Of a DNA stretch of 64,000 nucleotides, positions 1 to 64,000 are shown piece by piece. The number at the start of each line of letters is the position of its first letter. Position 1 is the stretch's first letter. The position numbers and the translations under genes are program-made. Source of the stretch: Pseudolabrys sp. (lineage in GTDB: Bacteria; Pseudomonadota; Alphaproteobacteria; Rhizobiales; Xanthobacteraceae). The stretch covers positions 186,001-250,000 of the forward strand of contig JAHCKG010000001.1 in the NCBI GenBank assembly GCA_026125895.1. The letters are read 5' to 3'. The notes under the pieces are model-generated. The model ran no database searches, was not told the DNA's origin, and worked only from the letters and a program-made list of their open reading frames with translations.

Positions 1-7
1 CTGCGGA

Positions 8-1201
8 ATGAGAGGGGGCATGCCGCATCTTGCGCTTTACCGCAGTCTCGGCTCGCGGCTGTTCCATGACGTGGTCGACGTGGACGATGCGCGGCTGCAT
101 GCGGCGTCGTCGCTGGATCTTGGCGAGCCGATCGAGTTCGGCTGGTTTCATCCGTCGAAGCCGCTGCTTTATGTCGCCTGCGGCCACCGCGGCGCGGCGC
201 GGCGGCATTTGCGGCATCAGCTGTGCGTGTGCCGTATCGATGGTGTAACCGGTGTCGTGAGTGCCGTGGGTGCGCCCCTCCGCCTCCCCGCCCGCCCAAT
301 TCATTTGTCGGTCGATCGAGAAGGGCATCACCTGTTCATCGCCTATAGTGAGCCGAGCGGGTTCGCGGTCCATGCGATTGATCAGGACGGCATGGTAGGT
401 GAGGCGCTGCCCTCCGACGGACCGCTCGATGCCGGGATATATGCGCATCACATCCAGGCCATGCCGGCTGGCGCCGTGCTCCTTGTCGCACGAGGCAACA
501 GTGCCGCTGCCCGAAAAGCGGAAGAACCTGGCGCGCTCAAACTGTTTCACCTCAAAAGCGGAGCGATAACGGCGGGCGCGTCGGTTGCTCCGAACGGCGG
601 CTATGGTTTTGGTCCGCGAGACGTTGTCTTCCATCCCTCGCAACCTAGGTGCTATGTCTCGCTTGAGCGGCAGAACCGCCTGCAGATGTTTCGCATGAGG
701 AATGACGGGCTGGAGCCGACGCCGGCCTACGATGTTACAACCTTGCGCGACCCGGCAAACGCCGTCAGGCGTCAGTTGGCGGGCGCCCTGCAAATCCATC
801 CCAACGGCCGCGTCCTCTATGTCATCAACCGCGCCGATGACCTTATCGATTGGCAGGATACGAAAGTATTTCGCGGCGGCGAGAACAGCATCGCCGTCTT
901 CACCATCGATCCGCAGACCGGCGAGCCGCGTCTCGTGCAAAGCGAAGATGCCCGCTCGATCTACGTGCGCACCTTTGCGCTCGATCCAGGCGAACGTCTG
1001 CTGATCGCCGCCAGTTCGCGTGAGATTGCGGTGCAGGCGGGAAACGAAGCTGTCACGCGTCCGGCGGCGCTGACGCTTTTCCGAATCGGCGGCGACGGCG
1101 AACTCACCTATGTGCGCAGCTATGATGTCAAAACTCGCCGCGACGAAGTCGAGCAGCAGTGGATAGGCCTTGTCGACCCTTCGGTCTACGGCAATGGCTA
1201 G
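8..1201 (+). CDS. Beta-propeller lactonase family protein
   Basis: 397-aa protein resembling the 7-bladed beta-propeller lactonase family (6-phosphogluconolactonase / carboxy-muconate cyclase type). Blade-like repeats run along the whole length, for example FGWFHPSKPLLYVACG near residue 43, FHPSQPRCYVSLE near 210, and LQIHPNGRVLYVINR near 260. No signal peptide is visible, so it is probably cytoplasmic. Family members open or close lactones of sugar or aromatic-acid origin. Next to a hydroxy-acid oxidase, a lactone intermediate in acid catabolism is plausible but unproven. The first ATG is at 8 and another ATG lies at 20. Only seven bases precede the first, so the start cannot be settled here. 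Confidence 0.75.
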   Translation: MRGGMPHLALYRSLGSRLFHDVVDVDDARLHAASSLDLGEPIEFGWFHPSKPLLYVACGHRGAARRHLRHQLCVCRIDGVTGVVSAVGAPLRLPARPIHLSVDREGHHLFIAYSEPSGFAVHAIDQDGMVGEALPSDGPLDAGIYAHHIQAMPAGAVLLVARGNSAAARKAEEPGALKLFHLKSGAITAGASVAPNGGYGFGPRDVVFHPSQPRCYVSLERQNRLQMFRMRNDGLEPTPAYDVTTLRDPANAVRRQLAGALQIHPNGRVLYVINRADDLIDWQDTKVFRGGENSIAVFTIDPQTGEPRLVQSEDARSIYVRTFALDPGERLLIAASSREIAVQAGNEAVTRPAALTLFRIGGDGELTYVRSYDVKTRRDEVEQQWIGLVDPSVYGNG

Positions 1202-1345
1202 CGGTGATACGACGACTAACTGCTATAAAAAAATCGACGTGAGGATACCCGGCCGATATCCTACAATAGACAGATCGAATTCTCTGACGCATTCGCTTCC
1301 GCCTAGAATGTAGGCCGCACTTTCTGCAAAAACGGCAACCTCATA
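1202..1345. other. Intergenic gap before the hydroxy-acid oxidase
   Basis: Short non-coding stretch that is less GC-rich than its neighbours. A TAGAAT hexamer near 1303 could be a -10 element for the gene at 1346, but no good -35 lies at the right distance. Confidence 0.3.
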
Positions 1346-2560
1346 ATGCCCAAGGACTTCAAAGCCTATAATATCGCCGACCTGCGCGAACTGGCGCGCA
1401 AGCGGATGCCAAAAGGCTTGTTCGAATACGTCGATCGTGGCACCGAAGACGAAGTGTCGCTGCGCAATAATCGGGAGGTGTTCGAGCGGTTGCGCTTCCG
1501 CCCGCGCACCATGGTCAATGTTTCGAAGCGCACGCTCCGGACCGAGATATTTGGCAAGACTTACAATTTGCCCGTCGGCATCGCGCCAACCGGATCTGCG
1601 GGGCTGATGTGGTACGAAGGCGAGATTGAACTCGCGCGCGCCGCACGCGAGGCCGGCGTGCCGTTCACGCTGTCCACGAGCTCGCTCACCGCGATGGAGC
1701 GCGTCGCCGCCGATGCCGGTGGCGATATCTGGTTCCAACTATACTTCTGGCCTGATCGCTCGATGTCGGCGCAGCTCGTCGAGCGCGCCAAAGCTTGCGA
1801 CTTCAAGGTGCTGATGGTGACCGTCGACGGCGTATCGGCGGGCAATCGCGAATACAACATGCGAAACGGCTTCACCGCGCCGTTCTCGGTGACCCCGCGT
1901 AACTTCGTCGACATCGGCATGCATCCGCGCTGGCTGCTCAGCGTCATGGCGCGCTACATGATGACCACCGGCATGCCGATGTTCGAGAACTATCCGGCAG
2001 AAGCGCGCGCCAAGATGACATCCGGACCGATGGGTCGCGCCAGTCTACGATCCGATACCGTGAGTTGGGACGACCTCGATGCCATGCGCAAGATCTGGCC
2101 GCACAAACTGGTGGTGAAAGGCATGCTCGACCCGCGCGACGCGCGCAAGGCGGTCGATCACGGCGCCGATGGCATCCTCGTCTCCAATCATGGCGGGCGT
2201 AACCTCGACGGCGCCATCGCGCCGCTCGAGGCGCTGCCCGAGATCGTCGATGCGGTCGGCAAGCGAGCGACGGTGCTGATGGACGGCGGCATCAACCGCG
2301 GCAGCGACGTCGTCAAGGCGATGTGCCTCGGCGCCGATGCCGTCCTGCTTGGGCGGGCGACGCTGTTTGGCCTTGCTGTCGGCGGCAAGCCGGGCGCCGC
2401 TCGCGCACTCGACATTTTCCGCGATGAGATCAGCCGCGTCCTCGCGCTGCTCGGCTGCACGAATCCGGGCGACCTTGGCCCGGAGTTCTTGCATTTCGCC
2501 GATGAGCTTCTGCGTCCGGCGGCATCGCAGGCGGATCCGGTGATGATTGCGGCCAAATAG
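1346..2560 (+). CDS. FMN-dependent alpha-hydroxy-acid oxidase/dehydrogenase
   Basis: 404-aa TIM-barrel enzyme of the glycolate oxidase / L-lactate dehydrogenase (LldD) / mandelate dehydrogenase family, which oxidises an L-2-hydroxy acid to the 2-oxo acid using FMN. Visible signatures are the N-terminal YNIADLRELARKRMPKGLFEYVDRG, PVGIAPTGSAGL near residue 75, and the active-site signature SNHGGRNLDG with catalytic His282 and substrate-carboxylate Arg285. The FMN phosphate site follows at MDGGINRGSDVVKAMCLGADAVLLGR. The signature has Asn where Gln is commonest (GGRN versus GARQ). Length is normal for the family. A strong terminator follows at 2596. The substrate cannot be told from sequence; mandelate- or lactate-type acids are the usual ones. 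Confidence 0.88.
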   Translation: MPKDFKAYNIADLRELARKRMPKGLFEYVDRGTEDEVSLRNNREVFERLRFRPRTMVNVSKRTLRTEIFGKTYNLPVGIAPTGSAGLMWYEGEIELARAAREAGVPFTLSTSSLTAMERVAADAGGDIWFQLYFWPDRSMSAQLVERAKACDFKVLMVTVDGVSAGNREYNMRNGFTAPFSVTPRNFVDIGMHPRWLLSVMARYMMTTGMPMFENYPAEARAKMTSGPMGRASLRSDTVSWDDLDAMRKIWPHKLVVKGMLDPRDARKAVDHGADGILVSNHGGRNLDGAIAPLEALPEIVDAVGKRATVLMDGGINRGSDVVKAMCLGADAVLLGRATLFGLAVGGKPGAARALDIFRDEISRVLALLGCTNPGDLGPEFLHFADELLRPAASQADPVMIAAK

Positions 2561-2595
2561 CGCCGCTCATACTGTTTGAAGAGCGCTCGATAGAG

Positions 2596-2635
2596 GGGCC
2601 GGCTTCCTTCGCAAGAAGCCGGCCCTATTTTGTTG
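2596..2635 (+). terminator. Rho-independent terminator after the hydroxy-acid oxidase
   Basis: A perfect 11-bp stem (gggccggcttc at 2596-2606 and gaagccggccc at 2615-2625) with an 8-nt loop is followed by the T-rich tattttgttg. The T run is on the plus-strand side, so it mainly ends the gene at 1346. The stem also lies between two convergent genes. Confidence 0.85.
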
Positions 2636-2642
2636 AATGTGC

Positions 2643-3605
2643 TTACTGGGTCTTCATGCCGGAGAGTTTGATCAGTTCGGCATTCTTCACCAACTCGTTG
2701 TGAATGAACGCCTTGAACTCGTCAGACGGGGTGTAGGCGGGATCGATGCCCAGCTTGTTGAGCGCCGTCTTGATGCCGGGCTCCGTCATGGTCTCCTTGA
2801 TCGCGGCTGCGAGGCGATCTGTGACATTCTTGGGTGTGCCGGTTGGCGCGCTGATGCCGAACCATAGCGGCAGAACCAGGCCCTTCAGTCCGGACTCGTC
2901 GAGTGTTGGGACATCCGGCATGAAGGTGGCGCGCTGCGCCGTTGTGACGCCAAGCGCGCGGACTTTCCCGGCCTGCAAGAGCGGCAAAACGGATGTGGCG
3001 TCGGTATAGCTCATTTCGATGTTGCCGGCGGCAACACCGAGGATGTTCTCGGATGAGCCCTTGTAGGGGACGTGCGTCGTTTCGACCTTGGCGATGTGAT
3101 TGAGCATCACGCCGGCGAGATGAGACGGCGTACCGATACCCGAAGTGCCAAAGTTGAGCTTGCCGGGCTCCTTGCGCGCGAAGTCGATGAGCTCGCCGAC
3201 GTTCTTCAGCGGCATATTCGGATTGACCGTGAGCACCTGCGGGCTGAGCGCCACCTGAGCGATCGGCACGAAGTCCTTTTCGATGTCGAAGGAAACTTTG
3301 CGGGTCAGACCAAGCGTTGACGAGGAGCCGGTGACGATGAGGAGAGTGTAACCGTCAGGCGCCGCCTTAGCGACATATTGCAGCGCAATCTCGCCGCCGG
3401 CGCCGGGCCGATTTACCACCACGACGGGCTGACCCAACTTGTCCTGCATGCTTCGGCCGATAATGCGCGCGACGCTATCGGTTGAGCCACCGGCCGAAAA
3501 GCCGACAATCATCTGGATGGGGTGACTCGGATAGGTCTCGGCCGACACATGCTGTGTGGCGGCCAGCAGCAGTGCGGCGCATGCCCATAGGGTTCGGCGG
3601 TTCAT
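2643..3605 (-). CDS. Bug-family tripartite tricarboxylate transporter binding protein
   Basis: 320-aa periplasmic solute-binding protein of the Bug/TctC family. The signal peptide is MNRRTLWACAALLLAATQHVSA, with cleavage before ETYPSHP. The family hallmarks are IQMIVGFSAGGSTDSVAR, VVVVNRPGAGG near residue 60, AAPDGYTLL, and LNFGTSGIGTPSHLAG near 150. The start at 3605 is preferred over upstream in-frame starts because AGGAGG lies 9 nt before it and the signal peptide begins exactly there. Bug proteins bind carboxylates (tricarballylate, phthalates, nicotinate and similar) and hand them to TctB/TctA membrane subunits. No tctA or tctB is seen nearby, so it may serve a remote transporter or act as a sensor component. 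Confidence 0.88.
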   Translation of the reverse strand: MNRRTLWACAALLLAATQHVSAETYPSHPIQMIVGFSAGGSTDSVARIIGRSMQDKLGQPVVVVNRPGAGGEIALQYVAKAAPDGYTLLIVTGSSSTLGLTRKVSFDIEKDFVPIAQVALSPQVLTVNPNMPLKNVGELIDFARKEPGKLNFGTSGIGTPSHLAGVMLNHIAKVETTHVPYKGSSENILGVAAGNIEMSYTDATSVLPLLQAGKVRALGVTTAQRATFMPDVPTLDESGLKGLVLPLWFGISAPTGTPKNVTDRLAAAIKETMTEPGIKTALNKLGIDPAYTPSDEFKAFIHNELVKNAELIKLSGMKTQ

Positions 3606-4246
3606 TTCCGTTTTCCTCCTCTGTCGTTTCCGGATTATTCGTCGCGGAACGCGATGTGCGCGCCGCATACGCCGAAAGCATTTTTATTTGATTGTATGGA
3701 CCGCTGCCGGCGAGGGGACAGTTTCGAGAGTTCATACTAGTATTCCGCTGTCCGGATATTCGGGATGCAGAGGCAGATCATCGTTGTCCGCAACGGCTGC
3801 GGCAAAATCGCGCAAACGGACAGCACCCGACGGCGCGGGAATGGGTCGTTCGCGTGGGATGACTTTCTCCTGCCGAAAAAGACGGCTGACGATGCGGCGG
3901 CCGGCCCGTGTTTGTCCTATTCCGGATTGGAAAACCGGCGTTGACTCGCATCTCCCGCGTCCGGGCCGCAGTAAGGTTGTGGAACGACAACGCTCCCGCA
4001 AATCGAGAGTTGGCCGACCGGGCCGGCCTGGAGATGCCGTGCCCAAGGCCAGTATACCGCGAAGGAATTCTACCAGAGAGACAAAGTCATTTATTGAGCC
4101 ATGGCATTCCGCGTCCATTGTCGTGCCGTTGGATGGACACGGTGCCGCCTGGATACGTTCGTTTTCAATGACTCGACCGCTGCCTTTCGGGTCGTGGCAG
4201 AACGGCATGCCTCGGTGAGCTCATAATTCACGCAGGGAGGGAATTC
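3606..4246. other. 641-nt intergenic region with a probable broken regulator
   Basis: This gap separates the divergent Bug gene and the Liv operon. The stretch 3606-3740 should hold the minus-strand promoter; a relatively AT-rich patch is at 3680-3700. The part from about 3900 to 4215 carries an out-of-frame IclR-like helix-turn-helix segment, listed separately. Long ORFs on both strands here (for example 3556-4218 plus and 3732-4208 minus) are Arg/Pro-rich and look like no known protein as written. Confidence 0.4.
3920..4215 (+). pseudogene. Possible degraded IclR-family regulator
   Basis: Reading from about 3940 in one frame gives AAVRLWNDNAPANRELADRAGL. This looks like the first helix-turn-helix part of IclR regulators, where the usual pattern is 'LRLxNDNxPxxxRELAxRTGL'. 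The expected continuation 'PKATVSRL' appears as PKASIPR in a different frame just downstream (near 4044), so a single-base frameshift lies between. Further down, SIVVPLDGHGAAW (near 4115) loosely recalls the C-terminal effector-domain strand of IclR proteins, with most of the middle missing. If real, the liv operon starting at 4247 has lost its local regulator. The match is by eye and short. Confidence 0.35.
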
Positions 4247-5371
4247 ATGGCTTCACGCCGACACGTGCTGTTATTGATCAGCGGCGTTCTCGCCGCGGGC
4301 TATGCCAATGTCGCAATGGCGCAGCAGAAGGAAATCGTCATTGGCGTTGCGACTGCGATGACGGGCCCCGGTGCGGCGACCGGCCAGCAGATCGCGGCGG
4401 GCGCCGACCTCGCCGTCAAGGAAGCCAACGCGGCCGGCGGCATCAAGGGCGCCAAGATCAAGCTCCTGATCGAGGACGACCGCACCCAGCCGGGCGGCTC
4501 GGTCAACGCCTTCAACAAGCTCGCATCGTCGAAGCCGGTGGTTATCCTCGGACCGACCTGGACCAACTTCATGCTGACGCTGGCGCCTATCGTCAAGCGA
4601 ACCGAGATTCCGGTTTTCACCTCGGCGACCGGCGCCAAGGTGACCGATCCCGATGTGTCGGGCGGCTGGATCTTCCGCGCGGCACCGTCGATGGGCAACA
4701 TCATCCATTCGCTGATCGGCTATACGACCAAGTCGATTGCCCCGAAGCGCGCGGCGATCATGTATTCAAACGACGAGTGGGGTAAAAGCGGCTATGAAGC
4801 CTTCAAGTCGGCCGGCATCAAGTTCGTTGCCGAGGAGACCTTCAACTTCGGCGACAAGGATGTCAGCGCCCAGGTTCTCAAGCTGAAGGCGGCCAACCCT
4901 GATGCCGTTATCCTCTGGCCGTCGGTGCCCGCCGACGCCGGCCTGATCACCAACCAGGTGCGTCAGTTCATTCCGGACGCCAAGATCATCGGCAGCCCGG
5001 CCTTCGCAGTGGACGAGTACTACGCGCTTGCCAAGAAGGGTGGCGAGGGCGTCGTCACCGTCGCGCCGTGGGTGCCCGGCCTGACGCCGCCGTCCGACGC
5101 TTGGGTCAAGGCCTTCAAGGCCAACGATCCCAAGGCGACCGTCTCGTATACCAGCGCGGAAAGCTACGATGCGGCGAAGATCGCCATTAAGGCGATTGCC
5201 GCGGCGCCCGACCTGGAGCCGCAGTCGATCCGCAAGGCGCTGTATGCCATCAAGGACTATGACGGCATCGTCGGCAAGTACGCGTTCGACGACCGGGGCG
5301 ACGGTTTGCACTCCGCAGCCGTGGTGGTGTGGACCGACGGTGAAATGAAGCCCGTCAATCTCGGCCAATAA
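4247..5371 (+). CDS. Liv-type ABC transporter substrate-binding protein
   Basis: 374-aa periplasmic binding protein of the LivK/Leu-Ile-Val-binding family (type I periplasmic fold). The signal peptide is MASRRHVLLLISGVLAAGYANVAMA with cleavage at AMA/QQ. The mature protein starts KEIVIGVATAMTGPGAATGQQ, the usual first beta-strand plus ligand loop. GGGAGG before the ATG supports the start. It opens a five-gene importer cassette (4247-8806). A hairpin just downstream (5385-5414) probably lets this gene be made in excess over the membrane subunits. In such clusters the ligand is often an aromatic or organic acid rather than leucine; the ligand here is unknown. Confidence 0.9.
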   Translation: MASRRHVLLLISGVLAAGYANVAMAQQKEIVIGVATAMTGPGAATGQQIAAGADLAVKEANAAGGIKGAKIKLLIEDDRTQPGGSVNAFNKLASSKPVVILGPTWTNFMLTLAPIVKRTEIPVFTSATGAKVTDPDVSGGWIFRAAPSMGNIIHSLIGYTTKSIAPKRAAIMYSNDEWGKSGYEAFKSAGIKFVAEETFNFGDKDVSAQVLKLKAANPDAVILWPSVPADAGLITNQVRQFIPDAKIIGSPAFAVDEYYALAKKGGEGVVTVAPWVPGLTPPSDAWVKAFKANDPKATVSYTSAESYDAAKIAIKAIAAAPDLEPQSIRKALYAIKDYDGIVGKYAFDDRGDGLHSAAVVVWTDGEMKPVNLGQ

Positions 5372-5384
5372 GTCAGCCAGCATC

Positions 5385-5414
5385 GAAGAAGAGGGGCTGC
5401 AGCCTCTCTTCTTC
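5385..5414 (+). terminator. Intercistronic hairpin between binding protein and permease
   Basis: gaagaagag (5385-5393) pairs with ctcttcttc (5406-5414) across a GC-rich loop, and is followed by ttgctctg. It lies in the 93-nt gap between the binding protein and permease genes. It is probably a partial terminator or mRNA-stabilising structure that raises binding-protein expression over the rest of the operon. Confidence 0.55.
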
Positions 5415-5464
5415 TTGCTCTGAGTGGTTCTCGCTCTACCGCCACATCAAACCAGCGGGTATCA

Positions 5465-6349
5465 ATGCCGCTCGACCCAATCTATCTTCAGTTGATTATT
5501 CAGGGCCTCGCCATCGGTTCGATTTACGGCCTGGTGGCGCTGGGCTTTGTTCTGATCATCAACACGGTCAACGTCGTGAATTTCGCTCAAGGCGAATTCC
5601 TGATGCTGGGCAGCTTCATCGGCCTGACCTTGAGCGTCAGTTTCGGCGCGCCGTTCTCGCTGGCGCTACTCGGTACGATCGTTATCTGCGGCATTCTCGG
5701 CGCACTTTTCGACCGCGCCATCTACCGCCCGATGCGCAATGGCGACTTCGCCACTCATCTCATCAGTACGCTGGCTGCCGCGCTCATCATGCGCAATGTC
5801 GCGCAACACGTCTGGGGGCCGGAAGTCCGTTCCTATTACGAGCCGTTCGACCAGCGCATCCTGAGTTTCGACGGTCTTCTCGTCAATCCGCAGCACCTAC
5901 TCATCCTCGGCATGACCGTCGCTCTGGTGGCGCTGCTCTACATCTTCCTGTTTCGCACCGGCACCGGCCGAGTCATGAGGGCGACAGCGCAGGACCGCGA
6001 GACCGCGCGCCTGATCGGTGTCAGGGTCGGCAACGTCGGTATGATCACCTTCGCCATGTCCCTGGCCATCGGCGGTATGGCTGGCGTTCTCGTTGCGCCG
6101 CTGTTTCTCGTCGATCTCAACGTCGGCTTTCTCGCTGGCCTCAAGGCCTTCATTGCGACCATCATCGGCGGCTGGGGCAGCATTCCCGGCGCACTGGCGG
6201 GCGGCATCATCGTCGGTCTCGTTGAGGTATTCGCCACGCATTATTTCACGGCGGCCTTCAAGGATCCGGTCGCCTTTGCCGTGCTCATGATCTTCCTGAT
6301 CTTCCGGCCGAGCGGCCTGTTCACCGAGCGCGTTGGAGAGAAAGCGTGA
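5465..6349 (+). CDS. livH: Branched-chain-type ABC permease, LivH family
   Basis: 294-aa inner-membrane permease of the LivH family with about eight hydrophobic segments. Typical signatures are IQGLAIGSIYGLVALGFVLI at the N-terminus, NTVNVVNFAQGEFLMLG, and the EAA-like cytoplasmic loop RATAQDRETARLIGVRVG near residue 175 that contacts the ATPases. FIATIIGGWGSIPGALAGG follows near 220. The stop overlaps the next start by 4 nt (GTGA), so translation is coupled to the LivM gene. Confidence 0.9.
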   Translation: MPLDPIYLQLIIQGLAIGSIYGLVALGFVLIINTVNVVNFAQGEFLMLGSFIGLTLSVSFGAPFSLALLGTIVICGILGALFDRAIYRPMRNGDFATHLISTLAAALIMRNVAQHVWGPEVRSYYEPFDQRILSFDGLLVNPQHLLILGMTVALVALLYIFLFRTGTGRVMRATAQDRETARLIGVRVGNVGMITFAMSLAIGGMAGVLVAPLFLVDLNVGFLAGLKAFIATIIGGWGSIPGALAGGIIVGLVEVFATHYFTAAFKDPVAFAVLMIFLIFRPSGLFTERVGEKA

Positions 6350-7329
6350 ACCTCCTTCGGCTTGTCGTTGTCGCCATCTGCCTGGCGGCCGCCATTCGTG
6401 TTGTCGGCGTGTCCGCCTATACCGGCTCGATCCTGATATTCGGCGCGATCAATATTCTCCTGTGCCTCGGCTTCTATGTCATCTTTGGGCTGACCGGCAT
6501 CCTCTCTCTGGCCCACGCCGCCTTCATGGCCATCGGCGCTTACGGCAGTGGCATCCTGTCGGCGACCTATGGCTGGCCGATTGTCGCCTCGATCACGGCC
6601 GGTACTCTCATTGCCGCGTTGTCCGGCGCGCTGCTCGGTTTGCCGACGCTGCGGCTCAAGAGCCACTATCTCGTGCTGGTGACGATCGCTTTCAGCGAAG
6701 TCGTGCGGCAGATGCTGGTCAATCTCGACAAGCTCACTGGGGGCGTGCAGGGACTGCCGGTGCCGCTGCTCTCGTCGTTCAAGGTGTTCGGCTTCAAGGT
6801 CGACCCCGCGAGCCAGCCGGTTTTTCTATTGATCTGCCTGCTATCGATCGCCATTGCCATCGCTGCTCTCGAGCGGCTGCGGCATGGTCGCATCGGACAC
6901 AGCTTCGAGGCCGTGCGGGACGACGAGTTGGCTGCCAGCGTGATCGGCATCAACCTGACACATACCAAGATCATGGCCTTCGTCATTTCTGCGGCGCTGG
7001 CCGGCTATGGTGGTGCGCTGTATGCGCACTTCGTCGGTTTCGTCAGTCCGGACCATTTCACCTTCGATACCACGGTGTTGGTTCTGGCGATGGTGGTGAT
7101 CGGCGGCAAGCGATCGATCTGGGGTGTAGTGATCGGCGCTGTGCTGCTGACCGCATTGCCGGAGATCCTCCGCGATTTCCAGGATTGGTATCCGACGATC
7201 TACGGCATCCTGCTGCTGCTGACGCTCTGGTTGGCGCCGAACGGTCTCGTAGGCCGGCTGGCCAGTCTGACCTGGCTACGAAAGCCGGCCGCCGACGCGG
7301 CCAAACCGGCGGGAGTGGCCCAGTCATGA
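6346..7329 (+). CDS. livM: Branched-chain-type ABC permease, LivM family
   Basis: 327-aa inner-membrane permease of the LivM family. It has the LivM pattern GFYVIFGLTGILSLAHAAFMAIGAYG near residue 45 and the ATPase-contact loop SFEAVRDDELAASVIGIN near 185. The conserved VLAMVVIGGKRSIWGVVIG segment follows near 245. It starts with GTG overlapping the livH stop, and its own stop overlaps the next ATG, as expected of a tight operon. Its partners are the genes on either side. Confidence 0.9.
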   Translation: MNLLRLVVVAICLAAAIRVVGVSAYTGSILIFGAINILLCLGFYVIFGLTGILSLAHAAFMAIGAYGSGILSATYGWPIVASITAGTLIAALSGALLGLPTLRLKSHYLVLVTIAFSEVVRQMLVNLDKLTGGVQGLPVPLLSSFKVFGFKVDPASQPVFLLICLLSIAIAIAALERLRHGRIGHSFEAVRDDELAASVIGINLTHTKIMAFVISAALAGYGGALYAHFVGFVSPDHFTFDTTVLVLAMVVIGGKRSIWGVVIGAVLLTALPEILRDFQDWYPTIYGILLLLTLWLAPNGLVGRLASLTWLRKPAADAAKPAGVAQS

Positions 7330-8096
7330 CCCTGCTGACCATCTCACGGCTGACCAAGAAGTTTGGCGGCTTGACCGCCGTCGATAATTTCGACGCGCAG
7401 ATCGAGCCGGGCGGGGTCCATGGCCTGATCGGCCCGAACGGGTCCGGCAAGTCCACCATCCTCAATCTGATCAGCGGCATCTATCGGCCGACCAGCGGCG
7501 CCATCACCATGGGCGGCACCGACGTCACGCGCCTGATGCCGCACGAGCGCTCGCGCGTCGGCATTGGACGCACCTTCCAGAACATACGTCTGTTTCCGAC
7601 CCTCACGGTGCTGCAGAACGTGACGCTGGGCCGCGTCGCGCTGGAGAGCGGCACGCTGTTCGGCGTGCTCTTTGACACCAAGCATGTGCGCGCCGAGACC
7701 GAGGTCTCGGAACAAAAGGCCATGGAGGCGCTCCGCTTCATGGGCATCGACGCCTTCGCCAACGAGTTGCCGCGCAACCTGCCCTATGGCCACCAGCGTC
7801 TGGTGGAGATTGCCCGGGTGCTGGCGAGCGATCCCAAGCTGATGCTGTTGGACGAACCGGCCGCTGGGCTGAACAGCTCGGAGAAGAAGGATCTTGGCGT
7901 CATTCTGACGCGCATCTGTGACAGCTTCGGCGCCACCATCCTGCTCGTCGAGCATGACATGCGGCTGTTAATGTCGGTTTCGCAGACCGTCTCGGTGGTC
8001 AACTTCGGACGGCTGGTCGCAACTGGCCCAAGTGCGGACGTGCAGGCCAATCCGGAAGTCAAGAAGGCTTATCTCGGCGAGGGGGCCTTGCTATGA
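7326..8096 (+). CDS. livG: Branched-chain-type ABC ATPase, LivG family
   Basis: 256-aa ABC ATPase. Walker A is GPNGSGKST near residue 40, the Q-loop lies in GRTFQNIRLF, and the LivG-type signature is LPYGHQRLVEIARVL with Walker B LMLLDEPAAGL and the H-loop VEHDMRLLM. The signature motif starts PYGHQ instead of LSGGQ, which is normal in LivG proteins. The reading frame extends far upstream inside livM, but the real start is the ATG at 7326, which overlaps the livM stop (ATGA) and begins the conserved MTLLTISRLTKKFGG. Confidence 0.9.
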   Translation: MTLLTISRLTKKFGGLTAVDNFDAQIEPGGVHGLIGPNGSGKSTILNLISGIYRPTSGAITMGGTDVTRLMPHERSRVGIGRTFQNIRLFPTLTVLQNVTLGRVALESGTLFGVLFDTKHVRAETEVSEQKAMEALRFMGIDAFANELPRNLPYGHQRLVEIARVLASDPKLMLLDEPAAGLNSSEKKDLGVILTRICDSFGATILLVEHDMRLLMSVSQTVSVVNFGRLVATGPSADVQANPEVKKAYLGEGALL

Positions 8097-8806
8097 CGGC
8101 GATGCTCGAGGTCGAGGGGCTATCCGCCTATTACGGCTCAATGGAATCGCTGCACGCGGCAAGCCTGCGCGTCAAACGCGGTGAGATCGCGGTTCTCGTC
8201 GGGGCCAACGGCGCCGGCAAGAGCACCACACTGCGAGCGATCTCCGGCACCATTCGCCGCACCGGCTCGATCACCTTCCTGGGTGAGCGTATCGACATGC
8301 TGGAGCCCGAAGACGTCGTCCGCCGCGGCATCGTCCATGTTCCCGAAGGACGCAAGATCTTCGCCGGCATGACGGTCCGCGAGAATCTCGAGGTCGGCGG
8401 CCACGCCGTCGGCCGGTCGGCGGCCAGCATCCGCGACGGCATCGAAGAAGCCTTAAACTATTTCCCGCGGTTGAAGGAACGCATCGGTTCGTACGGCTGG
8501 TCGCTGTCCGGCGGCGAACAGCAGATGCTCGCCGTCGGGCGCGGGCTGATGGCTCAGCCGAAGCTTATGATGCTCGACGAACCGTCGCTCGGTCTGGCGC
8601 CTTTGGTCACGAAAACCGTGTTCGAGATCATCAAGGGCATCAACGACAACGGCGTGCCGGTGCTTCTGGTAGAGCAGAATGTGGGACTGGCGCTGCGCTA
8701 TGGCCACCACTGTTATGTCATGGAGACCGGGCAGGTCGTGAAGGATGGCGCGTCCGCCGAAATGGCGGACGATCCCGCGATTGCCAAGGCCTATCTCGGC
8801 GGTTGA
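8093..8806 (+). CDS. livF: Branched-chain-type ABC ATPase, LivF family
   Basis: 237-aa ABC ATPase. Walker A is GANGAGKST, the signature is LSGGEQQMLAVGRGLM, Walker B is LMMLDEPSLGLAP, and the H-loop region is LLVEQNVGLAL (Gln in place of His, normal for LivF). The YYGSMESLHAASLRV start is typical. It overlaps livG by 4 nt and ends the importer operon. A minus-strand gene starts its 3' end 10 nt later, so the two transcription units converge here. Confidence 0.9.
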   Translation: MTAMLEVEGLSAYYGSMESLHAASLRVKRGEIAVLVGANGAGKSTTLRAISGTIRRTGSITFLGERIDMLEPEDVVRRGIVHVPEGRKIFAGMTVRENLEVGGHAVGRSAASIRDGIEEALNYFPRLKERIGSYGWSLSGGEQQMLAVGRGLMAQPKLMMLDEPSLGLAPLVTKTVFEIIKGINDNGVPVLLVEQNVGLALRYGHHCYVMETGQVVKDGASAEMADDPAIAKAYLGG

Positions 8807-8815
8807 GCGAGCCGG

Positions 8816-9550
8816 TCAGGCCGACAGGCCGCCGTCGATGGCGGTTTCCGAACCGGTGATAAAGCTGCTGTCGTCGCTGAGCAGAAAGACGATCAGGTTG
8901 GCGACGTCCTCGACAGTGCCGGCCCGGCCGAGCGGAATGCTCTTCTGCCGCATCTCGAAATGTTCATGCGACATGGCCGACAGCATCGGCGTGTCGATGA
9001 AAGCCGGGTGGATCGAGTTCACGCGGATATTTCGAGGCGCTAGTTCGACGGCAGCGGTTCGCGTCATGCCGCGTACGGCCCACTTGGTGGCGGTGTAGGC
9101 AATGCCCTTGGTGCCCCGCAGGCCCGATAGCGACGAGAGGTTGACGATTGAAGCGCCGTCCGCCGGCGCCGCCTTCTGCACGAACTGGATGCCGAGAAGC
9201 GTGCCGAGCTGATTGATCCGCACGGTGCGTTCGAAAAACGCCACGTCGGTGTCCTCGATCAGGCGGGGGTCATAGATACCGGCGCTGTTGACGAGCCCGT
9301 GCACGCCGCCTTCCGACCGGCAGAGTTTGGCGAGCTCGCTCCATTGACCTTCATCGCCGACGTCGTGAAGGAAAAATCGCGCATCCGGCAACTCGGAGGC
9401 CAGCTTCTCGCCGGCATCGCGCTGAATGTCGGTGACGATGACGCGCGCACCTTCGGCTGCCGCCTGACGCGCCGTCTGGGCGCCAATGCCGCGTGCCGCG
9501 CCGGTTACGACGACGACGCGGCCATCCAGTCTCTTGCTTCGATCAGCCAC
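8816..9550 (-). CDS. SDR-family NAD(P)-dependent oxidoreductase
   Basis: 244-aa classical short-chain dehydrogenase. The cofactor motif TGAARGIG is near residue 16, NSAGIYD (the NAG position) near 87, the catalytic Ser lies in IVNLSSLSG, and the YTATK catalytic Tyr/Lys pair is near 150. IHPAFIDTPM and the C-terminal TGSETAIDGGLSA end the fold. It resembles 3-alpha/20-beta-hydroxysteroid-type and 3-oxoacyl-ACP-reductase-type SDRs, which act on secondary alcohols or ketones. It lies 26 nt downstream of a second SDR on the same strand, and the two probably form an operon. Confidence 0.88.
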   Translation of the reverse strand: MADRSKRLDGRVVVVTGAARGIGAQTARQAAAEGARVIVTDIQRDAGEKLASELPDARFFLHDVGDEGQWSELAKLCRSEGGVHGLVNSAGIYDPRLIEDTDVAFFERTVRINQLGTLLGIQFVQKAAPADGASIVNLSSLSGLRGTKGIAYTATKWAVRGMTRTAAVELAPRNIRVNSIHPAFIDTPMLSAMSHEHFEMRQKSIPLGRAGTVEDVANLIVFLLSDDSSFITGSETAIDGGLSA

Positions 9551-9576
9551 TTGCCAACTCCTTCAGGGGGCCGCCA

Positions 9577-10326
9577 TCAGACGGCCGGGGCGGCGACGCT
9601 CCAGCCGCCGTCGATGACCAGCGTATGTCCGTTGATGAACTCTGCATCGGGCGATGCGAGAAAGGCGATAGCTGCCGCGATGTCTTCCGGGCGGCCGAGG
9701 CGATGCCACGGCGTGCCATCGACCCAGATGCGGCGGAATTTTGGGTCGTTGCGCAGCTTGTCGCTGGTGAGGTTGGTCTCGACCAGACCAGGCGCCACGG
9801 CATTGCAGCGAATGCCGCGCGGGCCGTATTCGGAGGCCATCTGCCGGGTCAGGCCGGCCAGGGCCGCTTTGCTTGCGGTATAGGTCGACGTCGAGGGTGT
9901 CGCGCGGAAATTGACCACCGATGCGACGTTGATAATGCTGCTGCCCGGCTGCATGACCTGAAGCACTTCGCGCGACAGCCGGAACGGCACGGCGAAGTTG
10001 ACTTCCATGATCCGGGCGAGATTCTCGTCGTCGGTCTCGTGAACCGGCTTGGCGCCGGATATGCCAGCGTTGTTAACGAGCAGGTCGATCCTATCGAAAC
10101 GCTCCAGCGTTTGAGCGACGACGTTCTTCATCGCCGCAGAATCCGTGAGGTCACAGCGAAATTCGTGGAGTCCTCTCTCGGCTTCGGAAAGGTCGGCCAT
10201 TGGCGACTGGTCTATGGCAGCAATCGTCCATCCACCGGCACACAGGCGCAGCGCCGTGGCGCGCCCGATTCCGCGAGCTGCGCCGGTGACGATAGCGATG
10301 CGGGAAGAAGCTGAGGTGGCAGCCAT
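9577..10326 (-). CDS. SDR-family NAD(P)-dependent oxidoreductase
   Basis: 249-aa classical short-chain dehydrogenase. TGAARGIGRATAL is near residue 13, NNAGISG near 88, the catalytic Ser lies in IINVASVVN, YTASK is near 155, and the fold ends GHTLVIDGGWSVAAPAV. The start at 10326 is chosen because GGGGAGA precedes it at a good distance and the cofactor motif then falls at the usual place; in-frame codons further upstream lack this. It is the first gene of the SDR pair and lies next to the CysB-like regulator. Confidence 0.87.
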   Translation of the reverse strand: MAATSASSRIAIVTGAARGIGRATALRLCAGGWTIAAIDQSPMADLSEAERGLHEFRCDLTDSAAMKNVVAQTLERFDRIDLLVNNAGISGAKPVHETDDENLARIMEVNFAVPFRLSREVLQVMQPGSSIINVASVVNFRATPSTSTYTASKAALAGLTRQMASEYGPRGIRCNAVAPGLVETNLTSDKLRNDPKFRRIWVDGTPWHRLGRPEDIAAAIAFLASPDAEFINGHTLVIDGGWSVAAPAV

Positions 10327-10482
10327 CTGTCTCGTTCTCCCCAAGGCGGGCGCCATTGTTTGTGATCGTCGCATGGCGCCGCGCGGAACCTGGAGAGCGT
10401 ATCAAATGGCGAAGGCGAGGCTCCTAGAACATTTATTCATGCTGCTATTCGTTGCGGCGCCTTCGATCCCATCTGAGACTTA

Positions 10483-11439
10483 TTATCTTTCCGGCTCATC
10501 AGGCTCAGGCTTCACCGTGGCGCTCTCCTTGGCGGTGACGATCTTGTTGCGCGTCAGCTTGGGCGACAGGATGTTCATGAAGTCGATCTCGAGCTTACGC
10601 AGATACGCGCTCTTGCGGAACGTGACATAGGCCGTGCTCGACGGAAAAAGATGGCTGACATCGCGGGCCTCCAGGTCGCCGTCATGCGCGGGATCGACGG
10701 CGATCGAAGCGAGGATGGCAATGCCCAGACCCAGCTCGACATAGGTCTTTGCGACGTCGGAATCGACCCCGGAAAAGGGGATGGTGGGCTTGATGCCTTC
10801 CTTCATAAAGGCTTCGAGGATGCTCCAGCCGCCGCTGCGGAAGCTGTCGTGGGCGATGATCGGATAAGCCGAAAGATCGCGGAGGCTGAGCTTCTTCAGC
10901 TTGAGCAGCGGATGATCCTTCTTGGCAATCACGCTGCGCGTCACGGTAAGGCACGGCAGCTTGACCAGGCCGAGAAAGGTCTTCAATCCGCCGGTCGCCA
11001 CGCCGATGTCGGCGAGCCCGGCCTGCACATACTCATGAGCCTCGGTGGGATTGCCCTGCATCAGGCCGATCTGCACCCCAGGGTACTTCTGCAGGAAAGT
11101 CTTGACGACGCGCGGCAGCACGTAGCGCGCGAATGTGTGCGTTGTTGCAATAATAAGTTTGCCGCCTGCCTCGCTGTTATAGTCGTTACGGACTTTCTTG
11201 ATGTCGGCAATGCCGGAAAAGATCATGTCGGCGATCTTGATGACCTCGTGACCGGGATCGGTCACGCCGACGATGCGATTGCGGGTGCGCTCGAAAATGT
11301 CGAAGCCGAGCTCCAGCTCGAGAAGGCGGATTTGTTTGCTGATGCCCGGCTGGGATGTATGGAGGACTTCGGCAGCTGCGGATATGTGATTTCCCGACCG
11401 GAACACCTCGAGGATGTATTTCAACTGATGAAGCTGCAT
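10483..11439 (-). CDS. LysR-family regulator, CysB-like
   Basis: 318-aa LysR-type regulator. The N-terminal winged helix-turn-helix reads MQLHQLKYILEVFRSGNHISAAAEVLHTSQPGISKQIR in parts; the TSQPGISKQ recognition-helix pattern is that of CysB/Cbl. The effector domain begins KLIIATTHTFARYVLP near residue 92, matching the CysB 'TTHTQARY' strand. The start at 11439 is preferred over an upstream in-frame codon because the HTH begins there and GGGAAGG precedes it. It is transcribed away from the Baeyer-Villiger monooxygenase at 11712, so it is likely to control that gene, the SDR pair or both through the 272-nt gap. A sulfur-related effector is possible by homology but not shown. Confidence 0.85.
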   Translation of the reverse strand: MQLHQLKYILEVFRSGNHISAAAEVLHTSQPGISKQIRLLELELGFDIFERTRNRIVGVTDPGHEVIKIADMIFSGIADIKKVRNDYNSEAGGKLIIATTHTFARYVLPRVVKTFLQKYPGVQIGLMQGNPTEAHEYVQAGLADIGVATGGLKTFLGLVKLPCLTVTRSVIAKKDHPLLKLKKLSLRDLSAYPIIAHDSFRSGGWSILEAFMKEGIKPTIPFSGVDSDVAKTYVELGLGIAILASIAVDPAHDGDLEARDVSHLFPSSTAYVTFRKSAYLRKLEIDFMNILSPKLTRNKIVTAKESATVKPEPDEPER

Positions 11440-11711
11440 TGAGCCTTCCCGGTGTGCGGACGTTTCCTTTATCGTTGCGAACACTTTACAGGGCGGCGCT
11501 GCGCACATCAAAGCGCATTGCACCCGCGATTTGTTCGCGAGGGCGGACCGGTCCGACCAAAGGCGTGCTTCTCTGCTTCAAGATGGGTTGCGGTAGGGCT
11601 GACTGCGACTAAAGCGAGCATCGCACGCAGTATGCCGCTCGGGAATTCTAGCAGCAAACAAACTCCGTCGACGCTTCCAACAGGCTCGATTACGGTTTTG
11701 CATTCATCTCT

Positions 11712-13586
11712 ATGAAAGCTAACGAACAAATGACTTCGCGCACCACGGCCGAACAGGTCGATCCATTCCTGATTGTCGCTTCGCTTGCTTCGCGCGGTGT
11801 CGATGACGGACTGCTCGACGAGGCGGCGCCCTATGCCATGCGCGGCATGGCGCGTGTCGCCACCGACATGCCGGCGGACTTGCGCCGCAAGGTAGTCGAC
11901 AGGTTGCTGGCCGATCTGAGCGCGGGACCTGCAAAGCCACTGCCGGCCAACGATGGGAGGTGGCGCAAGATCATTGACTTCGCGACCGGAGCCAGCGTGC
12001 CGGACGAGTATGTCGACATGCTCACCGAGGAGGCGGGGCTGCTGCCGCGCCGCGAGTTCAGGGAAAAGCCGGCGGTCGTCAAACGCCAAGGTCCGCAGGT
12101 CGCCATTGTCGGCGCCGGTCTCTCTGGGATCGGCCTTGCCATTTATCTGAAGCAGGCTGGTATCCCGTTCGTCATCTACGAAAAGAACATGGGCCCGGGC
12201 GGCACCTGGTGGGATAACCGCTATCCCGGTTGCGGCGTTGACACCACCACGCATCTCTATTCCTACAGTTTCGCCCTCAACCCGTCCTGGACACGCTATT
12301 TCGCCAAGCAGGGCGAACTGATGAGTTACATCGAGGCTTGCATCGATTGCTTCGGACTGCGGCCACACATCAAGTTTGGCTGCTCGGTGTCCGGCGCCGA
12401 GTATGATGCGGCGAACCAGCAGTGGCGGCTTACTCTGACGGCTGGCGGAGAGACATCGCAGCAGACCGCTGATGTGCTGGTGAGCGCGGTTGGCCAACTC
12501 AACGTGCCGTCAATTCCGCCGATCAAGGGCCTCGACAATTTCGCCGGCGACGTCGTGCATACGGCGCGGTGGCGGTCCGATATCGATGTGGCGGGCAAGC
12601 GGGTGGCGCTGATCGGGTCGGGCGCCAGCGCGGTGCAGGTCGGGCCGAGCATCGCGCCTGCAGTTTCGCGTCTGTTGGCTTTTCAGCGCTCGCCGCAATG
12701 GCTGTCGTCGCGGCCGTTGTATCACCAGTCGACGCGGAAAGAGGATCTCTGGGCTTTCGAGAATGTGCCCCTGTACCTGAAATGGTACCGCCTGACGCTG
12801 TACTGGACCTTCGGCGACCGGCTCTACAACGTGTTGATGATGGAGAACGGTCCGTCCGGCCGTCAGGTCTCGGCGCAAAGTGACGACCTGCGGCGGATGT
12901 TCACGACCTATATCAACGAGAAGCTTGCCGGTCGCCCGGACCTGATCGCGAAATCGACGCCCGATTATCCGCCCATGGCGAAGCGCGTGCCGATCGATTT
13001 CGGCTGGTACGACATGTTGAAGCGCGACAATGTCGATCTAATCACAGACGCGATCGACCATATTGAAGCCGACGCCGTTGTGACTGCCGACGGCCGCCGC
13101 CATCCGGTCGACGCGATTGTTCTGGCGACCGGCTTCCAGGCGACGCGCATGTTGCAGAGCGTATCGATCCGTGGCCGCGACGGCGCCGAATTGCAAAGTG
13201 TGTGGTCGGGCGACGACCCGCGCGCTTATCTCGGCTTGATGGTGCCGGGCTTCCCCAACCACTTCATCATGTACGGTCCGAACACCAATCTCGGCCACGG
13301 CGGCAGCCTGATCTTCCAGATCGAATGCCAAGCCCGCTATATCACGGCGGCCGTCGGCCACATGGTGGAGACGGGCGCCCGCGAGCTCGAAGTGCGGCAA
13401 GACGTCTACGAAGACTACAATGAGAAGCTGGACGCACTGCTCGATCGCACCGTGTGGAATTCGCCCGGCGTCAACAATTGGTTCAAGAACAGCCGCGGCC
13501 GGGTTGCCACCAATTCACCCTGGCGTCTGGTCGACTACTGGCGGCTGACGCGAAAATTCAATCCAGCCGATTGCACCGCTGCCTGA
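11712..13586 (+). CDS. Flavin-containing Baeyer-Villiger monooxygenase, HAPMO-like
   Basis: 624-aa FAD/NADPH monooxygenase that inserts oxygen next to a ketone carbonyl, giving an ester or lactone. An N-terminal extension of about 130 aa precedes the FAD motif VAIVGAGLSGIG, an arrangement typical of 4-hydroxyacetophenone monooxygenase. The Baeyer-Villiger fingerprint reads FAGDVVHTARW (near residue 277), followed by the NADPH motif ALIGSGASAVQ and the ATGF motif ILATGFQAT. The tail GLMVPGFPNHFIMYGPNTN is also family-typical. It lies beside an aldehyde dehydrogenase and two SDRs, a natural set for turning a secondary alcohol into a ketone, then an ester, then an acid. The real substrate is unknown. 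Confidence 0.87.
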   Translation: MKANEQMTSRTTAEQVDPFLIVASLASRGVDDGLLDEAAPYAMRGMARVATDMPADLRRKVVDRLLADLSAGPAKPLPANDGRWRKIIDFATGASVPDEYVDMLTEEAGLLPRREFREKPAVVKRQGPQVAIVGAGLSGIGLAIYLKQAGIPFVIYEKNMGPGGTWWDNRYPGCGVDTTTHLYSYSFALNPSWTRYFAKQGELMSYIEACIDCFGLRPHIKFGCSVSGAEYDAANQQWRLTLTAGGETSQQTADVLVSAVGQLNVPSIPPIKGLDNFAGDVVHTARWRSDIDVAGKRVALIGSGASAVQVGPSIAPAVSRLLAFQRSPQWLSSRPLYHQSTRKEDLWAFENVPLYLKWYRLTLYWTFGDRLYNVLMMENGPSGRQVSAQSDDLRRMFTTYINEKLAGRPDLIAKSTPDYPPMAKRVPIDFGWYDMLKRDNVDLITDAIDHIEADAVVTADGRRHPVDAIVLATGFQATRMLQSVSIRGRDGAELQSVWSGDDPRAYLGLMVPGFPNHFIMYGPNTNLGHGGSLIFQIECQARYITAAVGHMVETGARELEVRQDVYEDYNEKLDALLDRTVWNSPGVNNWFKNSRGRVATNSPWRLVDYWRLTRKFNPADCTAA

Positions 13587-13613
13587 GACGGCGCTTCCAG
13601 CTGTGACGAGCGG

Positions 13614-15107
13614 TCAGGTTTGGATTGCGAAGGGGTCGCGGTCTTCCTCGGAGAAGTTGATCATCACGTTCTTCGTGGTCATGAACTCGAGCATGCCTTC
13701 CTGGCCGCGCTCGCGGCCGTGGCCGCTTTCCTTGACGCCACCAAAGGGAATCTGCGCGCCGACGGCACGGTAGGTGTTAACCCACACCAACCCGGTGTGC
13801 AGTGCCTTGGCGACGCGGTGAACGCGGTTCACATCCTGCGTCCAGATGCCGGACGCCAAGCCGAATCGGGAGTCGTTGCCGATCGCGATGGCGTCTTCCT
13901 CGGTGTCGAAAGGAATGATTGCGAGCACGGGTCCGAAAATCTCTTCCTGAGCCAGCTTCATATCGTTGCGTACGTCGGCGAAGATGGTCGGCTGGATGAA
14001 AAGTCCGTTGCCAAGGTCGCCTCCTGTCGCGCGCTCGCCGCCGGTCATCAGCCGGGCGCCTTCCTTCTTCGCCGAGTTGATGTAACCCATGATGCGGTCG
14101 AGCTGCGGCTGGTTGGCGACCGTTCCCATCTCGGTGTTCGGATCGAGCGGGTTGCCGAGGCGGATCTTGGGTGCGCGCATGGTCAGCCGAGTCACGACCT
14201 CATTGTAAATCGGGCGCTGCACCAGCAAGCGAGAGCCGGCGATGCAGGTTTGGCCGGTGGCGGCGAAGATTCCAGCAAAGGCGCCGTTGCAGGCTTTGTC
14301 GAGGTTGGCGTCGGCGAAGATGATGTTGGGCGACTTGCCGCCGAGCTCCATGATGACGGGGGTCAGGTTCTTGCTGGCGGCGGCCGAGATCGCGCGTCCG
14401 GCGCCGGCGCTGCCGGTGAAGCTGATCTTGTCGAGGCCTGTCGCGCTGGCCAGCGCCGCGCCGGTCCGGGCGTCGCCGGTCACGACATTGAACACGCCTG
14501 CCGGGAAGCCGGCTTGCTCCATCAGCTTGCCGAATTCCAGCGTCGTTACCGAGGCGTGTTCGGACGGCTTGACGACGACGCAGTTGCCGGCAGCGAGACA
14601 GGCGGCGAGCTTGTTGCCGAGCAGGGACATCGGCGAATTCCAGGCCGTGATCAGGCCGATGACGCCGAGCGGGACCATGGCGGCGTAATCGAAGACATCC
14701 GCGCGGTCGAGCGGGATGACCTTGCCCCAGAGCTTGTCGGCATAGCCGGCATAGAAGCGCAGCACCCGCGCGAGGTAGCGCGCCTGGCCGCTGGTCTCGC
14801 GGATGACCTTGCCGTTGTCGGTGGTCTCCAGTTTACCGATCCGTTCGGCCGATGCGTCGACGAGATCGGCCAGCTTGAACATCAGCGTGGCGCGCTCGAG
14901 ACCGGTCTTGTGCTTCCAGACCCTCTCGAAAGTGTCACGGGCGGTCCGGATCGCCATGGCGACTTCATCGGCATCGGCTTGCGCGATTTCGGCCCAGGCT
15001 TGCTGCGTGAAAGGGTTGTAGGTCGGGAAGCGATCCTTGTTGCGAGGTGGCACCCAGCGGCCCCCGATGTACAAGTCGTAAGCGGGTAGCGCGACTGCCT
15101 GTTGCAC
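13614..15107 (-). CDS. NAD(P)-dependent aldehyde dehydrogenase
   Basis: 497-aa aldehyde dehydrogenase. The catalytic Cys288 lies in FAATGQTCIAG, the general-base Glu254 in MELGGKSPN, and Asn157 in TAWNSP; all are intact. The GTG start at 15107 is chosen because GGAGG lies 8 nt upstream. A longer reading from TTG at 15155 adds 16 residues with no ribosome site. It converges with the monooxygenase at 11712 and could oxidise an aldehyde formed downstream of it. The region around the catalytic Cys is nearly identical to that of the ALDH at 20011, so the two look like paralogues. Confidence 0.9.
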   Translation of the reverse strand: MQQAVALPAYDLYIGGRWVPPRNKDRFPTYNPFTQQAWAEIAQADADEVAMAIRTARDTFERVWKHKTGLERATLMFKLADLVDASAERIGKLETTDNGKVIRETSGQARYLARVLRFYAGYADKLWGKVIPLDRADVFDYAAMVPLGVIGLITAWNSPMSLLGNKLAACLAAGNCVVVKPSEHASVTTLEFGKLMEQAGFPAGVFNVVTGDARTGAALASATGLDKISFTGSAGAGRAISAAASKNLTPVIMELGGKSPNIIFADANLDKACNGAFAGIFAATGQTCIAGSRLLVQRPIYNEVVTRLTMRAPKIRLGNPLDPNTEMGTVANQPQLDRIMGYINSAKKEGARLMTGGERATGGDLGNGLFIQPTIFADVRNDMKLAQEEIFGPVLAIIPFDTEEDAIAIGNDSRFGLASGIWTQDVNRVHRVAKALHTGLVWVNTYRAVGAQIPFGGVKESGHGRERGQEGMLEFMTTKNVMINFSEEDRDPFAIQT

Positions 15108-15337
15108 CTTTGAATCCTCCGGATGATCGATTGGCGCGCAGATCGAGCGGCTCAAATCAACGCTCGAAGGATGCTGCTAGCGCATCATATGGAGGGGAAT
15201 AAGTGCCGATAATAACTTCTCGTTGGCGAGGATAATTAGAGATTATTGCAGCTCTTTCTCGCCTGCCGCGACAATGTCCGTGGCAGGCCATCGTGGCCGG
15301 CCCTGCAACGTGGCGTTTCTCGAGGGTTTGCGAGCCG
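15108..15337. other. Divergent promoter region
   Basis: This 230-nt gap separates the minus-strand aldehyde dehydrogenase from the plus-strand RraA-like gene. It is less GC-rich around 15180-15245 (for example ataataacttctcg and ggataattagag), where promoters for both directions would be expected. No clear operator palindrome was found by eye. Confidence 0.35.
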
Positions 15338-16054
15338 ATGTACGGTCACATCTACTATAATATCGAGCGACCGGCCCCTGCGTTGCTGGCGGCTTTCGCC
15401 GATATTCCGACCGCGACCTTGTCGGACGCCATGGGCCGGCATGGCGCTTTGGCGTCGTCGATCCGTCCGCTCTATCACGACATCCGAATGGTCGGCTGCG
15501 CGCTCACCGTGCTGTGCTTTCCCGGCGACAACCTGATGACGCACAAGGCGCTGCAGATGGTCGGCACTGGTGACGTTCTGGTCATCGACGATGGTGATTA
15601 TGACACCGGCTGCTTTGGCCATCGCAGTGCCCTGACGGCGCGCATGCGCGGCGGCGCGGGCGTCGTCGCCTCAGGCTCGATCCGCGACGCGGCTGCATTA
15701 CGGCAGGAGCGGTTTCCGGTATTTTGCCGCAGCACCTCGCCGCGCGCGCCGCAGAAGAATACGCCCGGCTCGATCAACGTGCCGGTGCAGGTCGGCGGCA
15801 TCGTCGTAGCCCCAGGTGACATCGTCGTCGGTGACGACGATGGCGTCGTCATCGTGCCGCGCGCCATGGCGGCGGCGGTGCTCGAGAAGGCCAGGCAGCG
15901 CGATGCCAAGGAGCGCGAGCAGGGGGTGACGGGCACGCCGGAATTGCCGCTCGATCCGTCCGGCGCCGCCTTGAGCCTCGACCGCCTGCTCGCCGGCAAG
16001 GTCATCGAGCATCACGAGTTCCATTCATGGGGCGTGACCGGGCGTGTCAAGTAG
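15338..16054 (+). CDS. RraA-family aldolase-like protein
   Basis: 238-aa protein of the RraA / 4-hydroxy-4-methyl-2-oxoglutarate (HMG) and 4-carboxy-4-hydroxy-2-oxoadipate (CHA) aldolase family. TLSDAMGRHGAL near residue 28, GDVLVIDDGDYDTGCFG near 80, the Arg-Asp pair in VVASGSIRDAAAL near 115, and the GDIVVGDDDGVVIVP strand near 165 are all present. The GSIRD Arg and Asp correspond to the substrate- and metal-binding residues. Family enzymes cleave tertiary-alcohol 2-oxo diacids, giving pyruvate. The ATG at 15338 is preferred over 15293 because homology begins at this position. It opens the plus-strand run leading to 27622. Confidence 0.8.
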   Translation: MYGHIYYNIERPAPALLAAFADIPTATLSDAMGRHGALASSIRPLYHDIRMVGCALTVLCFPGDNLMTHKALQMVGTGDVLVIDDGDYDTGCFGHRSALTARMRGGAGVVASGSIRDAAALRQERFPVFCRSTSPRAPQKNTPGSINVPVQVGGIVVAPGDIVVGDDDGVVIVPRAMAAAVLEKARQRDAKEREQGVTGTPELPLDPSGAALSLDRLLAGKVIEHHEFHSWGVTGRVK

Positions 16055-16179
16055 CGAGGTCCGCGCTGCATGAGTATGGCATCCAGCAATAGCTGAATTG
16101 TGAGAAGTTATGAGTTGGCCCGGTTCGCCCTTGTTACAAGCCGACGCGAGATTGGAAGTGCAGCAGGGAGCGTGCCCGG

Positions 16180-17697
16180 ATGGCGCAAGACGTGCAGACC
16201 GGTGATGAGTTCGATGTGATCGTGGTGGGCGGCGGCAACGCCGCCTTGTGCGCCGCCATCACAGCGCGCGAAGAGGGCGCGCGTGTTCTCCTGCTGGAAA
16301 GGGCTCCCGAAGACGAGCGCGGCGGCAACAGCTCGTTTACCGAAGGTCTGATGCGCTTTGTCTACTCAGGCAAGGACGACATCGTTGCGCTGTCGCCGGA
16401 TCTGACACCCGACGAACTGAACAGTGATTTCGGCGTCTATACCGAAGAGAAATTCTTCGACGACATGGCCCGCGTCACGCAGAACCGGACCGATCCGGAT
16501 CTCTGCGAAATCCTCGTCAAGCAGAGCAATGCCACGCTGCACTGGATGCGCCGCCAGGGCGTGCGCTTCCTGCCGCAGTTTGGCCGACAGGCCTTCAAGG
16601 TCGACGGCAAGTTCACCTTCTGGGGCGGCGCGACGCTTGCCGCGGTGGGCGGCGGGCGCGGACTGGTCGATCAGCTCTACCGGGCCGCCGAGAAGGCCGG
16701 CGTGACGATCCGCTACAATGCGTGGGCGCGGGATCTCATCTACACGGATGAGGGCGTCCAGGGCGTGCTGGTCAACATCAACGGCACCACGTCGCGCATC
16801 GATGCGCGCTCGGTCGTGCTGGCCTGCGGCGGCTTCGAAGCGAATGCCGCCTGGCGGGCGCGCCATCTCGGGCCGGGCTGGGATCTGGCCAAGGTGCGCG
16901 GCAGCCGTTACAACTGCGGCGACGGACTCGACATGGCGCTGCGCATCGGCGCGCAGTCCGCAGGTCATTGGTCGGGCTGCCATGCGGTCGGTTGGGAGCG
17001 TTACGCCGACGAGTTCGGCAGTTTCGACACCATGGACGACTACGAGCGCGACAACTACCCGTTCTCGATCATGGTCAATGCTGACGGCAAGCGCTTCCTC
17101 GACGAGGGCGCCGACATCCGCAACTACACCTACGCGAAGTACGGTCGCGTCATCCTGCAACAGCCCGACCAGTTCGCCTGGCAGATCTTTGACTCCTCGG
17201 TAACTCACATGTTGCGGCCGGAGTACCGGGCGCGCCGTGTCACCAAGGTCACGGCCAATACCATCGAAGAACTGGCCGACAAGATCGGCGATGTGGACCG
17301 CGACGCCCTGATCAAGACCATCAAGGACTACAACGCCTCGATCACGCGCGATGTGCCGTTCAATCCCAACAAGAAGGACGGCCGCCGTACGATCGGACTC
17401 GATGTGCCGAAGTCGAACTGGGCGGTACCGCTGGAAAATCCGCCGTTCGAAGCCTACGCAGTGACCTGCGGCGTCACCTTCACATTCGGCGGCCTCAAGG
17501 TCACCACCGACGCACAGGTGATCAACACCAGCAATCATCCAATGCCGGGCCTGTTCACCGCCGGCGAGATGCTGGGCGGCCTTTTCTACTTCAACTATCC
17601 GGGCGCCACCGGTCTCACCAGCGGTGCCGTGTTCGGACGCATCGCCGGCCGCAGTGCGGCGAGGGCTGCAGCCCAGCCGCAAACCCGGGTCGCTTGA
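16180..17697 (+). CDS. FAD-dependent flavoprotein, TcuA / fumarate-reductase-like
   Basis: 505-aa flavoprotein of the succinate dehydrogenase/fumarate reductase flavoprotein class. It begins EFDVIVVGGGNAALCAAITAREEG (FAD Rossmann motif), then LLERAPEDERGGNSSFTEG. The C-terminal GLFTAGEMLGGLFYFNYPGATGL gives the second FAD contact. GGGNAALCAA and GGNSSFTEG are typical of tricarballylate dehydrogenase TcuA and FAD-dependent 3-ketosteroid-type relatives. TcuA oxidises tricarballylate to cis-aconitate. Close by are an aconitase homologue, a PrpD homologue and Bug binding proteins, so a tricarboxylate-like substrate is plausible. The exact substrate is inferred from context only. Confidence 0.78.
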   Translation: MAQDVQTGDEFDVIVVGGGNAALCAAITAREEGARVLLLERAPEDERGGNSSFTEGLMRFVYSGKDDIVALSPDLTPDELNSDFGVYTEEKFFDDMARVTQNRTDPDLCEILVKQSNATLHWMRRQGVRFLPQFGRQAFKVDGKFTFWGGATLAAVGGGRGLVDQLYRAAEKAGVTIRYNAWARDLIYTDEGVQGVLVNINGTTSRIDARSVVLACGGFEANAAWRARHLGPGWDLAKVRGSRYNCGDGLDMALRIGAQSAGHWSGCHAVGWERYADEFGSFDTMDDYERDNYPFSIMVNADGKRFLDEGADIRNYTYAKYGRVILQQPDQFAWQIFDSSVTHMLRPEYRARRVTKVTANTIEELADKIGDVDRDALIKTIKDYNASITRDVPFNPNKKDGRRTIGLDVPKSNWAVPLENPPFEAYAVTCGVTFTFGGLKVTTDAQVINTSNHPMPGLFTAGEMLGGLFYFNYPGATGLTSGAVFGRIAGRSAARAAAQPQTRVA

Positions 17698-17846
17698 ATC
17701 GGACGTTCGGTTCCCTGGCGGTGCGGCCGGCAAGCCCCGCCGCGGGCTATGACGCAACGGGCATAGTACTATCGGCTCTCGTGCATTCTGGTCGATCCGG
17801 CGCCTCGTTAGACTTGCCCGATAAAAGACCGGAACGGAGGAAACAC

Positions 17847-18833
17847 ATGTGGCGCAAGGCGTCTGTCTCGGGCTTGCTGGGCGTATCACTTCTGCTCGGC
17901 ATCGCCGGATATAGCGCGGCCGAACTCGGCTATCCCAAGGAAACGGTCAAGCTTGTCTCGGCCTTCGCGGCCGGAGGCGGCAACGATTTCATGGCGCGGC
18001 AGCTCGCGCAGAAATTCCAGGAACTCTACAAAGGGACCTTCATCGTCGAGGACCGCCCAGGCGGAAACGGCGACATCGCCACGAACTATGTTGCCAGCGC
18101 CAAGCCTGATGGCAACACGCTGCTGGTCACGACCAACGCCACCATCGTGATCAACCCGCAGATGTTCTCGTCGGCCATCCGATTCGACCCGGTCAAGGAT
18201 TTCGCGCCGGTCAGCCTGCTTGCGCGCCAGCCCTTCATGCTCGTCGTCAGCCCGAAGCTCAAGGTCAAGACGATGCCCGAGTTCGTGGCCTATGCGAAGG
18301 CTCATGCCGACAAGCTGAACTACGGCTCCTCGGGGGCAGGCGGCGGCGCGCATCTGGCGGGCGAGATGCTCAATGCGCGGCTCGGCATCAAGATGCAGCA
18401 CATCCCGTACAAGGGTATCGCGCCCGCGTTACAGGATCTGATCGGCGGCCGCATCGACCTGATGTTCGGCGCTATCCAGACGGTGCGCCCCTTCGTCGAC
18501 AGCGGCCAGATCGTGCCGATCGCGGTGTCGAGCCTCGAGCGCAACAGCGCTATGCCGAATATTCCCGCGGTGGCCGAGTTTCCCGGCTTCGAGGGCTTCG
18601 AATCCGACCTGTGGTATGGTCTGCTGGCTCCTGCCGGCACCGATCCCGCGATCATCGAAAGTCTGGCGAAGCAGACGACGGCAAGCTTCAAGGACCCCGC
18701 GGTTCGCTCGCACTTCGAGCCCTACGGCACGGTTCTGATCGGCAGCACGCCGCAGCAGTTCGCCGACGACATCAAGACCGACCTGAAGAAATGGAGCGAG
18801 GTTCTGAGCAAGGCCGGCCTCGCAAAGAACTAG
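17847..18833 (+). CDS. Bug-family solute-binding protein
   Basis: 328-aa periplasmic Bug/TctC protein. The signal peptide MWRKASVSGLLGVSLLLGIAG ends near YSAAELGYP. Family hallmarks are VKLVSAFAAGGGNDFMARQ, IVEDRPGGNGDIATNYVA, and LNYGSSGAGGGAHLAGEML. The start at 17847 has GGAGG 6 nt upstream; earlier in-frame codons belong to the 149-nt gap after the TcuA-like gene. It is followed after 32 nt by the TPP-enzyme genes. No TctA/TctB genes are in the window. Confidence 0.88.
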   Translation: MWRKASVSGLLGVSLLLGIAGYSAAELGYPKETVKLVSAFAAGGGNDFMARQLAQKFQELYKGTFIVEDRPGGNGDIATNYVASAKPDGNTLLVTTNATIVINPQMFSSAIRFDPVKDFAPVSLLARQPFMLVVSPKLKVKTMPEFVAYAKAHADKLNYGSSGAGGGAHLAGEMLNARLGIKMQHIPYKGIAPALQDLIGGRIDLMFGAIQTVRPFVDSGQIVPIAVSSLERNSAMPNIPAVAEFPGFEGFESDLWYGLLAPAGTDPAIIESLAKQTTASFKDPAVRSHFEPYGTVLIGSTPQQFADDIKTDLKKWSEVLSKAGLAKN

Positions 18834-18865
18834 AATGTTCAAGCCATCGGAAAAGTGGAGCTAAC

Positions 18866-19396
18866 GTGTCGACCGAAACACCAGCGCGGACTTGGCCGCG
18901 CGAAATATACGATGTCCTGAAGCAAGTCGGGATCGAGCAGGTGGCTTACGTCCCGGATGCGGGACATGCCCAGCTTATCCGCGATTGTGAAGCCGACAAT
19001 GCCATGAATGTCGTCTCCCTCACGACCGAGGAGGAGGGCGTCGCGATGCTGGCGGGCGGCTGGCTCGGCGGCAAGAAGGGCGTGCTGTTGATGCAGTCGT
19101 CCGGCGTGGGCAATTGCATCAACATGCTCAGCGTCGCGATCGAAGGCCGCTTTCCGCTGCTGATGATCGTCACCATGCGTGGCGAATGGGGCGAGTTCAA
19201 TTCCTGGCAGTTGCCCATGGGACAGTCGACGCCCAAGGTCCTCGAGGATATCGGCGTCTACGTGCAACGCGCCGAACGGGCCGATGAGGTGCGCGACGTC
19301 GTGTTCGCCGCGGCGCAGATGACATTTTCCAGCAATCGTCCGATTGCGGTGCTGCTCGGTCAGCGGCTGCTCGGTTTCAAGGATTGGAGCAAGTAG
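18866..19396 (+). CDS. TPP-dependent decarboxylase, PYR-domain (alpha) subunit
   Basis: 176-aa protein made of a single thiamine-pyrophosphate PYR domain, as in the alpha subunit of sulfopyruvate decarboxylase (ComD) and the N-terminal half of phosphonopyruvate decarboxylase. The TTEEEGVAMLAGG segment near residue 50 holds the Glu that activates the cofactor, and LLMQSSGVGNCINML follows. The start is the GTG at 18866 with GGAG 5 nt before it; the codons further upstream in frame run through the previous gene. It lies 2 nt from the gene for the cofactor-binding half, so the two should form an alpha/beta enzyme. The probable reaction is non-oxidative decarboxylation of a 2-oxo acid to an aldehyde. 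Confidence 0.82.
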   Translation: MSTETPARTWPREIYDVLKQVGIEQVAYVPDAGHAQLIRDCEADNAMNVVSLTTEEEGVAMLAGGWLGGKKGVLLMQSSGVGNCINMLSVAIEGRFPLLMIVTMRGEWGEFNSWQLPMGQSTPKVLEDIGVYVQRAERADEVRDVVFAAAQMTFSSNRPIAVLLGQRLLGFKDWSK

Positions 19397-19398
19397 TC

Positions 19399-19995
19399 AT
19401 GGCCGAACGCAAGCAAGGCACGATGGATCGCCGCGAGGTCGTCGCCGACCTGATCAAGGGGCGTGGCGATGCGCTGATCGTCACCGGTCTCGGCTCGACC
19501 TGTTATGATTTCGGCACGCAGGACCATCCGAACACCTACTATCTCTGGGGCGGCATGGGCGCCGCCGCGATGCTGGGGCTTGGTCTGGCGCTGGCGCAGC
19601 CGTCGCGTCGCGTCGTCGTGGTGACCGGCGACGGCGAAATGCTGATGGGCTTCGGCGCTTTCGCCACCATCGGCGCCAAGGCGCCGAAGAACCTGTCGCT
19701 GGTCGTGATCGACAATGAGCACTACAGCGAGACCGGCATGCAGCCGACTCACATCGGCCGCGGTGTCAGTCTCGAGGGCGTGGCCAAGGCTTGCAGCTTT
19801 CCGAGCGCGCAGACGATCTACAGCAAGGATGAACTGGCCAAGGCCGTGCCGGAGATTTTCGGCGGCAAAGGGCTCTCGTTCCACGACATCAAGGTCAGCA
19901 CCAAACGCTACCCGATGTCGATTCGGCTGCGCGACGGCGCTCACATCAAGAACCGATTCCGCGAAAATCTTCTCGGCGCCAAGGCGTTCGACTAA
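19399..19995 (+). CDS. TPP-dependent decarboxylase, PP-domain (beta) subunit
   Basis: 198-aa protein made of a single TPP PP domain. The cofactor/Mg motif is GDGEMLMGFGAFATIGAK, ending near LVVIDN (GDG with the distal Asn). YLWGGMGAAAMLGLGLALA precedes it. It resembles the beta subunit of sulfopyruvate decarboxylase (ComE). The ATG at 19399 is preferred because GGAG lies upstream and the previous gene ends just before it. Fifteen nt downstream an aldehyde dehydrogenase begins, which would naturally oxidise the aldehyde product. Confidence 0.83.
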   Translation: MAERKQGTMDRREVVADLIKGRGDALIVTGLGSTCYDFGTQDHPNTYYLWGGMGAAAMLGLGLALAQPSRRVVVVTGDGEMLMGFGAFATIGAKAPKNLSLVVIDNEHYSETGMQPTHIGRGVSLEGVAKACSFPSAQTIYSKDELAKAVPEIFGGKGLSFHDIKVSTKRYPMSIRLRDGAHIKNRFRENLLGAKAFD

Positions 19996-20010
19996 GGGCG
20001 GTGAGGGATC

Positions 20011-21501
20011 ATGGACGCGAAAGTCGAGTCGCTGACGCGCTACAAGATGTGGATCGGCGGCGAATGGACCGACGCCGCCGGCGGCGAGGTCTTCGAGACT
20101 CATAATCCCTACACCGGAAAGGCCTGGGCGCTGATCCCCCGGGCCAACGCCACGGATGTCGATCGCGCCGTGAAGGCCGCTCACAAGGCCTTCACGAGCG
20201 GTCCCTGGCCGAAGATGTCGGCCTCGCAGCGCGGCGCGCTGTTGCGCAAGCTCGGCGATCTCATCACCGAGAACGCCGAGAAGCTGGCAAAGATCGAAGT
20301 TGCCGATAACGGCAAGCTGTTCTCGGAAATGCGCGGCCAGACCGGCTATATGGCGCAGTGGTATTACTACTTCGGCGGCCTCGCCGATAAAATCGAAGGC
20401 TCGGTCATTCCGAGCGACAAGGCGGAAACCTTCAACTACACCGAACACGAGCCGCTGGGCGTCGTCGCGGCGATCGTGCCGTGGAATTCACCGCTGCTGC
20501 TCACGGCCTGGAAACTCGCGCCGGCGCTTGCGGCCGGCAATACCGCGGTGATCAAGCCGTCGGAGTTCACCTCCGCGTCGCTGCTTGAATTCTGCAAGCT
20601 GATCGAACAGGCCGGCTTCCCGCCCGGCGTCGTTAATGCGGTGACGGGGTTTGGTGGCGAGGCGGGAGGGCCTCTGGTCGAGCATCCGCTGGTCGCCAAG
20701 ATCACCTTCACCGGGTCGGACACGACCGGTCAGCGCATCTATGAGACTGCGGCGCGCGGCATGAAGCGGGTCAGCCTCGAGCTCGGCGGCAAGTCGCCGA
20801 ATATCGTGTTCGACGACGCCAATCTCGACAATGCGGTGAAGGGCGCCATTTCCGGCATCTTCGCCGCGACCGGCCAGACCTGTATCGCCGGCTCGCGACT
20901 GCTGGTTCAGCGATCGATTCATGACCAATTCGTCGAGAAACTTGTGGCCTTCGCCAAGACCGCGCGCATGGGCGACCCGATGAGCCTCGATACTCAGGTC
21001 GGTCCCGTCACCACGCCGCCGCAGTACAAGAAGGTGCTCGAATATCTCGATATCGCCAAGACGGAAGGCGCGACGGCCGCGCTCGGCGGCAAACGCGCCG
21101 AGCAATTCGGCGGCTATTTCGTCGAGCCGACCATCTTCATCAACGTCAAGAACAGCATGCGCATCGCGCAGGAGGAAGTGTTCGGGCCTGTTCTCTCGGT
21201 CATCCCCTTCGAAGACGAAGAGGACGCCATCGCCATCGGCAACGATGTCGTCTTCGGGCTGGCCGCCGGCGTGTGGACACAGAGCATGCGCCGCGCCTTC
21301 ACCATGGCCAAGCGCCTTCAGGCGGGCACCGTCTGGATCAACACCTATCGGGCGGTGAGCTATCTTTCGCCCTTCGGCGGCTATAAGCGTAGCGGGATCG
21401 GACGCGAGAGTGGTCAGGACATGATCAAGGAGTATCTCCAGACCAAGAGTGTCTGGATCTCCATGGCCACCGAGGTGCCGAACCCGTTCGTGATGCGCTG
21501 A
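20011..21501 (+). CDS. NAD(P)-dependent aldehyde dehydrogenase
   Basis: 496-aa aldehyde dehydrogenase with intact catalytic Cys291 (FAATGQTCIAG), base Glu257 (LELGGKSPN) and Asn159 (VPWNSP). It is close in sequence to the ALDH at 13614, with a matching catalytic-loop block, which suggests duplication within the locus. It sits directly behind the split TPP decarboxylase, so the expected job is oxidation of the aldehyde released by decarboxylation to a carboxylic acid. Confidence 0.9.
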   Translation: MDAKVESLTRYKMWIGGEWTDAAGGEVFETHNPYTGKAWALIPRANATDVDRAVKAAHKAFTSGPWPKMSASQRGALLRKLGDLITENAEKLAKIEVADNGKLFSEMRGQTGYMAQWYYYFGGLADKIEGSVIPSDKAETFNYTEHEPLGVVAAIVPWNSPLLLTAWKLAPALAAGNTAVIKPSEFTSASLLEFCKLIEQAGFPPGVVNAVTGFGGEAGGPLVEHPLVAKITFTGSDTTGQRIYETAARGMKRVSLELGGKSPNIVFDDANLDNAVKGAISGIFAATGQTCIAGSRLLVQRSIHDQFVEKLVAFAKTARMGDPMSLDTQVGPVTTPPQYKKVLEYLDIAKTEGATAALGGKRAEQFGGYFVEPTIFINVKNSMRIAQEEVFGPVLSVIPFEDEEDAIAIGNDVVFGLAAGVWTQSMRRAFTMAKRLQAGTVWINTYRAVSYLSPFGGYKRSGIGRESGQDMIKEYLQTKSVWISMATEVPNPFVMR

Positions 21502-21524
21502 ACGGGCAGGGAAGAGGAACGGAC

Positions 21525-22937
21525 ATGGCTGCACTGCCGGAAGGACCGGGACAGGAACTGGTGGCGTTCGCCCATCGCCTGTCGCTGAGCGATCTGCCGG
21601 TGGACGTCATCGACCGCGCCAAGACCTGCCTGTTGGAGGCGATGGGCTGCGGGCTGTTCGGCTCGACGCAGCCGTGGTCGCAAATCCTGCTTGCCGAGAT
21701 GACGGCGGAAGGCGCGCCGGGGCGTAGCACCGTGTTCGGCTCGCCGCAGGCGTTTGCCGCTCCGGCGGCCGCGCTGATCAACGGCACCGCGATCCACGGC
21801 TTCGAACTTGACGATCTGATCGCGGAATCGATCACCCATCCGGCCGCTTGCGTTATCCCGGCGGCGCTTGCCGCCGCCGAAGCTACTGGCGCGTCCGGCG
21901 TGCGACTGATCGAGGCGATCGTCGCCGGCTACGAAGTCATGCACCGCGTCGGCGTGGCGCTCGGCACCGAGCCGGCCAAGCGCGGCTTCCACACCACAAG
22001 TCTTGTCGCTCCGGTCGCCTGCGCGATCGCCGCCGGCAAGGTGATGCAACTCGATCTCAACCAGCTCTACTCCGCCGTGGGCCTCGCCTGTTCGGCGGCG
22101 TCGGGCGTCAAGAGCTTCGCCGCCGGCCGCGGCGGCGGCATGGTGAAACGCCTGCATCTTGGCCGTTCGGCGGAAGCGGGCGTGCGCAGCGGGCAGCTTG
22201 CCGCGCGCGATTTCCTCGGGCCGCCTTTCGCGCTCGACAGCAAATTCGGCTTGCTCGAGGTGTTCGGCGGTGCCGGCGCCGACCCGGCCAGGCTGTCGCG
22301 CGATCTCGGCCATACCTGGGCCATGCGCGACGTCTGGTTCAAGGTGTTCCCGATCTGCGGCTGGATCCAAACGCCGGTGATGCTGCTTGTCGAGGCCCGC
22401 GGATTGCGGCCGCGCCGCGCGGCGGAGATCAAGAGCGTGCGCGTCGGCGTCAGCGCATATGCGGCCAAGAACAACGGCGAGCCGGCGCCGATCGACACCA
22501 TGGGCGCGCAATACAGCATCCCTTACTGCGCAGCGGTGGCGCTGAGCGGCAATCCGCGCGATCCGCGCTCCTTCCTCTCCGATGCCATCGCCGATGCAGA
22601 GACCCGCGCTTTGGCGGCGAGGGTGGAGGTCTTCATCGATCCCGAGGTCGAGGCGGTCTACCCGCGCCAGTTCGGCGCCAGCGTCGCACTTGAACTGACC
22701 GACGGCACGAAGTATCGGCGCACGGCCATGGAGTGCCACGGCACGCCGGCAGATCCGTGCAGCCACGAGGAGCATCTCATCAAGTTCCGTACGCTGGGCG
22801 CTACCGTGCTCGATGAGAGCACGGTCGGCGAACTGGCAAGGCTGATCGATGCGACGCCGACGCTGGCGAGCGTCCGTGATCTGACGGCGCCGCTGCGCAG
22901 CGCCGTCGTTTCCGCCAGTGAAAGGCAGAAGGCATGA
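21525..22937 (+). CDS. MmgE/PrpD family protein
   Basis: 470-aa protein of the MmgE/PrpD family (2-methylcitrate dehydratase, cis-aconitate decarboxylase and relatives). ELVAFAHRLSLSDLPVDVIDRAKTCLLEAMGCGLFG at the N-terminus, AALINGTAIHGFELDDL near residue 83, IEAIVAGYEVMHRVG near 130 and VKVFPICGWIQTPV near 275 are family-typical. PrpD enzymes remove water from citrate-type tertiary alcohols without a metal cluster. Located between an ALDH and an aconitase homologue, it could supply an aconitate-like alkene to the latter. The stop overlaps the next start by 4 nt. Confidence 0.87.
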   Translation: MAALPEGPGQELVAFAHRLSLSDLPVDVIDRAKTCLLEAMGCGLFGSTQPWSQILLAEMTAEGAPGRSTVFGSPQAFAAPAAALINGTAIHGFELDDLIAESITHPAACVIPAALAAAEATGASGVRLIEAIVAGYEVMHRVGVALGTEPAKRGFHTTSLVAPVACAIAAGKVMQLDLNQLYSAVGLACSAASGVKSFAAGRGGGMVKRLHLGRSAEAGVRSGQLAARDFLGPPFALDSKFGLLEVFGGAGADPARLSRDLGHTWAMRDVWFKVFPICGWIQTPVMLLVEARGLRPRRAAEIKSVRVGVSAYAAKNNGEPAPIDTMGAQYSIPYCAAVALSGNPRDPRSFLSDAIADAETRALAARVEVFIDPEVEAVYPRQFGASVALELTDGTKYRRTAMECHGTPADPCSHEEHLIKFRTLGATVLDESTVGELARLIDATPTLASVRDLTAPLRSAVVSASERQKA

Positions 22938-23914
22938 CACTGCTCGGTCATCTCCGCCGCTGGAGCCTCGCAGCAATGGTGCCGGCCTTCGTCACGTCGG
23001 CCTCGCAAGCGCAGGACTACCCGGATCGCGCGATTCAGCTCGTCGTGCCGTTCCCGCCGGGCGGGCCGGCCGACATCGTCGCGCGGCCGTTGGCGGAAGG
23101 ATTGTCGCGCACGCTGGGCAAGCCCGTCGTCGTCGTCAACAAGTCCGGCGCCAGCGGGACCCTGGGCGCGGCTTACGTCGCCAAGGCGGCGCCCGACGGT
23201 TACACGCTGCTGATGGGCACCAGCAACGAACTGACGATGAGCCCTGGGCTGTTCGAGCGGTTGCCTTACGATCCGAGCCGCGACTTCGCCCCCGTTTCGA
23301 CGACGGTGCTGTTTCCCAACGTTCTGGTCGTGAACAAGGACCTGCCAATCCATAGCGCCAAGGAGCTGGCCGAGGCGACGCGCGCGAACCGCGACCGGTA
23401 CAATTACGGCACCAGCGGCACTGGCAGCACCAATCATCTCACTGCCGAACTCTACAGCGCGGCGACCAAGCTCAAATTTCACTATGTGCCGTACCGCGGC
23501 GGGGCGCCGGCGATGACCGACCTGATGGGCGGTCAGATCCAGGCGATGTTCGCGACCATGCCGTCGGCGGCATCCCTGATCAACGCCGGCTCGATCCGCG
23601 CCTTGATGGTCACCGACACCAAGCGCTGGAGCGCCATTCCCAAGGTGCCGGACGCGAAAGAGGCCGGGTTTCCAGAGGTGAAGGTGATTTCCTTCAACGG
23701 CGTTCTGGCGCCGGCCGGCACGCCACGGCCGATCATCGACAGACTGCACGGCGCCATCGTCGCGGTGATGAACACCCCCGAGATGAAAGCGCGCATGGCC
23801 GAGAGTGCCGGCGAAGTTTCAACGTCGACGCCGGAAGCCTTTGCACAGACGCTCAAGAGCGATTTCGAGGGCTGGCTCGCCGTCATCAAGGCCAACAATA
23901 TCCGCGCCGAATAG
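22934..23914 (+). CDS. Bug-family solute-binding protein
   Basis: 326-aa periplasmic Bug/TctC protein with signal peptide LLGHLRRWSLAAMVPAFVTS, cleaved near SQAQDYPDR. Hallmarks are IQLVVPFPPGGPADIVAR, VVVVNKSGASGTLGAAYVA, AAPDGYTLL and YNYGTSGTGSTNHLTAEL. It is translationally coupled to the PrpD-like gene (ATGA overlap), which ties its ligand to this pathway. It is the third Bug gene in the window. Membrane components are again missing nearby. Confidence 0.88.
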   Translation: MTLLGHLRRWSLAAMVPAFVTSASQAQDYPDRAIQLVVPFPPGGPADIVARPLAEGLSRTLGKPVVVVNKSGASGTLGAAYVAKAAPDGYTLLMGTSNELTMSPGLFERLPYDPSRDFAPVSTTVLFPNVLVVNKDLPIHSAKELAEATRANRDRYNYGTSGTGSTNHLTAELYSAATKLKFHYVPYRGGAPAMTDLMGGQIQAMFATMPSAASLINAGSIRALMVTDTKRWSAIPKVPDAKEAGFPEVKVISFNGVLAPAGTPRPIIDRLHGAIVAVMNTPEMKARMAESAGEVSTSTPEAFAQTLKSDFEGWLAVIKANNIRAE

Positions 23915-23934
23915 CCGGCGCGCCGACACGAAGT

Positions 23935-26637
23935 ATGACGTTCATGAAGTCTCTCCTCAGCGCCGTCTGCGAGCGCAACATCAATCTCGGCCCGGGGCGC
24001 GAATTCCGCTACTTCTCCCTGCCGGCGCTCGAGCAGGCCGGCTATGGCGCGATTTCGCGCCTCCCGGTTTCCTTGCGCATCATCCTTGAGTCGATGGCCC
24101 GGCATTGCGACGGTGAGCGCGTTACCGAGCGCCAGCTACGCGACCTGGCGACTTGGCAGCCTAACGCCAAACGCGACAGCGAAGTGCCCTTCGTCGTTTC
24201 GCGCATCGTGCTCAATTGCGCCGCCGGCATTCCGCTGCTCGGCGACCTCACCGCCATTCGCGGCGCGGTGAAGGCCATGGGCGGCGCTGCCGGCGAGATC
24301 GAGCCCAAAGTGCCGGTCGACATGGTGCTCGATCATACCTTGACGGTCGATTTCAGCGGCACGCCGGATGCGCTGGCGCGCAACATGGCGCTGGAGATCA
24401 GCCGCAATGCCGAGCGCTTCCGTTTCGTCAAATGGGCGATGCATGCCTATGACGGCATACGGCTGTTTCCGCCCGGCGCCGGCATCCTGCATCAGGTCAA
24501 TCTCGAATATCTCGCCCGCGGCGTGATGGTGCACGACGGCGTCATTTATCCGGACAGCCTGGTCGGCACTGACTCGCACACCTGCATGATTGCGGGCCTC
24601 GGCGTCATGGGCTGGGGTGTCGGCGGCATCGAGGCTGAAGCGTCCGCGCTCGGTCAGCCGAACTACATGCTGATGCCAGACGTCGTCGGCGTAAACGTGT
24701 CGGGGCAATTGCGCGCCGGCGTCACCTCGACCGATCTCGTGCTGCACGTCACCGACATGCTGCGGCGGCACAAGGTCGTCGGCAAATTCGTCGAATTCTT
24801 CGGCGCGGGCGTTGCTGGCCTCAGCATCCCGGACCGCGCGACGATCTCGAACATGGCGCCGGAGTACGGCGCGACCATCGGCTATTTCCCTGTTGACGAA
24901 CAGACCTGCAAGTATCTGACGCAGACCGGGCGGCCGGCCGAGCAGGTTTCGGCGGTCGAGACCTACTTCAAGGCGCAAGGCTGCTTCGGCTCGCCGCAGC
25001 CCGGGCAGGTCGCCTACACCGGCGTGATCGAACTCGATCTCGGCGCTGTCGAACCGTGCGTTGCCGGACCGAAACGGCCGCAGGATCGCATCCCGCTCGG
25101 ACATCTGCAGCGCAGTTTCACCGACATCTTGACACAACCGGTGACGTCCGGCGGATACGGCGCCACGGCGCCAGCCGCCCAGCCGGCAGGCAACCGGCAG
25201 GTGACGCATGGCGATGTCGTCATCGCCGCGATCACGTCCTGTACCAACACGTCAAACCCGTCTGTCATGGTCACGGCGGGCCTGGTCGCGCGCAAGGCGG
25301 TCGAGCGCGGTCTGCGCAGCAAGCCGTGGGTCAAGACCTCGCTGACGCCGGGATCGCGCGTGGTCAGCAAATATCTCGAGGCTGCCGGCCTGCAACCGGC
25401 CCTCGATACGCTGGGCTTCAGCGTGGCGGGTTATAGTTGCGGCACCTGTGTCGGCGCCTCCGGACCGATCGATGCCGGTCTTGAGAAAGCTATCGCCGAT
25501 AACGACGTCATTGCCGCCGCGGTCCTTTCGGGCAACCGCAATTTCGAAGCGCGGATCCACCCGGCTGTTCGCGCGGCATTTCTGGCGAGCCCGCCGCTGG
25601 TCGTGGCCTTTGCGCTGGCGGGCACCGTCAATATCGATCTCGACAGCCAGCCACTTGGGCTCGGCGCCGACGGAGCGCCCGTTTACCTTCGCGACATCTG
25701 GCCGACGGCCGAGGAGCGCGACGCGGCGCTCGCCATCGCGGCCACACCGGCATTCTATCGTGAGGTCTACGGCAACGCCGCCGGCAACCGCGATCCGTCA
25801 TGGGACGACCTGCCGCAAGCGTCGGGCGAGATCTATCCGTGGGAAGGCCGGTCCGATTACATCAAGGAGCCGCCGTTCCTCACGGAGCAGTTCCGTGAGA
25901 CCGTGCTGAAGCCGGTCACAGGAGCCCGCGCGCTGCTCGTGCTCGGCGACTCCGTCACGACGGATCACATCAGCCCCATCGGCAATATCAAGGCGAGTTC
26001 GCCGGCCGGCGTCTATCTGCGCGATCTCGGCGTCAAGCCGGGCGACTTCAACAATTACGGCGCGCGGCGCATGAACCACGAGGTCATGGTGCGCGGCGGC
26101 TTTGCCAATGTGCGGCTGCGGAACCTCATGCTGCCCGGCAGCGAAGGCGGCGTGACCCGGCACGTGCCCAGTGGCGAGCAGATCAGCGTCTACGACGCCG
26201 CCATGCGCTACAAGGCGGAGAGCGTACCGCTTGTCGTCATCGCCGGCGAGGAATACGGCACCGGCAGCGCGCGCGATTGGGCCGCCAAGGCGACGCGGCT
26301 CCTGGGCGTACGCGCCGTCATCGCGCGGAGCTTCGAACGCATCCATCGCAGCAATCTGGTGGGAATGGGCGTTCTACCATGCCAATTCATGCCGGGAGAC
26401 AGCGCGGCCAGCCTCAAGCTGACCGGCGACGAGAGTTTCGATCTTGTCGGTCTCGACGATGCGGTTCGGCCGCTCCAGGAAGTGACGCTCGTCATTCGTC
26501 GTGCCGGCGGCGCCGTCGACCGCGTTCCCGTGCGTCTTCGCCTCGATACGGTGATCGAAGCGGGCTATGCCCGCAAGGGTGGGATCATGCCCTATCTGCT
26601 GTCCGAGCTTGCCTCGAACCGTGTTGCAGCGGAATAG
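23935..26637 (+). CDS. Aconitase-family hydro-lyase (AcnA type) with altered active site
   Basis: 900-aa protein of the AcnA/IRP aconitase family, full length, with all four domains and the swivel domain at the C-terminus. The three 4Fe-4S ligands are kept: Cys436 (SCTNTSNPSVM), Cys502 and Cys505 (YSCGTCVGASGP). DHTLTVD and GTDSHT are also present. Several normally invariant substrate-pocket positions differ from E. coli AcnA: MQDFTG is LNCAAG (Asn94 for Gln), TMING is CMIAG (Ala220 for Asn), GNSGP is GASGP (Ala508 for Asn), and GSSRDWA is GSARDWA (Ala779 after the kept Ser778). The cluster chemistry should work, but citrate is probably not the substrate. Neighbouring PrpD-like and HIBDH-like genes suggest a related hydroxy-tricarboxylate. 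Confidence 0.88.
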   Translation: MTFMKSLLSAVCERNINLGPGREFRYFSLPALEQAGYGAISRLPVSLRIILESMARHCDGERVTERQLRDLATWQPNAKRDSEVPFVVSRIVLNCAAGIPLLGDLTAIRGAVKAMGGAAGEIEPKVPVDMVLDHTLTVDFSGTPDALARNMALEISRNAERFRFVKWAMHAYDGIRLFPPGAGILHQVNLEYLARGVMVHDGVIYPDSLVGTDSHTCMIAGLGVMGWGVGGIEAEASALGQPNYMLMPDVVGVNVSGQLRAGVTSTDLVLHVTDMLRRHKVVGKFVEFFGAGVAGLSIPDRATISNMAPEYGATIGYFPVDEQTCKYLTQTGRPAEQVSAVETYFKAQGCFGSPQPGQVAYTGVIELDLGAVEPCVAGPKRPQDRIPLGHLQRSFTDILTQPVTSGGYGATAPAAQPAGNRQVTHGDVVIAAITSCTNTSNPSVMVTAGLVARKAVERGLRSKPWVKTSLTPGSRVVSKYLEAAGLQPALDTLGFSVAGYSCGTCVGASGPIDAGLEKAIADNDVIAAAVLSGNRNFEARIHPAVRAAFLASPPLVVAFALAGTVNIDLDSQPLGLGADGAPVYLRDIWPTAEERDAALAIAATPAFYREVYGNAAGNRDPSWDDLPQASGEIYPWEGRSDYIKEPPFLTEQFRETVLKPVTGARALLVLGDSVTTDHISPIGNIKASSPAGVYLRDLGVKPGDFNNYGARRMNHEVMVRGGFANVRLRNLMLPGSEGGVTRHVPSGEQISVYDAAMRYKAESVPLVVIAGEEYGTGSARDWAAKATRLLGVRAVIARSFERIHRSNLVGMGVLPCQFMPGDSAASLKLTGDESFDLVGLDDAVRPLQEVTLVIRRAGGAVDRVPVRLRLDTVIEAGYARKGGIMPYLLSELASNRVAAE

Positions 26638-26683
26638 CGCGGCCTGTATCTGGGGCTATCGAACAGCCGCGAAGGAAGACGAC

Positions 26684-27622
26684 ATGGACAAGCAAGACTC
26701 AGCAACCAAGCCGAGCGTCGGTTTGATCGGTATCGGCAGCATGGGCTGGCCGATGGGCGCACGGGTCCGGCAGGCGGGCTACACGCTGACCGCCATCGAT
26801 GCGGCGCCGGGGCGCGCCGAACAATTCGCCAAGGAGACGGGCGCCGTCGCTGCCAAGGATGCGGCGGCGGTTGCGCGCGCCAGCGACATCGTCATCACCA
26901 TGTTGCCGACCAGCCAGGACGTGGCGGCCGCACTGGGCGGCGACAACGGTGTGCTCGCCGGCTTGCGATCCGGCAGCGTGGTGGTCGAGATGAGTTCCGG
27001 CATGCCGTCGCGCACGCGTGAGCTTGCGGAACTGGTCGCGGCCAAGGGCGCCACGCTGATCGATGCGCCAGTGTCGGGCGGCGTGCCGCGCGCCAAGACC
27101 GGCGAACTCGCGATCATGGTCGGAGGCGACGAGGCCGCGATCGAGAAGGCGAGGCCGGTCTTGCTGGCCATGGGCAACAACGTCACCCGTGTCGGCGACA
27201 TTGGCAGCGCGCATGCCATGAAGGCGCTCAACAATCTCGTGTCGGCCGGCGGCTTTCTCATCGGTATCGAGGCGATGCTGATCGGCAGCAAGTTCGGCAT
27301 CGACGAAGGCATCATGGTGGACATTTTGAATGCCTCCACCGGCATGAACAACTCGACGCAGAAGAAGTTCAGGCAGTTTGTCCTGTCCCGCGCCTTCAAT
27401 GCCGGGTTTGGCCTCGACTTGATGACAAAGGACCTGACCATCGCGCTCGATCTCGCGCGGGAAACCGCAACGCCCGCGCCTTTCTCCGCCTTATGCCGCG
27501 AAATGTGGGCGTCGGCGGCCGCCATGCTGGGCAAGGGGAAGGATCATACGGCCATGGCCAAGCTGAGCGAGACGCTGGCTCATTACGAATTGGGCGGCGC
27601 GTCGGCCGATACGAAGCGTTGA
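26684..27622 (+). CDS. NAD(P)-dependent beta-hydroxyacid dehydrogenase, HIBDH family
   Basis: 312-aa enzyme of the 3-hydroxyisobutyrate / 6-phosphogluconate-type dehydrogenase family. The cofactor motif is VGLIGIGSMGWPMG near residue 11; the substrate signature is DAPVSGGVPRAKTGELAIMVGG near 125 and the catalytic Lys lies in HAMKALNNLVSAG near 175. It also has FGLDLMTKDLTIALDLA near 245. The start at 26684 is chosen because GAAGGAAG lies just upstream and the Rossmann motif then starts at the usual place. It ends the catabolic run and would oxidise a secondary or primary hydroxy-acid made by the aconitase homologue. It might instead reduce a semialdehyde. Confidence 0.88.
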   Translation: MDKQDSATKPSVGLIGIGSMGWPMGARVRQAGYTLTAIDAAPGRAEQFAKETGAVAAKDAAAVARASDIVITMLPTSQDVAAALGGDNGVLAGLRSGSVVVEMSSGMPSRTRELAELVAAKGATLIDAPVSGGVPRAKTGELAIMVGGDEAAIEKARPVLLAMGNNVTRVGDIGSAHAMKALNNLVSAGGFLIGIEAMLIGSKFGIDEGIMVDILNASTGMNNSTQKKFRQFVLSRAFNAGFGLDLMTKDLTIALDLARETATPAPFSALCREMWASAAAMLGKGKDHTAMAKLSETLAHYELGGASADTKR

Positions 27623-27663
27623 TTGCTGCCGAATCGATGGTTGCCAGGCGACGGCCGCATCGG

Positions 27664-27697
27664 CCGTTCGCAAGCCTCGAGGAAGGCACGCGAACGG
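27664..27697 (-). terminator. Hairpin between the dehydrogenase and the small secreted protein
   Basis: ccgttcgc (27664-27671) pairs with gcgaacgg (27690-27697), with further aagcct/aggc pairing inside. It lies between two convergent genes. The flanking ggaccgata-gtcgaagg sequence recurs at the same place behind the paralogous gene at 36088. Confidence 0.5.
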
Positions 27698-27719
27698 ACC
27701 GATAGTCGAAGGTTGCGAA

Positions 27720-27962
27720 TTAGCGGCTCGACTCAGCCGAGAACGGTACGCGGTTGAATTCGCGCTGTTCGGCGGCGCTGTAACCCGTCGCCTTGGTCTG
27801 CGCCGGGACGTAGGCATAGGCGTTCAGGCCGTTGGTTTCATGCTGCTCCTGGATCGCCAGCGGAACCTGGCCGTTTTCGTCGAGGCCGGAGTCCGAAGCA
27901 AAGGCCGAGGTGGCGAAGCCGACGGCGAGCAGCGCGGCGAGAGCGATCTTGGTGGTGGTCAT
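27720..27962 (-). CDS. Small secreted protein, copy 1
   Basis: 80-aa precursor with a clear signal peptide (TTTKIALAALLAVGFATSAFA, cleaved at AFA/SD). The mature peptide of about 58 aa starts DSGLDENGQ and ends EQREFNRVPFSAESSR. A paralogue of 77 aa lies at 36088-36321; signal peptide, DSGLDE, GLNAYAY and EQREFNRVPF are shared. The mature part has no cysteine and no membrane segment, so it is probably periplasmic. AGGA precedes the ATG, and a promoter-like pair lies about 90 nt upstream, as in copy 2. I do not recognise a function. It sits beside response-regulator genes and may be a stress- or envelope-signal peptide (inference). Confidence 0.8.
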   Translation of the reverse strand: MTTTKIALAALLAVGFATSAFASDSGLDENGQVPLAIQEQHETNGLNAYAYVPAQTKATGYSAAEQREFNRVPFSAESSR

Positions 27963-28052
27963 GGTCGTATGTCCTGTTTGAAGCTTTGAAATCTGCGGTC
28001 CGGATCATCCCGGATCGTGACCCCGATGTAGAAGACGCCTCGCGCCGCTACC

Positions 28053-28081
28053 ATTATGCGGGGACATAGAAAAACCAACCA
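28053..28081 (-). promoter_or_regulatory. Promoter candidate for small secreted protein copy 1
   Basis: On the minus strand TGGTTG (28076-28081) is separated by 17 nt from CATAAT (28053-28058). The -10 lies 91 nt before the ATG, exactly the distance found for copy 2 at 36412. A CCAATGG palindrome-like motif overlaps the -35. Conservation between paralogues supports function. Confidence 0.55.
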
Positions 28082-28162
28082 TTGGTATGGGTTGAGCGGT
28101 GCGCTGCTGCGCAGTTGCGTGCGACGACCAGGAATGCCGACACTAGGCGCCTGCGGCCTTCG

Positions 28163-28203
28163 CAAAAAAGACGAAGCCACGGGACGATTATTCCCGTGGC
28201 TTC
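28163..28203 (-). terminator. Rho-independent terminator of the receiver gene
   Basis: gaagccacggga (28173-28184) pairs perfectly with tcccgtggcttc (28192-28203). Read on the minus strand it is followed by GTCTTTTTTGCG, a proper T run. It lies about 50 nt past the stop of the receiver gene at 28256. Confidence 0.85.
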
Positions 28204-28255
28204 AGCCCTTTTGCTTTGATGAACGCCGACGATGATGCCGCCGGCGTGGAACGCG

Positions 28256-28615
28256 TTATGTGTTTCGGTCCAGCGCCAGCCCGACGCACATCAAGAGCCG
28301 CCCGGCGTCGAAGGGTTTGCTCAGGAAGCCAATGGCGCCGAGCGCTTCGGCCTGCAGACGCAGGCGTTCCTGCGGAAACGCAGTGATGAATATGGTCGGA
28401 ACATTGATGCCACGGTCGATCAGCGCCTTCGATAGTTCCATACCGGTCATTCCCGGCATCTGCACATCCGTAATCACGCAGCGCGACTTGGTCACGGCCG
28501 AGGAATTGAGAAATTCCTGCGCCGAACCAAAGGCGCACGTCTCCAGTCCGCACGACTGAATTAGATTTTCGGTCGCAGATCGAACCTCATCGTCGTCATC
28601 GATAATGGCTATCAT
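28256..28615 (-). CDS. Single-domain response regulator (receiver only)
   Basis: 119-aa CheY-like receiver with no output domain. The acidic pocket is IIDDDDEVRS, the phospho-acceptor Asp50 lies in CVITDVQMPGMTG, and the conserved Thr (FITAF) and Lys (FLSKPFD) are present. The start at 28615 is chosen because it begins MIAIIDDDD with GGAAGAAG upstream; a longer in-frame reading adds 20 unsupported residues. It is most like FixJ-type receivers (FLSKPFDAGRLL). Such proteins act by protein contact or as phosphate sinks. It lies upstream of its own strong terminator and 118 nt downstream of a FixJ-type regulator, whose kinase may be its partner. Confidence 0.85.
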   Translation of the reverse strand: MIAIIDDDDEVRSATENLIQSCGLETCAFGSAQEFLNSSAVTKSRCVITDVQMPGMTGMELSKALIDRGINVPTIFITAFPQERLRLQAEALGAIGFLSKPFDAGRLLMCVGLALDRNT

Positions 28616-28732
28616 AACTTCTTCCGAGGTGGCTGCGGCGCCCCTCCGCATCGTGGGATGAACTCGTTCACCCATACATAGGCCGTCTCGGATACGACGT
28701 ATATCTATACGGTGGTTTGCTTTTTTCCGGTA

Positions 28733-29383
28733 TTACGCGCCATCGTGCATGCCCAGGGCTTCGGCCATGCGCACAAGGTCGGCCAGAGACCGGGCGCCCA
28801 TTTTCCGCATTACGTTACCGCGGTGAATCTTGACGGTGATTTCGGCGAGCCCCATTTCGCCGGCCACTTGCTTGTTCAGCAGGCCCTTGGTGACATAACG
28901 CATGACTTCGACTTCGCGTGACGTCAACGACCGGAAGTTGTCGCGCAGCGTCTGAACGGATTGCATGGAAGCCCGGCGCGTCCGGTCGCGCTCGATCGCG
29001 ATGGCGACGGCGTCGAGCATGTCCTGATCGCGGAACGGCTTGGACAGAAAGTCGACCGCGCCCGCTTTCATGGCCCGCACCGACATCGGAATATCGCCAT
29101 GGCCGGTCATGAACACGATCGGCAGTTCGATGCCGAGTTTCGCGAGCTGGCCTTGAAACTCGAGGCCGCTGACGCCGGGCAGGCGAATGTCGAGCACCAG
29201 GCAGCTCGGCCTGTCGGGAAGCTTGGCCGCCAGCAACTCCTGGGCCGAGCCGAATGACACTACATCGAGCCCGACGGAGCTGAAGAGATTGGTGAGCGCG
29301 CCGCGCATGTCTTCATCGTCATCGACAATGATCACGGTCGGGCTTTGCGTCTCGTCGGCTTTGGCCCGTGGCTTCTGGTTCAT
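28733..29383 (-). CDS. FixJ-family two-component response regulator
   Basis: 216-aa regulator. The receiver domain (residues about 15-130) has DDDEDMRGAL, phospho-acceptor Asp65 in CLVLDIRLPGVSG, FMTGHGDIPMSVRAMKAGA and FLSKPFRDQD. The LuxR-type HTH (about 150-208) reads LTSREVEVMRYVTKGLLNKQVA. FixJ/StyR/TodT-like regulators switch on catabolic or respiratory genes. The start overlaps the stop of the kinase gene by 4 nt, so the two form a pair. Confidence 0.9.
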   Translation of the reverse strand: MNQKPRAKADETQSPTVIIVDDDEDMRGALTNLFSSVGLDVVSFGSAQELLAAKLPDRPSCLVLDIRLPGVSGLEFQGQLAKLGIELPIVFMTGHGDIPMSVRAMKAGAVDFLSKPFRDQDMLDAVAIAIERDRTRRASMQSVQTLRDNFRSLTSREVEVMRYVTKGLLNKQVAGEMGLAEITVKIHRGNVMRKMGARSLADLVRMAEALGMHDGA

Positions 29384-30816
29384 GCTTCGCCTCTTTTTCG
29401 ATCGACAGGCAAGCGGACAACGAAGATGGCGCCGCCACGCGGGTTGGGCGACGCGCTGATCTGGCCGCTATGTGCCTCGACAATCGATCTGCTGATGGAA
29501 AGCCCCATCCCCATGCCGTCAGTCTTGGTCGTTTGGAACGCCGTGAACAGTTTATCCGCGACCTCGGGGGCAAAACCAGTGCCCGTGTCGATGACCTGCA
29601 GAACGGCCATGTCGGCGTCAGCGCTTTCGGCGCCGGTGGTGATACGGAGGAGCCGCGGCGCACCCGGGCGGGTCATCGCCTGCATGGCGTTCATCACGAG
29701 ATTGATGATGACCTGCTGAAGCTGGACGCGGTCGCCGAGAATCGTTGGGAGCGATGGATCCATGCTTAGTTCGAGCTCGATGCGACGATCTTCCATTTCG
29801 CGATGGATCAGCGCCAGGCACTCCTCGATCACCTCGTTCAGGCTGATCGGCAGAAGCTCGGCGTCCGAGCGCCTTGCCAGGGCGCGCAACCGCGCAATGA
29901 CCTCGTGCGCGCGACGGGCGCTGCCCACCATCTTTTCGAGCGAGGCCTTGGCCGCGTCGACATTGGGCGCCTCCCGGTTGAGCCAGCGCATGCCGGCTTC
30001 TCCGTTTGAGACGATGGCCGCCAGCGGCTGGCTGGTTTCGTGCGCGATCGAGGCTGCGAGCTCGCCGAGCGTGGTCACGCGGGTCACATGGGCGAGTTCG
30101 GCCTGCGCCTTGCGCAAGTTCTGCTCGGCGGCGCGATGCTGGGTCACGTCGCTGTTCGTTTCCATCGTGGCCCGTGCCTTGCCGTGCCGGTCACGCTGCA
30201 ACGACCAGCGGCTCTGGATCGTGACGTCGCTGCCGTCGCGCTTGGTCTGAGTGACTTCGCCTTCCCAGCGCCCGCTCTCGATCAGGCAGGCATTGATGCG
30301 GGCAAGATCGGCCGGGAAGCGCGTTTTCAGGAGGTCGTTGGCATGGCGCCCGACCGCATCGCCGGCGGTCCAGCCGTAGAGCTGTTCGGCGCCGCGGTTC
30401 CAGTAGGTAATGATGTTGGCCGGATCGCGGACGAAGATCGCGTCGTGCGTCAGGTCGAGCAAAGCGGCCTGACTGGCCAGCCGGCCGTTCGCCGACTTGT
30501 TGCTGAGTTCGAGAAACGCCGCGACCATGATGGCGCACAGGCTGATGGCAAATCGCACCACTGCCCCGGTCGTGAAGTTTTCGACATGGCCGACGAGAAA
30601 CCCGACGACGGTCAGTCCGATGCAAATAAACGCGACCGACCAAATGCCGCGTTCCTCGAGAAAGTCGGCGCTCAGGAGCACGACCAGAACGTAGAGAACG
30701 GCGATCGCGTAATCGAGCGGCGTTAGCGTGTCGACGATGAAAATGGCGGCGCCGAGCAGAACCGCTACCGCTGCCTTGCCGACCGAAGCCGTTGAGCCCT
30801 GTGCGTCTGCAGTCAT
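29380..30816 (-). CDS. Membrane PAS-domain sensor histidine kinase, FixL-like
   Basis: 478-aa kinase. Residues 1-105 hold about four hydrophobic helices forming a membrane sensor region. A PAS domain follows (about 115-230, with DAIFVRDPANIITYWNRGAEQLYGW). The HisKA domain has phospho-acceptor His259 in ASIAHETSQPL. The HATPase (about 350-475) has NLVMNAMQAM, DTGTGFAPEV and GMGMGLSISRSIVEAH. The E-T-S-Q-P-L context is that of FixL/DctB-type kinases. No heme-binding signature is evident in the PAS domain. It is coupled to the FixJ-like regulator downstream. The signal is unknown. Confidence 0.9.
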   Translation of the reverse strand: MTADAQGSTASVGKAAVAVLLGAAIFIVDTLTPLDYAIAVLYVLVVLLSADFLEERGIWSVAFICIGLTVVGFLVGHVENFTTGAVVRFAISLCAIMVAAFLELSNKSANGRLASQAALLDLTHDAIFVRDPANIITYWNRGAEQLYGWTAGDAVGRHANDLLKTRFPADLARINACLIESGRWEGEVTQTKRDGSDVTIQSRWSLQRDRHGKARATMETNSDVTQHRAAEQNLRKAQAELAHVTRVTTLGELAASIAHETSQPLAAIVSNGEAGMRWLNREAPNVDAAKASLEKMVGSARRAHEVIARLRALARRSDAELLPISLNEVIEECLALIHREMEDRRIELELSMDPSLPTILGDRVQLQQVIINLVMNAMQAMTRPGAPRLLRITTGAESADADMAVLQVIDTGTGFAPEVADKLFTAFQTTKTDGMGMGLSISRSIVEAHSGQISASPNPRGGAIFVVRLPVDRKRGEA

Positions 30817-31212
30817 GCGTGCTGCCCGATTGTCCGGTTTCCGATGCGTGCGGTCTTGTCTGTTGCGATCGGCTACTTGCCGCGGCTTATCTTGGCGCCG
30901 CGCCGTTGCGTCCGATGAACGGCGAACCTCGAGGTTGCGTGCCGCTGCTCCGACAGGAACTGAAAATTGCGCTCACTTATTGAAAACCGCCCCCATAAGC
31001 ATGGTGGTTACATGCTCGCAGTCTCGATACCAGCATACGAAGGTTTAGGTCATTCGAACGCCGGGATACATCTGCAACCCGGCGTATAATGGAGCACCCC
31101 GGTACGGTTTGCCTAGCCTGCACATATCAAGCAGTCGCCCCGCATCGGCGCCGGCGACTGTTTTCGCAGCGTCATCGGAGCATCGCTCCGGACGAAGCCA
31201 GGAGAGCAGGCC
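30817..31212. other. 396-nt divergent intergenic region
   Basis: This region lies between the minus-strand kinase and the plus-strand AraC gene and should hold both promoters. A perfect TATAAT hexamer stands at 31085-31090 in plus orientation without a matching -35 at 16-18 nt. It could serve an activator-dependent promoter for the AraC gene 120 nt further on. Plus-strand ORFs here have no recognisable features. Confidence 0.3.
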
Positions 31213-31923
31213 ATGCGAACAGAAAGGCATTCGGGGGCTTCTGCGCAGCATCTTGCAGCCGCAGCCTTGCAGCCCAATTGGCGTCCCGAGCCGGTGGAAT
31301 ATTCTGTCAGGATCGGCGTTCGCCACACGGCCATGATCCTCAAGCTCACCGTCGAGCCCGCCGGACCCGCAACGGCCGCCGACGCTGATTGCCTTGCCAA
31401 GGACTTCGGCGCCGACGTGGCGTCCGATCCTGTCCTCGGTCGTCTCGTCAGTGAACTGGGCCGGGCGGCAGACGCGAACGAGGACGACGGCGGCGCCCAT
31501 CTCGACGCCATCCGCCTGGCGTTGATTGTCCGCTGGCTCGGCAAGCGCATGAGGGCGCCGGCGCCGGATGACAGGCGGCAGGTCCAGCCGCTGCAGAAGT
31601 GGCGCATGAAGCTGGTGGAGAGCTTCATTGACCGGCACCTCGACACGTCAATCGGGCTGGCCGATCTGGCCAAGGCCGCCGGTCTCAGCCCCATGTATTT
31701 TGCCGCTCAGTTTCGCGTCGCCACAGGTCTGCGCCCACACGACTTCCTGCTAAAGCGGCGCATCGAGCGGGCGAAAGAACTGCTAGCCCATCCGAACTGC
31801 CGGCTGGTCGAGGTGGCGCTCGACGTCGGCTTCCAGACCCAGGCGCACTTTACCACGGTGTTCAAACGCTTCGCCGGCACCACCCCGGCGCGCTGGCGCG
31901 CCATGCATCGCATCGCGGCCTGA
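31213..31923 (+). CDS. AraC-family transcriptional regulator
   Basis: 236-aa regulator with the AraC-type double helix-turn-helix at the C-terminus (about residues 130-232). The first HTH is in IGLADLAKAAGLSPMYFAAQFRVATG; the second is in LVEVALDVGFQTQAHFTTVFKRFAGTTP, followed by WRAM. The N-terminal 120 residues are shorter than a typical sensing domain and not recognised. A 17-bp perfect hairpin follows the gene. Target genes are unknown; the neighbouring hydrolase lies convergent. Confidence 0.85.
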   Translation: MRTERHSGASAQHLAAAALQPNWRPEPVEYSVRIGVRHTAMILKLTVEPAGPATAADADCLAKDFGADVASDPVLGRLVSELGRAADANEDDGGAHLDAIRLALIVRWLGKRMRAPAPDDRRQVQPLQKWRMKLVESFIDRHLDTSIGLADLAKAAGLSPMYFAAQFRVATGLRPHDFLLKRRIERAKELLAHPNCRLVEVALDVGFQTQAHFTTVFKRFAGTTPARWRAMHRIAA

Positions 31924-31956
31924 GACTTCCAGCCGAGCGTCTCGACATCGACATCA

Positions 31957-31997
31957 CATCAGAGGCGGCACCGATGATCCCGGTGCCGCCTCTGATG
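31957..31997 (+). terminator. Perfect 17-bp hairpin after the AraC gene
   Basis: The arm at 31957-31973 (catcagaggcggcaccg) is exactly complementary to 31981-31997 around a 7-nt loop. No T run follows on the plus strand, so it is either a strong non-canonical terminator or an RNA-stabilising element for the AraC transcript. Confidence 0.6.
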
Positions 31998-32028
31998 CGT
32001 GCCATGACGTCATTGAAAGAAAAGAGGG

Positions 32029-32063
32029 GCGGGGATGACCATTGTCTTGCCGGTCATCCCCGC
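32029..32063. repeat. Short palindromic element (gtcatccccgc family)
   Basis: The arm gcggggatgacc at 32029-32040 is the exact complement of ggtcatccccgc at 32052-32063. The 'gtcatccccgc' arm resembles the dispersed palindromes at 50415 and 62796. It lies between convergent genes. Confidence 0.5.
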
Positions 32064-32151
32064 CGGTCGGGCGCTCGGGGAGGGCGCGCCCTGGCCGCAG
32101 GACTCGGGAGGTTGGGGGGAATCCGGAGGCTGCGGATTGGTGAATTCTTGT

Positions 32152-32937
32152 TCAGCGGCTGCTCTGCTGCAGGACCCGGTTCGCCGCCTGCGTGATAACG
32201 GCCGCCACTTCTTTCGGATGCGATTGGAAGACGACGTGGCTCGCGCCCGGAATTTCCGTGATCTTGCTGCCGGCGCGCTTGTAGTAGAAGCGCTCGAGCT
32301 CAGGGCTGATGATCTGGTCGTTGCCGGCGACGATGCCCCAGCTCGGCTTCGTCTTCCAGGCGGCGGCGGTCAATGGCGTGGAGAACACGCTGCCGGCCGC
32401 CAGCACCTGCGAGCGCGCAGCGAATTCGGCGTCCGCCTTGCGGAGGTCGGGGGCGAACAGCTTCAGGAAGATGTCGCGCTTGAGATAAGTGAAGCCGTCG
32501 GGTGTCTTTTCGATTGCGCCGGCCGTCTTGCCGAGAACGCTCGGCATTTTCAGGCCCAGCGTATGTTCTTCCTCGCCGACATCTGGAGCGTGGGCCGCGA
32601 CATAGACGAGCCCGGCGACCTTCGGATGCACACCGGCTTCCGTGATCAGGGAGCCGCCATAGGAGTGTCCGACCAGCAGCGTAGGACCGTCCTGGCTGTC
32701 GAGGACGCGCTTGGTGGCGGCGACGTCGTCGGCAAACGACGTCTCCGGCTCCTGAACCATGGAGACGTTGAAGCCTTCCTTGATCAGGATGTTGTAAACG
32801 GCGCGCCAGCCCGAGCCGTCGACCCATGCGCCATGCACGAGAACGATATTCTTGATTGGCTCGGCCTGGGCTCCGGCCGAGGCGGCCGTCAGGCTCAGCG
32901 CGGCGGCGAAGGCCAGAGTCAGTTTGCGGAAGGTCAT
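32152..32937 (-). CDS. Secreted alpha/beta hydrolase
   Basis: 261-aa alpha/beta-hydrolase with a signal peptide (MTFRKLTLAFAAALSLTAASAG, cleaved near AQA). NIVLVHGAWVDGSGW gives the oxyanion region and GHSYGG the nucleophile Ser; GIVAGNDQII is the likely acid and IPGASHVVFQSHP holds the catalytic His. It resembles the YcjY/EstC-like 'alpha/beta fold hydrolase' group whose members act on esters. The 3'-adjacent AraC gene at 33042 lies upstream on the same strand (about 105 nt away) and may regulate it. Substrate unknown. Confidence 0.85.
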   Translation of the reverse strand: MTFRKLTLAFAAALSLTAASAGAQAEPIKNIVLVHGAWVDGSGWRAVYNILIKEGFNVSMVQEPETSFADDVAATKRVLDSQDGPTLLVGHSYGGSLITEAGVHPKVAGLVYVAAHAPDVGEEEHTLGLKMPSVLGKTAGAIEKTPDGFTYLKRDIFLKLFAPDLRKADAEFAARSQVLAAGSVFSTPLTAAAWKTKPSWGIVAGNDQIISPELERFYYKRAGSKITEIPGASHVVFQSHPKEVAAVITQAANRVLQQSSR

Positions 32938-33041
32938 GAAAGCGGCTCCAGTTTAGACTGGAGCCACCCTAGATCGCCGTTGCCGATTGCTATTCCCGAT
33001 TGCAACGGCGCTTTCGGCAATGCACGTCAAGTTCTGCCGCG

Positions 33042-33986
33042 TTATCGCTTGGCAATGAGCGGCGGCGACGCTGAAAAGCGACGCAAACGACCGGGGCTGA
33101 TGCCCGTCAGACGTTTCAGCGTGCTGTTGAAGTGACTTTGACTGGCAAACCCGCAGGTGAGCGCGATCTCGGCCAATGGAAGTTCGGATTGCGTCAGCAG
33201 GCTCTTGGCCCGTTCGACGCGCCGGCCGAGCAGCCACTGATGCGGCGCAACGCCCGTCGTCTTGCGGAAAGCACGCCTGAACTGCGACACGGATAGCCCG
33301 CATTCCCTCGCAAGATCCGCGAGGCTGATGTCGAGGCTTGCCTCCATCAGGTCCTTGGCGTGGCGCTCCTGCCAGGCGGCGAGGCCATAGGTGCGCTGTT
33401 CGTGAGCGCTTCTGGCGGAGGCCCCGTATTTGACGAGGACATGAGCGCTGGCTGCCGTCAAAATCGAATCCAGCAGGAGATCGCTGCCGGCGTGGCGATC
33501 GTCGAAAGCCGCCAGTGTGGCCGCCGCCAGATGGCGCATGACGGGATCGTCCTTGCCGACGCTCTGCTTGTAGTCGAAATCGGATATCGGTTGAACATTC
33601 TCCTGCTCGGCGAACATGTTCAGCGTGGCCAGCGGCATATAGAAGTGCAGCACGTGCGATGGCCGCCGGAACAGGCCTTGTGGCCTCTGCCGGAGATCGA
33701 AGAAGTGCGTGTGGCCGGCTTCTCTCACCTCATTGACCGACACCGGCCTGCCGTTCTTCCAGAGTTCGTGATTGGCCACCGGAAGAAGCAGGACCGACAC
33801 GAGAAACGCGTCGTCGTAAGGAAGCGGTTCGCTGAGATCAGGGGCGGGCCTGTCGAATTTCAGTTCGGTGACCGCCAGCGTGCCGCGGCCCATGGTGCGC
33901 TCGCGATGCCATCGCGAGCTCGACATCCGATACACCGCCGCAAAGCTGTCGCCATAGGGCTTTCGGTCGGACGAGGCCTTGCCCAT
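33042..33986 (-). CDS. AraC-family transcriptional regulator
   Basis: 314-aa regulator with a long N-terminal domain and a C-terminal AraC HTH pair. The first helix set is ISLADLARECGLSVSQFRRAFRKTTG, with PHQWLLGRRVERAKSLL and LAEIALTCGFASQSHFNSTLKRLTGISPGRLRR. The start at 33986 is preferred because CGGAGA lies 6 nt upstream; a GTG at 34040 would add 18 residues without a ribosome site. It lies just upstream of the secreted hydrolase on the same strand, a common regulator-enzyme pairing. Confidence 0.83.
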   Translation of the reverse strand: MGKASSDRKPYGDSFAAVYRMSSSRWHRERTMGRGTLAVTELKFDRPAPDLSEPLPYDDAFLVSVLLLPVANHELWKNGRPVSVNEVREAGHTHFFDLRQRPQGLFRRPSHVLHFYMPLATLNMFAEQENVQPISDFDYKQSVGKDDPVMRHLAAATLAAFDDRHAGSDLLLDSILTAASAHVLVKYGASARSAHEQRTYGLAAWQERHAKDLMEASLDISLADLARECGLSVSQFRRAFRKTTGVAPHQWLLGRRVERAKSLLTQSELPLAEIALTCGFASQSHFNSTLKRLTGISPGRLRRFSASPPLIAKR

Positions 33987-34321
33987 TGCTGTCTCCGGAT
34001 TGAGGTCCGACGGACATTGCTGCGGCTTATGGCACTTCACTAAAACTTGAAAACTCTATCGCCGCGACGCTCGTGATACAATGATGGCAGGCTTTTTCTT
34101 ATGAATCAGCACGATAAACGCGACAAATAGTCCGTCGGTGAGGGAGTCAATAACAACATGGACGGAATGTGAAATTCACGCGCGCTTTTTGAAAGACTAT
34201 CGCGCGAGTGGGATTATTAAATAAGTTCGTTAGTGTTCAAATGAATCGTCGCGGTCAGGGGAGGCGTTGCCGGGCGCCTCAATGGCGATGGCGGCGATTC
34301 CGATACTGGCGGGCGGAAACC
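33987..34321. other. AT-rich divergent intergenic region
   Basis: This 335-nt stretch between the minus-strand AraC gene and the plus-strand kinase is clearly less GC-rich than its surroundings, especially 34040-34215. Homopolymer patches (gctttttctt, gcgctttttg) are present. A GTG at 34208 could start the kinase frame but lacks family similarity before 34322. Promoters for both genes are expected here; none was assigned. Confidence 0.35.
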
Positions 34322-36001
34322 ATGATGGATGCAGTTGCACATGTGCGGGAAGGTGTCCAAGTCATCGAGCCGGAAAGCCCGGTTATGGCGAGCCGGCAGT
34401 GGATTGAGCCGGCGCTTGCCGATCAGCTCGTCGGCCGCTGGTGCATCGAACTCCCGCATCGATATGGGTCGGGCGCTGATGATCTGCCCATCGAAGAGCT
34501 TCTGGTCGGCACCCGTCTGTTAGACCTGAATGACGAAGCCCGGCGGTTGATGCGGGCATCGCCGGCCGATGACCTGTCCGGCGCCAGCCTCGCCCGCTTT
34601 GTCGTCACCTCATCGCGTCCGGCCATGGCCGAGCTTTTGGCAAAGGCGCGCGTCGGGCGCACAGAGGCGACGCATCTGTGCCTGCTGACGGCCCAGGGCG
34701 CGCCGGTCGGAATTCGCCTCCTGGCCGCCCGAATGCCCGAAAACGCCGACCGTCTCGTGCTGATGGGCAGTGAAAGTCCGCTGCCCGATGCCGGGCTCGA
34801 CGAACTGATCAAGAGCGAGGAGCGCTATCGGCGACTCTTCCAGCGGATGCCGATTGCGCTGTGGCGCGTCGATCCGCGCGGCGTGAAGACGTTGCTCGGC
34901 GATGCGCGCGACGCCGGCGTGACCGATCTCGTCGCGCATTTCAACCGGCATCCCGAACTCTTCGAGCTGGCGATGGATTCCATCACCATCGCCGAGGTCA
35001 ACGACCTGACGGTGCAGCTGTTCGGTGGGCGATCGAGCCTGGATTTCATCCGCCCCATCCGCAGCTACTGGAAGGCGCGGCCCGACACCCTGCGACGGGT
35101 CATCGGCGCCCGCTATCGCGGTCTGCCGCAATACACCGAAGAGACCCAGGTCTGCGGCATCGACGGGCGCGTCGTCGATGTCGTGATGTCGATGGCGTTC
35201 CCGCCGCCGCACGACATCGACGGCGATTGTCTCGTCGGCATGATCGACATCACCGATCGCCGTCAGGCGGAGACGCAGCTTCGCAAGGTACAGGACGAGT
35301 TCGCACGGTCGGCCCGTATCTCGATGCTTAGCGAACTGACGGCGTCGATTGCCCACGAACTCAGGCAGCCGCTGGCCGCCATCACGACGTACGGCGATGC
35401 GACGGCGCGATGGCTGGCGGCGTCGCCGCCGGCCGTCGATCGGGCGCTGAAAGGCCTGGAAAGCATCGGCCGAGCCTCGGACCGGGCCAGCGCGATCATC
35501 CAGCGCATTCACAGAATGGCGATTAACGAAGCGGCCGAGTTCACGAGCGTCAACCTCAACGCGGCGATTGCCGACACCGCCGTCTTCGTCAAACACGACC
35601 TTCAGGCCAGACAGGTCGAGTTGATCCTCGATCTGGAAGACGGATTGCCGCCCGTGTTCGGCGATGAAGTGCAATTGCAGCAGGTGATGCACAACCTCAT
35701 CAGAAATAGTGCGCAGGCGATTGCCGACGCGCAGTGTCAACTCCGTTGCATCACGGTTTCGACGGCCCGCCGGGATGAGCACCTTGAAGTTCTGGTTGAA
35801 GATACCGGGCCTGGAATTCCATCCGAGCAGGCCAGCAAGATGTTTGCGGCCTTCGAGACGACGAAACTGGGCGGCATGGGAATCGGCCTGACGCTGTGCC
35901 GTTCGATCGTCACCTCTCACGGCGGCACGATCGATCTGGATATGTCGTTCACCGACGGCGCCAGGTTCCGCATCGCCCTGCCGCTGTACGCGCGGTCCTG
36001 A
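34322..36001 (+). CDS. Soluble PAS-domain sensor histidine kinase
   Basis: 559-aa kinase with no membrane segment, so cytoplasmic. Residues 40-150 look like a divergent PAS fold. A second PAS-like domain spans about 165-315 (SEERYRRLFQRMPIALWRVDPRG through GMIDITDRRQAE). HisKA follows with phospho-acceptor His345 in ASIAHELRQPLAAI. The HATPase has LQQVMHNLIRNSAQAI, DTGPGIPSEQ and GGMGIGLTLCRSIVTSHGG. The ATG pair at 34322/34325 is taken as start because the frame before it is Arg-rich and unlike any domain; an in-frame GTG at 34208 remains possible. No response regulator is adjacent. It ends just before the copy-2 small secreted gene. Confidence 0.85.
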   Translation: MMDAVAHVREGVQVIEPESPVMASRQWIEPALADQLVGRWCIELPHRYGSGADDLPIEELLVGTRLLDLNDEARRLMRASPADDLSGASLARFVVTSSRPAMAELLAKARVGRTEATHLCLLTAQGAPVGIRLLAARMPENADRLVLMGSESPLPDAGLDELIKSEERYRRLFQRMPIALWRVDPRGVKTLLGDARDAGVTDLVAHFNRHPELFELAMDSITIAEVNDLTVQLFGGRSSLDFIRPIRSYWKARPDTLRRVIGARYRGLPQYTEETQVCGIDGRVVDVVMSMAFPPPHDIDGDCLVGMIDITDRRQAETQLRKVQDEFARSARISMLSELTASIAHELRQPLAAITTYGDATARWLAASPPAVDRALKGLESIGRASDRASAIIQRIHRMAINEAAEFTSVNLNAAIADTAVFVKHDLQARQVELILDLEDGLPPVFGDEVQLQQVMHNLIRNSAQAIADAQCQLRCITVSTARRDEHLEVLVEDTGPGIPSEQASKMFAAFETTKLGGMGIGLTLCRSIVTSHGGTIDLDMSFTDGARFRIALPLYARS

Positions 36002-36032
36002 AAAGCCTTGGCGCGTCGCGAGAACGCATCGG

Positions 36033-36067
36033 CCGTCCGGAGGGCTGAGGGGGGAGCCTCCGGACGG
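36033..36067. terminator. Bidirectional hairpin between kinase and small secreted gene
   Basis: ccgtccggagg (36033-36043) pairs exactly with cctccggacgg (36057-36067). It lies between convergent genes and is followed by ggaccgattgtcgaagc, which recurs behind copy 1 of the small secreted gene. Confidence 0.65.
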
Positions 36068-36087
36068 ACCGATTGTCGAAGCCTCAA

Positions 36088-36321
36088 TTAGCGGCTCGAC
36101 TCGTCCGCGAACGGCACGCGATTGAACTCGCGCTGTTCGGCCTTCGAGACGCCCAGCATCTTGGCGGGCGAATAGGCATAAGCGTTCAGGCCGCTGGTCT
36201 GCTGCGGCTGGATCGCCTGCGGCATCTGGCCGAATTCGTCGAGGCCCGAGTCCGAAGCGAAGGCGGTGTTGGCAAAGCCGAGGGCGAGCAGCGCAGCGAG
36301 AACGATCTTGGTCTTGGTCAT
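36088..36321 (-). CDS. Small secreted protein, copy 2
   Basis: 77-aa precursor, paralogue of the protein at 27720. The signal peptide TKTKIVLAALLALGFANTAFA is cleaved at AFA/SD. The mature part shares DSGLDE, GLNAYAY and EQREFNRVPFADESSR with copy 1 and lacks three residues in the middle. The 5' leader (including the ribosome-site region aggacatacgacc) and the 3' flank are also similar, so a whole transcription unit was duplicated. It lies next to a soluble PAS kinase. Function unknown; probably a periplasmic peptide. Confidence 0.8.
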   Translation of the reverse strand: MTKTKIVLAALLALGFANTAFASDSGLDEFGQMPQAIQPQQTSGLNAYAYSPAKMLGVSKAEQREFNRVPFADESSR

Positions 36322-36411
36322 GGTCGTATGTCCTGGTTGAAGCGTTGAAATCCCCGATCCGGTTAAGTCTGGATCGTGATCGTTTTGTACTCAGCGCCTC
36401 GCCGCAGAACC

Positions 36412-36440
36412 ATTATGCGCTGTGATGAACAGCGCAAACA
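36412..36440 (-). promoter_or_regulatory. Promoter with palindromic spacer for small secreted protein copy 2
   Basis: On the minus strand TGTTTG (36435-36440), 17 nt, then CATAAT (36412-36417), 91 nt before the ATG as in copy 1. The spacer contains a perfect palindrome, gcgctgt-gatga-acagcgc (36417-36435), which is absent from copy 1 and could be an operator. Confidence 0.55.
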
Positions 36441-36758
36441 TTGGTTTGTATGAACGTCTTCCGTTCGGCTTGTCTTTCCTCAGCGGCAGTGTTGCCCGCG
36501 CAATGCGCGCTCTTCATCGTCACTTGCAAATTTTCGCGCGCGCCGCCAACGCGTGGGCGCCCGCAAGGCATACCTTCGTATGGGGCTCTAAGACTTTCCG
36601 GCGATCCGTGAAAACCCATGTCGGCGCGGCTGTTCGGCTTGCATGCCATAGCATCGCTTCATCACGAACAGACGAAGCGCTCTTCGCAAGTTCGTGAACG
36701 CGGCCTCGCAAGGCGCAACGGTCGCAATTAGGTGTCAACGCGAACCCAGGTGCTGGCG
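36441..36758. other. Intergenic stretch without a recognisable gene
   Basis: About 320 nt between the copy-2 promoter and the Cys-rich small gene. ORFs on both strands (for example 36422-36697 plus) show no signal peptide, motif or ribosome site I can support. Confidence 0.35.
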
Positions 36759-36989
36759 ATGAAAGTCAAGCTGTGTGCTTCCTGCCCTTACACGCCCTCT
36801 GACATTGGCCCTCACTATTCTGCAAGCGCCGACGAGTACTGCTGTCTGGCCTGTCCGTCGCTGATCCCGACGGCGGAGCTGAGGCCGCGGCGCCGCCGGC
36901 GCCGCCGCACCTTCGTTGCCGTTCCGCAACGCTCGGCGTCCGTCGAGAAGACGCCGCTCGCGGCGGCCGAAGCGGGATCGGGCATCTGA
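36759..36989 (+). CDS. Small Cys-rich hypothetical protein
   Basis: 76-aa protein beginning KVKLCASCPYTPSDIGPHYSAS, with further cysteines in EYCCLACPSL. This gives a CxxC ... CCxxC pattern that could bind a zinc ion, followed by a run of eight arginines and an Ala-rich tail. The ATG at 36759 is chosen over a GTG at 36732 because the Cys-containing block starts there. Similar short 'CASCPY' proteins are, as I recall, common in Bradyrhizobium relatives. It precedes the efflux operon by 15 nt and could be its first gene. Function unknown. Confidence 0.55.
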   Translation: MKVKLCASCPYTPSDIGPHYSASADEYCCLACPSLIPTAELRPRRRRRRRTFVAVPQRSASVEKTPLAAAEAGSGI

Positions 36990-37004
36990 GACAGGGGACA
37001 GCCG

Positions 37005-38159
37005 ATGCGCCGGTCATGGATTTTATCGATCGTCGGTCTCGCCGCCGTTATCGCAGGCGGCGTGACATGGCGGCACGTCAGTTCGTCCGCGGCGACCGAG
37101 CCGGCAACTGCCGCTGCCAATATGCCGGCGCCGATTCCCGCGACCCTGGGCGCTGCCGAGCGCAAGAACGTCCCGGTCTTCCTCGACGGTCTCGGCACCG
37201 TGCAAGCATACAGTACAGTCACGGTGAATACGCGGGTCGATGGCGCGCTCGACAAAGTGAGCTTCGTCGAAGGTCAGGACGTCAAGGCAGGCGATGTGCT
37301 GGCCCAGATTGATCCGCGTCCGTTCAAGGCTTCGCTCGACCTTGCAGTCGCCACCAAAGCCAAGGACGAGGCGCAGCTGGCCAACGCGCGGCTCGATCTC
37401 AAGCGGTTCAAGGACAGCAGTCTGTTGGCGACAACGCAGCAGCAGATCGACACCCAACAGGCGCTTGTGAGCCAACTTGCGGCCACGGTCGAAGGCGACC
37501 AGGCCAACATCGAGGCAGCGCAGGTTCAGCTCGATTACACGACGATCCGCGCGCCGATTTCCGGCCGTACCGGCATCCGGTTGGTCGATCAGGGCAATAT
37601 CGTTCACGCCGCAAGCACGAGCGGTCTGGTCGTCATTACGCAGTTGCAGCCGATCTCCGTGATTTTCACCCTGCCGCAGGACGAGCTGCAGAGCGTCATC
37701 CGCGAAATGAGCGCCTCGAAAGCGCCGCTCGTCGCGGTGGCGCAAGGGCGCGACGACCGCCGCACGCTGGATACCGGAACGCTGAGCCTCGTCGACAATC
37801 AGATCGACCCGACATCGGGCAGCGCCCGCCTCAAAGCGACCTTCCCCAACAGCGAACACACATTGTGGCCCGGCCAGTTCGTCAATGTGCGGCTCCAGCT
37901 CAAGACGCTCGATAACGTCGTCACCGTGCCATCGACCGCCGTGCAGCGCGGCCCGGATGGCATGTTCGTCTACACGGTCAAGCCCGACACCAGTATCGCC
38001 ATTCAGCCCGTCAGCGTCGCGCAGATGTCGCAAGGCATATCGGTCATCGACAATGGCGTAGCCGCTGGCACGCCGATCGTCGTCGCCGGCCAATTCCGCC
38101 TGAAGCCCGGCAGCCGCGTGCAAGGCGCGCCCGGTGCTCCTGTTGCCGGCGGGAAGTAG
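37005..38159 (+). CDS. RND efflux periplasmic adaptor (membrane fusion protein)
   Basis: 384-aa adaptor with an N-terminal membrane anchor (SWILSIVGLAAVIAGGVTW). The lipoyl-like halves read VDGALDKVSFVEGQDVKAGDVLAQIDPRPF and YTTIRAPISGRTGIRLVDQGNIV. A coiled-coil hairpin runs between them (about residues 105-175). The beta-barrel and membrane-proximal domains follow (LWPGQFVNVRLQL near 288). It is closest in pattern to MdtA. It links the inner-membrane RND pump at 38168 (8 nt downstream) to an outer-membrane channel, which is not encoded here. Confidence 0.88.
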   Translation: MRRSWILSIVGLAAVIAGGVTWRHVSSSAATEPATAAANMPAPIPATLGAAERKNVPVFLDGLGTVQAYSTVTVNTRVDGALDKVSFVEGQDVKAGDVLAQIDPRPFKASLDLAVATKAKDEAQLANARLDLKRFKDSSLLATTQQQIDTQQALVSQLAATVEGDQANIEAAQVQLDYTTIRAPISGRTGIRLVDQGNIVHAASTSGLVVITQLQPISVIFTLPQDELQSVIREMSASKAPLVAVAQGRDDRRTLDTGTLSLVDNQIDPTSGSARLKATFPNSEHTLWPGQFVNVRLQLKTLDNVVTVPSTAVQRGPDGMFVYTVKPDTSIAIQPVSVAQMSQGISVIDNGVAAGTPIVVAGQFRLKPGSRVQGAPGAPVAGGK

Positions 38160-38167
38160 GGCAGGCC

Positions 38168-41100
38168 ATGTCCATCTCATCTCCCTTCATTCGGCGGCCG
38201 ATCGCCACCTCGTTGCTGATGGCGGGCATCTTCCTGATCGGCGCCGCCGCGTACCCGTTCTTGCCGGTGGCGGCGCTGCCCGACGTCGAATTTCCCACCA
38301 TTCAGATTACGACGCAGCTTCCCGGCGCCGATCCGGTGACGATGGCGACCTCGGTGACGGCGCCGCTGGAGCGGCAGTTCGCGCAGATCCCCGGCGTCAC
38401 GCAAATGACTTCGAGCAGCGTGCTTGGCGTCAGCTCCATCACGGTGCAGTTCGACCTCGGCCGCAATATCGACGGCGCGGCGGGCGACGTTCAGTCCGCC
38501 ATCAACGCCGCCGGCGGCCAGCTTCCGAAAAATCTGCCGTCGCCGCCGTCCTATCGCAAAGTCAATCCGGCTGACCCGCCCATCATGGTGCTGGCGTTGC
38601 ATTCAGACGCGCTGCCGATCACGACCGTCGACGACTATGCCGAGAACATCTTTGTCCAGAGCCTGAGTCAGATCAGCGGCGTCGGCCAGGTGTTGGTGTT
38701 CGGCCAGCAGAAGCCGGCTGTCCGCATTCAGGCCGATCCGGAAAAGCTCGCTGCCCTGGGGCTCGGGCTGGAAGACGTGCGCGGCGCCATCGCCAACGTC
38801 ACCACTGACAGTCCCAAGGGCACCATCGACGGCGCGACGCGCACCTTCACGATCTACGGCAATGATCAGCTCCTGGCGGCGACGCCGTGGAATAACGCTA
38901 TCATCGCCTATCGCAATGGCGCGCCGGTGCGGGTGCGCGACATCGGCCGGGCGATCGAAGGCCCCGAGCGCAGCAAGCTGGCGGCGTGGGCCAATGGCAA
39001 GCGCGCCGTCATCCTGGCCGTTCTCAAGGAGCCCGGCGCCAACGTCATCGACACGGTCGATCAGATCAAGGCACAGCTTCCGAGGCTCGAGGCGACCATC
39101 CCGCCGGCGATCACGGTCGATACGATCATCGACCGGACCACGACCATCCGCGCATCGGTCGCCGACGTCCAGTTCACCTTGATCCTGACCATCGTGCTGG
39201 TCGTGCTGGTGATCTTCCTGTTCCTGCGCAATCTGTCCGCGACGGTCATCCCGAGCATCACCGTGCCGCTGGCTCTGGTTGCCACCTTCGCGCTGATGTA
39301 TGTCGCCGGCTTCAGCATCGACAATCTGTCGTTGATGGCGCTCAGCATCGCCGTAGGCTTCGTCGTCGACGACGCCATCGTGATGCTGGAGAACATCGAG
39401 CGCCATGTGGAGGAGGGGCTGACGCCGCTTCAGGCGGCGTTCAAGGGCGCAGGCGAGATCGGCTTCACCATTCTGTCTATCAGTCTGTCGCTGGTGGCGG
39501 TGTTCATCCCTTTGCTGCTGATGGGCGGCATCGTCGGCGCGCTGTTCCGCGAATTCGCCATCACGGTCACCTTGACGATCGCGGTCTCGGCGCTGGTGTC
39601 GCTGACGCTCACGCCGGTGATGGCGTCGCGGTTTCTCAAGGACAAGAAGCAGGTGCATCATGGCCGGCTCTATCTGGCATCGGAGCGCATGTTCGATTTG
39701 CTGCAGGAGGGCTACCGCCGCAGCCTCGACGTCGCGCTCGAATATCGCGGCGTGACGCTGATGGTGTTCTTCGCCACCGTGGCGCTGTCGGGCTACCTGT
39801 TCGCCGTCATCCCCAAGGGCTTCTTTCCGACCGAAGACAACAGCTTCATCATCGGCACCTCGCAGGCCGCGCAGGACGTCTCTTTCGGCGAAATGTCGCG
39901 GCTGCAACAGGAGCTGGGCAAGATCGTCGCCAGCGATCCGGACGTGACCAATGTCGGCATGCTGGTCGGCGCCACCGGCAACCAGACCCAGAACAACGGG
40001 CGCATGTTCATTGCCCTCAAGCCGAAGGAGCAGCGCAAGGCCTCGGCGAGCGAGATCATCGAGCGCCTGCGGCCGAAGCTGGCGCAGGTGCAGGGCGTGT
40101 CGCTCTTCATGCTGGTCGGCCAGGACATCAATATCGGCGGCCGCCAGTCGCAGACCATGTACCAGTACTCGCTGCAGAGCGCCGATCTCGGTCAGCTCAA
40201 CGAGTGGGCGCCGAAGATCTACGAGAAGCTAAAAACCTTGCCGCAACTGACCGGGGTGGCGACCGACCAGCAGACCGGCGGCACCACGCTGACCCTGACC
40301 ATCGACCGCGACCAGGCCGCGCGCTTCGGCATCCAGCCGCAGCTGATCGACGACACCCTCGACGACGCCTTCGGGGAGCGCCAGGTCACGCAATACTTCA
40401 CGCAGGTCAACAGCTATCACGTCATCCTGGAAGTGCTGCCGCAGTTCCAGAATGCGCCCGACGTGCTGTCTCGGATCTACATCAAGTCGCCGCTCACCGG
40501 CCAGCAGGTCGCGCTCAGCACGCTGGCGAAGTGGACCACGGCGCCGACCGCGGCGCTCTCGGTCAGCCACCAGGGCCAATTCCCGGCCGTCACCTTGAGC
40601 TTCAACCTGGCGCCCGGCGCGGCGTTGAGCGATGCCGTCACCGCGATCCGCAATGCGGAGACGGAAATGAACGTGCCGCCCGGCATCAACGGCACGTTTC
40701 AGGGTTCGGCCGCCGCATTCCAGGACTCGCTGAAATCCGAGCCGCTCCTGGTGCTGGCGGCGCTCGTCGTCATTTATCTCATTCTCGGCATTCTCTACGA
40801 GAGCTACATCCACCCACTGACGATCCTGTCGACCCTGCCGTCGGCCGGCGTCGGCGCCTTGCTGATGCTGATGCTGTTCGGCTTCGACTTCAGCATCATC
40901 GCGCTGATCGGCGTCATTCTTCTCATCGGCATCGTCAAGAAGAACGGCATCATGATCATCGACTTCGCCATCGTCGGCGAACGCGAGCGCGGCCTCACGC
41001 CGCTCGAGGCCATCCGCGAAGCATGCCTGATGCGCTTCCGGCCGATCATGATGACGACCATGGCGGCGCTGCTCGCCGGCCTGCCGCTGATGTTCGGCAA

Positions 41101-41287
41101 CGGCACCGGCTCGGAGCTGCGGCAGCCGCTGGGCTATTCCATCGTCGGCGGGCTGATCGTCAGTCAGGCCCTGACGCTCTACACCACGCCCGTGGTGTTC
41201 CTCTATCTCGATCGCGTCAATCGGTGGCTGTCGGGCTTGCGGCGGGCGCCGCGGCCGGCAGCGGCTGATGAGCAACCGGCGGAGTGA
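38168..41287 (+). CDS. RND multidrug efflux transporter, MdtB/MdtC-like
   Basis: 1039-aa proton-driven RND pump of the HAE1 class. Twelve membrane segments and two large periplasmic loops are evident. The proton-relay residues are Asp401/Asp402 (GFVVDDAIVMLENI, TM4) and Lys924/Lys925 (GIVKKNGIMIIDFA, TM10). The start SISSPFIRRPIATSLLMAG is typical. MdtB/C pumps in enterobacteria export novobiocin, bile salts and similar compounds; specificity here is unknown. It is followed after 6 nt by an EmrA-type adaptor in the same operon. Confidence 0.92.
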   Translation: MSISSPFIRRPIATSLLMAGIFLIGAAAYPFLPVAALPDVEFPTIQITTQLPGADPVTMATSVTAPLERQFAQIPGVTQMTSSSVLGVSSITVQFDLGRNIDGAAGDVQSAINAAGGQLPKNLPSPPSYRKVNPADPPIMVLALHSDALPITTVDDYAENIFVQSLSQISGVGQVLVFGQQKPAVRIQADPEKLAALGLGLEDVRGAIANVTTDSPKGTIDGATRTFTIYGNDQLLAATPWNNAIIAYRNGAPVRVRDIGRAIEGPERSKLAAWANGKRAVILAVLKEPGANVIDTVDQIKAQLPRLEATIPPAITVDTIIDRTTTIRASVADVQFTLILTIVLVVLVIFLFLRNLSATVIPSITVPLALVATFALMYVAGFSIDNLSLMALSIAVGFVVDDAIVMLENIERHVEEGLTPLQAAFKGAGEIGFTILSISLSLVAVFIPLLLMGGIVGALFREFAITVTLTIAVSALVSLTLTPVMASRFLKDKKQVHHGRLYLASERMFDLLQEGYRRSLDVALEYRGVTLMVFFATVALSGYLFAVIPKGFFPTEDNSFIIGTSQAAQDVSFGEMSRLQQELGKIVASDPDVTNVGMLVGATGNQTQNNGRMFIALKPKEQRKASASEIIERLRPKLAQVQGVSLFMLVGQDINIGGRQSQTMYQYSLQSADLGQLNEWAPKIYEKLKTLPQLTGVATDQQTGGTTLTLTIDRDQAARFGIQPQLIDDTLDDAFGERQVTQYFTQVNSYHVILEVLPQFQNAPDVLSRIYIKSPLTGQQVALSTLAKWTTAPTAALSVSHQGQFPAVTLSFNLAPGAALSDAVTAIRNAETEMNVPPGINGTFQGSAAAFQDSLKSEPLLVLAALVVIYLILGILYESYIHPLTILSTLPSAGVGALLMLMLFGFDFSIIALIGVILLIGIVKKNGIMIIDFAIVGERERGLTPLEAIREACLMRFRPIMMTTMAALLAGLPLMFGNGTGSELRQPLGYSIVGGLIVSQALTLYTTPVVFLYLDRVNRWLSGLRRAPRPAAADEQPAE

Positions 41288-41293
41288 TTTGCA

Positions 41294-42511
41294 ATGACCA
41301 CCGAGGTCCAGGCCGACATAGGAGCCAGGGCGTGCATCGTCCGGTCCACTGACCCCGCGAAGGCGCGCCAGCGTTCGGACGCGCCGGATCTCAAGGCGGT
41401 GCCAAACGTCGAGGCGCCGCCGGCGGCGCCGTCCCTCGCCATCCCGCCGGCCAAGCCCGGGCGCAGCTTCCGGCCGTCGCTGCGCACCGCATTGATGGCG
41501 GCTGGCGTCATCGCCGTCGCCGCCGGTTCGCTCGTGTTCTGGCTGGAGGGCGGGCGCTACGCCACGACGGACGACGCCAACGTCGCGGCCGCCAAGGTGC
41601 TGGTGACGACCGACGTGTCGGGCCTGGTATCGAGCGTCAAGGTGCACGAGGGCCAGAATGTCAAAGCCGGCCAGGTGCTGTTCGCGATCGACCCGTTGCA
41701 GTTCCAGATCGCGCTCGACAGCGCCCGCGCCAACCTCAGTCAGGTCGCGTTGAACATCAGCTCCATGAAGGAGACCTACAAGGAGCTCCTGAGTAATGTC
41801 GATTCACAGAAGGCGCAGGTCGCGCTCGATGTCGTCACCAACGAGCGTAACGCCAACCTCGTCGCCAATAACGACGTGCCGCGCCAAATCTACGATCAGT
41901 CGCGCTACACATTGCAGCTCGATCAGGCGCGGCTGAAGTCGCTCGAGCACCAGGCCGCTGTGCAACTGGCGACTCTCGGCGGCAATCCGGACATCCGCGT
42001 CGAAGACCATCCGCTGTATCGCCAGGCCAGGGCCGCGGTCGACGAGGCGCAACGTCAGCTTGATCACGCGACCGTTCGCGCGCCCTTCGATGGTATCGTC
42101 ACCCAGGTCGATGCCCTGCAGCCGGGCACCTATCTGGTGTCGCAGACCGCGGCACTGACCGCGACCGGCGCGGTGGCGCTGGTGTCCGCCTCCGATGTCT
42201 GGGTCGATGCGCAGATGAAGGAGACGGAGCTGACTTACGTGAAGCCCGGCGACCGCGTGGACGTCACGATCGACACTTACCCGGGCGTCACCTTCAAGGG
42301 CACGGTCGAAAGCGTCAGTCCTGCCAGCGGTTCCGAATTCTCGATTCTGCCGGCGCAGAATTCGAGCGGCAATTTCGTCAAGGTGGTGCAGCGCATTCCG
42401 GTCAAGATCGCGATTGATCGCACGGCCGGCGCGCCGGCGCTGCGCGCCGGCATGAGCGCTTACGTCAGCATCGACACCGGTCACCGCCGCAGCCTGTCGG
42501 ACCTGTTCTAA
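41294..42511 (+). CDS. HlyD/EmrA-type secretion adaptor
   Basis: 405-aa protein with a Pro/Ala-rich cytoplasmic N-terminus (about 60 aa), one membrane helix (LMAAGVIAVAAGSLVFWL), then YATTDDANVAAAKVLVTTDVSG, the standard EmrA biotinyl-lipoyl start, and VKVHEGQNVKAGQVLFAIDP. A coiled-coil hairpin and the second half VRAPFDGIVTQVDALQPGTYL follow. It should work with the MFS pump encoded 12 nt downstream. Confidence 0.9.
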   Translation: MTTEVQADIGARACIVRSTDPAKARQRSDAPDLKAVPNVEAPPAAPSLAIPPAKPGRSFRPSLRTALMAAGVIAVAAGSLVFWLEGGRYATTDDANVAAAKVLVTTDVSGLVSSVKVHEGQNVKAGQVLFAIDPLQFQIALDSARANLSQVALNISSMKETYKELLSNVDSQKAQVALDVVTNERNANLVANNDVPRQIYDQSRYTLQLDQARLKSLEHQAAVQLATLGGNPDIRVEDHPLYRQARAAVDEAQRQLDHATVRAPFDGIVTQVDALQPGTYLVSQTAALTATGAVALVSASDVWVDAQMKETELTYVKPGDRVDVTIDTYPGVTFKGTVESVSPASGSEFSILPAQNSSGNFVKVVQRIPVKIAIDRTAGAPALRAGMSAYVSIDTGHRRSLSDLF

Positions 42512-42523
42512 CGGAGCAAAACC

Positions 42524-44065
42524 ATGTCGATGGCAGCCGCGCAATCGCCGGCAGTGGTGCCGCACCGGTCCATCATAACGGTCTGCGTCATGGTCGCGAC
42601 CTTGATGCAGACCCTGGACACGACCATCGTCAACGTCGCGCTGCCTTACATCCAGGGTTCGCTTGCGGCATCGCCCGACCAGATCACCTGGACGCTGACC
42701 GCTTACATCGTCGCAGCCGCCATCATGACTCCCCCGATCGGCTGGGTCGCGGCGCGGATCGGCCGCAAGAATTTGTTTCTGTTCTCGGTCGCCGGCTTCA
42801 CCGTTACCTCGATGCTGTGCGGCACGGCGCAGACGCTGACCGAGATCGTGCTGTACCGGGCGCTGCAGGGCGTGTTCGGCGCCTCGCTGGTGCCGCTGTC
42901 GCAGACGACGATGCTCGACATCTATCCAGTGGAGTTGCGCGGCCGCGCCATGTCGGTTTGGACCATGGGCGTTGTCGTGGGGCCGGTGCTGGGGCCGACT
43001 TTGGGCGGCTATCTCACGGCCTACGAATCCTGGCGCTATGTCTTCTATATCAACCTGCCGCTCGGCATTCTCGCTTTCGCCGGTCTGTGGATCTTCATGA
43101 AGGACGAGCGGCCGCCGGTCACGCCGAAGTTCGACTGGACCGGCTTTGCCGTGCTCGGTCTCGCGGTGGCCAGTCTGCAACTGCTGCTCGACCGCGGCGA
43201 GACCAAGGACTGGTTCGGTTCGACCGAGATCATCGTTTATGCGGTGCTGTGCGGTCTCGGCTTCTATTTGTTCATCGTCCACCTGTTCACGGCGCAGGGC
43301 GGACTCATTCCGTTGCGCATCTTCCGCGACCGGAATTTCGCCGCCGGCCTGGTGCTGATCTTCGCGGTCGGCGTGCTGATCCTGGCCACATCGGCGCTTT
43401 TGGCGCCGTATTTGCAGACGCTCGCCGGCCGCTCGGTCGAGGATACCGGCTTGCTGCTGGCGCCGCGCGGCCTCGGCACCATGGCTGGCGTCATGATCGC
43501 CGGACGCCTGGCCGATCGGATGGATTCCCGCATCCTGATGGCGATCGGGGTCGTCGTCATCGCGGAAACACTGCGGGAAATGACGCATTGGACGCCGGAT
43601 ATCGACGCCTGGTCGCTGGCGATCAATTCAATCGCGCAGGGCTTCGGCCTCGGTTTCGTCTTTACGCCGCTGCAGGTGCTGGCCTTCGCCACGCTGGCGC
43701 CCAGCCTGCGCACCGACGGCACGGCGCTGTTCAGCCTGCTGCGCAATATCGGCCTTGCCATCGGCGTTTCGGCGACCTCGGTGCTGCTGACGGAGGCGAC
43801 GCAATACGAGCACGCGGTGATCGGCGCCGCCGTCAATCCGTTCAACCGCAGCCTGCAGACCGCCGGGGCGTACTTCACTTGGAATCCCGTCTTGCCGGGC
43901 GGCGTCGCCGCCCTCAACGCCGAGGTGACGCGGCAGGCCACCATCATCGGCTATGTCGATGACTTCAAGTTCCTGCTGGTGGTCTGCCTGTTGATGCTGC
44001 CGCTGCTGTTGTTGATGCGGGCGCCGAAGCACGAAGCCGATTCCGCCGCCGTGGTGATGGATTAG
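42524..44065 (+). CDS. DHA2-family MFS multidrug exporter, EmrB-like
   Basis: 513-aa inner-membrane transporter with 14 hydrophobic segments. Family motifs are TLDTTIVNVALPYIQGSL in TM1, GWVAARIGRKNLFL (motif A) near residue 72 and VVVGPVLGPTLGGYL (motif C) near 150. Together with the EmrA-type adaptor it would form a proton-driven tripartite exporter. It is the last gene of the four-gene efflux operon beginning at 37005. Confidence 0.92.
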   Translation: MSMAAAQSPAVVPHRSIITVCVMVATLMQTLDTTIVNVALPYIQGSLAASPDQITWTLTAYIVAAAIMTPPIGWVAARIGRKNLFLFSVAGFTVTSMLCGTAQTLTEIVLYRALQGVFGASLVPLSQTTMLDIYPVELRGRAMSVWTMGVVVGPVLGPTLGGYLTAYESWRYVFYINLPLGILAFAGLWIFMKDERPPVTPKFDWTGFAVLGLAVASLQLLLDRGETKDWFGSTEIIVYAVLCGLGFYLFIVHLFTAQGGLIPLRIFRDRNFAAGLVLIFAVGVLILATSALLAPYLQTLAGRSVEDTGLLLAPRGLGTMAGVMIAGRLADRMDSRILMAIGVVVIAETLREMTHWTPDIDAWSLAINSIAQGFGLGFVFTPLQVLAFATLAPSLRTDGTALFSLLRNIGLAIGVSATSVLLTEATQYEHAVIGAAVNPFNRSLQTAGAYFTWNPVLPGGVAALNAEVTRQATIIGYVDDFKFLLVVCLLMLPLLLLMRAPKHEADSAAVVMD

Positions 44066-44174
44066 ATCGCCTTGTCACGCGCAGCCGTGGAACTTGATGA
44101 AACGGCGGAGCTCCCGAGGAACCATGCGCGGGGGCGTCCGTTGCCGGTTTACACAGACAATGCCGAGGTGAGCC

Positions 44175-44417
44175 ATGCAACAGACCAGCTATTCGATCAA
44201 ACGGACGGGCTCGTCGTGGACCATCGATCACGACGGTGACGTCGGCGGCGAGTACGCCAGCAAGGAAGCGGCGTTCGAGGCGGCGGCCGCTGCGGCGTCG
44301 AACGCCATCAAAGATGGCCTCGGCATCGTGATCTCGGTTCCGGCGCCGGCGCCGGGAGAGAGCGCGCTCGGCAACGCCACCAACGAACGGACGCGGAGTA
44401 CAACTCGATGGCAGTAG
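44175..44417 (+). CDS. Small DUF2188-like protein
   Basis: 80-aa protein beginning MQQTSYSIKRTGSSWTIDHDGDVGGEYASKEAAFEAA, a pattern resembling DUF2188 (short proteins with a Trp-x-hydrophobic strand and a 'SKEAAFEAA' helix). GAGGTGAGCC precedes the ATG. The tail overlaps the following SDR gene by about 10 nt, so the two are co-transcribed. Role unknown; DUF2188 genes often lie with stress genes. Confidence 0.65.
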   Translation: MQQTSYSIKRTGSSWTIDHDGDVGGEYASKEAAFEAAAAAASNAIKDGLGIVISVPAPAPGESALGNATNERTRSTTRWQ

Positions 44418-45409
44418 CATTGGATATGGAACGCTTCGCCAAGGCGGCGGAGAAGACCGCCGCGGCGGAGCGCGCGATCCAGGAAAAGATCGACGCGAAG
44501 GAAAAGAGCGGCAGCAAACCAAAGCAGAACGGCGCGATGCAGGCCGGCGCGCGGAAATATCCCGAACCGCCGCTGCCGAAGCAGCATCTGAAGAAGCCGG
44601 GCATCGAGGCCGATCTCGAACTGGCGCCAATGGTCGATGCCCCGCACTACAAGGGCTCGGACAAGCTCAAGGGCAAGGTCGCGCTGATCACCGGTGGCGA
44701 TTCCGGCATCGGCCGTTCCGTCGCCGTCCTGTTCGCGCGCGAGGGCGCCGACGTCGCCATCGCTTATCTCAACGAGCACGAGGACGCCCGCGACACCGCG
44801 AAGATGGTGGAGAAGGAAGGGCGCCGCTGCATCGTCATGGCCGGTGACGTCGCCGATGCGGAGTTCTGCAAGGCCAGCGTCGCGCATACGGTCGAGCAGC
44901 TCGGCCGTCTCGACGTCCTGGTCAACAACGCCGCGTTCCAGGAGCATGTGCAGGATTTTGAGGATCTGACCGAGGAACATTTCGACCGCACGCTGAAGAC
45001 CAACCTCTACGGCTATTTCCACATGGCCAAGGCGGCTGTGCCGCACATGAAGCCCGGCAGCGCCATCGTCATGACCGGATCGGTCACCGGTCTGATGGGC
45101 AACAGCATGTTGCTCGATTACTCAATGACCAAGGGCGGCATCCACGCCTTCGTCCGCGCGCTGGCGACGCATCTCGTTCCCAAGGGCATCCGCGTCAATG
45201 CGGTGGCGCCCGGTCCGGTCTGGACGCCGCTCAACCCGGCCGACCGAGACGCCGAAGGCGTCAGCCAGTTCGGCAGCGGCACGCCGATGAAACGGCCGGC
45301 GCAGCCAGAAGAGATCGCGCCGGCCTATGTGTTTCTCGCAGCGCCGAGTTGCTCCAGTTACATCACTGGCGAAATCCTCCCCATTATCGGCGGTTATTCG
45401 GGCGGCTAG
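44408..45409 (+). CDS. SDR-family oxidoreductase, YghA-like
   Basis: 333-aa SDR with an N-terminal Lys/Ala-rich extension of about 85 aa ahead of the core. The core has LITGGDSGIGRSVAVLFA, NNAAFQEH, the catalytic Ser in VMTGSVTGL, and the YSMTKGG Tyr/Lys pair. It resembles YghA / general-stress-protein-39-type SDRs (glucose or aldehyde reductases). The extension EKTAAAERAIQEKID is of coiled-coil type. It overlaps the DUF2188-like gene. Confidence 0.83.
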   Translation: MAVALDMERFAKAAEKTAAAERAIQEKIDAKEKSGSKPKQNGAMQAGARKYPEPPLPKQHLKKPGIEADLELAPMVDAPHYKGSDKLKGKVALITGGDSGIGRSVAVLFAREGADVAIAYLNEHEDARDTAKMVEKEGRRCIVMAGDVADAEFCKASVAHTVEQLGRLDVLVNNAAFQEHVQDFEDLTEEHFDRTLKTNLYGYFHMAKAAVPHMKPGSAIVMTGSVTGLMGNSMLLDYSMTKGGIHAFVRALATHLVPKGIRVNAVAPGPVWTPLNPADRDAEGVSQFGSGTPMKRPAQPEEIAPAYVFLAAPSCSSYITGEILPIIGGYSGG

Positions 45410-45498
45410 CTCGCGCGGGCTTAACGGCCCGCCGCGAAGTGGCGGAACATTCGATGCCGCGAACCGTTCGTCCAGCAGGGGCGGCCGAGGATATCAAA

Positions 45499-45960
45499 AT
45501 GTCAGAACTAACGCCGCGGTCCACCGCCCGGATCGGCTATCCGTTTTTCCCGGTCATGCTGGCGGTCCCGACCGTCTGCTTCATCGGCACCCTTTTCACC
45601 GATCTCGCCTATTGGAAAAGCGCCGAAATGATGTGGGCGGACTTTTCCGCCTGGCTGGTCACCACCGGTGTGGTCTTTGGATTCATGGCGCTGGTCGTCT
45701 GGGTCGTTGATCTGCTGCGCGGTCCCTTCGTCCGCGCGCAGCTGCCACCGTGGCCTTACGCGATCGCGCATCTTGTCGCGCTCGTTCTCGGCGTCCTCAA
45801 CATGCTCGTTCACACGCGCGATGCCTGGACCTCGGTGGTGCCATGGGGACTAACCCTGTCGGCGATGGTCACGGTCATTCTCCTGGTGGGGGGATGGATG
45901 GGCCGTACGGCGGTCTACCGGGAACGGATCGCAGTTCGTGAAGTCGGAGTCGCGCCATGA
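45499..45960 (+). CDS. DUF2231-like membrane protein
   Basis: 153-aa integral membrane protein with four hydrophobic helices (about residues 15-35, 45-68, 88-108 and 118-138). FFPVMLAVPTVCFIGTLFTDLAYW is typical of DUF2231 proteins. The ATG at 45499 is chosen since the homologous segment starts right there and gccgagg lies upstream. Its stop overlaps the start of the PQQ-type dehydrogenase (ATGA). Neighbours suggest a role in the membrane or periplasm with that enzyme, perhaps electron transfer. Confidence 0.78.
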   Translation: MSELTPRSTARIGYPFFPVMLAVPTVCFIGTLFTDLAYWKSAEMMWADFSAWLVTTGVVFGFMALVVWVVDLLRGPFVRAQLPPWPYAIAHLVALVLGVLNMLVHTRDAWTSVVPWGLTLSAMVTVILLVGGWMGRTAVYRERIAVREVGVAP

Positions 45961-47297
45961 TCAGCCGCACCACAATGACTTGGCTCGTCGCCGCGCTGCT
46001 CGCCTGCGGCGCCACCGCGGCTTTTGCCGCCGCCGATAGCGGCCAGTTCGACACCGGTTCGCAGATCGGCCCCAATCCGAAGCTGCCGGAGCCGCGGCAA
46101 TATCTGCTGCCGCCGATGCACCTGGCGCCGGTGGTCGGCTGGAAAGAGGGCGAGAAGCCGACCGTGGCCCCGGGCCTCAAGATCGAGGCGCTGGCGACCG
46201 GCTTGCAGCATCCGCGCTCGCTTTATGTCCTGCCGAACGGCGACATCCTGGTCGTCGAATCGAAGTCGCCGGCGCTCGATCCGATCAAGCGGCCGAAGGA
46301 CCTGGTGATGGGCTTCGTGGAGAAGCTGGTGACGTCGGGCGGCAGCGGCGGCGGCCCGAGCAACCGCATCACGCTGCTGCGCGATGCCAATGGCGACGGC
46401 AAGCCGGAGCAGCAGGAGGTGTTTCTCGACCACCTGTTCTCGCCCTTCGGCGTGGCGCTGGTCGGCTCCGATCTCTACGTCGCCAACACCGACGCCATCA
46501 TGCACTACACCTACAACGAGGGTGACACCAAGATCACTTCGCCGGGCCAGCGCTTTCTCGATCTGCCCGGCGGGCCGATCGACCATCACTGGACCAAGAG
46601 CCTGGTGGCCAGCCCCGACGGCAAACTGCTTTATGTCGGTGTCGGCTCGAACAGCAACATCACCGAGAACGGCATCGAGGCCGAGAAGAACCGCGCCGCC
46701 ATCTGGCAGGTCGATCGCGCCTCGGGGCGCTGGCGCATCTTCGCCAGCGGATTGCGCAATCCGAATGGTCTGAGCTTCCAGCCGCAGAGCGGCGCGCTGT
46801 GGGCGGTCGTCAACGAACGTGACGAGCTTGGGCCCAATCTGGTGCCCGACTACATGACATCGGTGCAGGACGGCGCGTTCTACGGTTGGCCCTACAGCTA
46901 TTACGGCCAGCATCTCGATCCGCGCGTGATGCCGCAGCGCCCCGATCTCGTCGCCAAGGCGATCCCGCCGGATTACGCGCTGAGTTCACATGTCGCACCG
47001 CTCGGGCTGACCTTTTATACCGGCGATGCGTTGCCGCAGAAGTATCGCGGCGGCGCCTTTGTCGGCGAACACGGCAGTTGGAACCGCGATCACTTCAACG
47101 GCTACAAGGTGGTGTATGTGCCGTTTGCCGACGGCAAGCCCTCCGGCAAGGCCGAGGATGTGGTCACCGGTTTCCTCAACGACAAGGGCGAGGCGCGCGG
47201 CCGGCCGGTCGGCGTCGCCGTCGACAAGACCGGCGCGCTGCTCGTCGCCGACGATGTCGGCAACACCGTGTGGCGCATCACCGCGGCCACGCAGTAA
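45957..47297 (+). CDS. PQQ-dependent sugar dehydrogenase, L-sorbosone dehydrogenase-like
   Basis: 446-aa exported beta-propeller with signal peptide MISRTTMTWLVAALLACGATAAFA. The propeller has LQHPRSLYVLPNGDILVVES, PFGVALVGSDLYVANTD, NPNGLSFQPQSGALWAVVNERDELG and GEHGSWNRDHFNGYKVV, all typical of soluble PQQ glucose/sorbosone dehydrogenases. It oxidises an aldose or similar in the periplasm using pyrroloquinoline quinone. No pqq biosynthesis gene is in the window. Confidence 0.85.
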   Translation: MISRTTMTWLVAALLACGATAAFAAADSGQFDTGSQIGPNPKLPEPRQYLLPPMHLAPVVGWKEGEKPTVAPGLKIEALATGLQHPRSLYVLPNGDILVVESKSPALDPIKRPKDLVMGFVEKLVTSGGSGGGPSNRITLLRDANGDGKPEQQEVFLDHLFSPFGVALVGSDLYVANTDAIMHYTYNEGDTKITSPGQRFLDLPGGPIDHHWTKSLVASPDGKLLYVGVGSNSNITENGIEAEKNRAAIWQVDRASGRWRIFASGLRNPNGLSFQPQSGALWAVVNERDELGPNLVPDYMTSVQDGAFYGWPYSYYGQHLDPRVMPQRPDLVAKAIPPDYALSSHVAPLGLTFYTGDALPQKYRGGAFVGEHGSWNRDHFNGYKVVYVPFADGKPSGKAEDVVTGFLNDKGEARGRPVGVAVDKTGALLVADDVGNTVWRITAATQ

Positions 47298-47314
47298 TCA
47301 AGTGAGGCGAGACA

Positions 47315-47458
47315 ATGGGACTTCAGGAATTGCTGTGGGGCGTCGGGGCCGTTGTGCTGCTCGGCGTTCTCATCTTCGCTGTGATGCGCGGCAACCGGCG
47401 CCCGTCGCAGCAGCCGGCCGCCGATCAGGCGACGCGGCGCAACTTCGACAAGCTCTGA
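47315..47458 (+). CDS. Small single-pass membrane protein
   Basis: 47-aa protein starting at ATG 47315, with GAGGCGAG upstream. The N-terminal half is one hydrophobic helix (LLWGVGAVVLLGVLIFAVM), followed by a basic, polar tail ending NFDKL. It lies 17 nt behind the PQQ-type dehydrogenase on the same strand, so it may be part of that operon. No function is known to me. Confidence 0.55.
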   Translation: MGLQELLWGVGAVVLLGVLIFAVMRGNRRPSQQPAADQATRRNFDKL

Positions 47459-47489
47459 GGAGCGGGCGGGGCGGCGGCTAGCGTCCTTG

Positions 47490-48266
47490 CTAGCGTCCTT
47501 GCCACTGCGGCGGCCGCTTTTCGACGAAGGCCCTGACGCCTTCGCGGAAGTCGGCGCTGCCGTAGGCGGCGCGCACCAGATCGTCGCCGTCCGGCAGGCC
47601 AACATTCTGCAACCGGCGGATCGCTTCCTTGGTGACGCGCATGGTGACCTGCGCATGACCGGCGAGCTGCGTGCAGATCGCGGCGATGCGCTCGTCGAGC
47701 GCCGCCGCTTCGACGACATCCAGCAGGAAGCCGGCGGCCAGCGCGTCTTCGGCGGCGATATTCTCCGCCAGCAGCATCATGCGCTTGGTGCGCGCCGCGC
47801 CGATGCCGGCGACCAGCCGCGCGTAATTGGCGACCGACAGGCAATTGCCAAGCGTGCGCGCGATCGGCACGCCGAACTTCGAACCGGGCGTGGCGATGCG
47901 CAGGTCGCAGCACGATGCGATCGCCAGCCCGCCGCCGATGGCCCAGCCTTCGACCACGGCGAGCGTCGGCATGGGCAGCGATTCCAGCGCGGTGAGATAG
48001 CCCTCCATCTTGTGTTCGTATTCCGAGCCCTGCTCCGGCTTCGAGAACTCCAGGAACTGCGCGATGTCGGTGCCGGCGATGAAGGCCTTGCCGCCGGCGC
48101 CGCGCAGCACGGTGACGCGGATGCTGGCGTCGCGGGCCAGTTCGGCGCAGGCGGCGGCGAGTCCCTCATACATGCCCCAGGTCATCGCGTTGCGCGCCTG
48201 CGGCCGGTCGAACAGGATCGTCGCCACGTTGCCCTCGCGGCTCAGCCGCACTTCGCCGTCGCTCAT
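47490..48266 (-). CDS. Enoyl-CoA hydratase/isomerase family protein
   Basis: 258-aa crotonase-fold protein. The oxyanion-hole segments are KAFIAGTDIAQF near residue 65 and GWAIGGGLAIASCCDLRIA near 100. The start at 48266 (SDGEVRLSREGNVATILFDRPQARNAM) has GAGGA upstream; the frame before it is Pro-rich and unlike the family. The catalytic Glu positions of true hydratases are not clearly kept (GTDI, and SVANYARLVAG instead of a Glu-containing helix), so isomerase, lyase or hydrolase activity is possible. The stop lies in a 12-bp tandem duplication (47477-47500). Confidence 0.82.
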   Translation of the reverse strand: MSDGEVRLSREGNVATILFDRPQARNAMTWGMYEGLAAACAELARDASIRVTVLRGAGGKAFIAGTDIAQFLEFSKPEQGSEYEHKMEGYLTALESLPMPTLAVVEGWAIGGGLAIASCCDLRIATPGSKFGVPIARTLGNCLSVANYARLVAGIGAARTKRMMLLAENIAAEDALAAGFLLDVVEAAALDERIAAICTQLAGHAQVTMRVTKEAIRRLQNVGLPDGDDLVRAAYGSADFREGVRAFVEKRPPQWQGR

Positions 48267-48424
48267 TGCATGTCCTCGATGGTGATAAACGTTGGGGCGC
48301 AGATTGCGGGGCGGCGCGGCCGGGCGCAAGGGGAGGCGGATGCCGAGGCCGTGATCGCCTTGAGGTGTCGGCGGCGGTGGCGGCATGCTAGGCAAGGGCC
48401 GGCTTCCTGCGGCCCCGGGCGTTC

Positions 48425-50401
48425 ATGATCACCGTCACCCATGCTCTGATCTGCGCCGGCCTGGCGCTCGCGCTCTACGGGCTCATCGGCCTGCCGCTGG
48501 CGCAGCGCGTCACCATGCGGCCGCTGGCGCCGTGGCTCGCGCCGGCGCTGGGCTGGGCGGTGCATTCGGCGCTGGCGCTGCCCGTGTGCTTCGCGCTCGG
48601 CCTCAACCGCGTCACTGTCCTCGCGGTCTTCGCCGTGCCGCTGACCATCGCCGCTGTGGCGCTGTGGCAGCGTCCGGCGAGGCCGCGCGAGGACAGGCCG
48701 CTGCCCGGATGGCTCGTCGCCACCGTGCTCGCCGGCGCGGCGCTGTTCGCCTTCGTCGTCATGGCGGTCGATCTGCCCAAGGTCTCGGCCGAGGGCGTGA
48801 CGTTGGCGGCGCCGATCTTCGACCATTCCAAGATCGCGATGATCGACGAAATGGCGCGGCTCGGCGTGCCGCCGGGCAATCCGTTCTACGGCGGCGCCGG
48901 CCCGGCGCGGCTGTCTTATTACTATCTGTGGCACTTCAGCGCCGCCGAGCTGTCGCTGCTTACGGGCCTCCCGGGCTGGGCGGGCGATGCCGGCATGAGC
49001 TTCTTCACCGGTTTTGCCGGCATGCTCGCCATGGCCGGGCTGGCGATCTGGCTGAGCGGCCGCGCCAGCGCCGCGCTGTGGATCGTGTTGCTGTCGTTCA
49101 CCGCGTCGGCGCGGCCGGTGCTGGAGTTCTCCTTCGGCAAGGACAACGTCGAACTGTTCGCCGGCTACCAGTCGGGTCTCGGCGGCTTCCTGTTCCAGAC
49201 TTCGTGGGCGCCGCAGCACACGATGGCGGCGATCACGACGGTGATCGCGCTCACCGTGCTGGCGGCGGCGATCGAACGGCCGCGCTGGCTGGTCACGTTT
49301 GTGTTCGCGCTGCTGATGACGGCAGCCTTCCAGAGTTCGACCTGGATCGGCGGCATCGCTTTTCCCTTCATGGCGACGCCGGCGGCGCTGCTGCTGCTGT
49401 GGCGCGCCGCGCTGGGCGAGCGGCTGCGCATCGCCGCGCATCTTGCCGTCGCTGCGCTCATTGCCTTGGCGCTGATATCGCCGTTTCTCTACGACCAGTC
49501 GCACATGGCGGCGCTGCGCGGCGAGGGCACGCCGGTCGCTTTCGCGCCGGTGTCGGTGCTCAACGACGCGGCCTTGGAACGCCTCGGCGCGCTCGCCAAT
49601 CTTGCCGCCTTCTGGCTGATCTATCTGCCCGTCGAATTTCCCGCGATTTACTTCGCCGGCATCGCCGGCCTTTTCATGCTGCTGCGTGACCGCAACCTGC
49701 CGCTCGGCCACCGCGACGTCACCTGGGCCTTCGTGTCCGGCGTGGCGATGAGCCTCGTTTGCGGCTGGCTGCTGGTCAGCACGCTCGGCGAGAACAACGA
49801 TCTCGGCTGGCGCGCCGTGCTCCCCGCGGTGCTGCTGCTGATGATCGCCGCTGCCGCGGCGCTGGCGCGGCTCAAGGCGCGGCCTCTCCTCATCGCCGGG
49901 GCGCTCGTTCTCATCGCCGTCAGCCTCGTCGATGGCCTGCGCTTCGGCTATGGCAACCTCGTCGTCCGCGCCAATGAAGCGACGCCGGGCTTCGCCGCGT
50001 CCGACAAGCTATGGGCCGCGGTGCGCCGTCTCACGCCGCCGGACGAGCGCATCGCCAACAATCCGGATTATCTTGCCAAGGCGACGCCGTGGCCGGTCAA
50101 CATGTCATGGGCCCTGCTCGCCGACCGCCGCTCCTGCTTTGCCGGCCGCGATCTGGTGCGGCCGTTCTCGTCGCTGTCGCAGGACGAGGTCGATGCCACC
50201 GACGCTCTGTTCAAGCGCGTCTTCGCCGGAATGCCGGAGCCCGGCGATATCGAGCAACTGGCGGGCCGCCTCAACTGCGACACTGCGGTGGTGGTACCGG
50301 GCGACGGCGCCTGGATGCGCGATCCCTTTGCCGCCAACGCGCGCTATCGAATGGTTGAGGAAACGCCGACTTGGCGGATCTACCGTCGCGTGGCACCGTA
50401 G
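48425..50401 (+). CDS. Large polytopic membrane protein, GT-C-like
   Basis: 658-aa protein with 11-13 hydrophobic helices along the first 520 residues and a soluble C-terminal part of about 140 aa. SYYYLWHFSAAELSLLTG near residue 160, with FYGGAGPAR before it, resembles the Tyr-rich loop of GT-C membrane glycosyltransferases and DUF2298-like proteins. A lipid-linked sugar transferase or polymer-assembly role is therefore possible. The neighbouring sugar genes at 53871-56408 fit this, though other genes lie between. I cannot assign it to a named family. Confidence 0.7.
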   Translation: MITVTHALICAGLALALYGLIGLPLAQRVTMRPLAPWLAPALGWAVHSALALPVCFALGLNRVTVLAVFAVPLTIAAVALWQRPARPREDRPLPGWLVATVLAGAALFAFVVMAVDLPKVSAEGVTLAAPIFDHSKIAMIDEMARLGVPPGNPFYGGAGPARLSYYYLWHFSAAELSLLTGLPGWAGDAGMSFFTGFAGMLAMAGLAIWLSGRASAALWIVLLSFTASARPVLEFSFGKDNVELFAGYQSGLGGFLFQTSWAPQHTMAAITTVIALTVLAAAIERPRWLVTFVFALLMTAAFQSSTWIGGIAFPFMATPAALLLLWRAALGERLRIAAHLAVAALIALALISPFLYDQSHMAALRGEGTPVAFAPVSVLNDAALERLGALANLAAFWLIYLPVEFPAIYFAGIAGLFMLLRDRNLPLGHRDVTWAFVSGVAMSLVCGWLLVSTLGENNDLGWRAVLPAVLLLMIAAAAALARLKARPLLIAGALVLIAVSLVDGLRFGYGNLVVRANEATPGFAASDKLWAAVRRLTPPDERIANNPDYLAKATPWPVNMSWALLADRRSCFAGRDLVRPFSSLSQDEVDATDALFKRVFAGMPEPGDIEQLAGRLNCDTAVVVPGDGAWMRDPFAANARYRMVEETPTWRIYRRVAP

Positions 50402-50414
50402 CCGCCGTCCGCTC

Positions 50415-50493
50415 GTCCCCGCGAAGGCGGGGACCCAGCACAAGTCACCAACACATCGGATGGGGTCTTCTGGATTCCCGCTTTCGCGGGAAT
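50415..50493. repeat. Paired palindromic repeat elements between convergent genes
   Basis: Two short hairpins: gtccccgc-gaag-gcggggac (50415-50434) and attcccgc-tttc-gcgggaat (50474-50493). Arms of the same kind occur at 62796-62815. They look like dispersed REP-type elements and may also end both flanking transcripts. Confidence 0.65.
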
Positions 50494-50516
50494 GAGCGGA
50501 GGCTGAGGTCAGCGCG

Positions 50517-51305
50517 TCAAATCCCCGCGAACCAGTTGAAGCCCTGCTTCGACCAGAAGGTGGGGATGAAGGTGTCGGTCACCTCCATCGCCGTGATCCA
50601 TTTGGCGTTCTTGAAGCCGAGTTTGGTCGCGGTGCGCAGCCGCAGCGGAAAGCCGAATGGATCGGCGATCGGTTCGCGCGCATACTTGGTCGCGAGGATG
50701 GTCTGCGGATGCAGCGCCGTCGCCATGTCCAAGGTCTCGGTATAGTCGTCGGCGCATTTGAACGACACGTATTTCGCCGTGGTGTCGGCGCCGATGCGCT
50801 TGAGGAACTGGCCGAGGTTCACGCCCGACCACTGGCCGATGTAATCCCAGCCCTCGACGCAGATGTGGCGGACGATCCACTCTTCCTCGGGCAGTTCGTA
50901 AAGTTGCTGCGCCGTCCACGGCCGCTTGTCCTGAATGAGCCCGGCCAGCTCCAGCTTCCAGCTCGCGCCATCGACCGGCTTGACGTCCTCGACGTCGTAA
51001 TAGGCGTTGAAGCGCGGCGGCTTCACCACCTGATCTTCGCGATAGGTCGGCGCCAGATGGTGGGGCCGGAAGATCGCCTCCTGCACCCTGTCGTTGAAGG
51101 CCGAGATCGTGCGCAGGAAGCTCTGCACCGTGTCAGTGTCGCTGACGGTGCAGCCGGTCAGCATGGTCAGCGCGCCGAGGCTCAGGGTGCCGCGTAGCAG
51201 GCCGCGGCGGTTGATATCCTGGACCAGCTTCCTGTTGTCTTCCATGACGCTCTGATCGACGCCCTGCTTCGGGCGAAAGATCGACGGCGAGGGCGAGCGG
51301 GTCAT
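50517..51305 (-). CDS. Tat-exported molybdopterin oxidoreductase lipoprotein (sulfite-oxidase fold)
   Basis: 262-aa protein with a sulfite-oxidase-type molybdopterin domain. The Cys in IVRHICVEGWDYIGQW is the expected molybdenum ligand. The N-terminus has a twin-arginine stretch (NRRGLLRGTLSLGALTM) running into a lipobox (LTGC, Cys about 52), so the enzyme is probably exported folded and anchored as a lipoprotein. AAGGA precedes the ATG at 51305. It is paired with the cytochrome b gene 11 nt upstream, its likely electron partner. MsrP-like and other small Mo enzymes share this layout; the substrate is unknown. Confidence 0.82.
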   Translation of the reverse strand: MTRSPSPSIFRPKQGVDQSVMEDNRKLVQDINRRGLLRGTLSLGALTMLTGCTVSDTDTVQSFLRTISAFNDRVQEAIFRPHHLAPTYREDQVVKPPRFNAYYDVEDVKPVDGASWKLELAGLIQDKRPWTAQQLYELPEEEWIVRHICVEGWDYIGQWSGVNLGQFLKRIGADTTAKYVSFKCADDYTETLDMATALHPQTILATKYAREPIADPFGFPLRLRTATKLGFKNAKWITAMEVTDTFIPTFWSKQGFNWFAGI

Positions 51306-51316
51306 GAGCGTGATCC

Positions 51317-51991
51317 TTATTCGGCCGGCGCGGGCTGGGGCAGGGCGCCAGGCGCGCCGTCATCGACCAGCGGGCCGCCGGTGACCATCGCGCCAATCGT
51401 CTTCGGCACCAGCAGCGCCAGCGCGACGTGGACAACAAGAAAGCCGACGATCGCCGCCATGCCGACGAAATGGATGAGTCGGACCGCCTGAAATCCGCCG
51501 AACAGCGCGAGCACTTCGGAGAACTGCACCGGCTTCCACAACAGCCAGCCGGTGACGACCTGCAGCACGATCACCAGCATGACGCCGACATAGAGCAGCT
51601 TCTGCACCGCGTTGTAGTGGGTGATGTCGTCATGCGCGAGCTTGAAGCTGAGCGCCTTGCGTATCTCGGCGACGACCTCGGCGGGCCGGATCGGCACGAG
51701 CTTGCGGCGGAAGCGGCCGGTGGCGAAACCGTAAACGAGATAAATCAGGCCGTTGACCATGAGGATCCACATGGCGAAGAAATGCCATTGCAGGCCGTGC
51801 TGCGCCCAGACGCCGAGCGTCAGCGCGTCAGGGAAGTGCAGCCAGCCGAACAGCACTTCGTCATTGTAGATCTTCCAGCCGCTCATGATCAGCAGGATCA
51901 TCGCCAGCGCGTTGATCCAATGCATCGCTCGCAACGTACCGGGATGTAGGCGATGACGGCGAGTTGATTTGACCGTGAAGCTGCTGCTCAT
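51317..51991 (-). CDS. Cytochrome b561-type membrane subunit
   Basis: 224-aa membrane protein of the diheme cytochrome b (Ni/Fe hydrogenase-, formate- or thiosulfate-reductase-type) family, with four to five helices. Probable heme ligands are the histidines in LRAMHWINALAMI, LQWHFFAMW, VRLIHFVGM and FLVVHVALALL. It lies upstream of the molybdo-lipoprotein on the same strand and probably links that enzyme to the quinone pool. Confidence 0.85.
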   Translation of the reverse strand: MSSSFTVKSTRRHRLHPGTLRAMHWINALAMILLIMSGWKIYNDEVLFGWLHFPDALTLGVWAQHGLQWHFFAMWILMVNGLIYLVYGFATGRFRRKLVPIRPAEVVAEIRKALSFKLAHDDITHYNAVQKLLYVGVMLVIVLQVVTGWLLWKPVQFSEVLALFGGFQAVRLIHFVGMAAIVGFLVVHVALALLVPKTIGAMVTGGPLVDDGAPGALPQPAPAE

Positions 51992-52060
51992 GAAGTTGCG
52001 GCCTTGTCAGGGGCGGATTTTCCCCGGTGATTTATTCGCGGCATAGAACGGATATGACTT

Positions 52061-52089
52061 TTGACGCGCAACACACGACTTCGTGTAAC
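52061..52089 (+). promoter_or_regulatory. Promoter candidate for the PRC-barrel gene
   Basis: TTGACG (52061-52066), 17 nt, TGTAAC (52084-52089); the -10 ends 37 nt before the GTG at 52127. The -35 matches sigma-70 consensus in five of six positions, the -10 in four. Confidence 0.5.
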
Positions 52090-52126
52090 GGCTTAAGTCA
52101 CGCACCTGTTATCTGAGGACGGCACA

Positions 52127-52666
52127 GTGCGCTTGTTTAATCGAATGCTGGTTCGTTCGGGCCTCGTGGCGGCGTCACTGCTCGCGGCGGCATCGCTGGC
52201 GCCGGGCCTGCCGGCGGCAGCCGGCGACGGCCTTGTCCGCATCGCTTCCGGCGGCCCGCAGCCAACCCGGTCCGATGTCCAGAATGCGGACAGCGACGAT
52301 GAGCCGACCCTCGATCAGAAATTCCGAAAGCGCTTTCCGCAGCCGGTGAAGGTCGGCGATCTGATCGGCTTGCCGGTCCTGGATTTTGACGATTCGACGA
52401 TCGGTTATGTCAAAAGCGTGGTGCGCCGGCCCGACGGCGAGATCGATCTCATCGTGCCGTACAGCGCGTGGTTCGGCTGGCTTCACACCGAGAAGGGCAA
52501 GCGCCTCGTCGCGGTGCCGATCAAGTCGGTGGCTATCCTCGGCCGGCAGCTCGATGCGCTGGAATTCACCCGTCAGGACTTCGACGACGCGCCGGCCTGG
52601 AAAGCCTCCGACGGCAGCCCAATCGGGCTTCACGAAAAAACCCTTATCGCCCTTGGCCGCCGCTAG
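52127..52666 (+). CDS. Secreted PRC-barrel-domain protein
   Basis: 179-aa protein with an N-terminal signal peptide (LVRSGLVAASLLAAASLAPGLPAAA). A PRC-barrel-like domain follows at about 65-135 (VGDLIGLPVLDFDDSTIGYVKSVVRRPDG...RLVAVPIKSVAI). The GTG start at 52127 has GAGG 8 nt before it. PRC-barrel proteins are small beta-barrels found in ribosome and photosystem assembly and in envelope stress; this secreted version is likely periplasmic. Function unknown. Confidence 0.75.
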   Translation: MRLFNRMLVRSGLVAASLLAAASLAPGLPAAAGDGLVRIASGGPQPTRSDVQNADSDDEPTLDQKFRKRFPQPVKVGDLIGLPVLDFDDSTIGYVKSVVRRPDGEIDLIVPYSAWFGWLHTEKGKRLVAVPIKSVAILGRQLDALEFTRQDFDDAPAWKASDGSPIGLHEKTLIALGRR

Positions 52667-52698
52667 CAGAACTTTCCCTGGAACTGCGGCGGCGCAGC

Positions 52699-53868
52699 AT
52701 GGTTGTAGCTCTCATGGATGACCTCACCCGAGCCAGATTGAGCGCGCGTACCTTGGTCGCTCAAGGCGTCGCCGTGGGCGAACCGGTCACCAAGGGCATT
52801 GTTCCGCCCATTCACATGTCCAACACCTATGTGCGCGACCCGGACAACGGGTATCGCTCTGGCCATGTCTATGGGCATACCGACAATGTCTCCGTGCAGC
52901 AGGCGGAACAACTGATCGCCGCGCTGGAAGGCGCTGAGCAGGCGCTGCTTTTCGGATCGGGCATGGCGGCGGCGACCTCGGTCATCCTCGGCCTCGAGAA
53001 GCCGACTCATATCGTCGCCTCGCAGGTGATGTATTGGGGCTTCCGCTCGTGGCTGCGCGACATCGCGCGTTACGGGCACAGCGTCACTTTCGTCGAGACG
53101 TCCGATCTCGACGCGGTGCGGGCTGCCGTCGTGCCCGGCCGTACCGGTCTCCTGTGGATCGAGACGCCGAGCAATCCGATGTGGACCGTGACCGACATCG
53201 CCGCGGTCGCCGAGATCGCGCATGCCGCCGACGCCATCCTCTGTGTCGACTCGACGGTGGCGACACCGATCCTGACGCGGCCTCTGGCGCTCGGCGCCGA
53301 TATCGTCATGCATTCGGCCACCAAGTATCTCAATGGCCATTCCGACGTCATCGCCGGCGCGCTTGCCTGCGCGCGCGAGACGCCGCTGTGGCGCCGCATC
53401 GTCAAGAACCGCGGCCTTCTTGGCCAGGCGCTCAGCCCTTTCGATGCCTGGCTGCTGACGCGCGGCATGCGCACGCTCGATGTGCGCGTTCGCGCGCAGT
53501 CGAAGTCCGCCGCCATTCTCGCCGAGCGCCTGCAGAGCCATCCGGCCGTCGCCGAAGTTCTCTATCCCGGTCTGCCGTCGCATCCCGGCCACGACGTCGC
53601 CATGCGACAGATGCCCGGTGGCTTCGGCGGCATGCTGTCGCTGCGCGTCGCCAAGGGCGAGCACGCGGCGATCGCGGTGGCCGCCTGCGTCGAACTGTGG
53701 AAACGCGCCACCTCGCTCGGCGGCGTCGAAAGCCTGATCGAGCACCGCGCCTCGATCGAAGGCGAAGGCTCGCCCTGTCCGGCCGATCTGCTGCGCCTCT
53801 CGGTCGGCCTCGAAGACGTCGATGAACTCCATTTCGATTTAACCCGCGCTCTCACCATGGCTGTTTGA
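52699..53868 (+). CDS. Cystathionine beta-lyase-like PLP enzyme (MetC/CGS family)
   Basis: 389-aa PLP enzyme of the Cys/Met metabolism family. The PLP Lys is Lys209 (SATKYLNGHSD), with IETPSNPMWTVTDI and the phosphate-site loop GSGMAAATSV near residue 87. The usual Tyr-Ser-Arg loop 'YxRxxNP' is replaced by YVRDPDNGYRSG, so specificity may differ from MetC. The start is taken at 52699; ATG at 52714 is possible. No good ribosome site precedes either. The gene lies just ahead of the sugar-related genes. Confidence 0.8.
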   Translation: MVVALMDDLTRARLSARTLVAQGVAVGEPVTKGIVPPIHMSNTYVRDPDNGYRSGHVYGHTDNVSVQQAEQLIAALEGAEQALLFGSGMAAATSVILGLEKPTHIVASQVMYWGFRSWLRDIARYGHSVTFVETSDLDAVRAAVVPGRTGLLWIETPSNPMWTVTDIAAVAEIAHAADAILCVDSTVATPILTRPLALGADIVMHSATKYLNGHSDVIAGALACARETPLWRRIVKNRGLLGQALSPFDAWLLTRGMRTLDVRVRAQSKSAAILAERLQSHPAVAEVLYPGLPSHPGHDVAMRQMPGGFGGMLSLRVAKGEHAAIAVAACVELWKRATSLGGVESLIEHRASIEGEGSPCPADLLRLSVGLEDVDELHFDLTRALTMAV

Positions 53869-53870
53869 CG

Positions 53871-54608
53871 ATGAAACCCATTGCTGTTGCCATCATTTGC
53901 AAGACGCCGATGCCCGGCAAGTCGAAGACTCGGCTGTCGCCGCCGCTGGCGCCGGAAGAATGCGCGGCGATCTCGTCCTGCTTCATTCGCGATCTGGCGC
54001 GGACCATCCACTCGCTCGCCGACGACGGCGACGTCGCCGCCGCCGCGGTCTACACGCCGTTCGGCACCGAACCGGTATTGCGGCGCATGCTGCCGGACGG
54101 CTTCCATTTCACGCTGCAAGGCGACGGCGATCTCGGCGCGCGCCTGTTGAAGGGCACGGCCGATCTCATCGATGGCGGCTTCGGCGGCGCCATTCTCGTC
54201 AATTCCGACTCGCCGACCTTGCCGAAGGCGATCCTGCGCGCGGCGGTCGATGCCGTGCGGCAGGGAGCCGAGAGCGGCGGCGACAACGTCGTGCTCAGCC
54301 CGGCTTTCGACGGCGGCTATACGCTGATCGGCCTGTCGAAGCCGCATGAACGGCTTTTCGACATGATGCCGTGGAGCACCCCAGAGGTGTACGACCTCAC
54401 CGTGGCGCGCGCCGCCGAGATCGGCCTGCCGGTCGTCAATGTGCCGGGCTGGTACGACGTCGATGACGCCAGGTCCTATGCCATGCTAGAAGACGAAGTG
54501 CTGCGCGGCGTTGCGCCGTCTTTCGCCGCGCCGGGGCTGAAAGGCGCTGCCGCGCCGGCCACCACGCGCTTCGTGCGCGAGCGGCAGGGCGCGCTGGTGC
54601 AGGCCTGA
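53871..54608 (+). CDS. DUF2064 / TIGR04282-type glycosyltransferase-like protein
   Basis: 245-aa nucleotidyl-/glycosyl-transferase fold. AIICKTPMPGKSKTRLSPPL is the N-terminal signature of the DUF2064 family; VNSDSPTLP near residue 105 and SPAFDGGYTLIGL near 145 complete it. The Asp residues probably bind a metal-nucleotide. The ATG at 53871 begins in the gap right after the MetC-like gene. Related proteins are annotated for arsenosugar or other sugar-nucleotide synthesis. It is followed 4 nt later by a GT2 gene. Confidence 0.78.
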   Translation: MKPIAVAIICKTPMPGKSKTRLSPPLAPEECAAISSCFIRDLARTIHSLADDGDVAAAAVYTPFGTEPVLRRMLPDGFHFTLQGDGDLGARLLKGTADLIDGGFGGAILVNSDSPTLPKAILRAAVDAVRQGAESGGDNVVLSPAFDGGYTLIGLSKPHERLFDMMPWSTPEVYDLTVARAAEIGLPVVNVPGWYDVDDARSYAMLEDEVLRGVAPSFAAPGLKGAAAPATTRFVRERQGALVQA

Positions 54609-54612
54609 CGCC

Positions 54613-55377
54613 ATGCGGCTCGTTTCGGGGGAGACGTTCGTCAGCGTCGTCATTCCTTGCCTTAATGAGGAAGAGCCGATCGCCGGCGTCGTGCACGAGG
54701 TTTTGGCGCAGGGCGTCGATGAAGTGATCGTCGTCGATAACGGTTCGACCGACCGCACCGCGGCGCGCGCCGCCGAAGCCGGTGCTCGCGTCATCGCCGA
54801 GCCGGTGCGCGGTTATGGCCGCGCCTGCGCCGCCGGCGCTGCGGCGCTGTCGCCGCGCACCGAGATCGTCTGCTTTCTCGACGGCGACGGCAGCGACGTG
54901 CCGGCCTTCATGGCCGACGTCGTCGGCCCGGCCGCCGATAACCAGGCCGATTTCGTCATGGGCTCGCGGCTCAAAGGCAAACGTGAGCCGGGCAGCATGA
55001 CGCCGCAGCAGGTGCTGGCCGGCTGGCTCGCCGGTCTGCTCTTGCGCATGACTTACGGCGTGCGCTTTACCGACATGTCGCCTTTCCGTGCGTTACGCGC
55101 CGACCGGCTGCGGGTGCTCGGCATGCAGGAAATGACCTATGGCTGGAATCTCGAGATGCAGATGCGCGCCGCCGCGGCGGGCTGGCGTATCCTCGAAGTG
55201 CCGGTCGATCACCGCTGCCGCCAGGGCGGCGTGTCGAAAGTCTCCGGCAACCTGATTGCCGGCGTGAAGGCGGCGTGGAAGATTATCACGACCTTCCTGC
55301 GACTCGCCGCAACGTTGCGCCGGCGGCCGCCGCGAGAATTGCATCTGCACGGCGAGATACGCGACGGGAAAGTCTGA
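54613..55377 (+). CDS. Family 2 glycosyltransferase
   Basis: 254-aa GT2 enzyme of the dolichol-phosphate-mannose synthase / polyprenyl-phosphate sugar-transferase type. SVVIPCLNEEEPIAG, VDNGSTDRTA, and the metal DxD site LDGDGSDVP near residue 95 are present. GSRLKGKREPGSM and a membrane-proximal GWLAGLLLRMTYG follow. It probably moves a sugar from a nucleotide carrier to a lipid carrier at the inner membrane. It lies between the DUF2064 gene and the epimerase gene in one operon. Confidence 0.85.
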   Translation: MRLVSGETFVSVVIPCLNEEEPIAGVVHEVLAQGVDEVIVVDNGSTDRTAARAAEAGARVIAEPVRGYGRACAAGAAALSPRTEIVCFLDGDGSDVPAFMADVVGPAADNQADFVMGSRLKGKREPGSMTPQQVLAGWLAGLLLRMTYGVRFTDMSPFRALRADRLRVLGMQEMTYGWNLEMQMRAAAAGWRILEVPVDHRCRQGGVSKVSGNLIAGVKAAWKIITTFLRLAATLRRRPPRELHLHGEIRDGKV

Positions 55378-55379
55378 TC

Positions 55380-56408
55380 ATGCATGTTCTGTTGACCGGC
55401 GGCGCCGGGTTCATTGGCCGGCACGTGCTGCGTGAATTGCTGGCGCGTGGTCATGACGTGCGTGTGCTCGACTCACTGCGGCCGGACGTGCATGCCGACG
55501 GCAGGACCGCGCCGCTCGACGGCGCCGAACTCGTCGTCGCCGACGTACGCGACGCTTCCGCCGTCGATGCCGCGCTCAAGGGCGTCGATGCGGTGCTGCA
55601 TCTCGCCGCCAAGGTCGGTCTCGGCGTCGCGGTGAGTGATCTGCCAGATTACGCCTCGTCGAACGACGCCGGCACCGCCGAGATCCTCGCCGGCATGGCG
55701 CGGGCGAAGATCACGCGGCTGACCTTGGCGAGTTCGATGGTCGTCTATGGCGAAGGCGTCGGCCTGTGCGACACGCATGGCGAGGTGCGCCCCGGTCCGC
55801 GCCTCGAATCCGAACTGAAGCAGCAGAACTTCGAGCCGCCGTGCCCGCATTGCGGCAAGCCGCTCAAGCCGGCGCTGGTGACCGAGGATGCCGCGCCCGA
55901 TCCGCGCAACGCCTATGCCACCAGCAAGCTCGCGCAGGAGTACTACGCCTCGAACTGGGCGCGCGTCACCGGCGGGGCGGTCGCGGCGCTGCGCTATCAT
56001 AATGTCTATGGCCCCGGCATGCCGCGAGACACGCCCTATGCCGGCGTCGCCGCCATCTTTACCTCGGCGCTGAAGAACGGCGAGGCGCCGAGCGTGTTCG
56101 AGGACGGCCGCATGCGCCGCGATTTCATTCACGTGCGCGATGTTGCCGCCGCCACCGTCGATGCCTGCGAGAAGCACGAGAGCGGCGTACGCGCCTTCAA
56201 TGTCGGCTCCGGCACGCCGCGCACGGTCGGCGACATGGCGCTGGCTCTGGCGCAGGCGCTGAAAGGCCCGCTGCCCATCGTCACCGGCGGCTATCGGCTC
56301 GGCGACGTTCGCCACATTACGGCGGACTCCTCGCGGCTCAAGCGCGAACTCGGCTGGAAGCCGCAGGTGGAGTTCGCCGGCGGCATGGCGGAGCTCGCGG
56401 GGCTCTGA
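55380..56408 (+). CDS. NAD-dependent sugar-nucleotide epimerase/dehydratase
   Basis: 342-aa extended SDR. VLLTGGAGFIGRHVLRELL gives the NAD site, LHLAAKVGLG follows near residue 76, and the active YATSK pair is near 178. VYGPGMPRDTPYAGV and the C-terminal HITADSSRLKRELGWKP are epimerase-typical. An unusual insert, PPCPHCGKPLKP near 155, has a CxxC zinc-ribbon-like pattern. I recall the same insert from dTDP-L-rhamnose 4-epimerase-type enzymes. The start at 55380 with GGGAAAG upstream gives the full nucleotide-binding motif. It ends the glycan operon. Confidence 0.85.
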   Translation: MHVLLTGGAGFIGRHVLRELLARGHDVRVLDSLRPDVHADGRTAPLDGAELVVADVRDASAVDAALKGVDAVLHLAAKVGLGVAVSDLPDYASSNDAGTAEILAGMARAKITRLTLASSMVVYGEGVGLCDTHGEVRPGPRLESELKQQNFEPPCPHCGKPLKPALVTEDAAPDPRNAYATSKLAQEYYASNWARVTGGAVAALRYHNVYGPGMPRDTPYAGVAAIFTSALKNGEAPSVFEDGRMRRDFIHVRDVAAATVDACEKHESGVRAFNVGSGTPRTVGDMALALAQALKGPLPIVTGGYRLGDVRHITADSSRLKRELGWKPQVEFAGGMAELAGL

Positions 56409-56409
56409 C

Positions 56410-56546
56410 CCGTCATCCTGAGGTGCGAGCGCGAAGCGCGAGCCTCGAAGGATGCGCGGGCTGTGAGTCACGGGCCGTCGCCCTTCGAGGCTCGCCTGCC
56501 ATAGCGCGCAAGTGCGCCATGGCACGCTCGCACCTCAGGGTGACGG
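56410..56546. repeat. Long palindromic intergenic element
   Basis: The outer arms ccgtcatcctgaggtgcgag (56410 on, 22 nt) and its complement (56525-56546) match in 21 of 22 positions. Inner arms gcgagcctcgaagg (56438-56451) and ccttcgaggctcgc (56482-56495) match exactly. The whole gap between convergent genes is this element. It is of a type common in Hyphomicrobiales and may act as a bidirectional terminator. Confidence 0.75.
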
Positions 56547-56549
56547 ATC

Positions 56550-57247
<698 letters not shown>

Positions 57248-57248
<1 letters not shown>

Positions 57249-58000
57249 TATTCGAGCTCCTCGCCGAGATAGGCCTGCATCACCGCCGGATCGTTGCGCA
57301 CCGCTTCCGGCTCGCCGCTCGCCAGCACGCGGCCATAGGTCAGCACTGAGATTTTATCCGCCAGTGCGAACACCGCGTTCATGTCGTGCTCGACCAGCAG
57401 CATGGCGAAGCGGCCCTTGAGCTTCTTGAGCACGGTGACGATGCGCTCGGATTCCTCCGGGCCGGTGCCGGCCATCGGCTCATCGAGCAGCAGCAGTTTG
57501 GGTTCGAGCGCCAGCGCGATCGCCAGTTCCAGCGCCCGCTTTTCGCCGTGTGAGAGATGCGCGGCGACGATGTCGGCTCTGCCGTCGAGGCCGACCTCGG
57601 CGAGCGCCGCCATCGCCGCGTCGTTGAGTTCGCGCTCCGCCGCGGCGGGCTTGAGGAAGCGAAAGCTGGAGCCGGAGCGCGCCTGCACCGCGAGCGCGAC
57701 ATTCTCCAGCGCCGAAAAGCGCGGCAGCACCGAGGTGATCTGAAACGAGCGGGCGAGCCCCAGCTTGGCGCGCTCGTAAGGCGGCAGCGCCAGGATGTCG
57801 GTGCCGTTGAGCAGGATGCGGCCGTCGTCGGGGCTCAAGGTGCCGGAGATCTGGTGGATCAGCGTCGTCTTGCCGGCGCCGTTCGGTCCGATCACGGCGT
57901 GCAGCTCGCCGGGTCCGATCTCCAGCGTCACGCCGTCGGTGACGACGAGGCCGCCGAACGACTTGCGCAGATTCTCGATCAGCAGCACGGCGTCGCTCAC
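57248..58000 (-). CDS. livG: Branched-chain-type ABC ATPase, LivG family (second importer)
   Basis: 250-aa ABC ATPase. Walker A is GPNGAGKTT, the signature LSHGEKRALELAIAL (His for Gly, common in LivG), Walker B LLLLDEPMAGTGPEE, and H-loop VEHDMNAV. The long frame continuing upstream runs antisense-free through the LivM gene in a wrong frame. The real start is the GTG at 58000 (SDAVLLIENLRKSFGG), overlapping the LivM stop as GTGA. Confidence 0.9.
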
Positions 58001-58977
58001 GGCGTCAGCCTCGCCTTGATAGAGGCGAGAAGGCCGGTGAGGCCGCCGCGCGCGAACAGCACGATGAGCACCAGCATCGGGCCGAAGATCAGCTTCCAGT
58101 TCTCGGTGAAGCCGGCCAGCACCTCTTCGAGCAGCAGATAGGACGCCGCGCCGACAATGGCGCCGTACAAGGTGCCGATGCCGCCGAACAGCACCATGAT
58201 GATCAGTTCGCCGGAACGCTGCCACGACATGTAGGCCGGGCTGACGAATTCGGTGGCGTTGGCGAGGAGGAAGCCGGCGAGGCCGCCGAGACAGCCGGCC
58301 AGCACATAGCCGACGCGCTGAAAACGGAACACGTCGTAGCCGACGGTCGCCATGCGCGTCGGGTTCTCGCGCGCGCCGCGAAACACGCGGCCGAAGCGCG
58401 ACGCGACCACGGCGCGGCACAACAGGTAGGATGCGACGAGGAAACCCAACGTCGCGTAATACAGGGCGCGGTCGCTGCCGAACACGGATAGGCCGAACAA
58501 GGTCGAGCGCGACGGCAGCGTGATGCCGTCGTCGCCGCCATAGGGCGCCAGCGAGCCGGCGATGAAATAAGCCATCTGGCCGAAGGCCAACGTGATCATG
58601 ATGAAGTAAACGCCGCTGGTGCGCAGGCAGATCGTGCCGGTGACATAGGCGAAGGCGGCGCTGACGATCAGCGCCAGCGGCAGCGTGATCGCCATGTCGG
58701 TGACGCCATGCGCGCCGCAAATCGCGACGGTGTAGGCGCCCAGCCCGACGAAGGCGGCGTGGCCGAAAGTGACAAGGCCGCCGAAGCCGCACAGGAGATC
58801 GACCGCCAGCGCCGCGATGGCGAACACCATGACGCGCGTGATCAACCCGAGCACATAGCTTTCCGGGCCGAAGGCGGCGGCGAACGGCACCAGCGCCAGC
58901 AGGATGAACATGGCGGCGACGGCGCCATTGAAGCGCGCTGTGCGCGGCGACGGCTTGTCGGCGGCGAGCGTGGTCAT
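57997..58977 (-). CDS. livM: Branched-chain-type ABC permease, LivM family (second importer)
   Basis: 326-aa LivM permease with about nine helices. DLLCGFGGLVTFGHAAFVGLGAY near residue 60, the EAA-like loop FRGARENPTRMATVGYD near 195 and IIMVLFGGIGTLYGAIVGA near 265 are family-typical. The start at 58977 (TTLAADKPSPRTARF) overlaps the LivH stop by 1 nt (TGATG). The much longer in-frame reading through the LivH region is rejected as a wrong-frame extension. Confidence 0.9.
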   Translation of the reverse strand: MTTLAADKPSPRTARFNGAVAAMFILLALVPFAAAFGPESYVLGLITRVMVFAIAALAVDLLCGFGGLVTFGHAAFVGLGAYTVAICGAHGVTDMAITLPLALIVSAAFAYVTGTICLRTSGVYFIMITLAFGQMAYFIAGSLAPYGGDDGITLPSRSTLFGLSVFGSDRALYYATLGFLVASYLLCRAVVASRFGRVFRGARENPTRMATVGYDVFRFQRVGYVLAGCLGGLAGFLLANATEFVSPAYMSWQRSGELIIMVLFGGIGTLYGAIVGAASYLLLEEVLAGFTENWKLIFGPMLVLIVLFARGGLTGLLASIKARLTP

Positions 58978-59903
58978 CACGAGCGCCCTTTCGCCGGGAA
59001 CAGGCCGGCCGGCCGGAAATACAGCACCAGCGCCATCAGCACGTAGATCAGCATCGAGGCGAGCGCGGGCCCGACGGTGCGCGCCGGCGAGGGCGGCATC
59101 ACGAGGCGCAGGATGTCGATCATGAACGAGCGGCCGAGCGTATCGACGAGGCCGATCAGCAGCGCGGCGATGAAGGCGCCGCGCATCGAGCCGATGCCGC
59201 CGATGACGATGACGACGAAAGCAAGGATCAGCACCGAGTCGCCCATGCCGGGCTCGACCGACAGGATCGGCGCGATCATGGCGCCGGCGAAGGCGGCAAG
59301 CATGGTGCCGAAGCCGAACACGATCATGAACAAGCGGCGGATATCGACGCCGAGCGCGGAGACGATGCGCGCATGCGTGGCGCCGGCGCGCACCAGCATG
59401 CCGACGCGCGTCTTGCTGACGAGGATATAGAGGATGAGCGCGACGATGAGGCCGGAGGCGATGATGACCAGCCGCCACACCGGATAGACCATGCCCGGCA
59501 TCAGCGACACCACGCCGGCGAGCGCGTCCGGGATCGGCAGGTTGAGCGGCGCGGCGCCCCACACCACCTTCACGCCCTGGTTCAGGAAGATGATGATGCC
59601 GAAGGTGGCGATCACCTGTTCGAGATGGTCGCGGTCATAGAGCTGGCGGAAGACGGTGAATTCGAGCAGCAGGCCGAGCGCCAGCGCCGCGGCGAGCGCC
59701 AGCACCAGCGCCAGCACGAAGGAGCCGGTGAGGGCGTAGAACATCACCGCGAGATAGGCGCCCAGCATGTACTGGACGCCGTGCGCGAGGTTGATGAAGT
59801 CCATGACGCCGAACACCAGCGTCAGCCCGGCCGCGATGAGGAACAGCAGCACGCCGAACTGCAGGCCGTTGAGGATCTGGACGATGACGAGGGTGAGGGA
59901 CAT
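58977..59903 (-). CDS. livH: Branched-chain-type ABC permease, LivH family (second importer)
   Basis: 308-aa LivH permease with eight helices. ILNGLQFGVLLFLIAAGLTLVFGVMDFINLAHG at the N-terminus is typical, as are the GATHARIVSALGVD loop near residue 195 and VIVIGGIGSMRGAFIAALLIG near 245. The binding-protein gene lies 182 nt upstream across a repeat element. Confidence 0.9.
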   Translation of the reverse strand: MSLTLVIVQILNGLQFGVLLFLIAAGLTLVFGVMDFINLAHGVQYMLGAYLAVMFYALTGSFVLALVLALAAALALGLLLEFTVFRQLYDRDHLEQVIATFGIIIFLNQGVKVVWGAAPLNLPIPDALAGVVSLMPGMVYPVWRLVIIASGLIVALILYILVSKTRVGMLVRAGATHARIVSALGVDIRRLFMIVFGFGTMLAAFAGAMIAPILSVEPGMGDSVLILAFVVIVIGGIGSMRGAFIAALLIGLVDTLGRSFMIDILRLVMPPSPARTVGPALASMLIYVLMALVLYFRPAGLFPAKGRS

Positions 59904-59913
59904 CTTTTTTCTT

Positions 59914-60075
59914 ACCCTCCCCCTTGTGGGGAGGGTCGCAGGCCGAGCGCAGCGAGGGCTGCGGGGTGGGGGTAGGTGATGGTGTTCATGCTGTTACCCC
60001 CACCCGGCTCACTTCGTTCTTCACCCTCCCCACATAGCTCGCCGAACGGCGAGCGTTGCTCGCCTATGGGGGAAG
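59914..60075. repeat. Intergenic repeat between binding protein and permease genes
   Basis: The hairpin accctcccc-cttgt-ggggagggt begins at 59914, identical for 23 nt to the copy at 62587. It is followed by GC-rich dyads (gctcgccgaacggcgagc near 60038). It fills the gap inside the second Liv operon, where it may lower expression of the downstream permease genes relative to the binding protein. Confidence 0.6.
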
Positions 60076-60085
60076 GTGAAGAAAG

Positions 60086-61267
60086 CTACTTCATCGGACA
60101 ATCTTTGGCGTGCGGATCCTGGTAATCCGTGAACACCTTCTTGTCGATCGAAGTGGCGAACTTGTCGCCGACCTGCACCACCTTCACCTGGTAGAAGTCC
60201 TGGATCGGGTAGTGGTTGTTGCCGAACTTGAACTTGCCGCGCAGCGAGGTGAACGGCGCCTTCATCATGGCCGCGCGCAGCGCGTCCTTGTTGTCGGTCT
60301 TGCCGCCGGTCGCCTTGAGGGCGCCGTCGATCAGGAGGCCGGCGTCGTAAGCCTGGAAGGCGTAGGAGGCGGGAATGGCGCCGCCATATTCCTTCTCGTA
60401 GCCGGCGACGAACTTCTTGTTCTGCGGCGTGTCGAGATCGGGCGCCCAGTTGGCGCCGCCGAAGAAGCCGAGCGCGGCTTCCTTCTGCGCCGGCAGCGTC
60501 GATTCATCGACGGTGAAGGCGGAGAGGAACTTCACCTTGTCGGCGAGGCCGGCCTGGCGGAACTGCTTGACGAAGTTCACGCCCATGCCACCCGGCAGGA
60601 ACACGAACACCGCGTCGGCGCCGGAGGCCTGGATGCGCGACAGCTCGGCCGAGTAATCGAGCTGGTTGAGCGGCACATAGACTTCGTCGGCGAGTTCGCC
60701 CTTGTAGAAGCGCTTGAAGCCGGCGAGCGAGTCCTTACCCGCCGGATAGTTCGGCGCCATGATGAACGGCTTCTTGATGCCGGAATCCTGCGCGTATTTG
60801 CCCATCACCTCGTGGTTCTGGTCGTTCTGATAAGAGGTGACGAAGAAGTTCGGGTTGCAATCCTTGCCGGCGAAGTTCGAGGTGCCGGCGTTCGGCGAGA
60901 TGAGGATGGCGTTGCTCTCCGTCACCGGCTTCATGATGGCGACGAGGATGTTGGAGAAAATCGGGCCGACGACGAAATCGACCTTGTCGCGATCGACCAG
61001 CGCCTTGGCCTTCGACACGGCGACGTCGGGCTTGAGCTCGTCGTCCTGCACGATGAGCTCGACCTCGCGGCCGCCCAGCTTGCCGCCATTGTCCTTGATC
61101 GCGAGCTGCAGGCCGTTGCGCAGTTGCTGGCCGAGCACCGCCGCCGGACCCGACAAGGTCGTGACGACGCCGATCTTCAACTTCTCCTGCGCAAAGGCGG
61201 CATTCTGCGCGCCGCCCGCGACCATGAGCGCGGCCATGCCGGCCGACATCAACAATGCTTTTTTCAT
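60086..61267 (-). CDS. Liv-type ABC binding protein (second importer)
   Basis: 393-aa periplasmic binding protein with signal peptide KKALLMSAGMAALMVAGGAQNAAFA, cleaved at AFA/QE. LKIGVVTTLSGPAAVLGQQLRNGLQLA is the usual first strand and ligand loop. Cys pair candidates are in AGKDCNPNFF and the C-terminal KDCPMK. The start at 61267 is chosen because the signal peptide begins there and GGAG precedes it. It heads the minus-strand operon 56550-61267. Ligand unknown; aromatic acids are common for this subfamily. Confidence 0.9.
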   Translation of the reverse strand: MKKALLMSAGMAALMVAGGAQNAAFAQEKLKIGVVTTLSGPAAVLGQQLRNGLQLAIKDNGGKLGGREVELIVQDDELKPDVAVSKAKALVDRDKVDFVVGPIFSNILVAIMKPVTESNAILISPNAGTSNFAGKDCNPNFFVTSYQNDQNHEVMGKYAQDSGIKKPFIMAPNYPAGKDSLAGFKRFYKGELADEVYVPLNQLDYSAELSRIQASGADAVFVFLPGGMGVNFVKQFRQAGLADKVKFLSAFTVDESTLPAQKEAALGFFGGANWAPDLDTPQNKKFVAGYEKEYGGAIPASYAFQAYDAGLLIDGALKATGGKTDNKDALRAAMMKAPFTSLRGKFKFGNNHYPIQDFYQVKVVQVGDKFATSIDKKVFTDYQDPHAKDCPMK

Positions 61268-61659
61268 GTGCTCCACCCCTTCCCGAAAAACGCGCGCCGG
61301 TTTGGGTGCCAAAGTGCACGCCCCCATGCGCGCTGCCAAACTATGCCCGGACCGGTACGCCGTGGCTACTGGACTTCGCCATGGGGACTGGACCCGGGTT
61401 ATTTTAAGTATAAAATATCTCTCCTGGGAAGCCCTATCTTTGGGCGGGATGGGACTAGAGATGGGCGTTTACCGCGATGGCGGGTTTGTCGCGCCGGCAA
61501 AACCGGGCGTGCTAAATTGGCCGCCAGGTTCCGCTCGAGAGGATGAACGCGTTGCCGTTCGGCATTCTACCCGCGACGCTGAAATCATGGCTCGCCCAGC
61601 GCGCCGCCGCTGCCGCGCGCCCGCCCGAGCCGCCTGTTGTGAACAACCGGAGTGACGAC
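61268..61659. other. 392-nt divergent intergenic region
   Basis: This region lies between the second Liv operon (minus) and the cupin gene (plus). A clearly AT-rich patch at 61399-61425 (ttattttaagtataaaat) is the best place for promoters in either direction; TATACT can be read on the minus strand. No operator palindrome was assigned. Confidence 0.35.
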
Positions 61660-62109
61660 ATGACGCTGACCGCAGGGATCACCAAGGCCGGCACCGGCAT
61701 CGAGGGCATCTCGTGGAATATTCTCGGCCAGACCTATGTGCCGAAGACCTTGTGCGAGAGCTCGTTCTCCTGGCATGCGACATTTCCGCCCGGCACCTTC
61801 GTGCCGCCGCACATCCATCCGACGCAGGACGAGTTCATCTACCTGTTCGAAGGACGGCTCGATCTGATGCTCGACGGCAAGGATTTCATCGCCACCGCCG
61901 GCGACGTCATCCGCCTGCCGATGGGGCTGCCGCACGGCATCTTCAACAAGCAGGAGCAGACGGTGAAGTGCTTCTTCTGGGTGTCGCCGACGCGCAAGCT
62001 CTACGACCTGTTCTGGGCGATCCACTCGATGAAGGAGCAGAAGCCCGAGGAAGTCGTCGCCCTGTCGGCGCGCCACGAAGTCATGTTCCTGCCGCCGCCG
62101 GCGGAATGA
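61660..62109 (+). CDS. Cupin-domain protein
   Basis: 149-aa single-domain cupin. Motif 1 reads PPHIHPTQDEFIYLFEGRLDL (His, His and Glu metal ligands) and motif 2 GDVIRLPMGLPHGIFN (second-motif His). The ATG at 61660 has CGGAG 7 nt before it; an in-frame ATG at 61543 adds a low-complexity leader. Small cupins of this type include dioxygenases, isomerases and sensor proteins. It lies next to an importer and a flavin monooxygenase, which suggests aromatic catabolism. Confidence 0.78.
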   Translation: MTLTAGITKAGTGIEGISWNILGQTYVPKTLCESSFSWHATFPPGTFVPPHIHPTQDEFIYLFEGRLDLMLDGKDFIATAGDVIRLPMGLPHGIFNKQEQTVKCFFWVSPTRKLYDLFWAIHSMKEQKPEEVVALSARHEVMFLPPPAE

Positions 62110-62180
62110 CACTTATTCCCTCCCCGGCACGGGGAGGGTGGCGCGCCATCGGCGCGCCGAATGGGGAGAAATCCGCGTCA

Positions 62181-62205
62181 AAGCCGGGCCTGTGCCCGGC
62201 TTTTT
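62181..62205 (+). terminator. Rho-independent terminator after the cupin gene
   Basis: aagccgggc (62181-62189), loop ctgt, gcccggctt (62194-62202), then TTT. The stem is perfect and GC-rich. It is preceded by a ccctccccggcacggggaggg element at 62117. Confidence 0.8.
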
Positions 62206-62324
62206 CACGTCGGATTTCAATGCGGACAATTTGAGCGGCCGCCTATGCGGTCCGTTCACCCTGCGCCACCCGCGCTCCGAACCCATCGCCTTGGCATGCA
62301 TTGCCTGACGGACGGGGTAAGGTC

Positions 62325-62555
62325 GTGGAAATCATACTGGTTCTTGAAATTGTGCTGTTCGCGGCGGCTTTCGCGGCGCTTCACCGGGCGCTGCGCCAGC
62401 GCGTGGAAGAGGCGGCGCGCTGGGAGGCGTCCGTCGCGGCCGAGATGAACCGCTCGGCGCGCGCCATCCCGCCGCGGACGGCGGACGGGCCGGCGCCGGC
62501 CGTCGATCGGGACACCGGTTATCGCGGCGACACCGTGCAGTCGGCGGTGTCGTAA
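62325..62555 (+). CDS. Small membrane-anchored hypothetical protein
   Basis: 76-aa protein from GTG 62325 with ggacgggg about 8 nt upstream. It has one N-terminal hydrophobic helix (EIILVLEIVLFAAAFAAL) then a charged helix (HRALRQRVEEAARWEASVAAEM) and a Pro-rich tail. It resembles an anchored coiled-coil peptide. No family recognised. A TTG at 62301 is an alternative start. Confidence 0.45.
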   Translation: MEIILVLEIVLFAAAFAALHRALRQRVEEAARWEASVAAEMNRSARAIPPRTADGPAPAVDRDTGYRGDTVQSAVS

Positions 62556-62586
62556 GGTCTCGCGACCTCGTCCTCGCTCTCCTCTC

Positions 62587-62706
62587 ACCCTCCCCCTTGT
62601 GGGGAGGGTCGACCGCCGAAGGCGGTCGGGGTGGGGGTCGAGGACGAGCGCGATTACCCCCACCCCGCTCGCTGTCGCTCGCGACCCTCCCCACAAGGGG
62701 GAGGGT
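62587..62706. repeat. Perfect inverted-repeat element
   Basis: Arms of 23 nt at 62587-62609 (accctcccccttgtgggg...) and 62684-62706 are exact reverse complements. The same arm occurs at 59914. Inner dyad gaccgcc-gaa-ggcggtc lies at 62610-62626. Confidence 0.75.
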
Positions 62707-62894
62707 AAAGAAAGAAGCAGCCGCATAGACAGTGTCGTCCCCGCCGTAGCCGTTCGAAGAACGGCGTTCTTTCAGAACGCCTGTGCTCCTTCGTCGTCCC
62801 CGCTAAGGCGGGGACCCATACGCCGTGTGCTCTCGATGGCGCAGTGGATATGGGTCCCGGGCCTCACTGCGCTCGCCCGGGACGACGGAGAAAC
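62707..62894. repeat. Cluster of short palindromes
   Basis: Three hairpins in a row: gccgttc-gaa-gaacggc (near 62748), ggcgttcttt-cagaacgcc (62763 on) and gtccccgc-taag-gcggggac (62796-62815). A tcccgggcctcactgcgctcgcccggga dyad follows near 62857. These are REP-like elements between convergent genes; the third matches the one at 50415. Confidence 0.6.
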
Positions 62895-64000
62895 CTACGC
62901 CGCCTTGTTGACCTGGCCCTTGGCAAAACCCGCGGTCGAGGCATAGCCGCGTACGATCGCCTTGCGCTCTTCATAGGAGAGGACGTCATCAATATTGCCG
63001 AAGCCATCCGGTGCGCGCGCTTCGATGGCGTCGATGACGCCCTCCGGCCCGCCCTTGCGGTTCATCAGCACGATCTGCGTCGTCATCGGCAGGCGTTCCT
63101 GATCGTACTGCCATAGGCCGTGCATGACATTGTCGGCGGCGAGCAGCCGGTCGGCGAGGCAGCGCGCATCGAGGATGGCCTGAGAGGCGCCGTTGGAGCC
63201 GACCGGATACATCGGATGCGCGGCGTCGCCGAGCAGGGTGACGCGGCCATGCGACCAGCGCGGCAGCGGCTCGCGGTCGCACAACGGATATTCCCAGAAC
63301 TCAGCCGAAGCTTCGATCAGATGCGACACGTCGAGGAACGGCAGCTTGAACTTCTCGACATAGGGCCGCAGGTCGTCCCAGCGGCCGGGCCGCGACCAGT
63401 CTTCCTTGCGCGGCGTCGTGCCGCCGGCCGCCACCTTGGCCATCACGGCCCAGTTGGTGAGGCGGCGATCCGGCGCCGAGCCCGCGGCGATCGGATAGAG
63501 CACGAACTTCGCCTCCATGCCGCCGGCGATGATCATCGAGCGGCCGGTGCCGAACTGCGGCCAGTCCACGGCGCCGCGCCACAACAAGGTGCCGTTCCAG
63601 ATCGCCGGGCTTTCCTGCGGAAACAGTTTGGCGCGCACGAAGGAGTGGATGCCGTCGGCGCCGATCAGCACGTCGCCGCGCGCGGTCTTGATGTGGCGGC
63701 CCTGGCGGTCGAAAAAGTAAGCGGAGACGCCGGACTCGTCCTGCATGAAATGGCCGAGGCGGTGGCCGGTCATGACCTTGCCTTCGCCGAGGCGGGCGCG
63801 GGCGGCCTGGTAGATGACGCCTTGCAGGCGGCCGCGATGGATCGAGAACTGCGGCACCTCGAAGCCGGCATCCGTGCCGCGCAGTTCGTGCCACACGGTC
63901 TGGCCGAAGCGGTTGGCGTAAGTCAGCTCGTAGGTGCGGATCGCCACGGCGTCGAGCCGCTCGAGCAGGCCGAGATCTTTCAGTTCTTTGATGGCGTGGG
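62895..64000 (-). CDS. FAD-dependent aromatic monooxygenase (PHBH/UbiH fold), N-terminus beyond window
   Basis: C-terminal 368 residues of a class A flavin monooxygenase; the gene runs off the right edge. The reading frame is open to position 64000 (HAIKELKDLGLLERLDAVA...), so the GTG at 63947 is not the start. GADGIHSFVRAKLF is the DG motif and GDAAHPMYPVGSNGASQAILDA the second FAD site. The N-terminal GxGxxG motif is not visible. It resembles salicylate or 3-hydroxybenzoate hydroxylases. The cupin and Liv importer nearby fit aromatic catabolism. Confidence 0.85.
   Translation of the reverse strand, partial: HAIKELKDLGLLERLDAVAIRTYELTYANRFGQTVWHELRGTDAGFEVPQFSIHRGRLQGVIYQAARARLGEGKVMTGHRLGHFMQDESGVSAYFFDRQGRHIKTARGDVLIGADGIHSFVRAKLFPQESPAIWNGTLLWRGAVDWPQFGTGRSMIIAGGMEAKFVLYPIAAGSAPDRRLTNWAVMAKVAAGGTTPRKEDWSRPGRWDDLRPYVEKFKLPFLDVSHLIEASAEFWEYPLCDREPLPRWSHGRVTLLGDAAHPMYPVGSNGASQAILDARCLADRLLAADNVMHGLWQYDQERLPMTTQIVLMNRKGGPEGVIDAIEARAPDGFGNIDDVLSYEERKAIVRGYASTAGFAKGQVNKAA

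Follow-up and report, generated by a model that had tools for sequence, protein, structure and literature searches.

A conserved alphaproteobacterial gene cluster with a specialised aconitase copy, most likely for uptake and breakdown of a citrate-like acid

A run of ten genes in Pseudolabrys sp. (GCA_026125895.1, contig JAHCKG010000001.1, positions 186,001–250,000 of the forward strand; this whole 64,000-nt stretch is called the window) belongs to a conserved cluster whose most likely role, judged from its sequences, is to take up and break down a citrate-like acid, by a route of which we found no description and with a specialised aconitase copy. Our favoured reading, which we hold tentatively, is that the cluster breaks down a succinate- or aconitate-like polycarboxylic acid brought in from outside and handled as the free acid; it would be a CoA-free counterpart of the itaconate/methylsuccinate pathway. 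The initial annotation had proposed a one-carbon-shortening path; the genes do belong together and their families point to breakdown of polycarboxylic acids, while the exact path is only partly backed. It knew of no described pathway with exactly this set, and we too found none in the literature searched, mostly abstracts; searches for papers on sulfosuccinate and tricarballylate likewise turned up nothing on this gene set.

The ten predicted open reading frames, between 15338 and 27622, all lie on the plus strand in the order first annotated (Table 1). Each has third-position GC bias, lowest in TPPa, for which the script's call began at a far-upstream start, and Pfam and NCBIfam profile searches bear out all ten family names. 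From 17847 to 27622 the intergenic gaps are small, with overlaps of 13 bases between TPPa and TPPb and 4 bases between the MmgE/PrpD-family gene (hereafter PrpD) and Bug2. Nothing clear was found in the way of inverted repeats upstream of RraA or beside the LysR gene.

Table 1. Features of the window and the evidence for their assignment; locus counts refer to the 12 window-type loci.
Feature	Position	Strand	Evidence and occurrence
ABC substrate-binding protein, branched-chain amino acid type	4247–5371	+	PF13458; 73% relative near core in L007
ABC permeases	5465–6349, 6346–7329	+	Pfam BPD_transp_2 (both)
ABC ATPase	8093–8806	+	Pfam ABC_tran
SDR1, short-chain dehydrogenase	8816–9550	-	Pfam; relatives adjoin core (L007 76%, L009 72%)
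LysR-type regulator	10483–11523	-	Pfam; 9/12 loci
Second aldehyde dehydrogenase, divergent from RraA	13614–15155	-	Pfam Aldedh; membership uncertain
RraA-type aldolase/decarboxylase	15338–16054	+	PF03737; NF006731
TcuA-like FAD dehydrogenase of a polycarboxylate	16180–17697	+	NF006130; 7/12 loci
Bug/TctC binding protein 1 (Bug1)	17847–18833	+	PF03401; 10/12 loci
TPPa, N-terminal half of split TPP decarboxylase	18839–19396	+	PF02776; 12/12 loci
TPPb, C-terminal cofactor-binding half of split TPP decarboxylase	19384–19995	+	PF02775; 12/12 loci
ALDH, aldehyde dehydrogenase	20011–21501	+	PF00171; 10/12 loci
MmgE/PrpD-family enzyme without second-base tyrosine (PrpD)	21525–22937	+	Profiles, alignment, Foldseek
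Bug/TctC binding protein 2 (Bug2)	22934–23914	+	PF03401; among the 12 loci only window, L004, L005
AcnA-type hydro-lyase, second specialised copy with altered pocket loop (Acn)	23935–26637	+	Profiles, alignment, tree
HIBDH/tartronate-semialdehyde-reductase-like dehydrogenase, peripheral (HIBDH)	26684–27622	+	PF03446 and PF14833

TPPa, TPPb, PrpD and Acn are adjacent and in the same order in all 12 window-type loci (the window and 11 others, from Alphaproteobacteria, mostly Hyphomicrobiales; L048–L051, repeat loci of genomes already counted, were left out). For the four core proteins, pairwise distances track one another (r = 0.85–0.94, uncorrected for host relatedness). Because the core order is kept throughout and the core distances are correlated, the association exceeds chance; as a control, six of six housekeeping acnA neighbourhoods (12–18 kb each) contained no TPPab or PrpD match at E 1e-10. 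The co-occurrence that the initial annotation had suggested looking for is present for this core, and ten loci also carry a Bug gene and ten an ALDH, nine a LysR gene, and at least seven each TcuA and RraA (one RraA partial), the last two counts covering flanks that stop within ∼10 kb in most loci. HIBDH, which had been taken as a fixed member, was rejected as a core gene: it occurs in four loci including the window, its relatives in three of the 11 others having 43–45% identity and other positions.

The four best TPPa matches after the window's own (68–90%) in a family search were all of window type, and nine of nine fetched matches at 51–63% had no PrpD or Acn of that type. With up to four candidates scored per genome, so that counts are lower bounds, the cluster was found in at least two of 397 genomes sampled across the order, its own included, and, among 398 sampled across the phylum, only in its own (at least one). 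Within the genus, Acn matches were found in 41 of 43 genomes, those listed outside the window's genome having 48–53% identity, like housekeeping AcnA. The cluster also occurs on a plasmid, and is probably mobile or horizontally spread. It may extend upstream of RraA to add the LysR, SDR and ABC genes: the Mesorhizobium locus L007 has relatives of the LysR (77%), SDR (76%) and ABC binding protein (73%) within ∼8 kb of the core, and shares the families of the first ABC permease and the ATPase. LysR, whose identity to the window's copy is 47–77% in eight other loci, is probably the regulator of the cluster; the ABC binding protein possibly serves uptake for this system, and SDR1 is possibly a hydroxy-acid dehydrogenase.

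The cluster Acn is a second copy, additional to the housekeeping aconitase, and passes the AcnA profile TIGR01341 (1181 versus a cut-off of 945). All 12 cluster copies have LNCAAGIP as their pocket loop, versus MQDFTGVP in all seven housekeeping copies long enough to be aligned there, and GSARD replaces the GSSRD of the six housekeeping copies that reach that point, again in 12 of 12. The canonical AcnA forms, LQDFTGVPAV and GSSRD, are absent from the cluster copies, while IRP1 (2b3x) carries canonical forms of both; the cluster-binding Cys motifs and the arginine motifs inspected are retained. The cluster copies form one clade (support 99/98) in a tree from which seven repeat rows, hence also the L004 copy, were left out, the alignment excluding fragments of <480 residues, among them a broken housekeeping copy (G471). 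In a Burkholderiales Acn relative (L090, 56%), which carries no annotation, the loop is of the Gln-Asp form. We propose that the cluster copy may have been recruited to a bulkier aconitate analogue, that is, neofunctionalised.

PrpD was initially read as a methylcitrate-type dehydratase, and this did not hold: it scores 66.9, 32.5 and 29 against cut-offs of 950, 575 and 458 in the three NCBIfam 2-methylcitrate dehydratase models, on which grounds the 2-methylcitrate cycle was rejected. In Foldseek its closest solved relatives are IRG1/cis-aconitate decarboxylase (best 6.6e-22) and IDS epimerase (2.7e-20), ahead of 2-methylcitrate dehydratase (3e-15). Six carboxylate-binding and catalytic residues, H91, E94, H105, H156, K208 and K273, are invariant in all 12 loci and correspond to those reported for the MmgE/PrpD family of 1,4-dicarboxylate binders, most of which is described as uncharacterised in the part of that report consulted (PMC12290011). 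H105 corresponds to His103 of cis-aconitate decarboxylase, but this residue is common to the wider family and the model-match identity is 23–25%. At the position of the second-base Tyr of methylsuccinate isomerase/IDS epimerase (Tyr148/Tyr145), all 12 loci have Ala, Ser or Phe, with no Tyr in the adjoining stretch, and the Tyr is present in Variovorax, Mesorhizobium and Deinococcus PrpD copies. Since PrpD lacks the isomerase Tyr, its likeness to methylsuccinate isomerase does not extend to activity, and that assignment was rejected; going by the alignment, a Lys/Arg beside this position could serve as second base. The predicted structure has a mean pLDDT of 80.6, and because residues 94–102, 196–203 and 463–470 fall below 50 its active-site geometry was left uninterpreted. 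The PrpD tree was used for the cluster clade only, since the branches beyond it are long.

The GDG...DNE motif of TPPb is present in 12 of 12 loci, the Glu motif of TPPa is kept, and the ALDH Cys and Glu motifs are intact in all ten loci that have ALDH. Related plasmid TPP pairs often lie within itaconate/methylsuccinate-type CoA clusters: in eight of 11 hand-chosen plasmid contexts (two being Deinococcus near-copies) TPPab+ALDH occurs with CoA transferase and MaoC, in six of those eight also with PrpD, and mostly with acyl-CoA dehydrogenase too. In the part of the source consulted, the published methylsuccinate set comprises CoA transferase, MaoC, CoA lyase, acyl-CoA dehydrogenase and PrpD (PMC12290011). 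This company suggests that TPPab+ALDH makes a substituted succinate that is then desaturated.

From gene content, conservation, intact catalytic motifs and changed pocket residues we infer the reactions, their order and the substrate as follows. The acid would be taken up by the Bug/ABC proteins; the split TPP enzyme would convert a 2-oxo polyacid to an aldehyde, which ALDH would oxidise to an acid one carbon shorter, probably a substituted succinate; and the TcuA-like flavoenzyme would desaturate this to an aconitate-like acid, to be hydrated, dehydrated or decarboxylated by the pocket-altered Acn and the PrpD-family enzyme. A dehydrogenase (HIBDH, SDR or epimerase-fold, depending on the locus) would then yield a 2-oxo acid for cleavage or decarboxylation by RraA, joined in some loci by an HpcH/HpaI aldolase. 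The fuller version, a CoA-independent itaconate/methylsuccinate analogue in which TPP+ALDH, TcuA, the neofunctionalised Acn, a PrpD of new activity and cleavage by RraA all take part, is a doubtful possibility. In favour of the scheme, ETF genes lie near TcuA in L006, and among five other TcuA-subfamily contexts one has LeuCD and PrpF (L099), one ETF (L100) and two PrpD (L102, L103) nearby; the fifth, with none of the partner genes (L101), counts against it. The scheme leaves unexplained the CapA, PcaC-like and AbrB-type genes of several loci. Further points against it are the TcuA and RraA counts, the poor conservation of HIBDH and the fact that Acn still passes the AcnA profile; in addition, the 29 kb read around a Cupriavidus PrpD relative (L046, 49%) contain neither TPPab nor Acn, and tricarballylate is achiral and, once desaturated, would need only the ordinary TCA cycle.

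An unlikely alternative is the order first proposed, in which (de)hydration of an aconitate- or citrate-like acid by PrpD/Acn, alcohol oxidation and β-keto CO2 loss give a 2-oxo acid for TPPab and ALDH; R-CH(COOH)-CH2-COOH would thereby be shortened to R-CH2-COOH in the manner of the TCA cycle. Every enzyme class is present, seven of 12 loci have HIBDH or a gene of the epimerase fold (NAD-dependent epimerase/dehydratase) close to the core, and annotations in the RraA family include oxaloacetate decarboxylase; however, HIBDH itself is in so few loci, and the CoA transferase, MaoC and acyl-CoA dehydrogenase found with related TPPab+ALDH suggest that the pair acts upstream, before desaturation, which argues against the fixed order PrpD–Acn–HIBDH–TPP–ALDH.

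It is improbable that the cluster is a lower pathway of protocatechuate or gallate ring cleavage, with TPPab+ALDH turning 4-oxalomesaconate or 4-carboxy-2-oxoadipate into aconitate or tricarballylate by oxidative decarboxylation, while Acn would be a hydratase of the 4-oxalomesaconate type and RraA a CHA aldolase. RraA keeps its Arg-Asp motif in six of six aligned copies and passes NF006731 (CHA aldolase/oxaloacetate decarboxylase; 182 against 179), but falls below TIGR02798 (171 against 304.5). PcaC-like genes occur in seven of 12 loci and PrpF in two, yet the L010 PrpF meets the cut-off of the model for methylaconitate isomerase but not of that for oxalomesaconate tautomerase. In Agrobacterium L087, CapA lies beside genes annotated as CHA aldolase and oxalomesaconate tautomerase, whereas no ring-cleavage dioxygenase is among the genes scanned or annotated around the L045 core. 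A LigA gene is present in the window's own genome but in just three of eight cluster genomes, one match being weak, which is not decisive.

Plain use of tricarballylate or trans-aconitate by an ordinary TcuA and aconitase, with the remaining genes forming a separate neighbouring pathway, seems quite improbable. Acn passes its AcnA profile and TcuA passes NF006130 (606 against 369), but TcuA falls short of TIGR02485 (305.6 against 372.55), the TPPab–PrpD–Acn core is kept even where TcuA was not seen, and the Acn loop differs from that of housekeeping AcnA in every locus.

Very improbable is a sulfonated substrate such as sulfosuccinate, taken by TcuA, Acn and a dehydrogenase to sulfopyruvate for decarboxylation by ComDE-like TPPab; queries with ComA, SsuA, SsuC, sulfate exporter and cysteine dioxygenase matched nothing in the 12 loci, which leaves this as a minor rival. 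In its favour, TPPa and TPPb match the sulfopyruvate decarboxylase subunits best among NCBIfam models, though below both cut-offs (120.8 against 147.95 and 122.2 against 221.5), TcuA relatives adjoin an NrtA/SsuA-type transporter in both L102 and L100, together with phosphosulfolactate synthase in L102 and a putative sulfate exporter in L100, L004 has a TauD-family gene, and rhodanese genes adjoin TPPab paralogues in L052 and L053, though not, among the neighbours scanned, in L058 or L060.

If the favoured reading is right, it adds a CoA-free breakdown of branched polycarboxylic acids and a case in which an aconitase copy, clearly marked by its sequence, has been turned to a new substrate. It would also give a function to an MmgE/PrpD subgroup and to the TPPab+ALDH pairs found with methylsuccinate-type genes, and correct the automatic labels 'acnA', 'tcuA' and 'pcaC' here, which imply ordinary TCA or aromatic roles.

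The tricarballylate utilisation system is TcuABC, with which the cluster shares a TcuA-family flavoprotein and polycarboxylate uptake; unlike it, the window's ten genes include no TcuB/TcuC-type family, and the 40 best plasmid matches, which reach down to 38% identity, contain no enterobacterial record. The prp operon of the 2-methylcitrate cycle likewise brings PrpD- and aconitase-family genes together, and two relatives carry PrpF, but the ten genes include no PrpB/PrpC and PrpD misses the 2-methylcitrate dehydratase models. LigK/RraA CHA aldolase shares with the window's RraA the fold, the Arg-Asp motif and the NF006731 pass; the failed TIGR02798 sets it apart from LigK, and a ring-cleavage gene was not seen alongside. 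ComDE and phosphonopyruvate decarboxylase are split TPP decarboxylases. LumKL is another two-subunit enzyme of this kind, according to the part of its report consulted (PMC12746152). TPPab shares with all three its assembly from separate halves; it differs from the first two in scoring below their cut-offs, and from all three in its gene company. In the portions consulted, the itaconate/methylsuccinate cluster is described as Ict-Ich-Ccl with Mcd and Msi (PMC12290011; PMC9875883). Queries with CoA transferase, acyl-CoA dehydrogenase, MaoC and CoA lyase from Variovorax L086 found no match in the 12 window-type loci, and unlike that cluster the window's uses free-acid enzyme families and a PrpD without the isomerase Tyr; what the two have in common is an MmgE/PrpD enzyme for a 1,4-dicarboxylate, a hydration step, a lyase step and, as proposed here, a flavin-dependent desaturation.

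All ten ORFs that the initial annotation had read as a possible one-carbon-shortening route for a citrate- or tricarballylate-like acid were found, with third-position GC bias. Pfam and NCBIfam place them in the families RraA, TcuA-like FAD dehydrogenase, TctC/Bug, the N and C halves of a TPP decarboxylase (TPPa and TPPb, together TPPab), aldehyde dehydrogenase (ALDH), MmgE/PrpD (PrpD), TctC/Bug again and AcnA (Acn), the tenth being a dehydrogenase of the 3-hydroxyisobutyrate/tartronate-semialdehyde reductase type (HIBDH-like). The catalytic motifs of these families are intact, namely the glutamate region of TPPa, GDG...DNE in TPPb, Arg-Asp in RraA and, in ALDH, the regions around the cysteine and the glutamate. 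The BVMO-like gene upstream probably lies outside the conserved set, since its sole match among the loci compared is a 38% partial one in L008.

Positions of the gene run and of other features discussed
Locus	Position	Strand	Feature
Window	15338-27622	+	ten-gene run
Window	11712-13586		flavin-monooxygenase (BVMO-like) gene, between LysR and second ALDH
L116, window's own genome (G000:C9)	38000-57000		two more PrpD genes; in the same 19 kb, PcaC-like gene, distant TcuA, isocitrate-lyase-family gene
L102, Paracoccus versutus pTAV3	7192-9515		annotated phosphosulfolactate synthase (ComA-type) gene overlapping tcuA-family gene
L045, Shinella plasmid	20566-29347		second module adjoining window-type cluster: isocitrate lyase/PEP mutase family gene, AcnA paralogue (loop PDSSG), amidohydrolase, isochorismatase and ALDH genes
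L011	16567-21062		second module adjoining window-type cluster: isocitrate lyase/PEP mutase family gene, AcnA paralogue (loop PDSSG)

When 84,980 species genomes were scanned for the PrpD protein by a method that detects close relatives only, nine loci came up, and in all nine TPPa, TPPb, PrpD and an AcnA-type gene are present in this order (window-type). Counting also the window, the Shinella plasmid L045 and L047, a locus that TPPa led to in a genome of the family, this core is present in 12/12 loci; H2, another Shinella plasmid giving the same match, and L048-L051, repeats of four counted loci, were left out. By their labels, the 11 loci other than the window belong to Bradyrhizobium, a Hyphomicrobiales MAG, Bosea, Mesorhizobium (2), Agaricicola, Shinella (3), Phyllobacterium and one member of the window's family. 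Of the co-occurrence for which the initial annotation had proposed a search, the TPPab-PrpD-Acn core held throughout and the first Bug gene in 10/12 loci, but the HIBDH-like gene was seen in only four. The other partners were ALDH (10), LysR (9), TcuA (7), PcaC-like (7), RraA (six full-length and one partial, in L010), CapA (6), an epimerase-fold gene (4), HpcH/HpaI aldolase (3), PrpF (2) and ETF (2); because the flanks end within ~10 kb in most loci, absences are unproven. Evidence against a universal link comes from the Cupriavidus locus L046, where PrpD (49% identity) occurs with neither TPPab nor Acn found in the 29 kb read.

The cluster is rare. PrpD was matched at E <= 1e-100 in at least 2/397 genomes of an order sample, the window's own included, and at E <= 1e-80 in at least 1/398 of a phylum sample, the window's own. 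Acn matches occur in 41/43 genomes of the genus, with the cluster type only in the window's genome. TPPa reached E <= 1e-50 in 199/391 family genomes; the four best matches after its own (68-90%) are all window-type, and nine of nine fetched matches of 51-63% showed neither PrpD nor Acn at E 1e-12 within the sequence read. As a control, TPPab and PrpD were absent from 6/6 housekeeping acnA neighbourhoods. This patchy spread, together with the plasmid copy, points to probable horizontal transfer. Two TPPab paralogues in the window's family (L052, L053; ~60% identity) adjoin multi-domain rhodanese and LysR genes, which suggests a sulfur-related role for them.

The cluster Acn is, by its sequence, a specialised second copy. 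Each of the eight genomes searched had at least one Acn match besides this one; in G471 and the window's own genome, that other copy is broken or truncated at a contig end. The cluster enzymes form a separate clade (support 99/98, 11 rows) and carry the loop LNCAAGIP (12/12) as against MQDFTGVP in all seven housekeeping enzymes reaching that point, with the canonical loop in the IRP1 alignment; they have GSARD against GSSRD in 6/6 housekeeping enzymes. Where motifs were inspected (cysteine, Asp-His, arginine), the cluster enzymes retain them. The replaced Gln and second Ser are part of the aconitase substrate pocket, and the smaller side chains there suggest that the substrate may be bulkier. 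G298 holds further AcnA paralogues (L113, L114; ~55% to the window's) adjoining tripartite-tricarboxylate transporter genes, one of them also with an RraA relative.

By family, PrpD is not a METHYLCITRATE dehydratase; both sequence and model are closer to IRG1/cis-aconitate decarboxylase and IDS epimerase. Among solved structures, sequence comparison ranks IRG1 proteins together with cis-aconitate decarboxylase first (5.6e-34 to 5.8e-27), with IDS epimerase at 8.8e-27 and 2-methylcitrate dehydratase at 7e-13; the latter again falls behind both groups with the predicted model (pLDDT 80.6). PMC12290011 describes MmgE/PrpD enzymes as acting on a 1,4-dicarboxylate unit, identifies the member encoded in the itaconate/methylsuccinate cluster as a methylsuccinate isomerase for which the use of His102 and Tyr148 is proposed, gives a one-base mechanism as the proposal for cis-aconitate decarboxylase, and regards Bacillus 'IRG1' as most likely having a different activity. 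In the window PrpD and 11 relatives six binding/catalytic residues are kept, while the position aligned with the Tyr is Ala, Ser or Phe, with Lys or Arg adjacent. Epimerisation would therefore be less likely than a one-base reaction of the dehydration or decarboxylation type, unless the basic residue substitutes.

Five other contexts of TcuA relatives contained LeuCD with PrpF (one), PrpD (two), ETF (one) or none of these (one). ETF genes lie near TcuA in L006, beside a TcuA relative in L100 and also in L010. In L102, further neighbours are an NrtA/SsuA-type transporter, two PrpD genes and PrpF, and the locus hints at a sulfonated polycarboxylate pathway. On Bradyrhizobium guangxiense p53363, a tcuA-family gene stands with ETF, a CoA lyase and a putative sulfate exporter (L100), and ~34 kb away a TPPab/ALDH/PrpD cluster includes a cysteine dioxygenase gene (L093).

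TPPa relatives occur on 36 plasmid records, and 11 contexts were read. One is window-type; eight, two of them Deinococcus near-copies, combine TPPab and ALDH with CoA transferase and MaoC, and in the stretch read seven of the eight have acyl-CoA dehydrogenase, six PrpD and five CoA ester lyase. Another has ALDH, CoA transferase and acyl-CoA dehydrogenases without MaoC, and one shows none of these genes. Split TPP decarboxylase and ALDH genes lie within itaconate/methylsuccinate-type CoA clusters (L085, L086, L089, L091, L093-L096) of Alphaproteobacteria, Variovorax and Deinococcus. In 3/8 CoA-type contexts an aminotransferase, amino-acid dehydrogenase or isocitrate dehydrogenase close by would supply 2-oxo acids. 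From these gene sets and neighbours we infer that TPPab and ALDH of the sister clusters convert a substituted 2-oxo acid to a substituted succinate, as they probably do in the window cluster.

By analogy we infer, for reactions, order and substrate alike, that the window cluster would be the free-acid counterpart of these CoA-type clusters. The TcuA-like flavoenzyme would carry out desaturation, Acn and PrpD the water or CO2 chemistry, dehydrogenases varying between loci the alcohol step, and RraA, with or without HpcH/HpaI, the C-C cleavage. Judged by titles and abstract openings, none of the papers listed from the open PMC library appears to deal with the window gene set, a silence that is weak evidence because most subscription papers lie outside the search; nor was any listed that links split TPP decarboxylase and ALDH to itaconate/methylsuccinate-type CoA clusters. 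The published itaconate/methylsuccinate set comprises CoA transferase, MaoC, CoA lyase, acyl-CoA dehydrogenase and PrpD (PMC12290011, PMC9875883).
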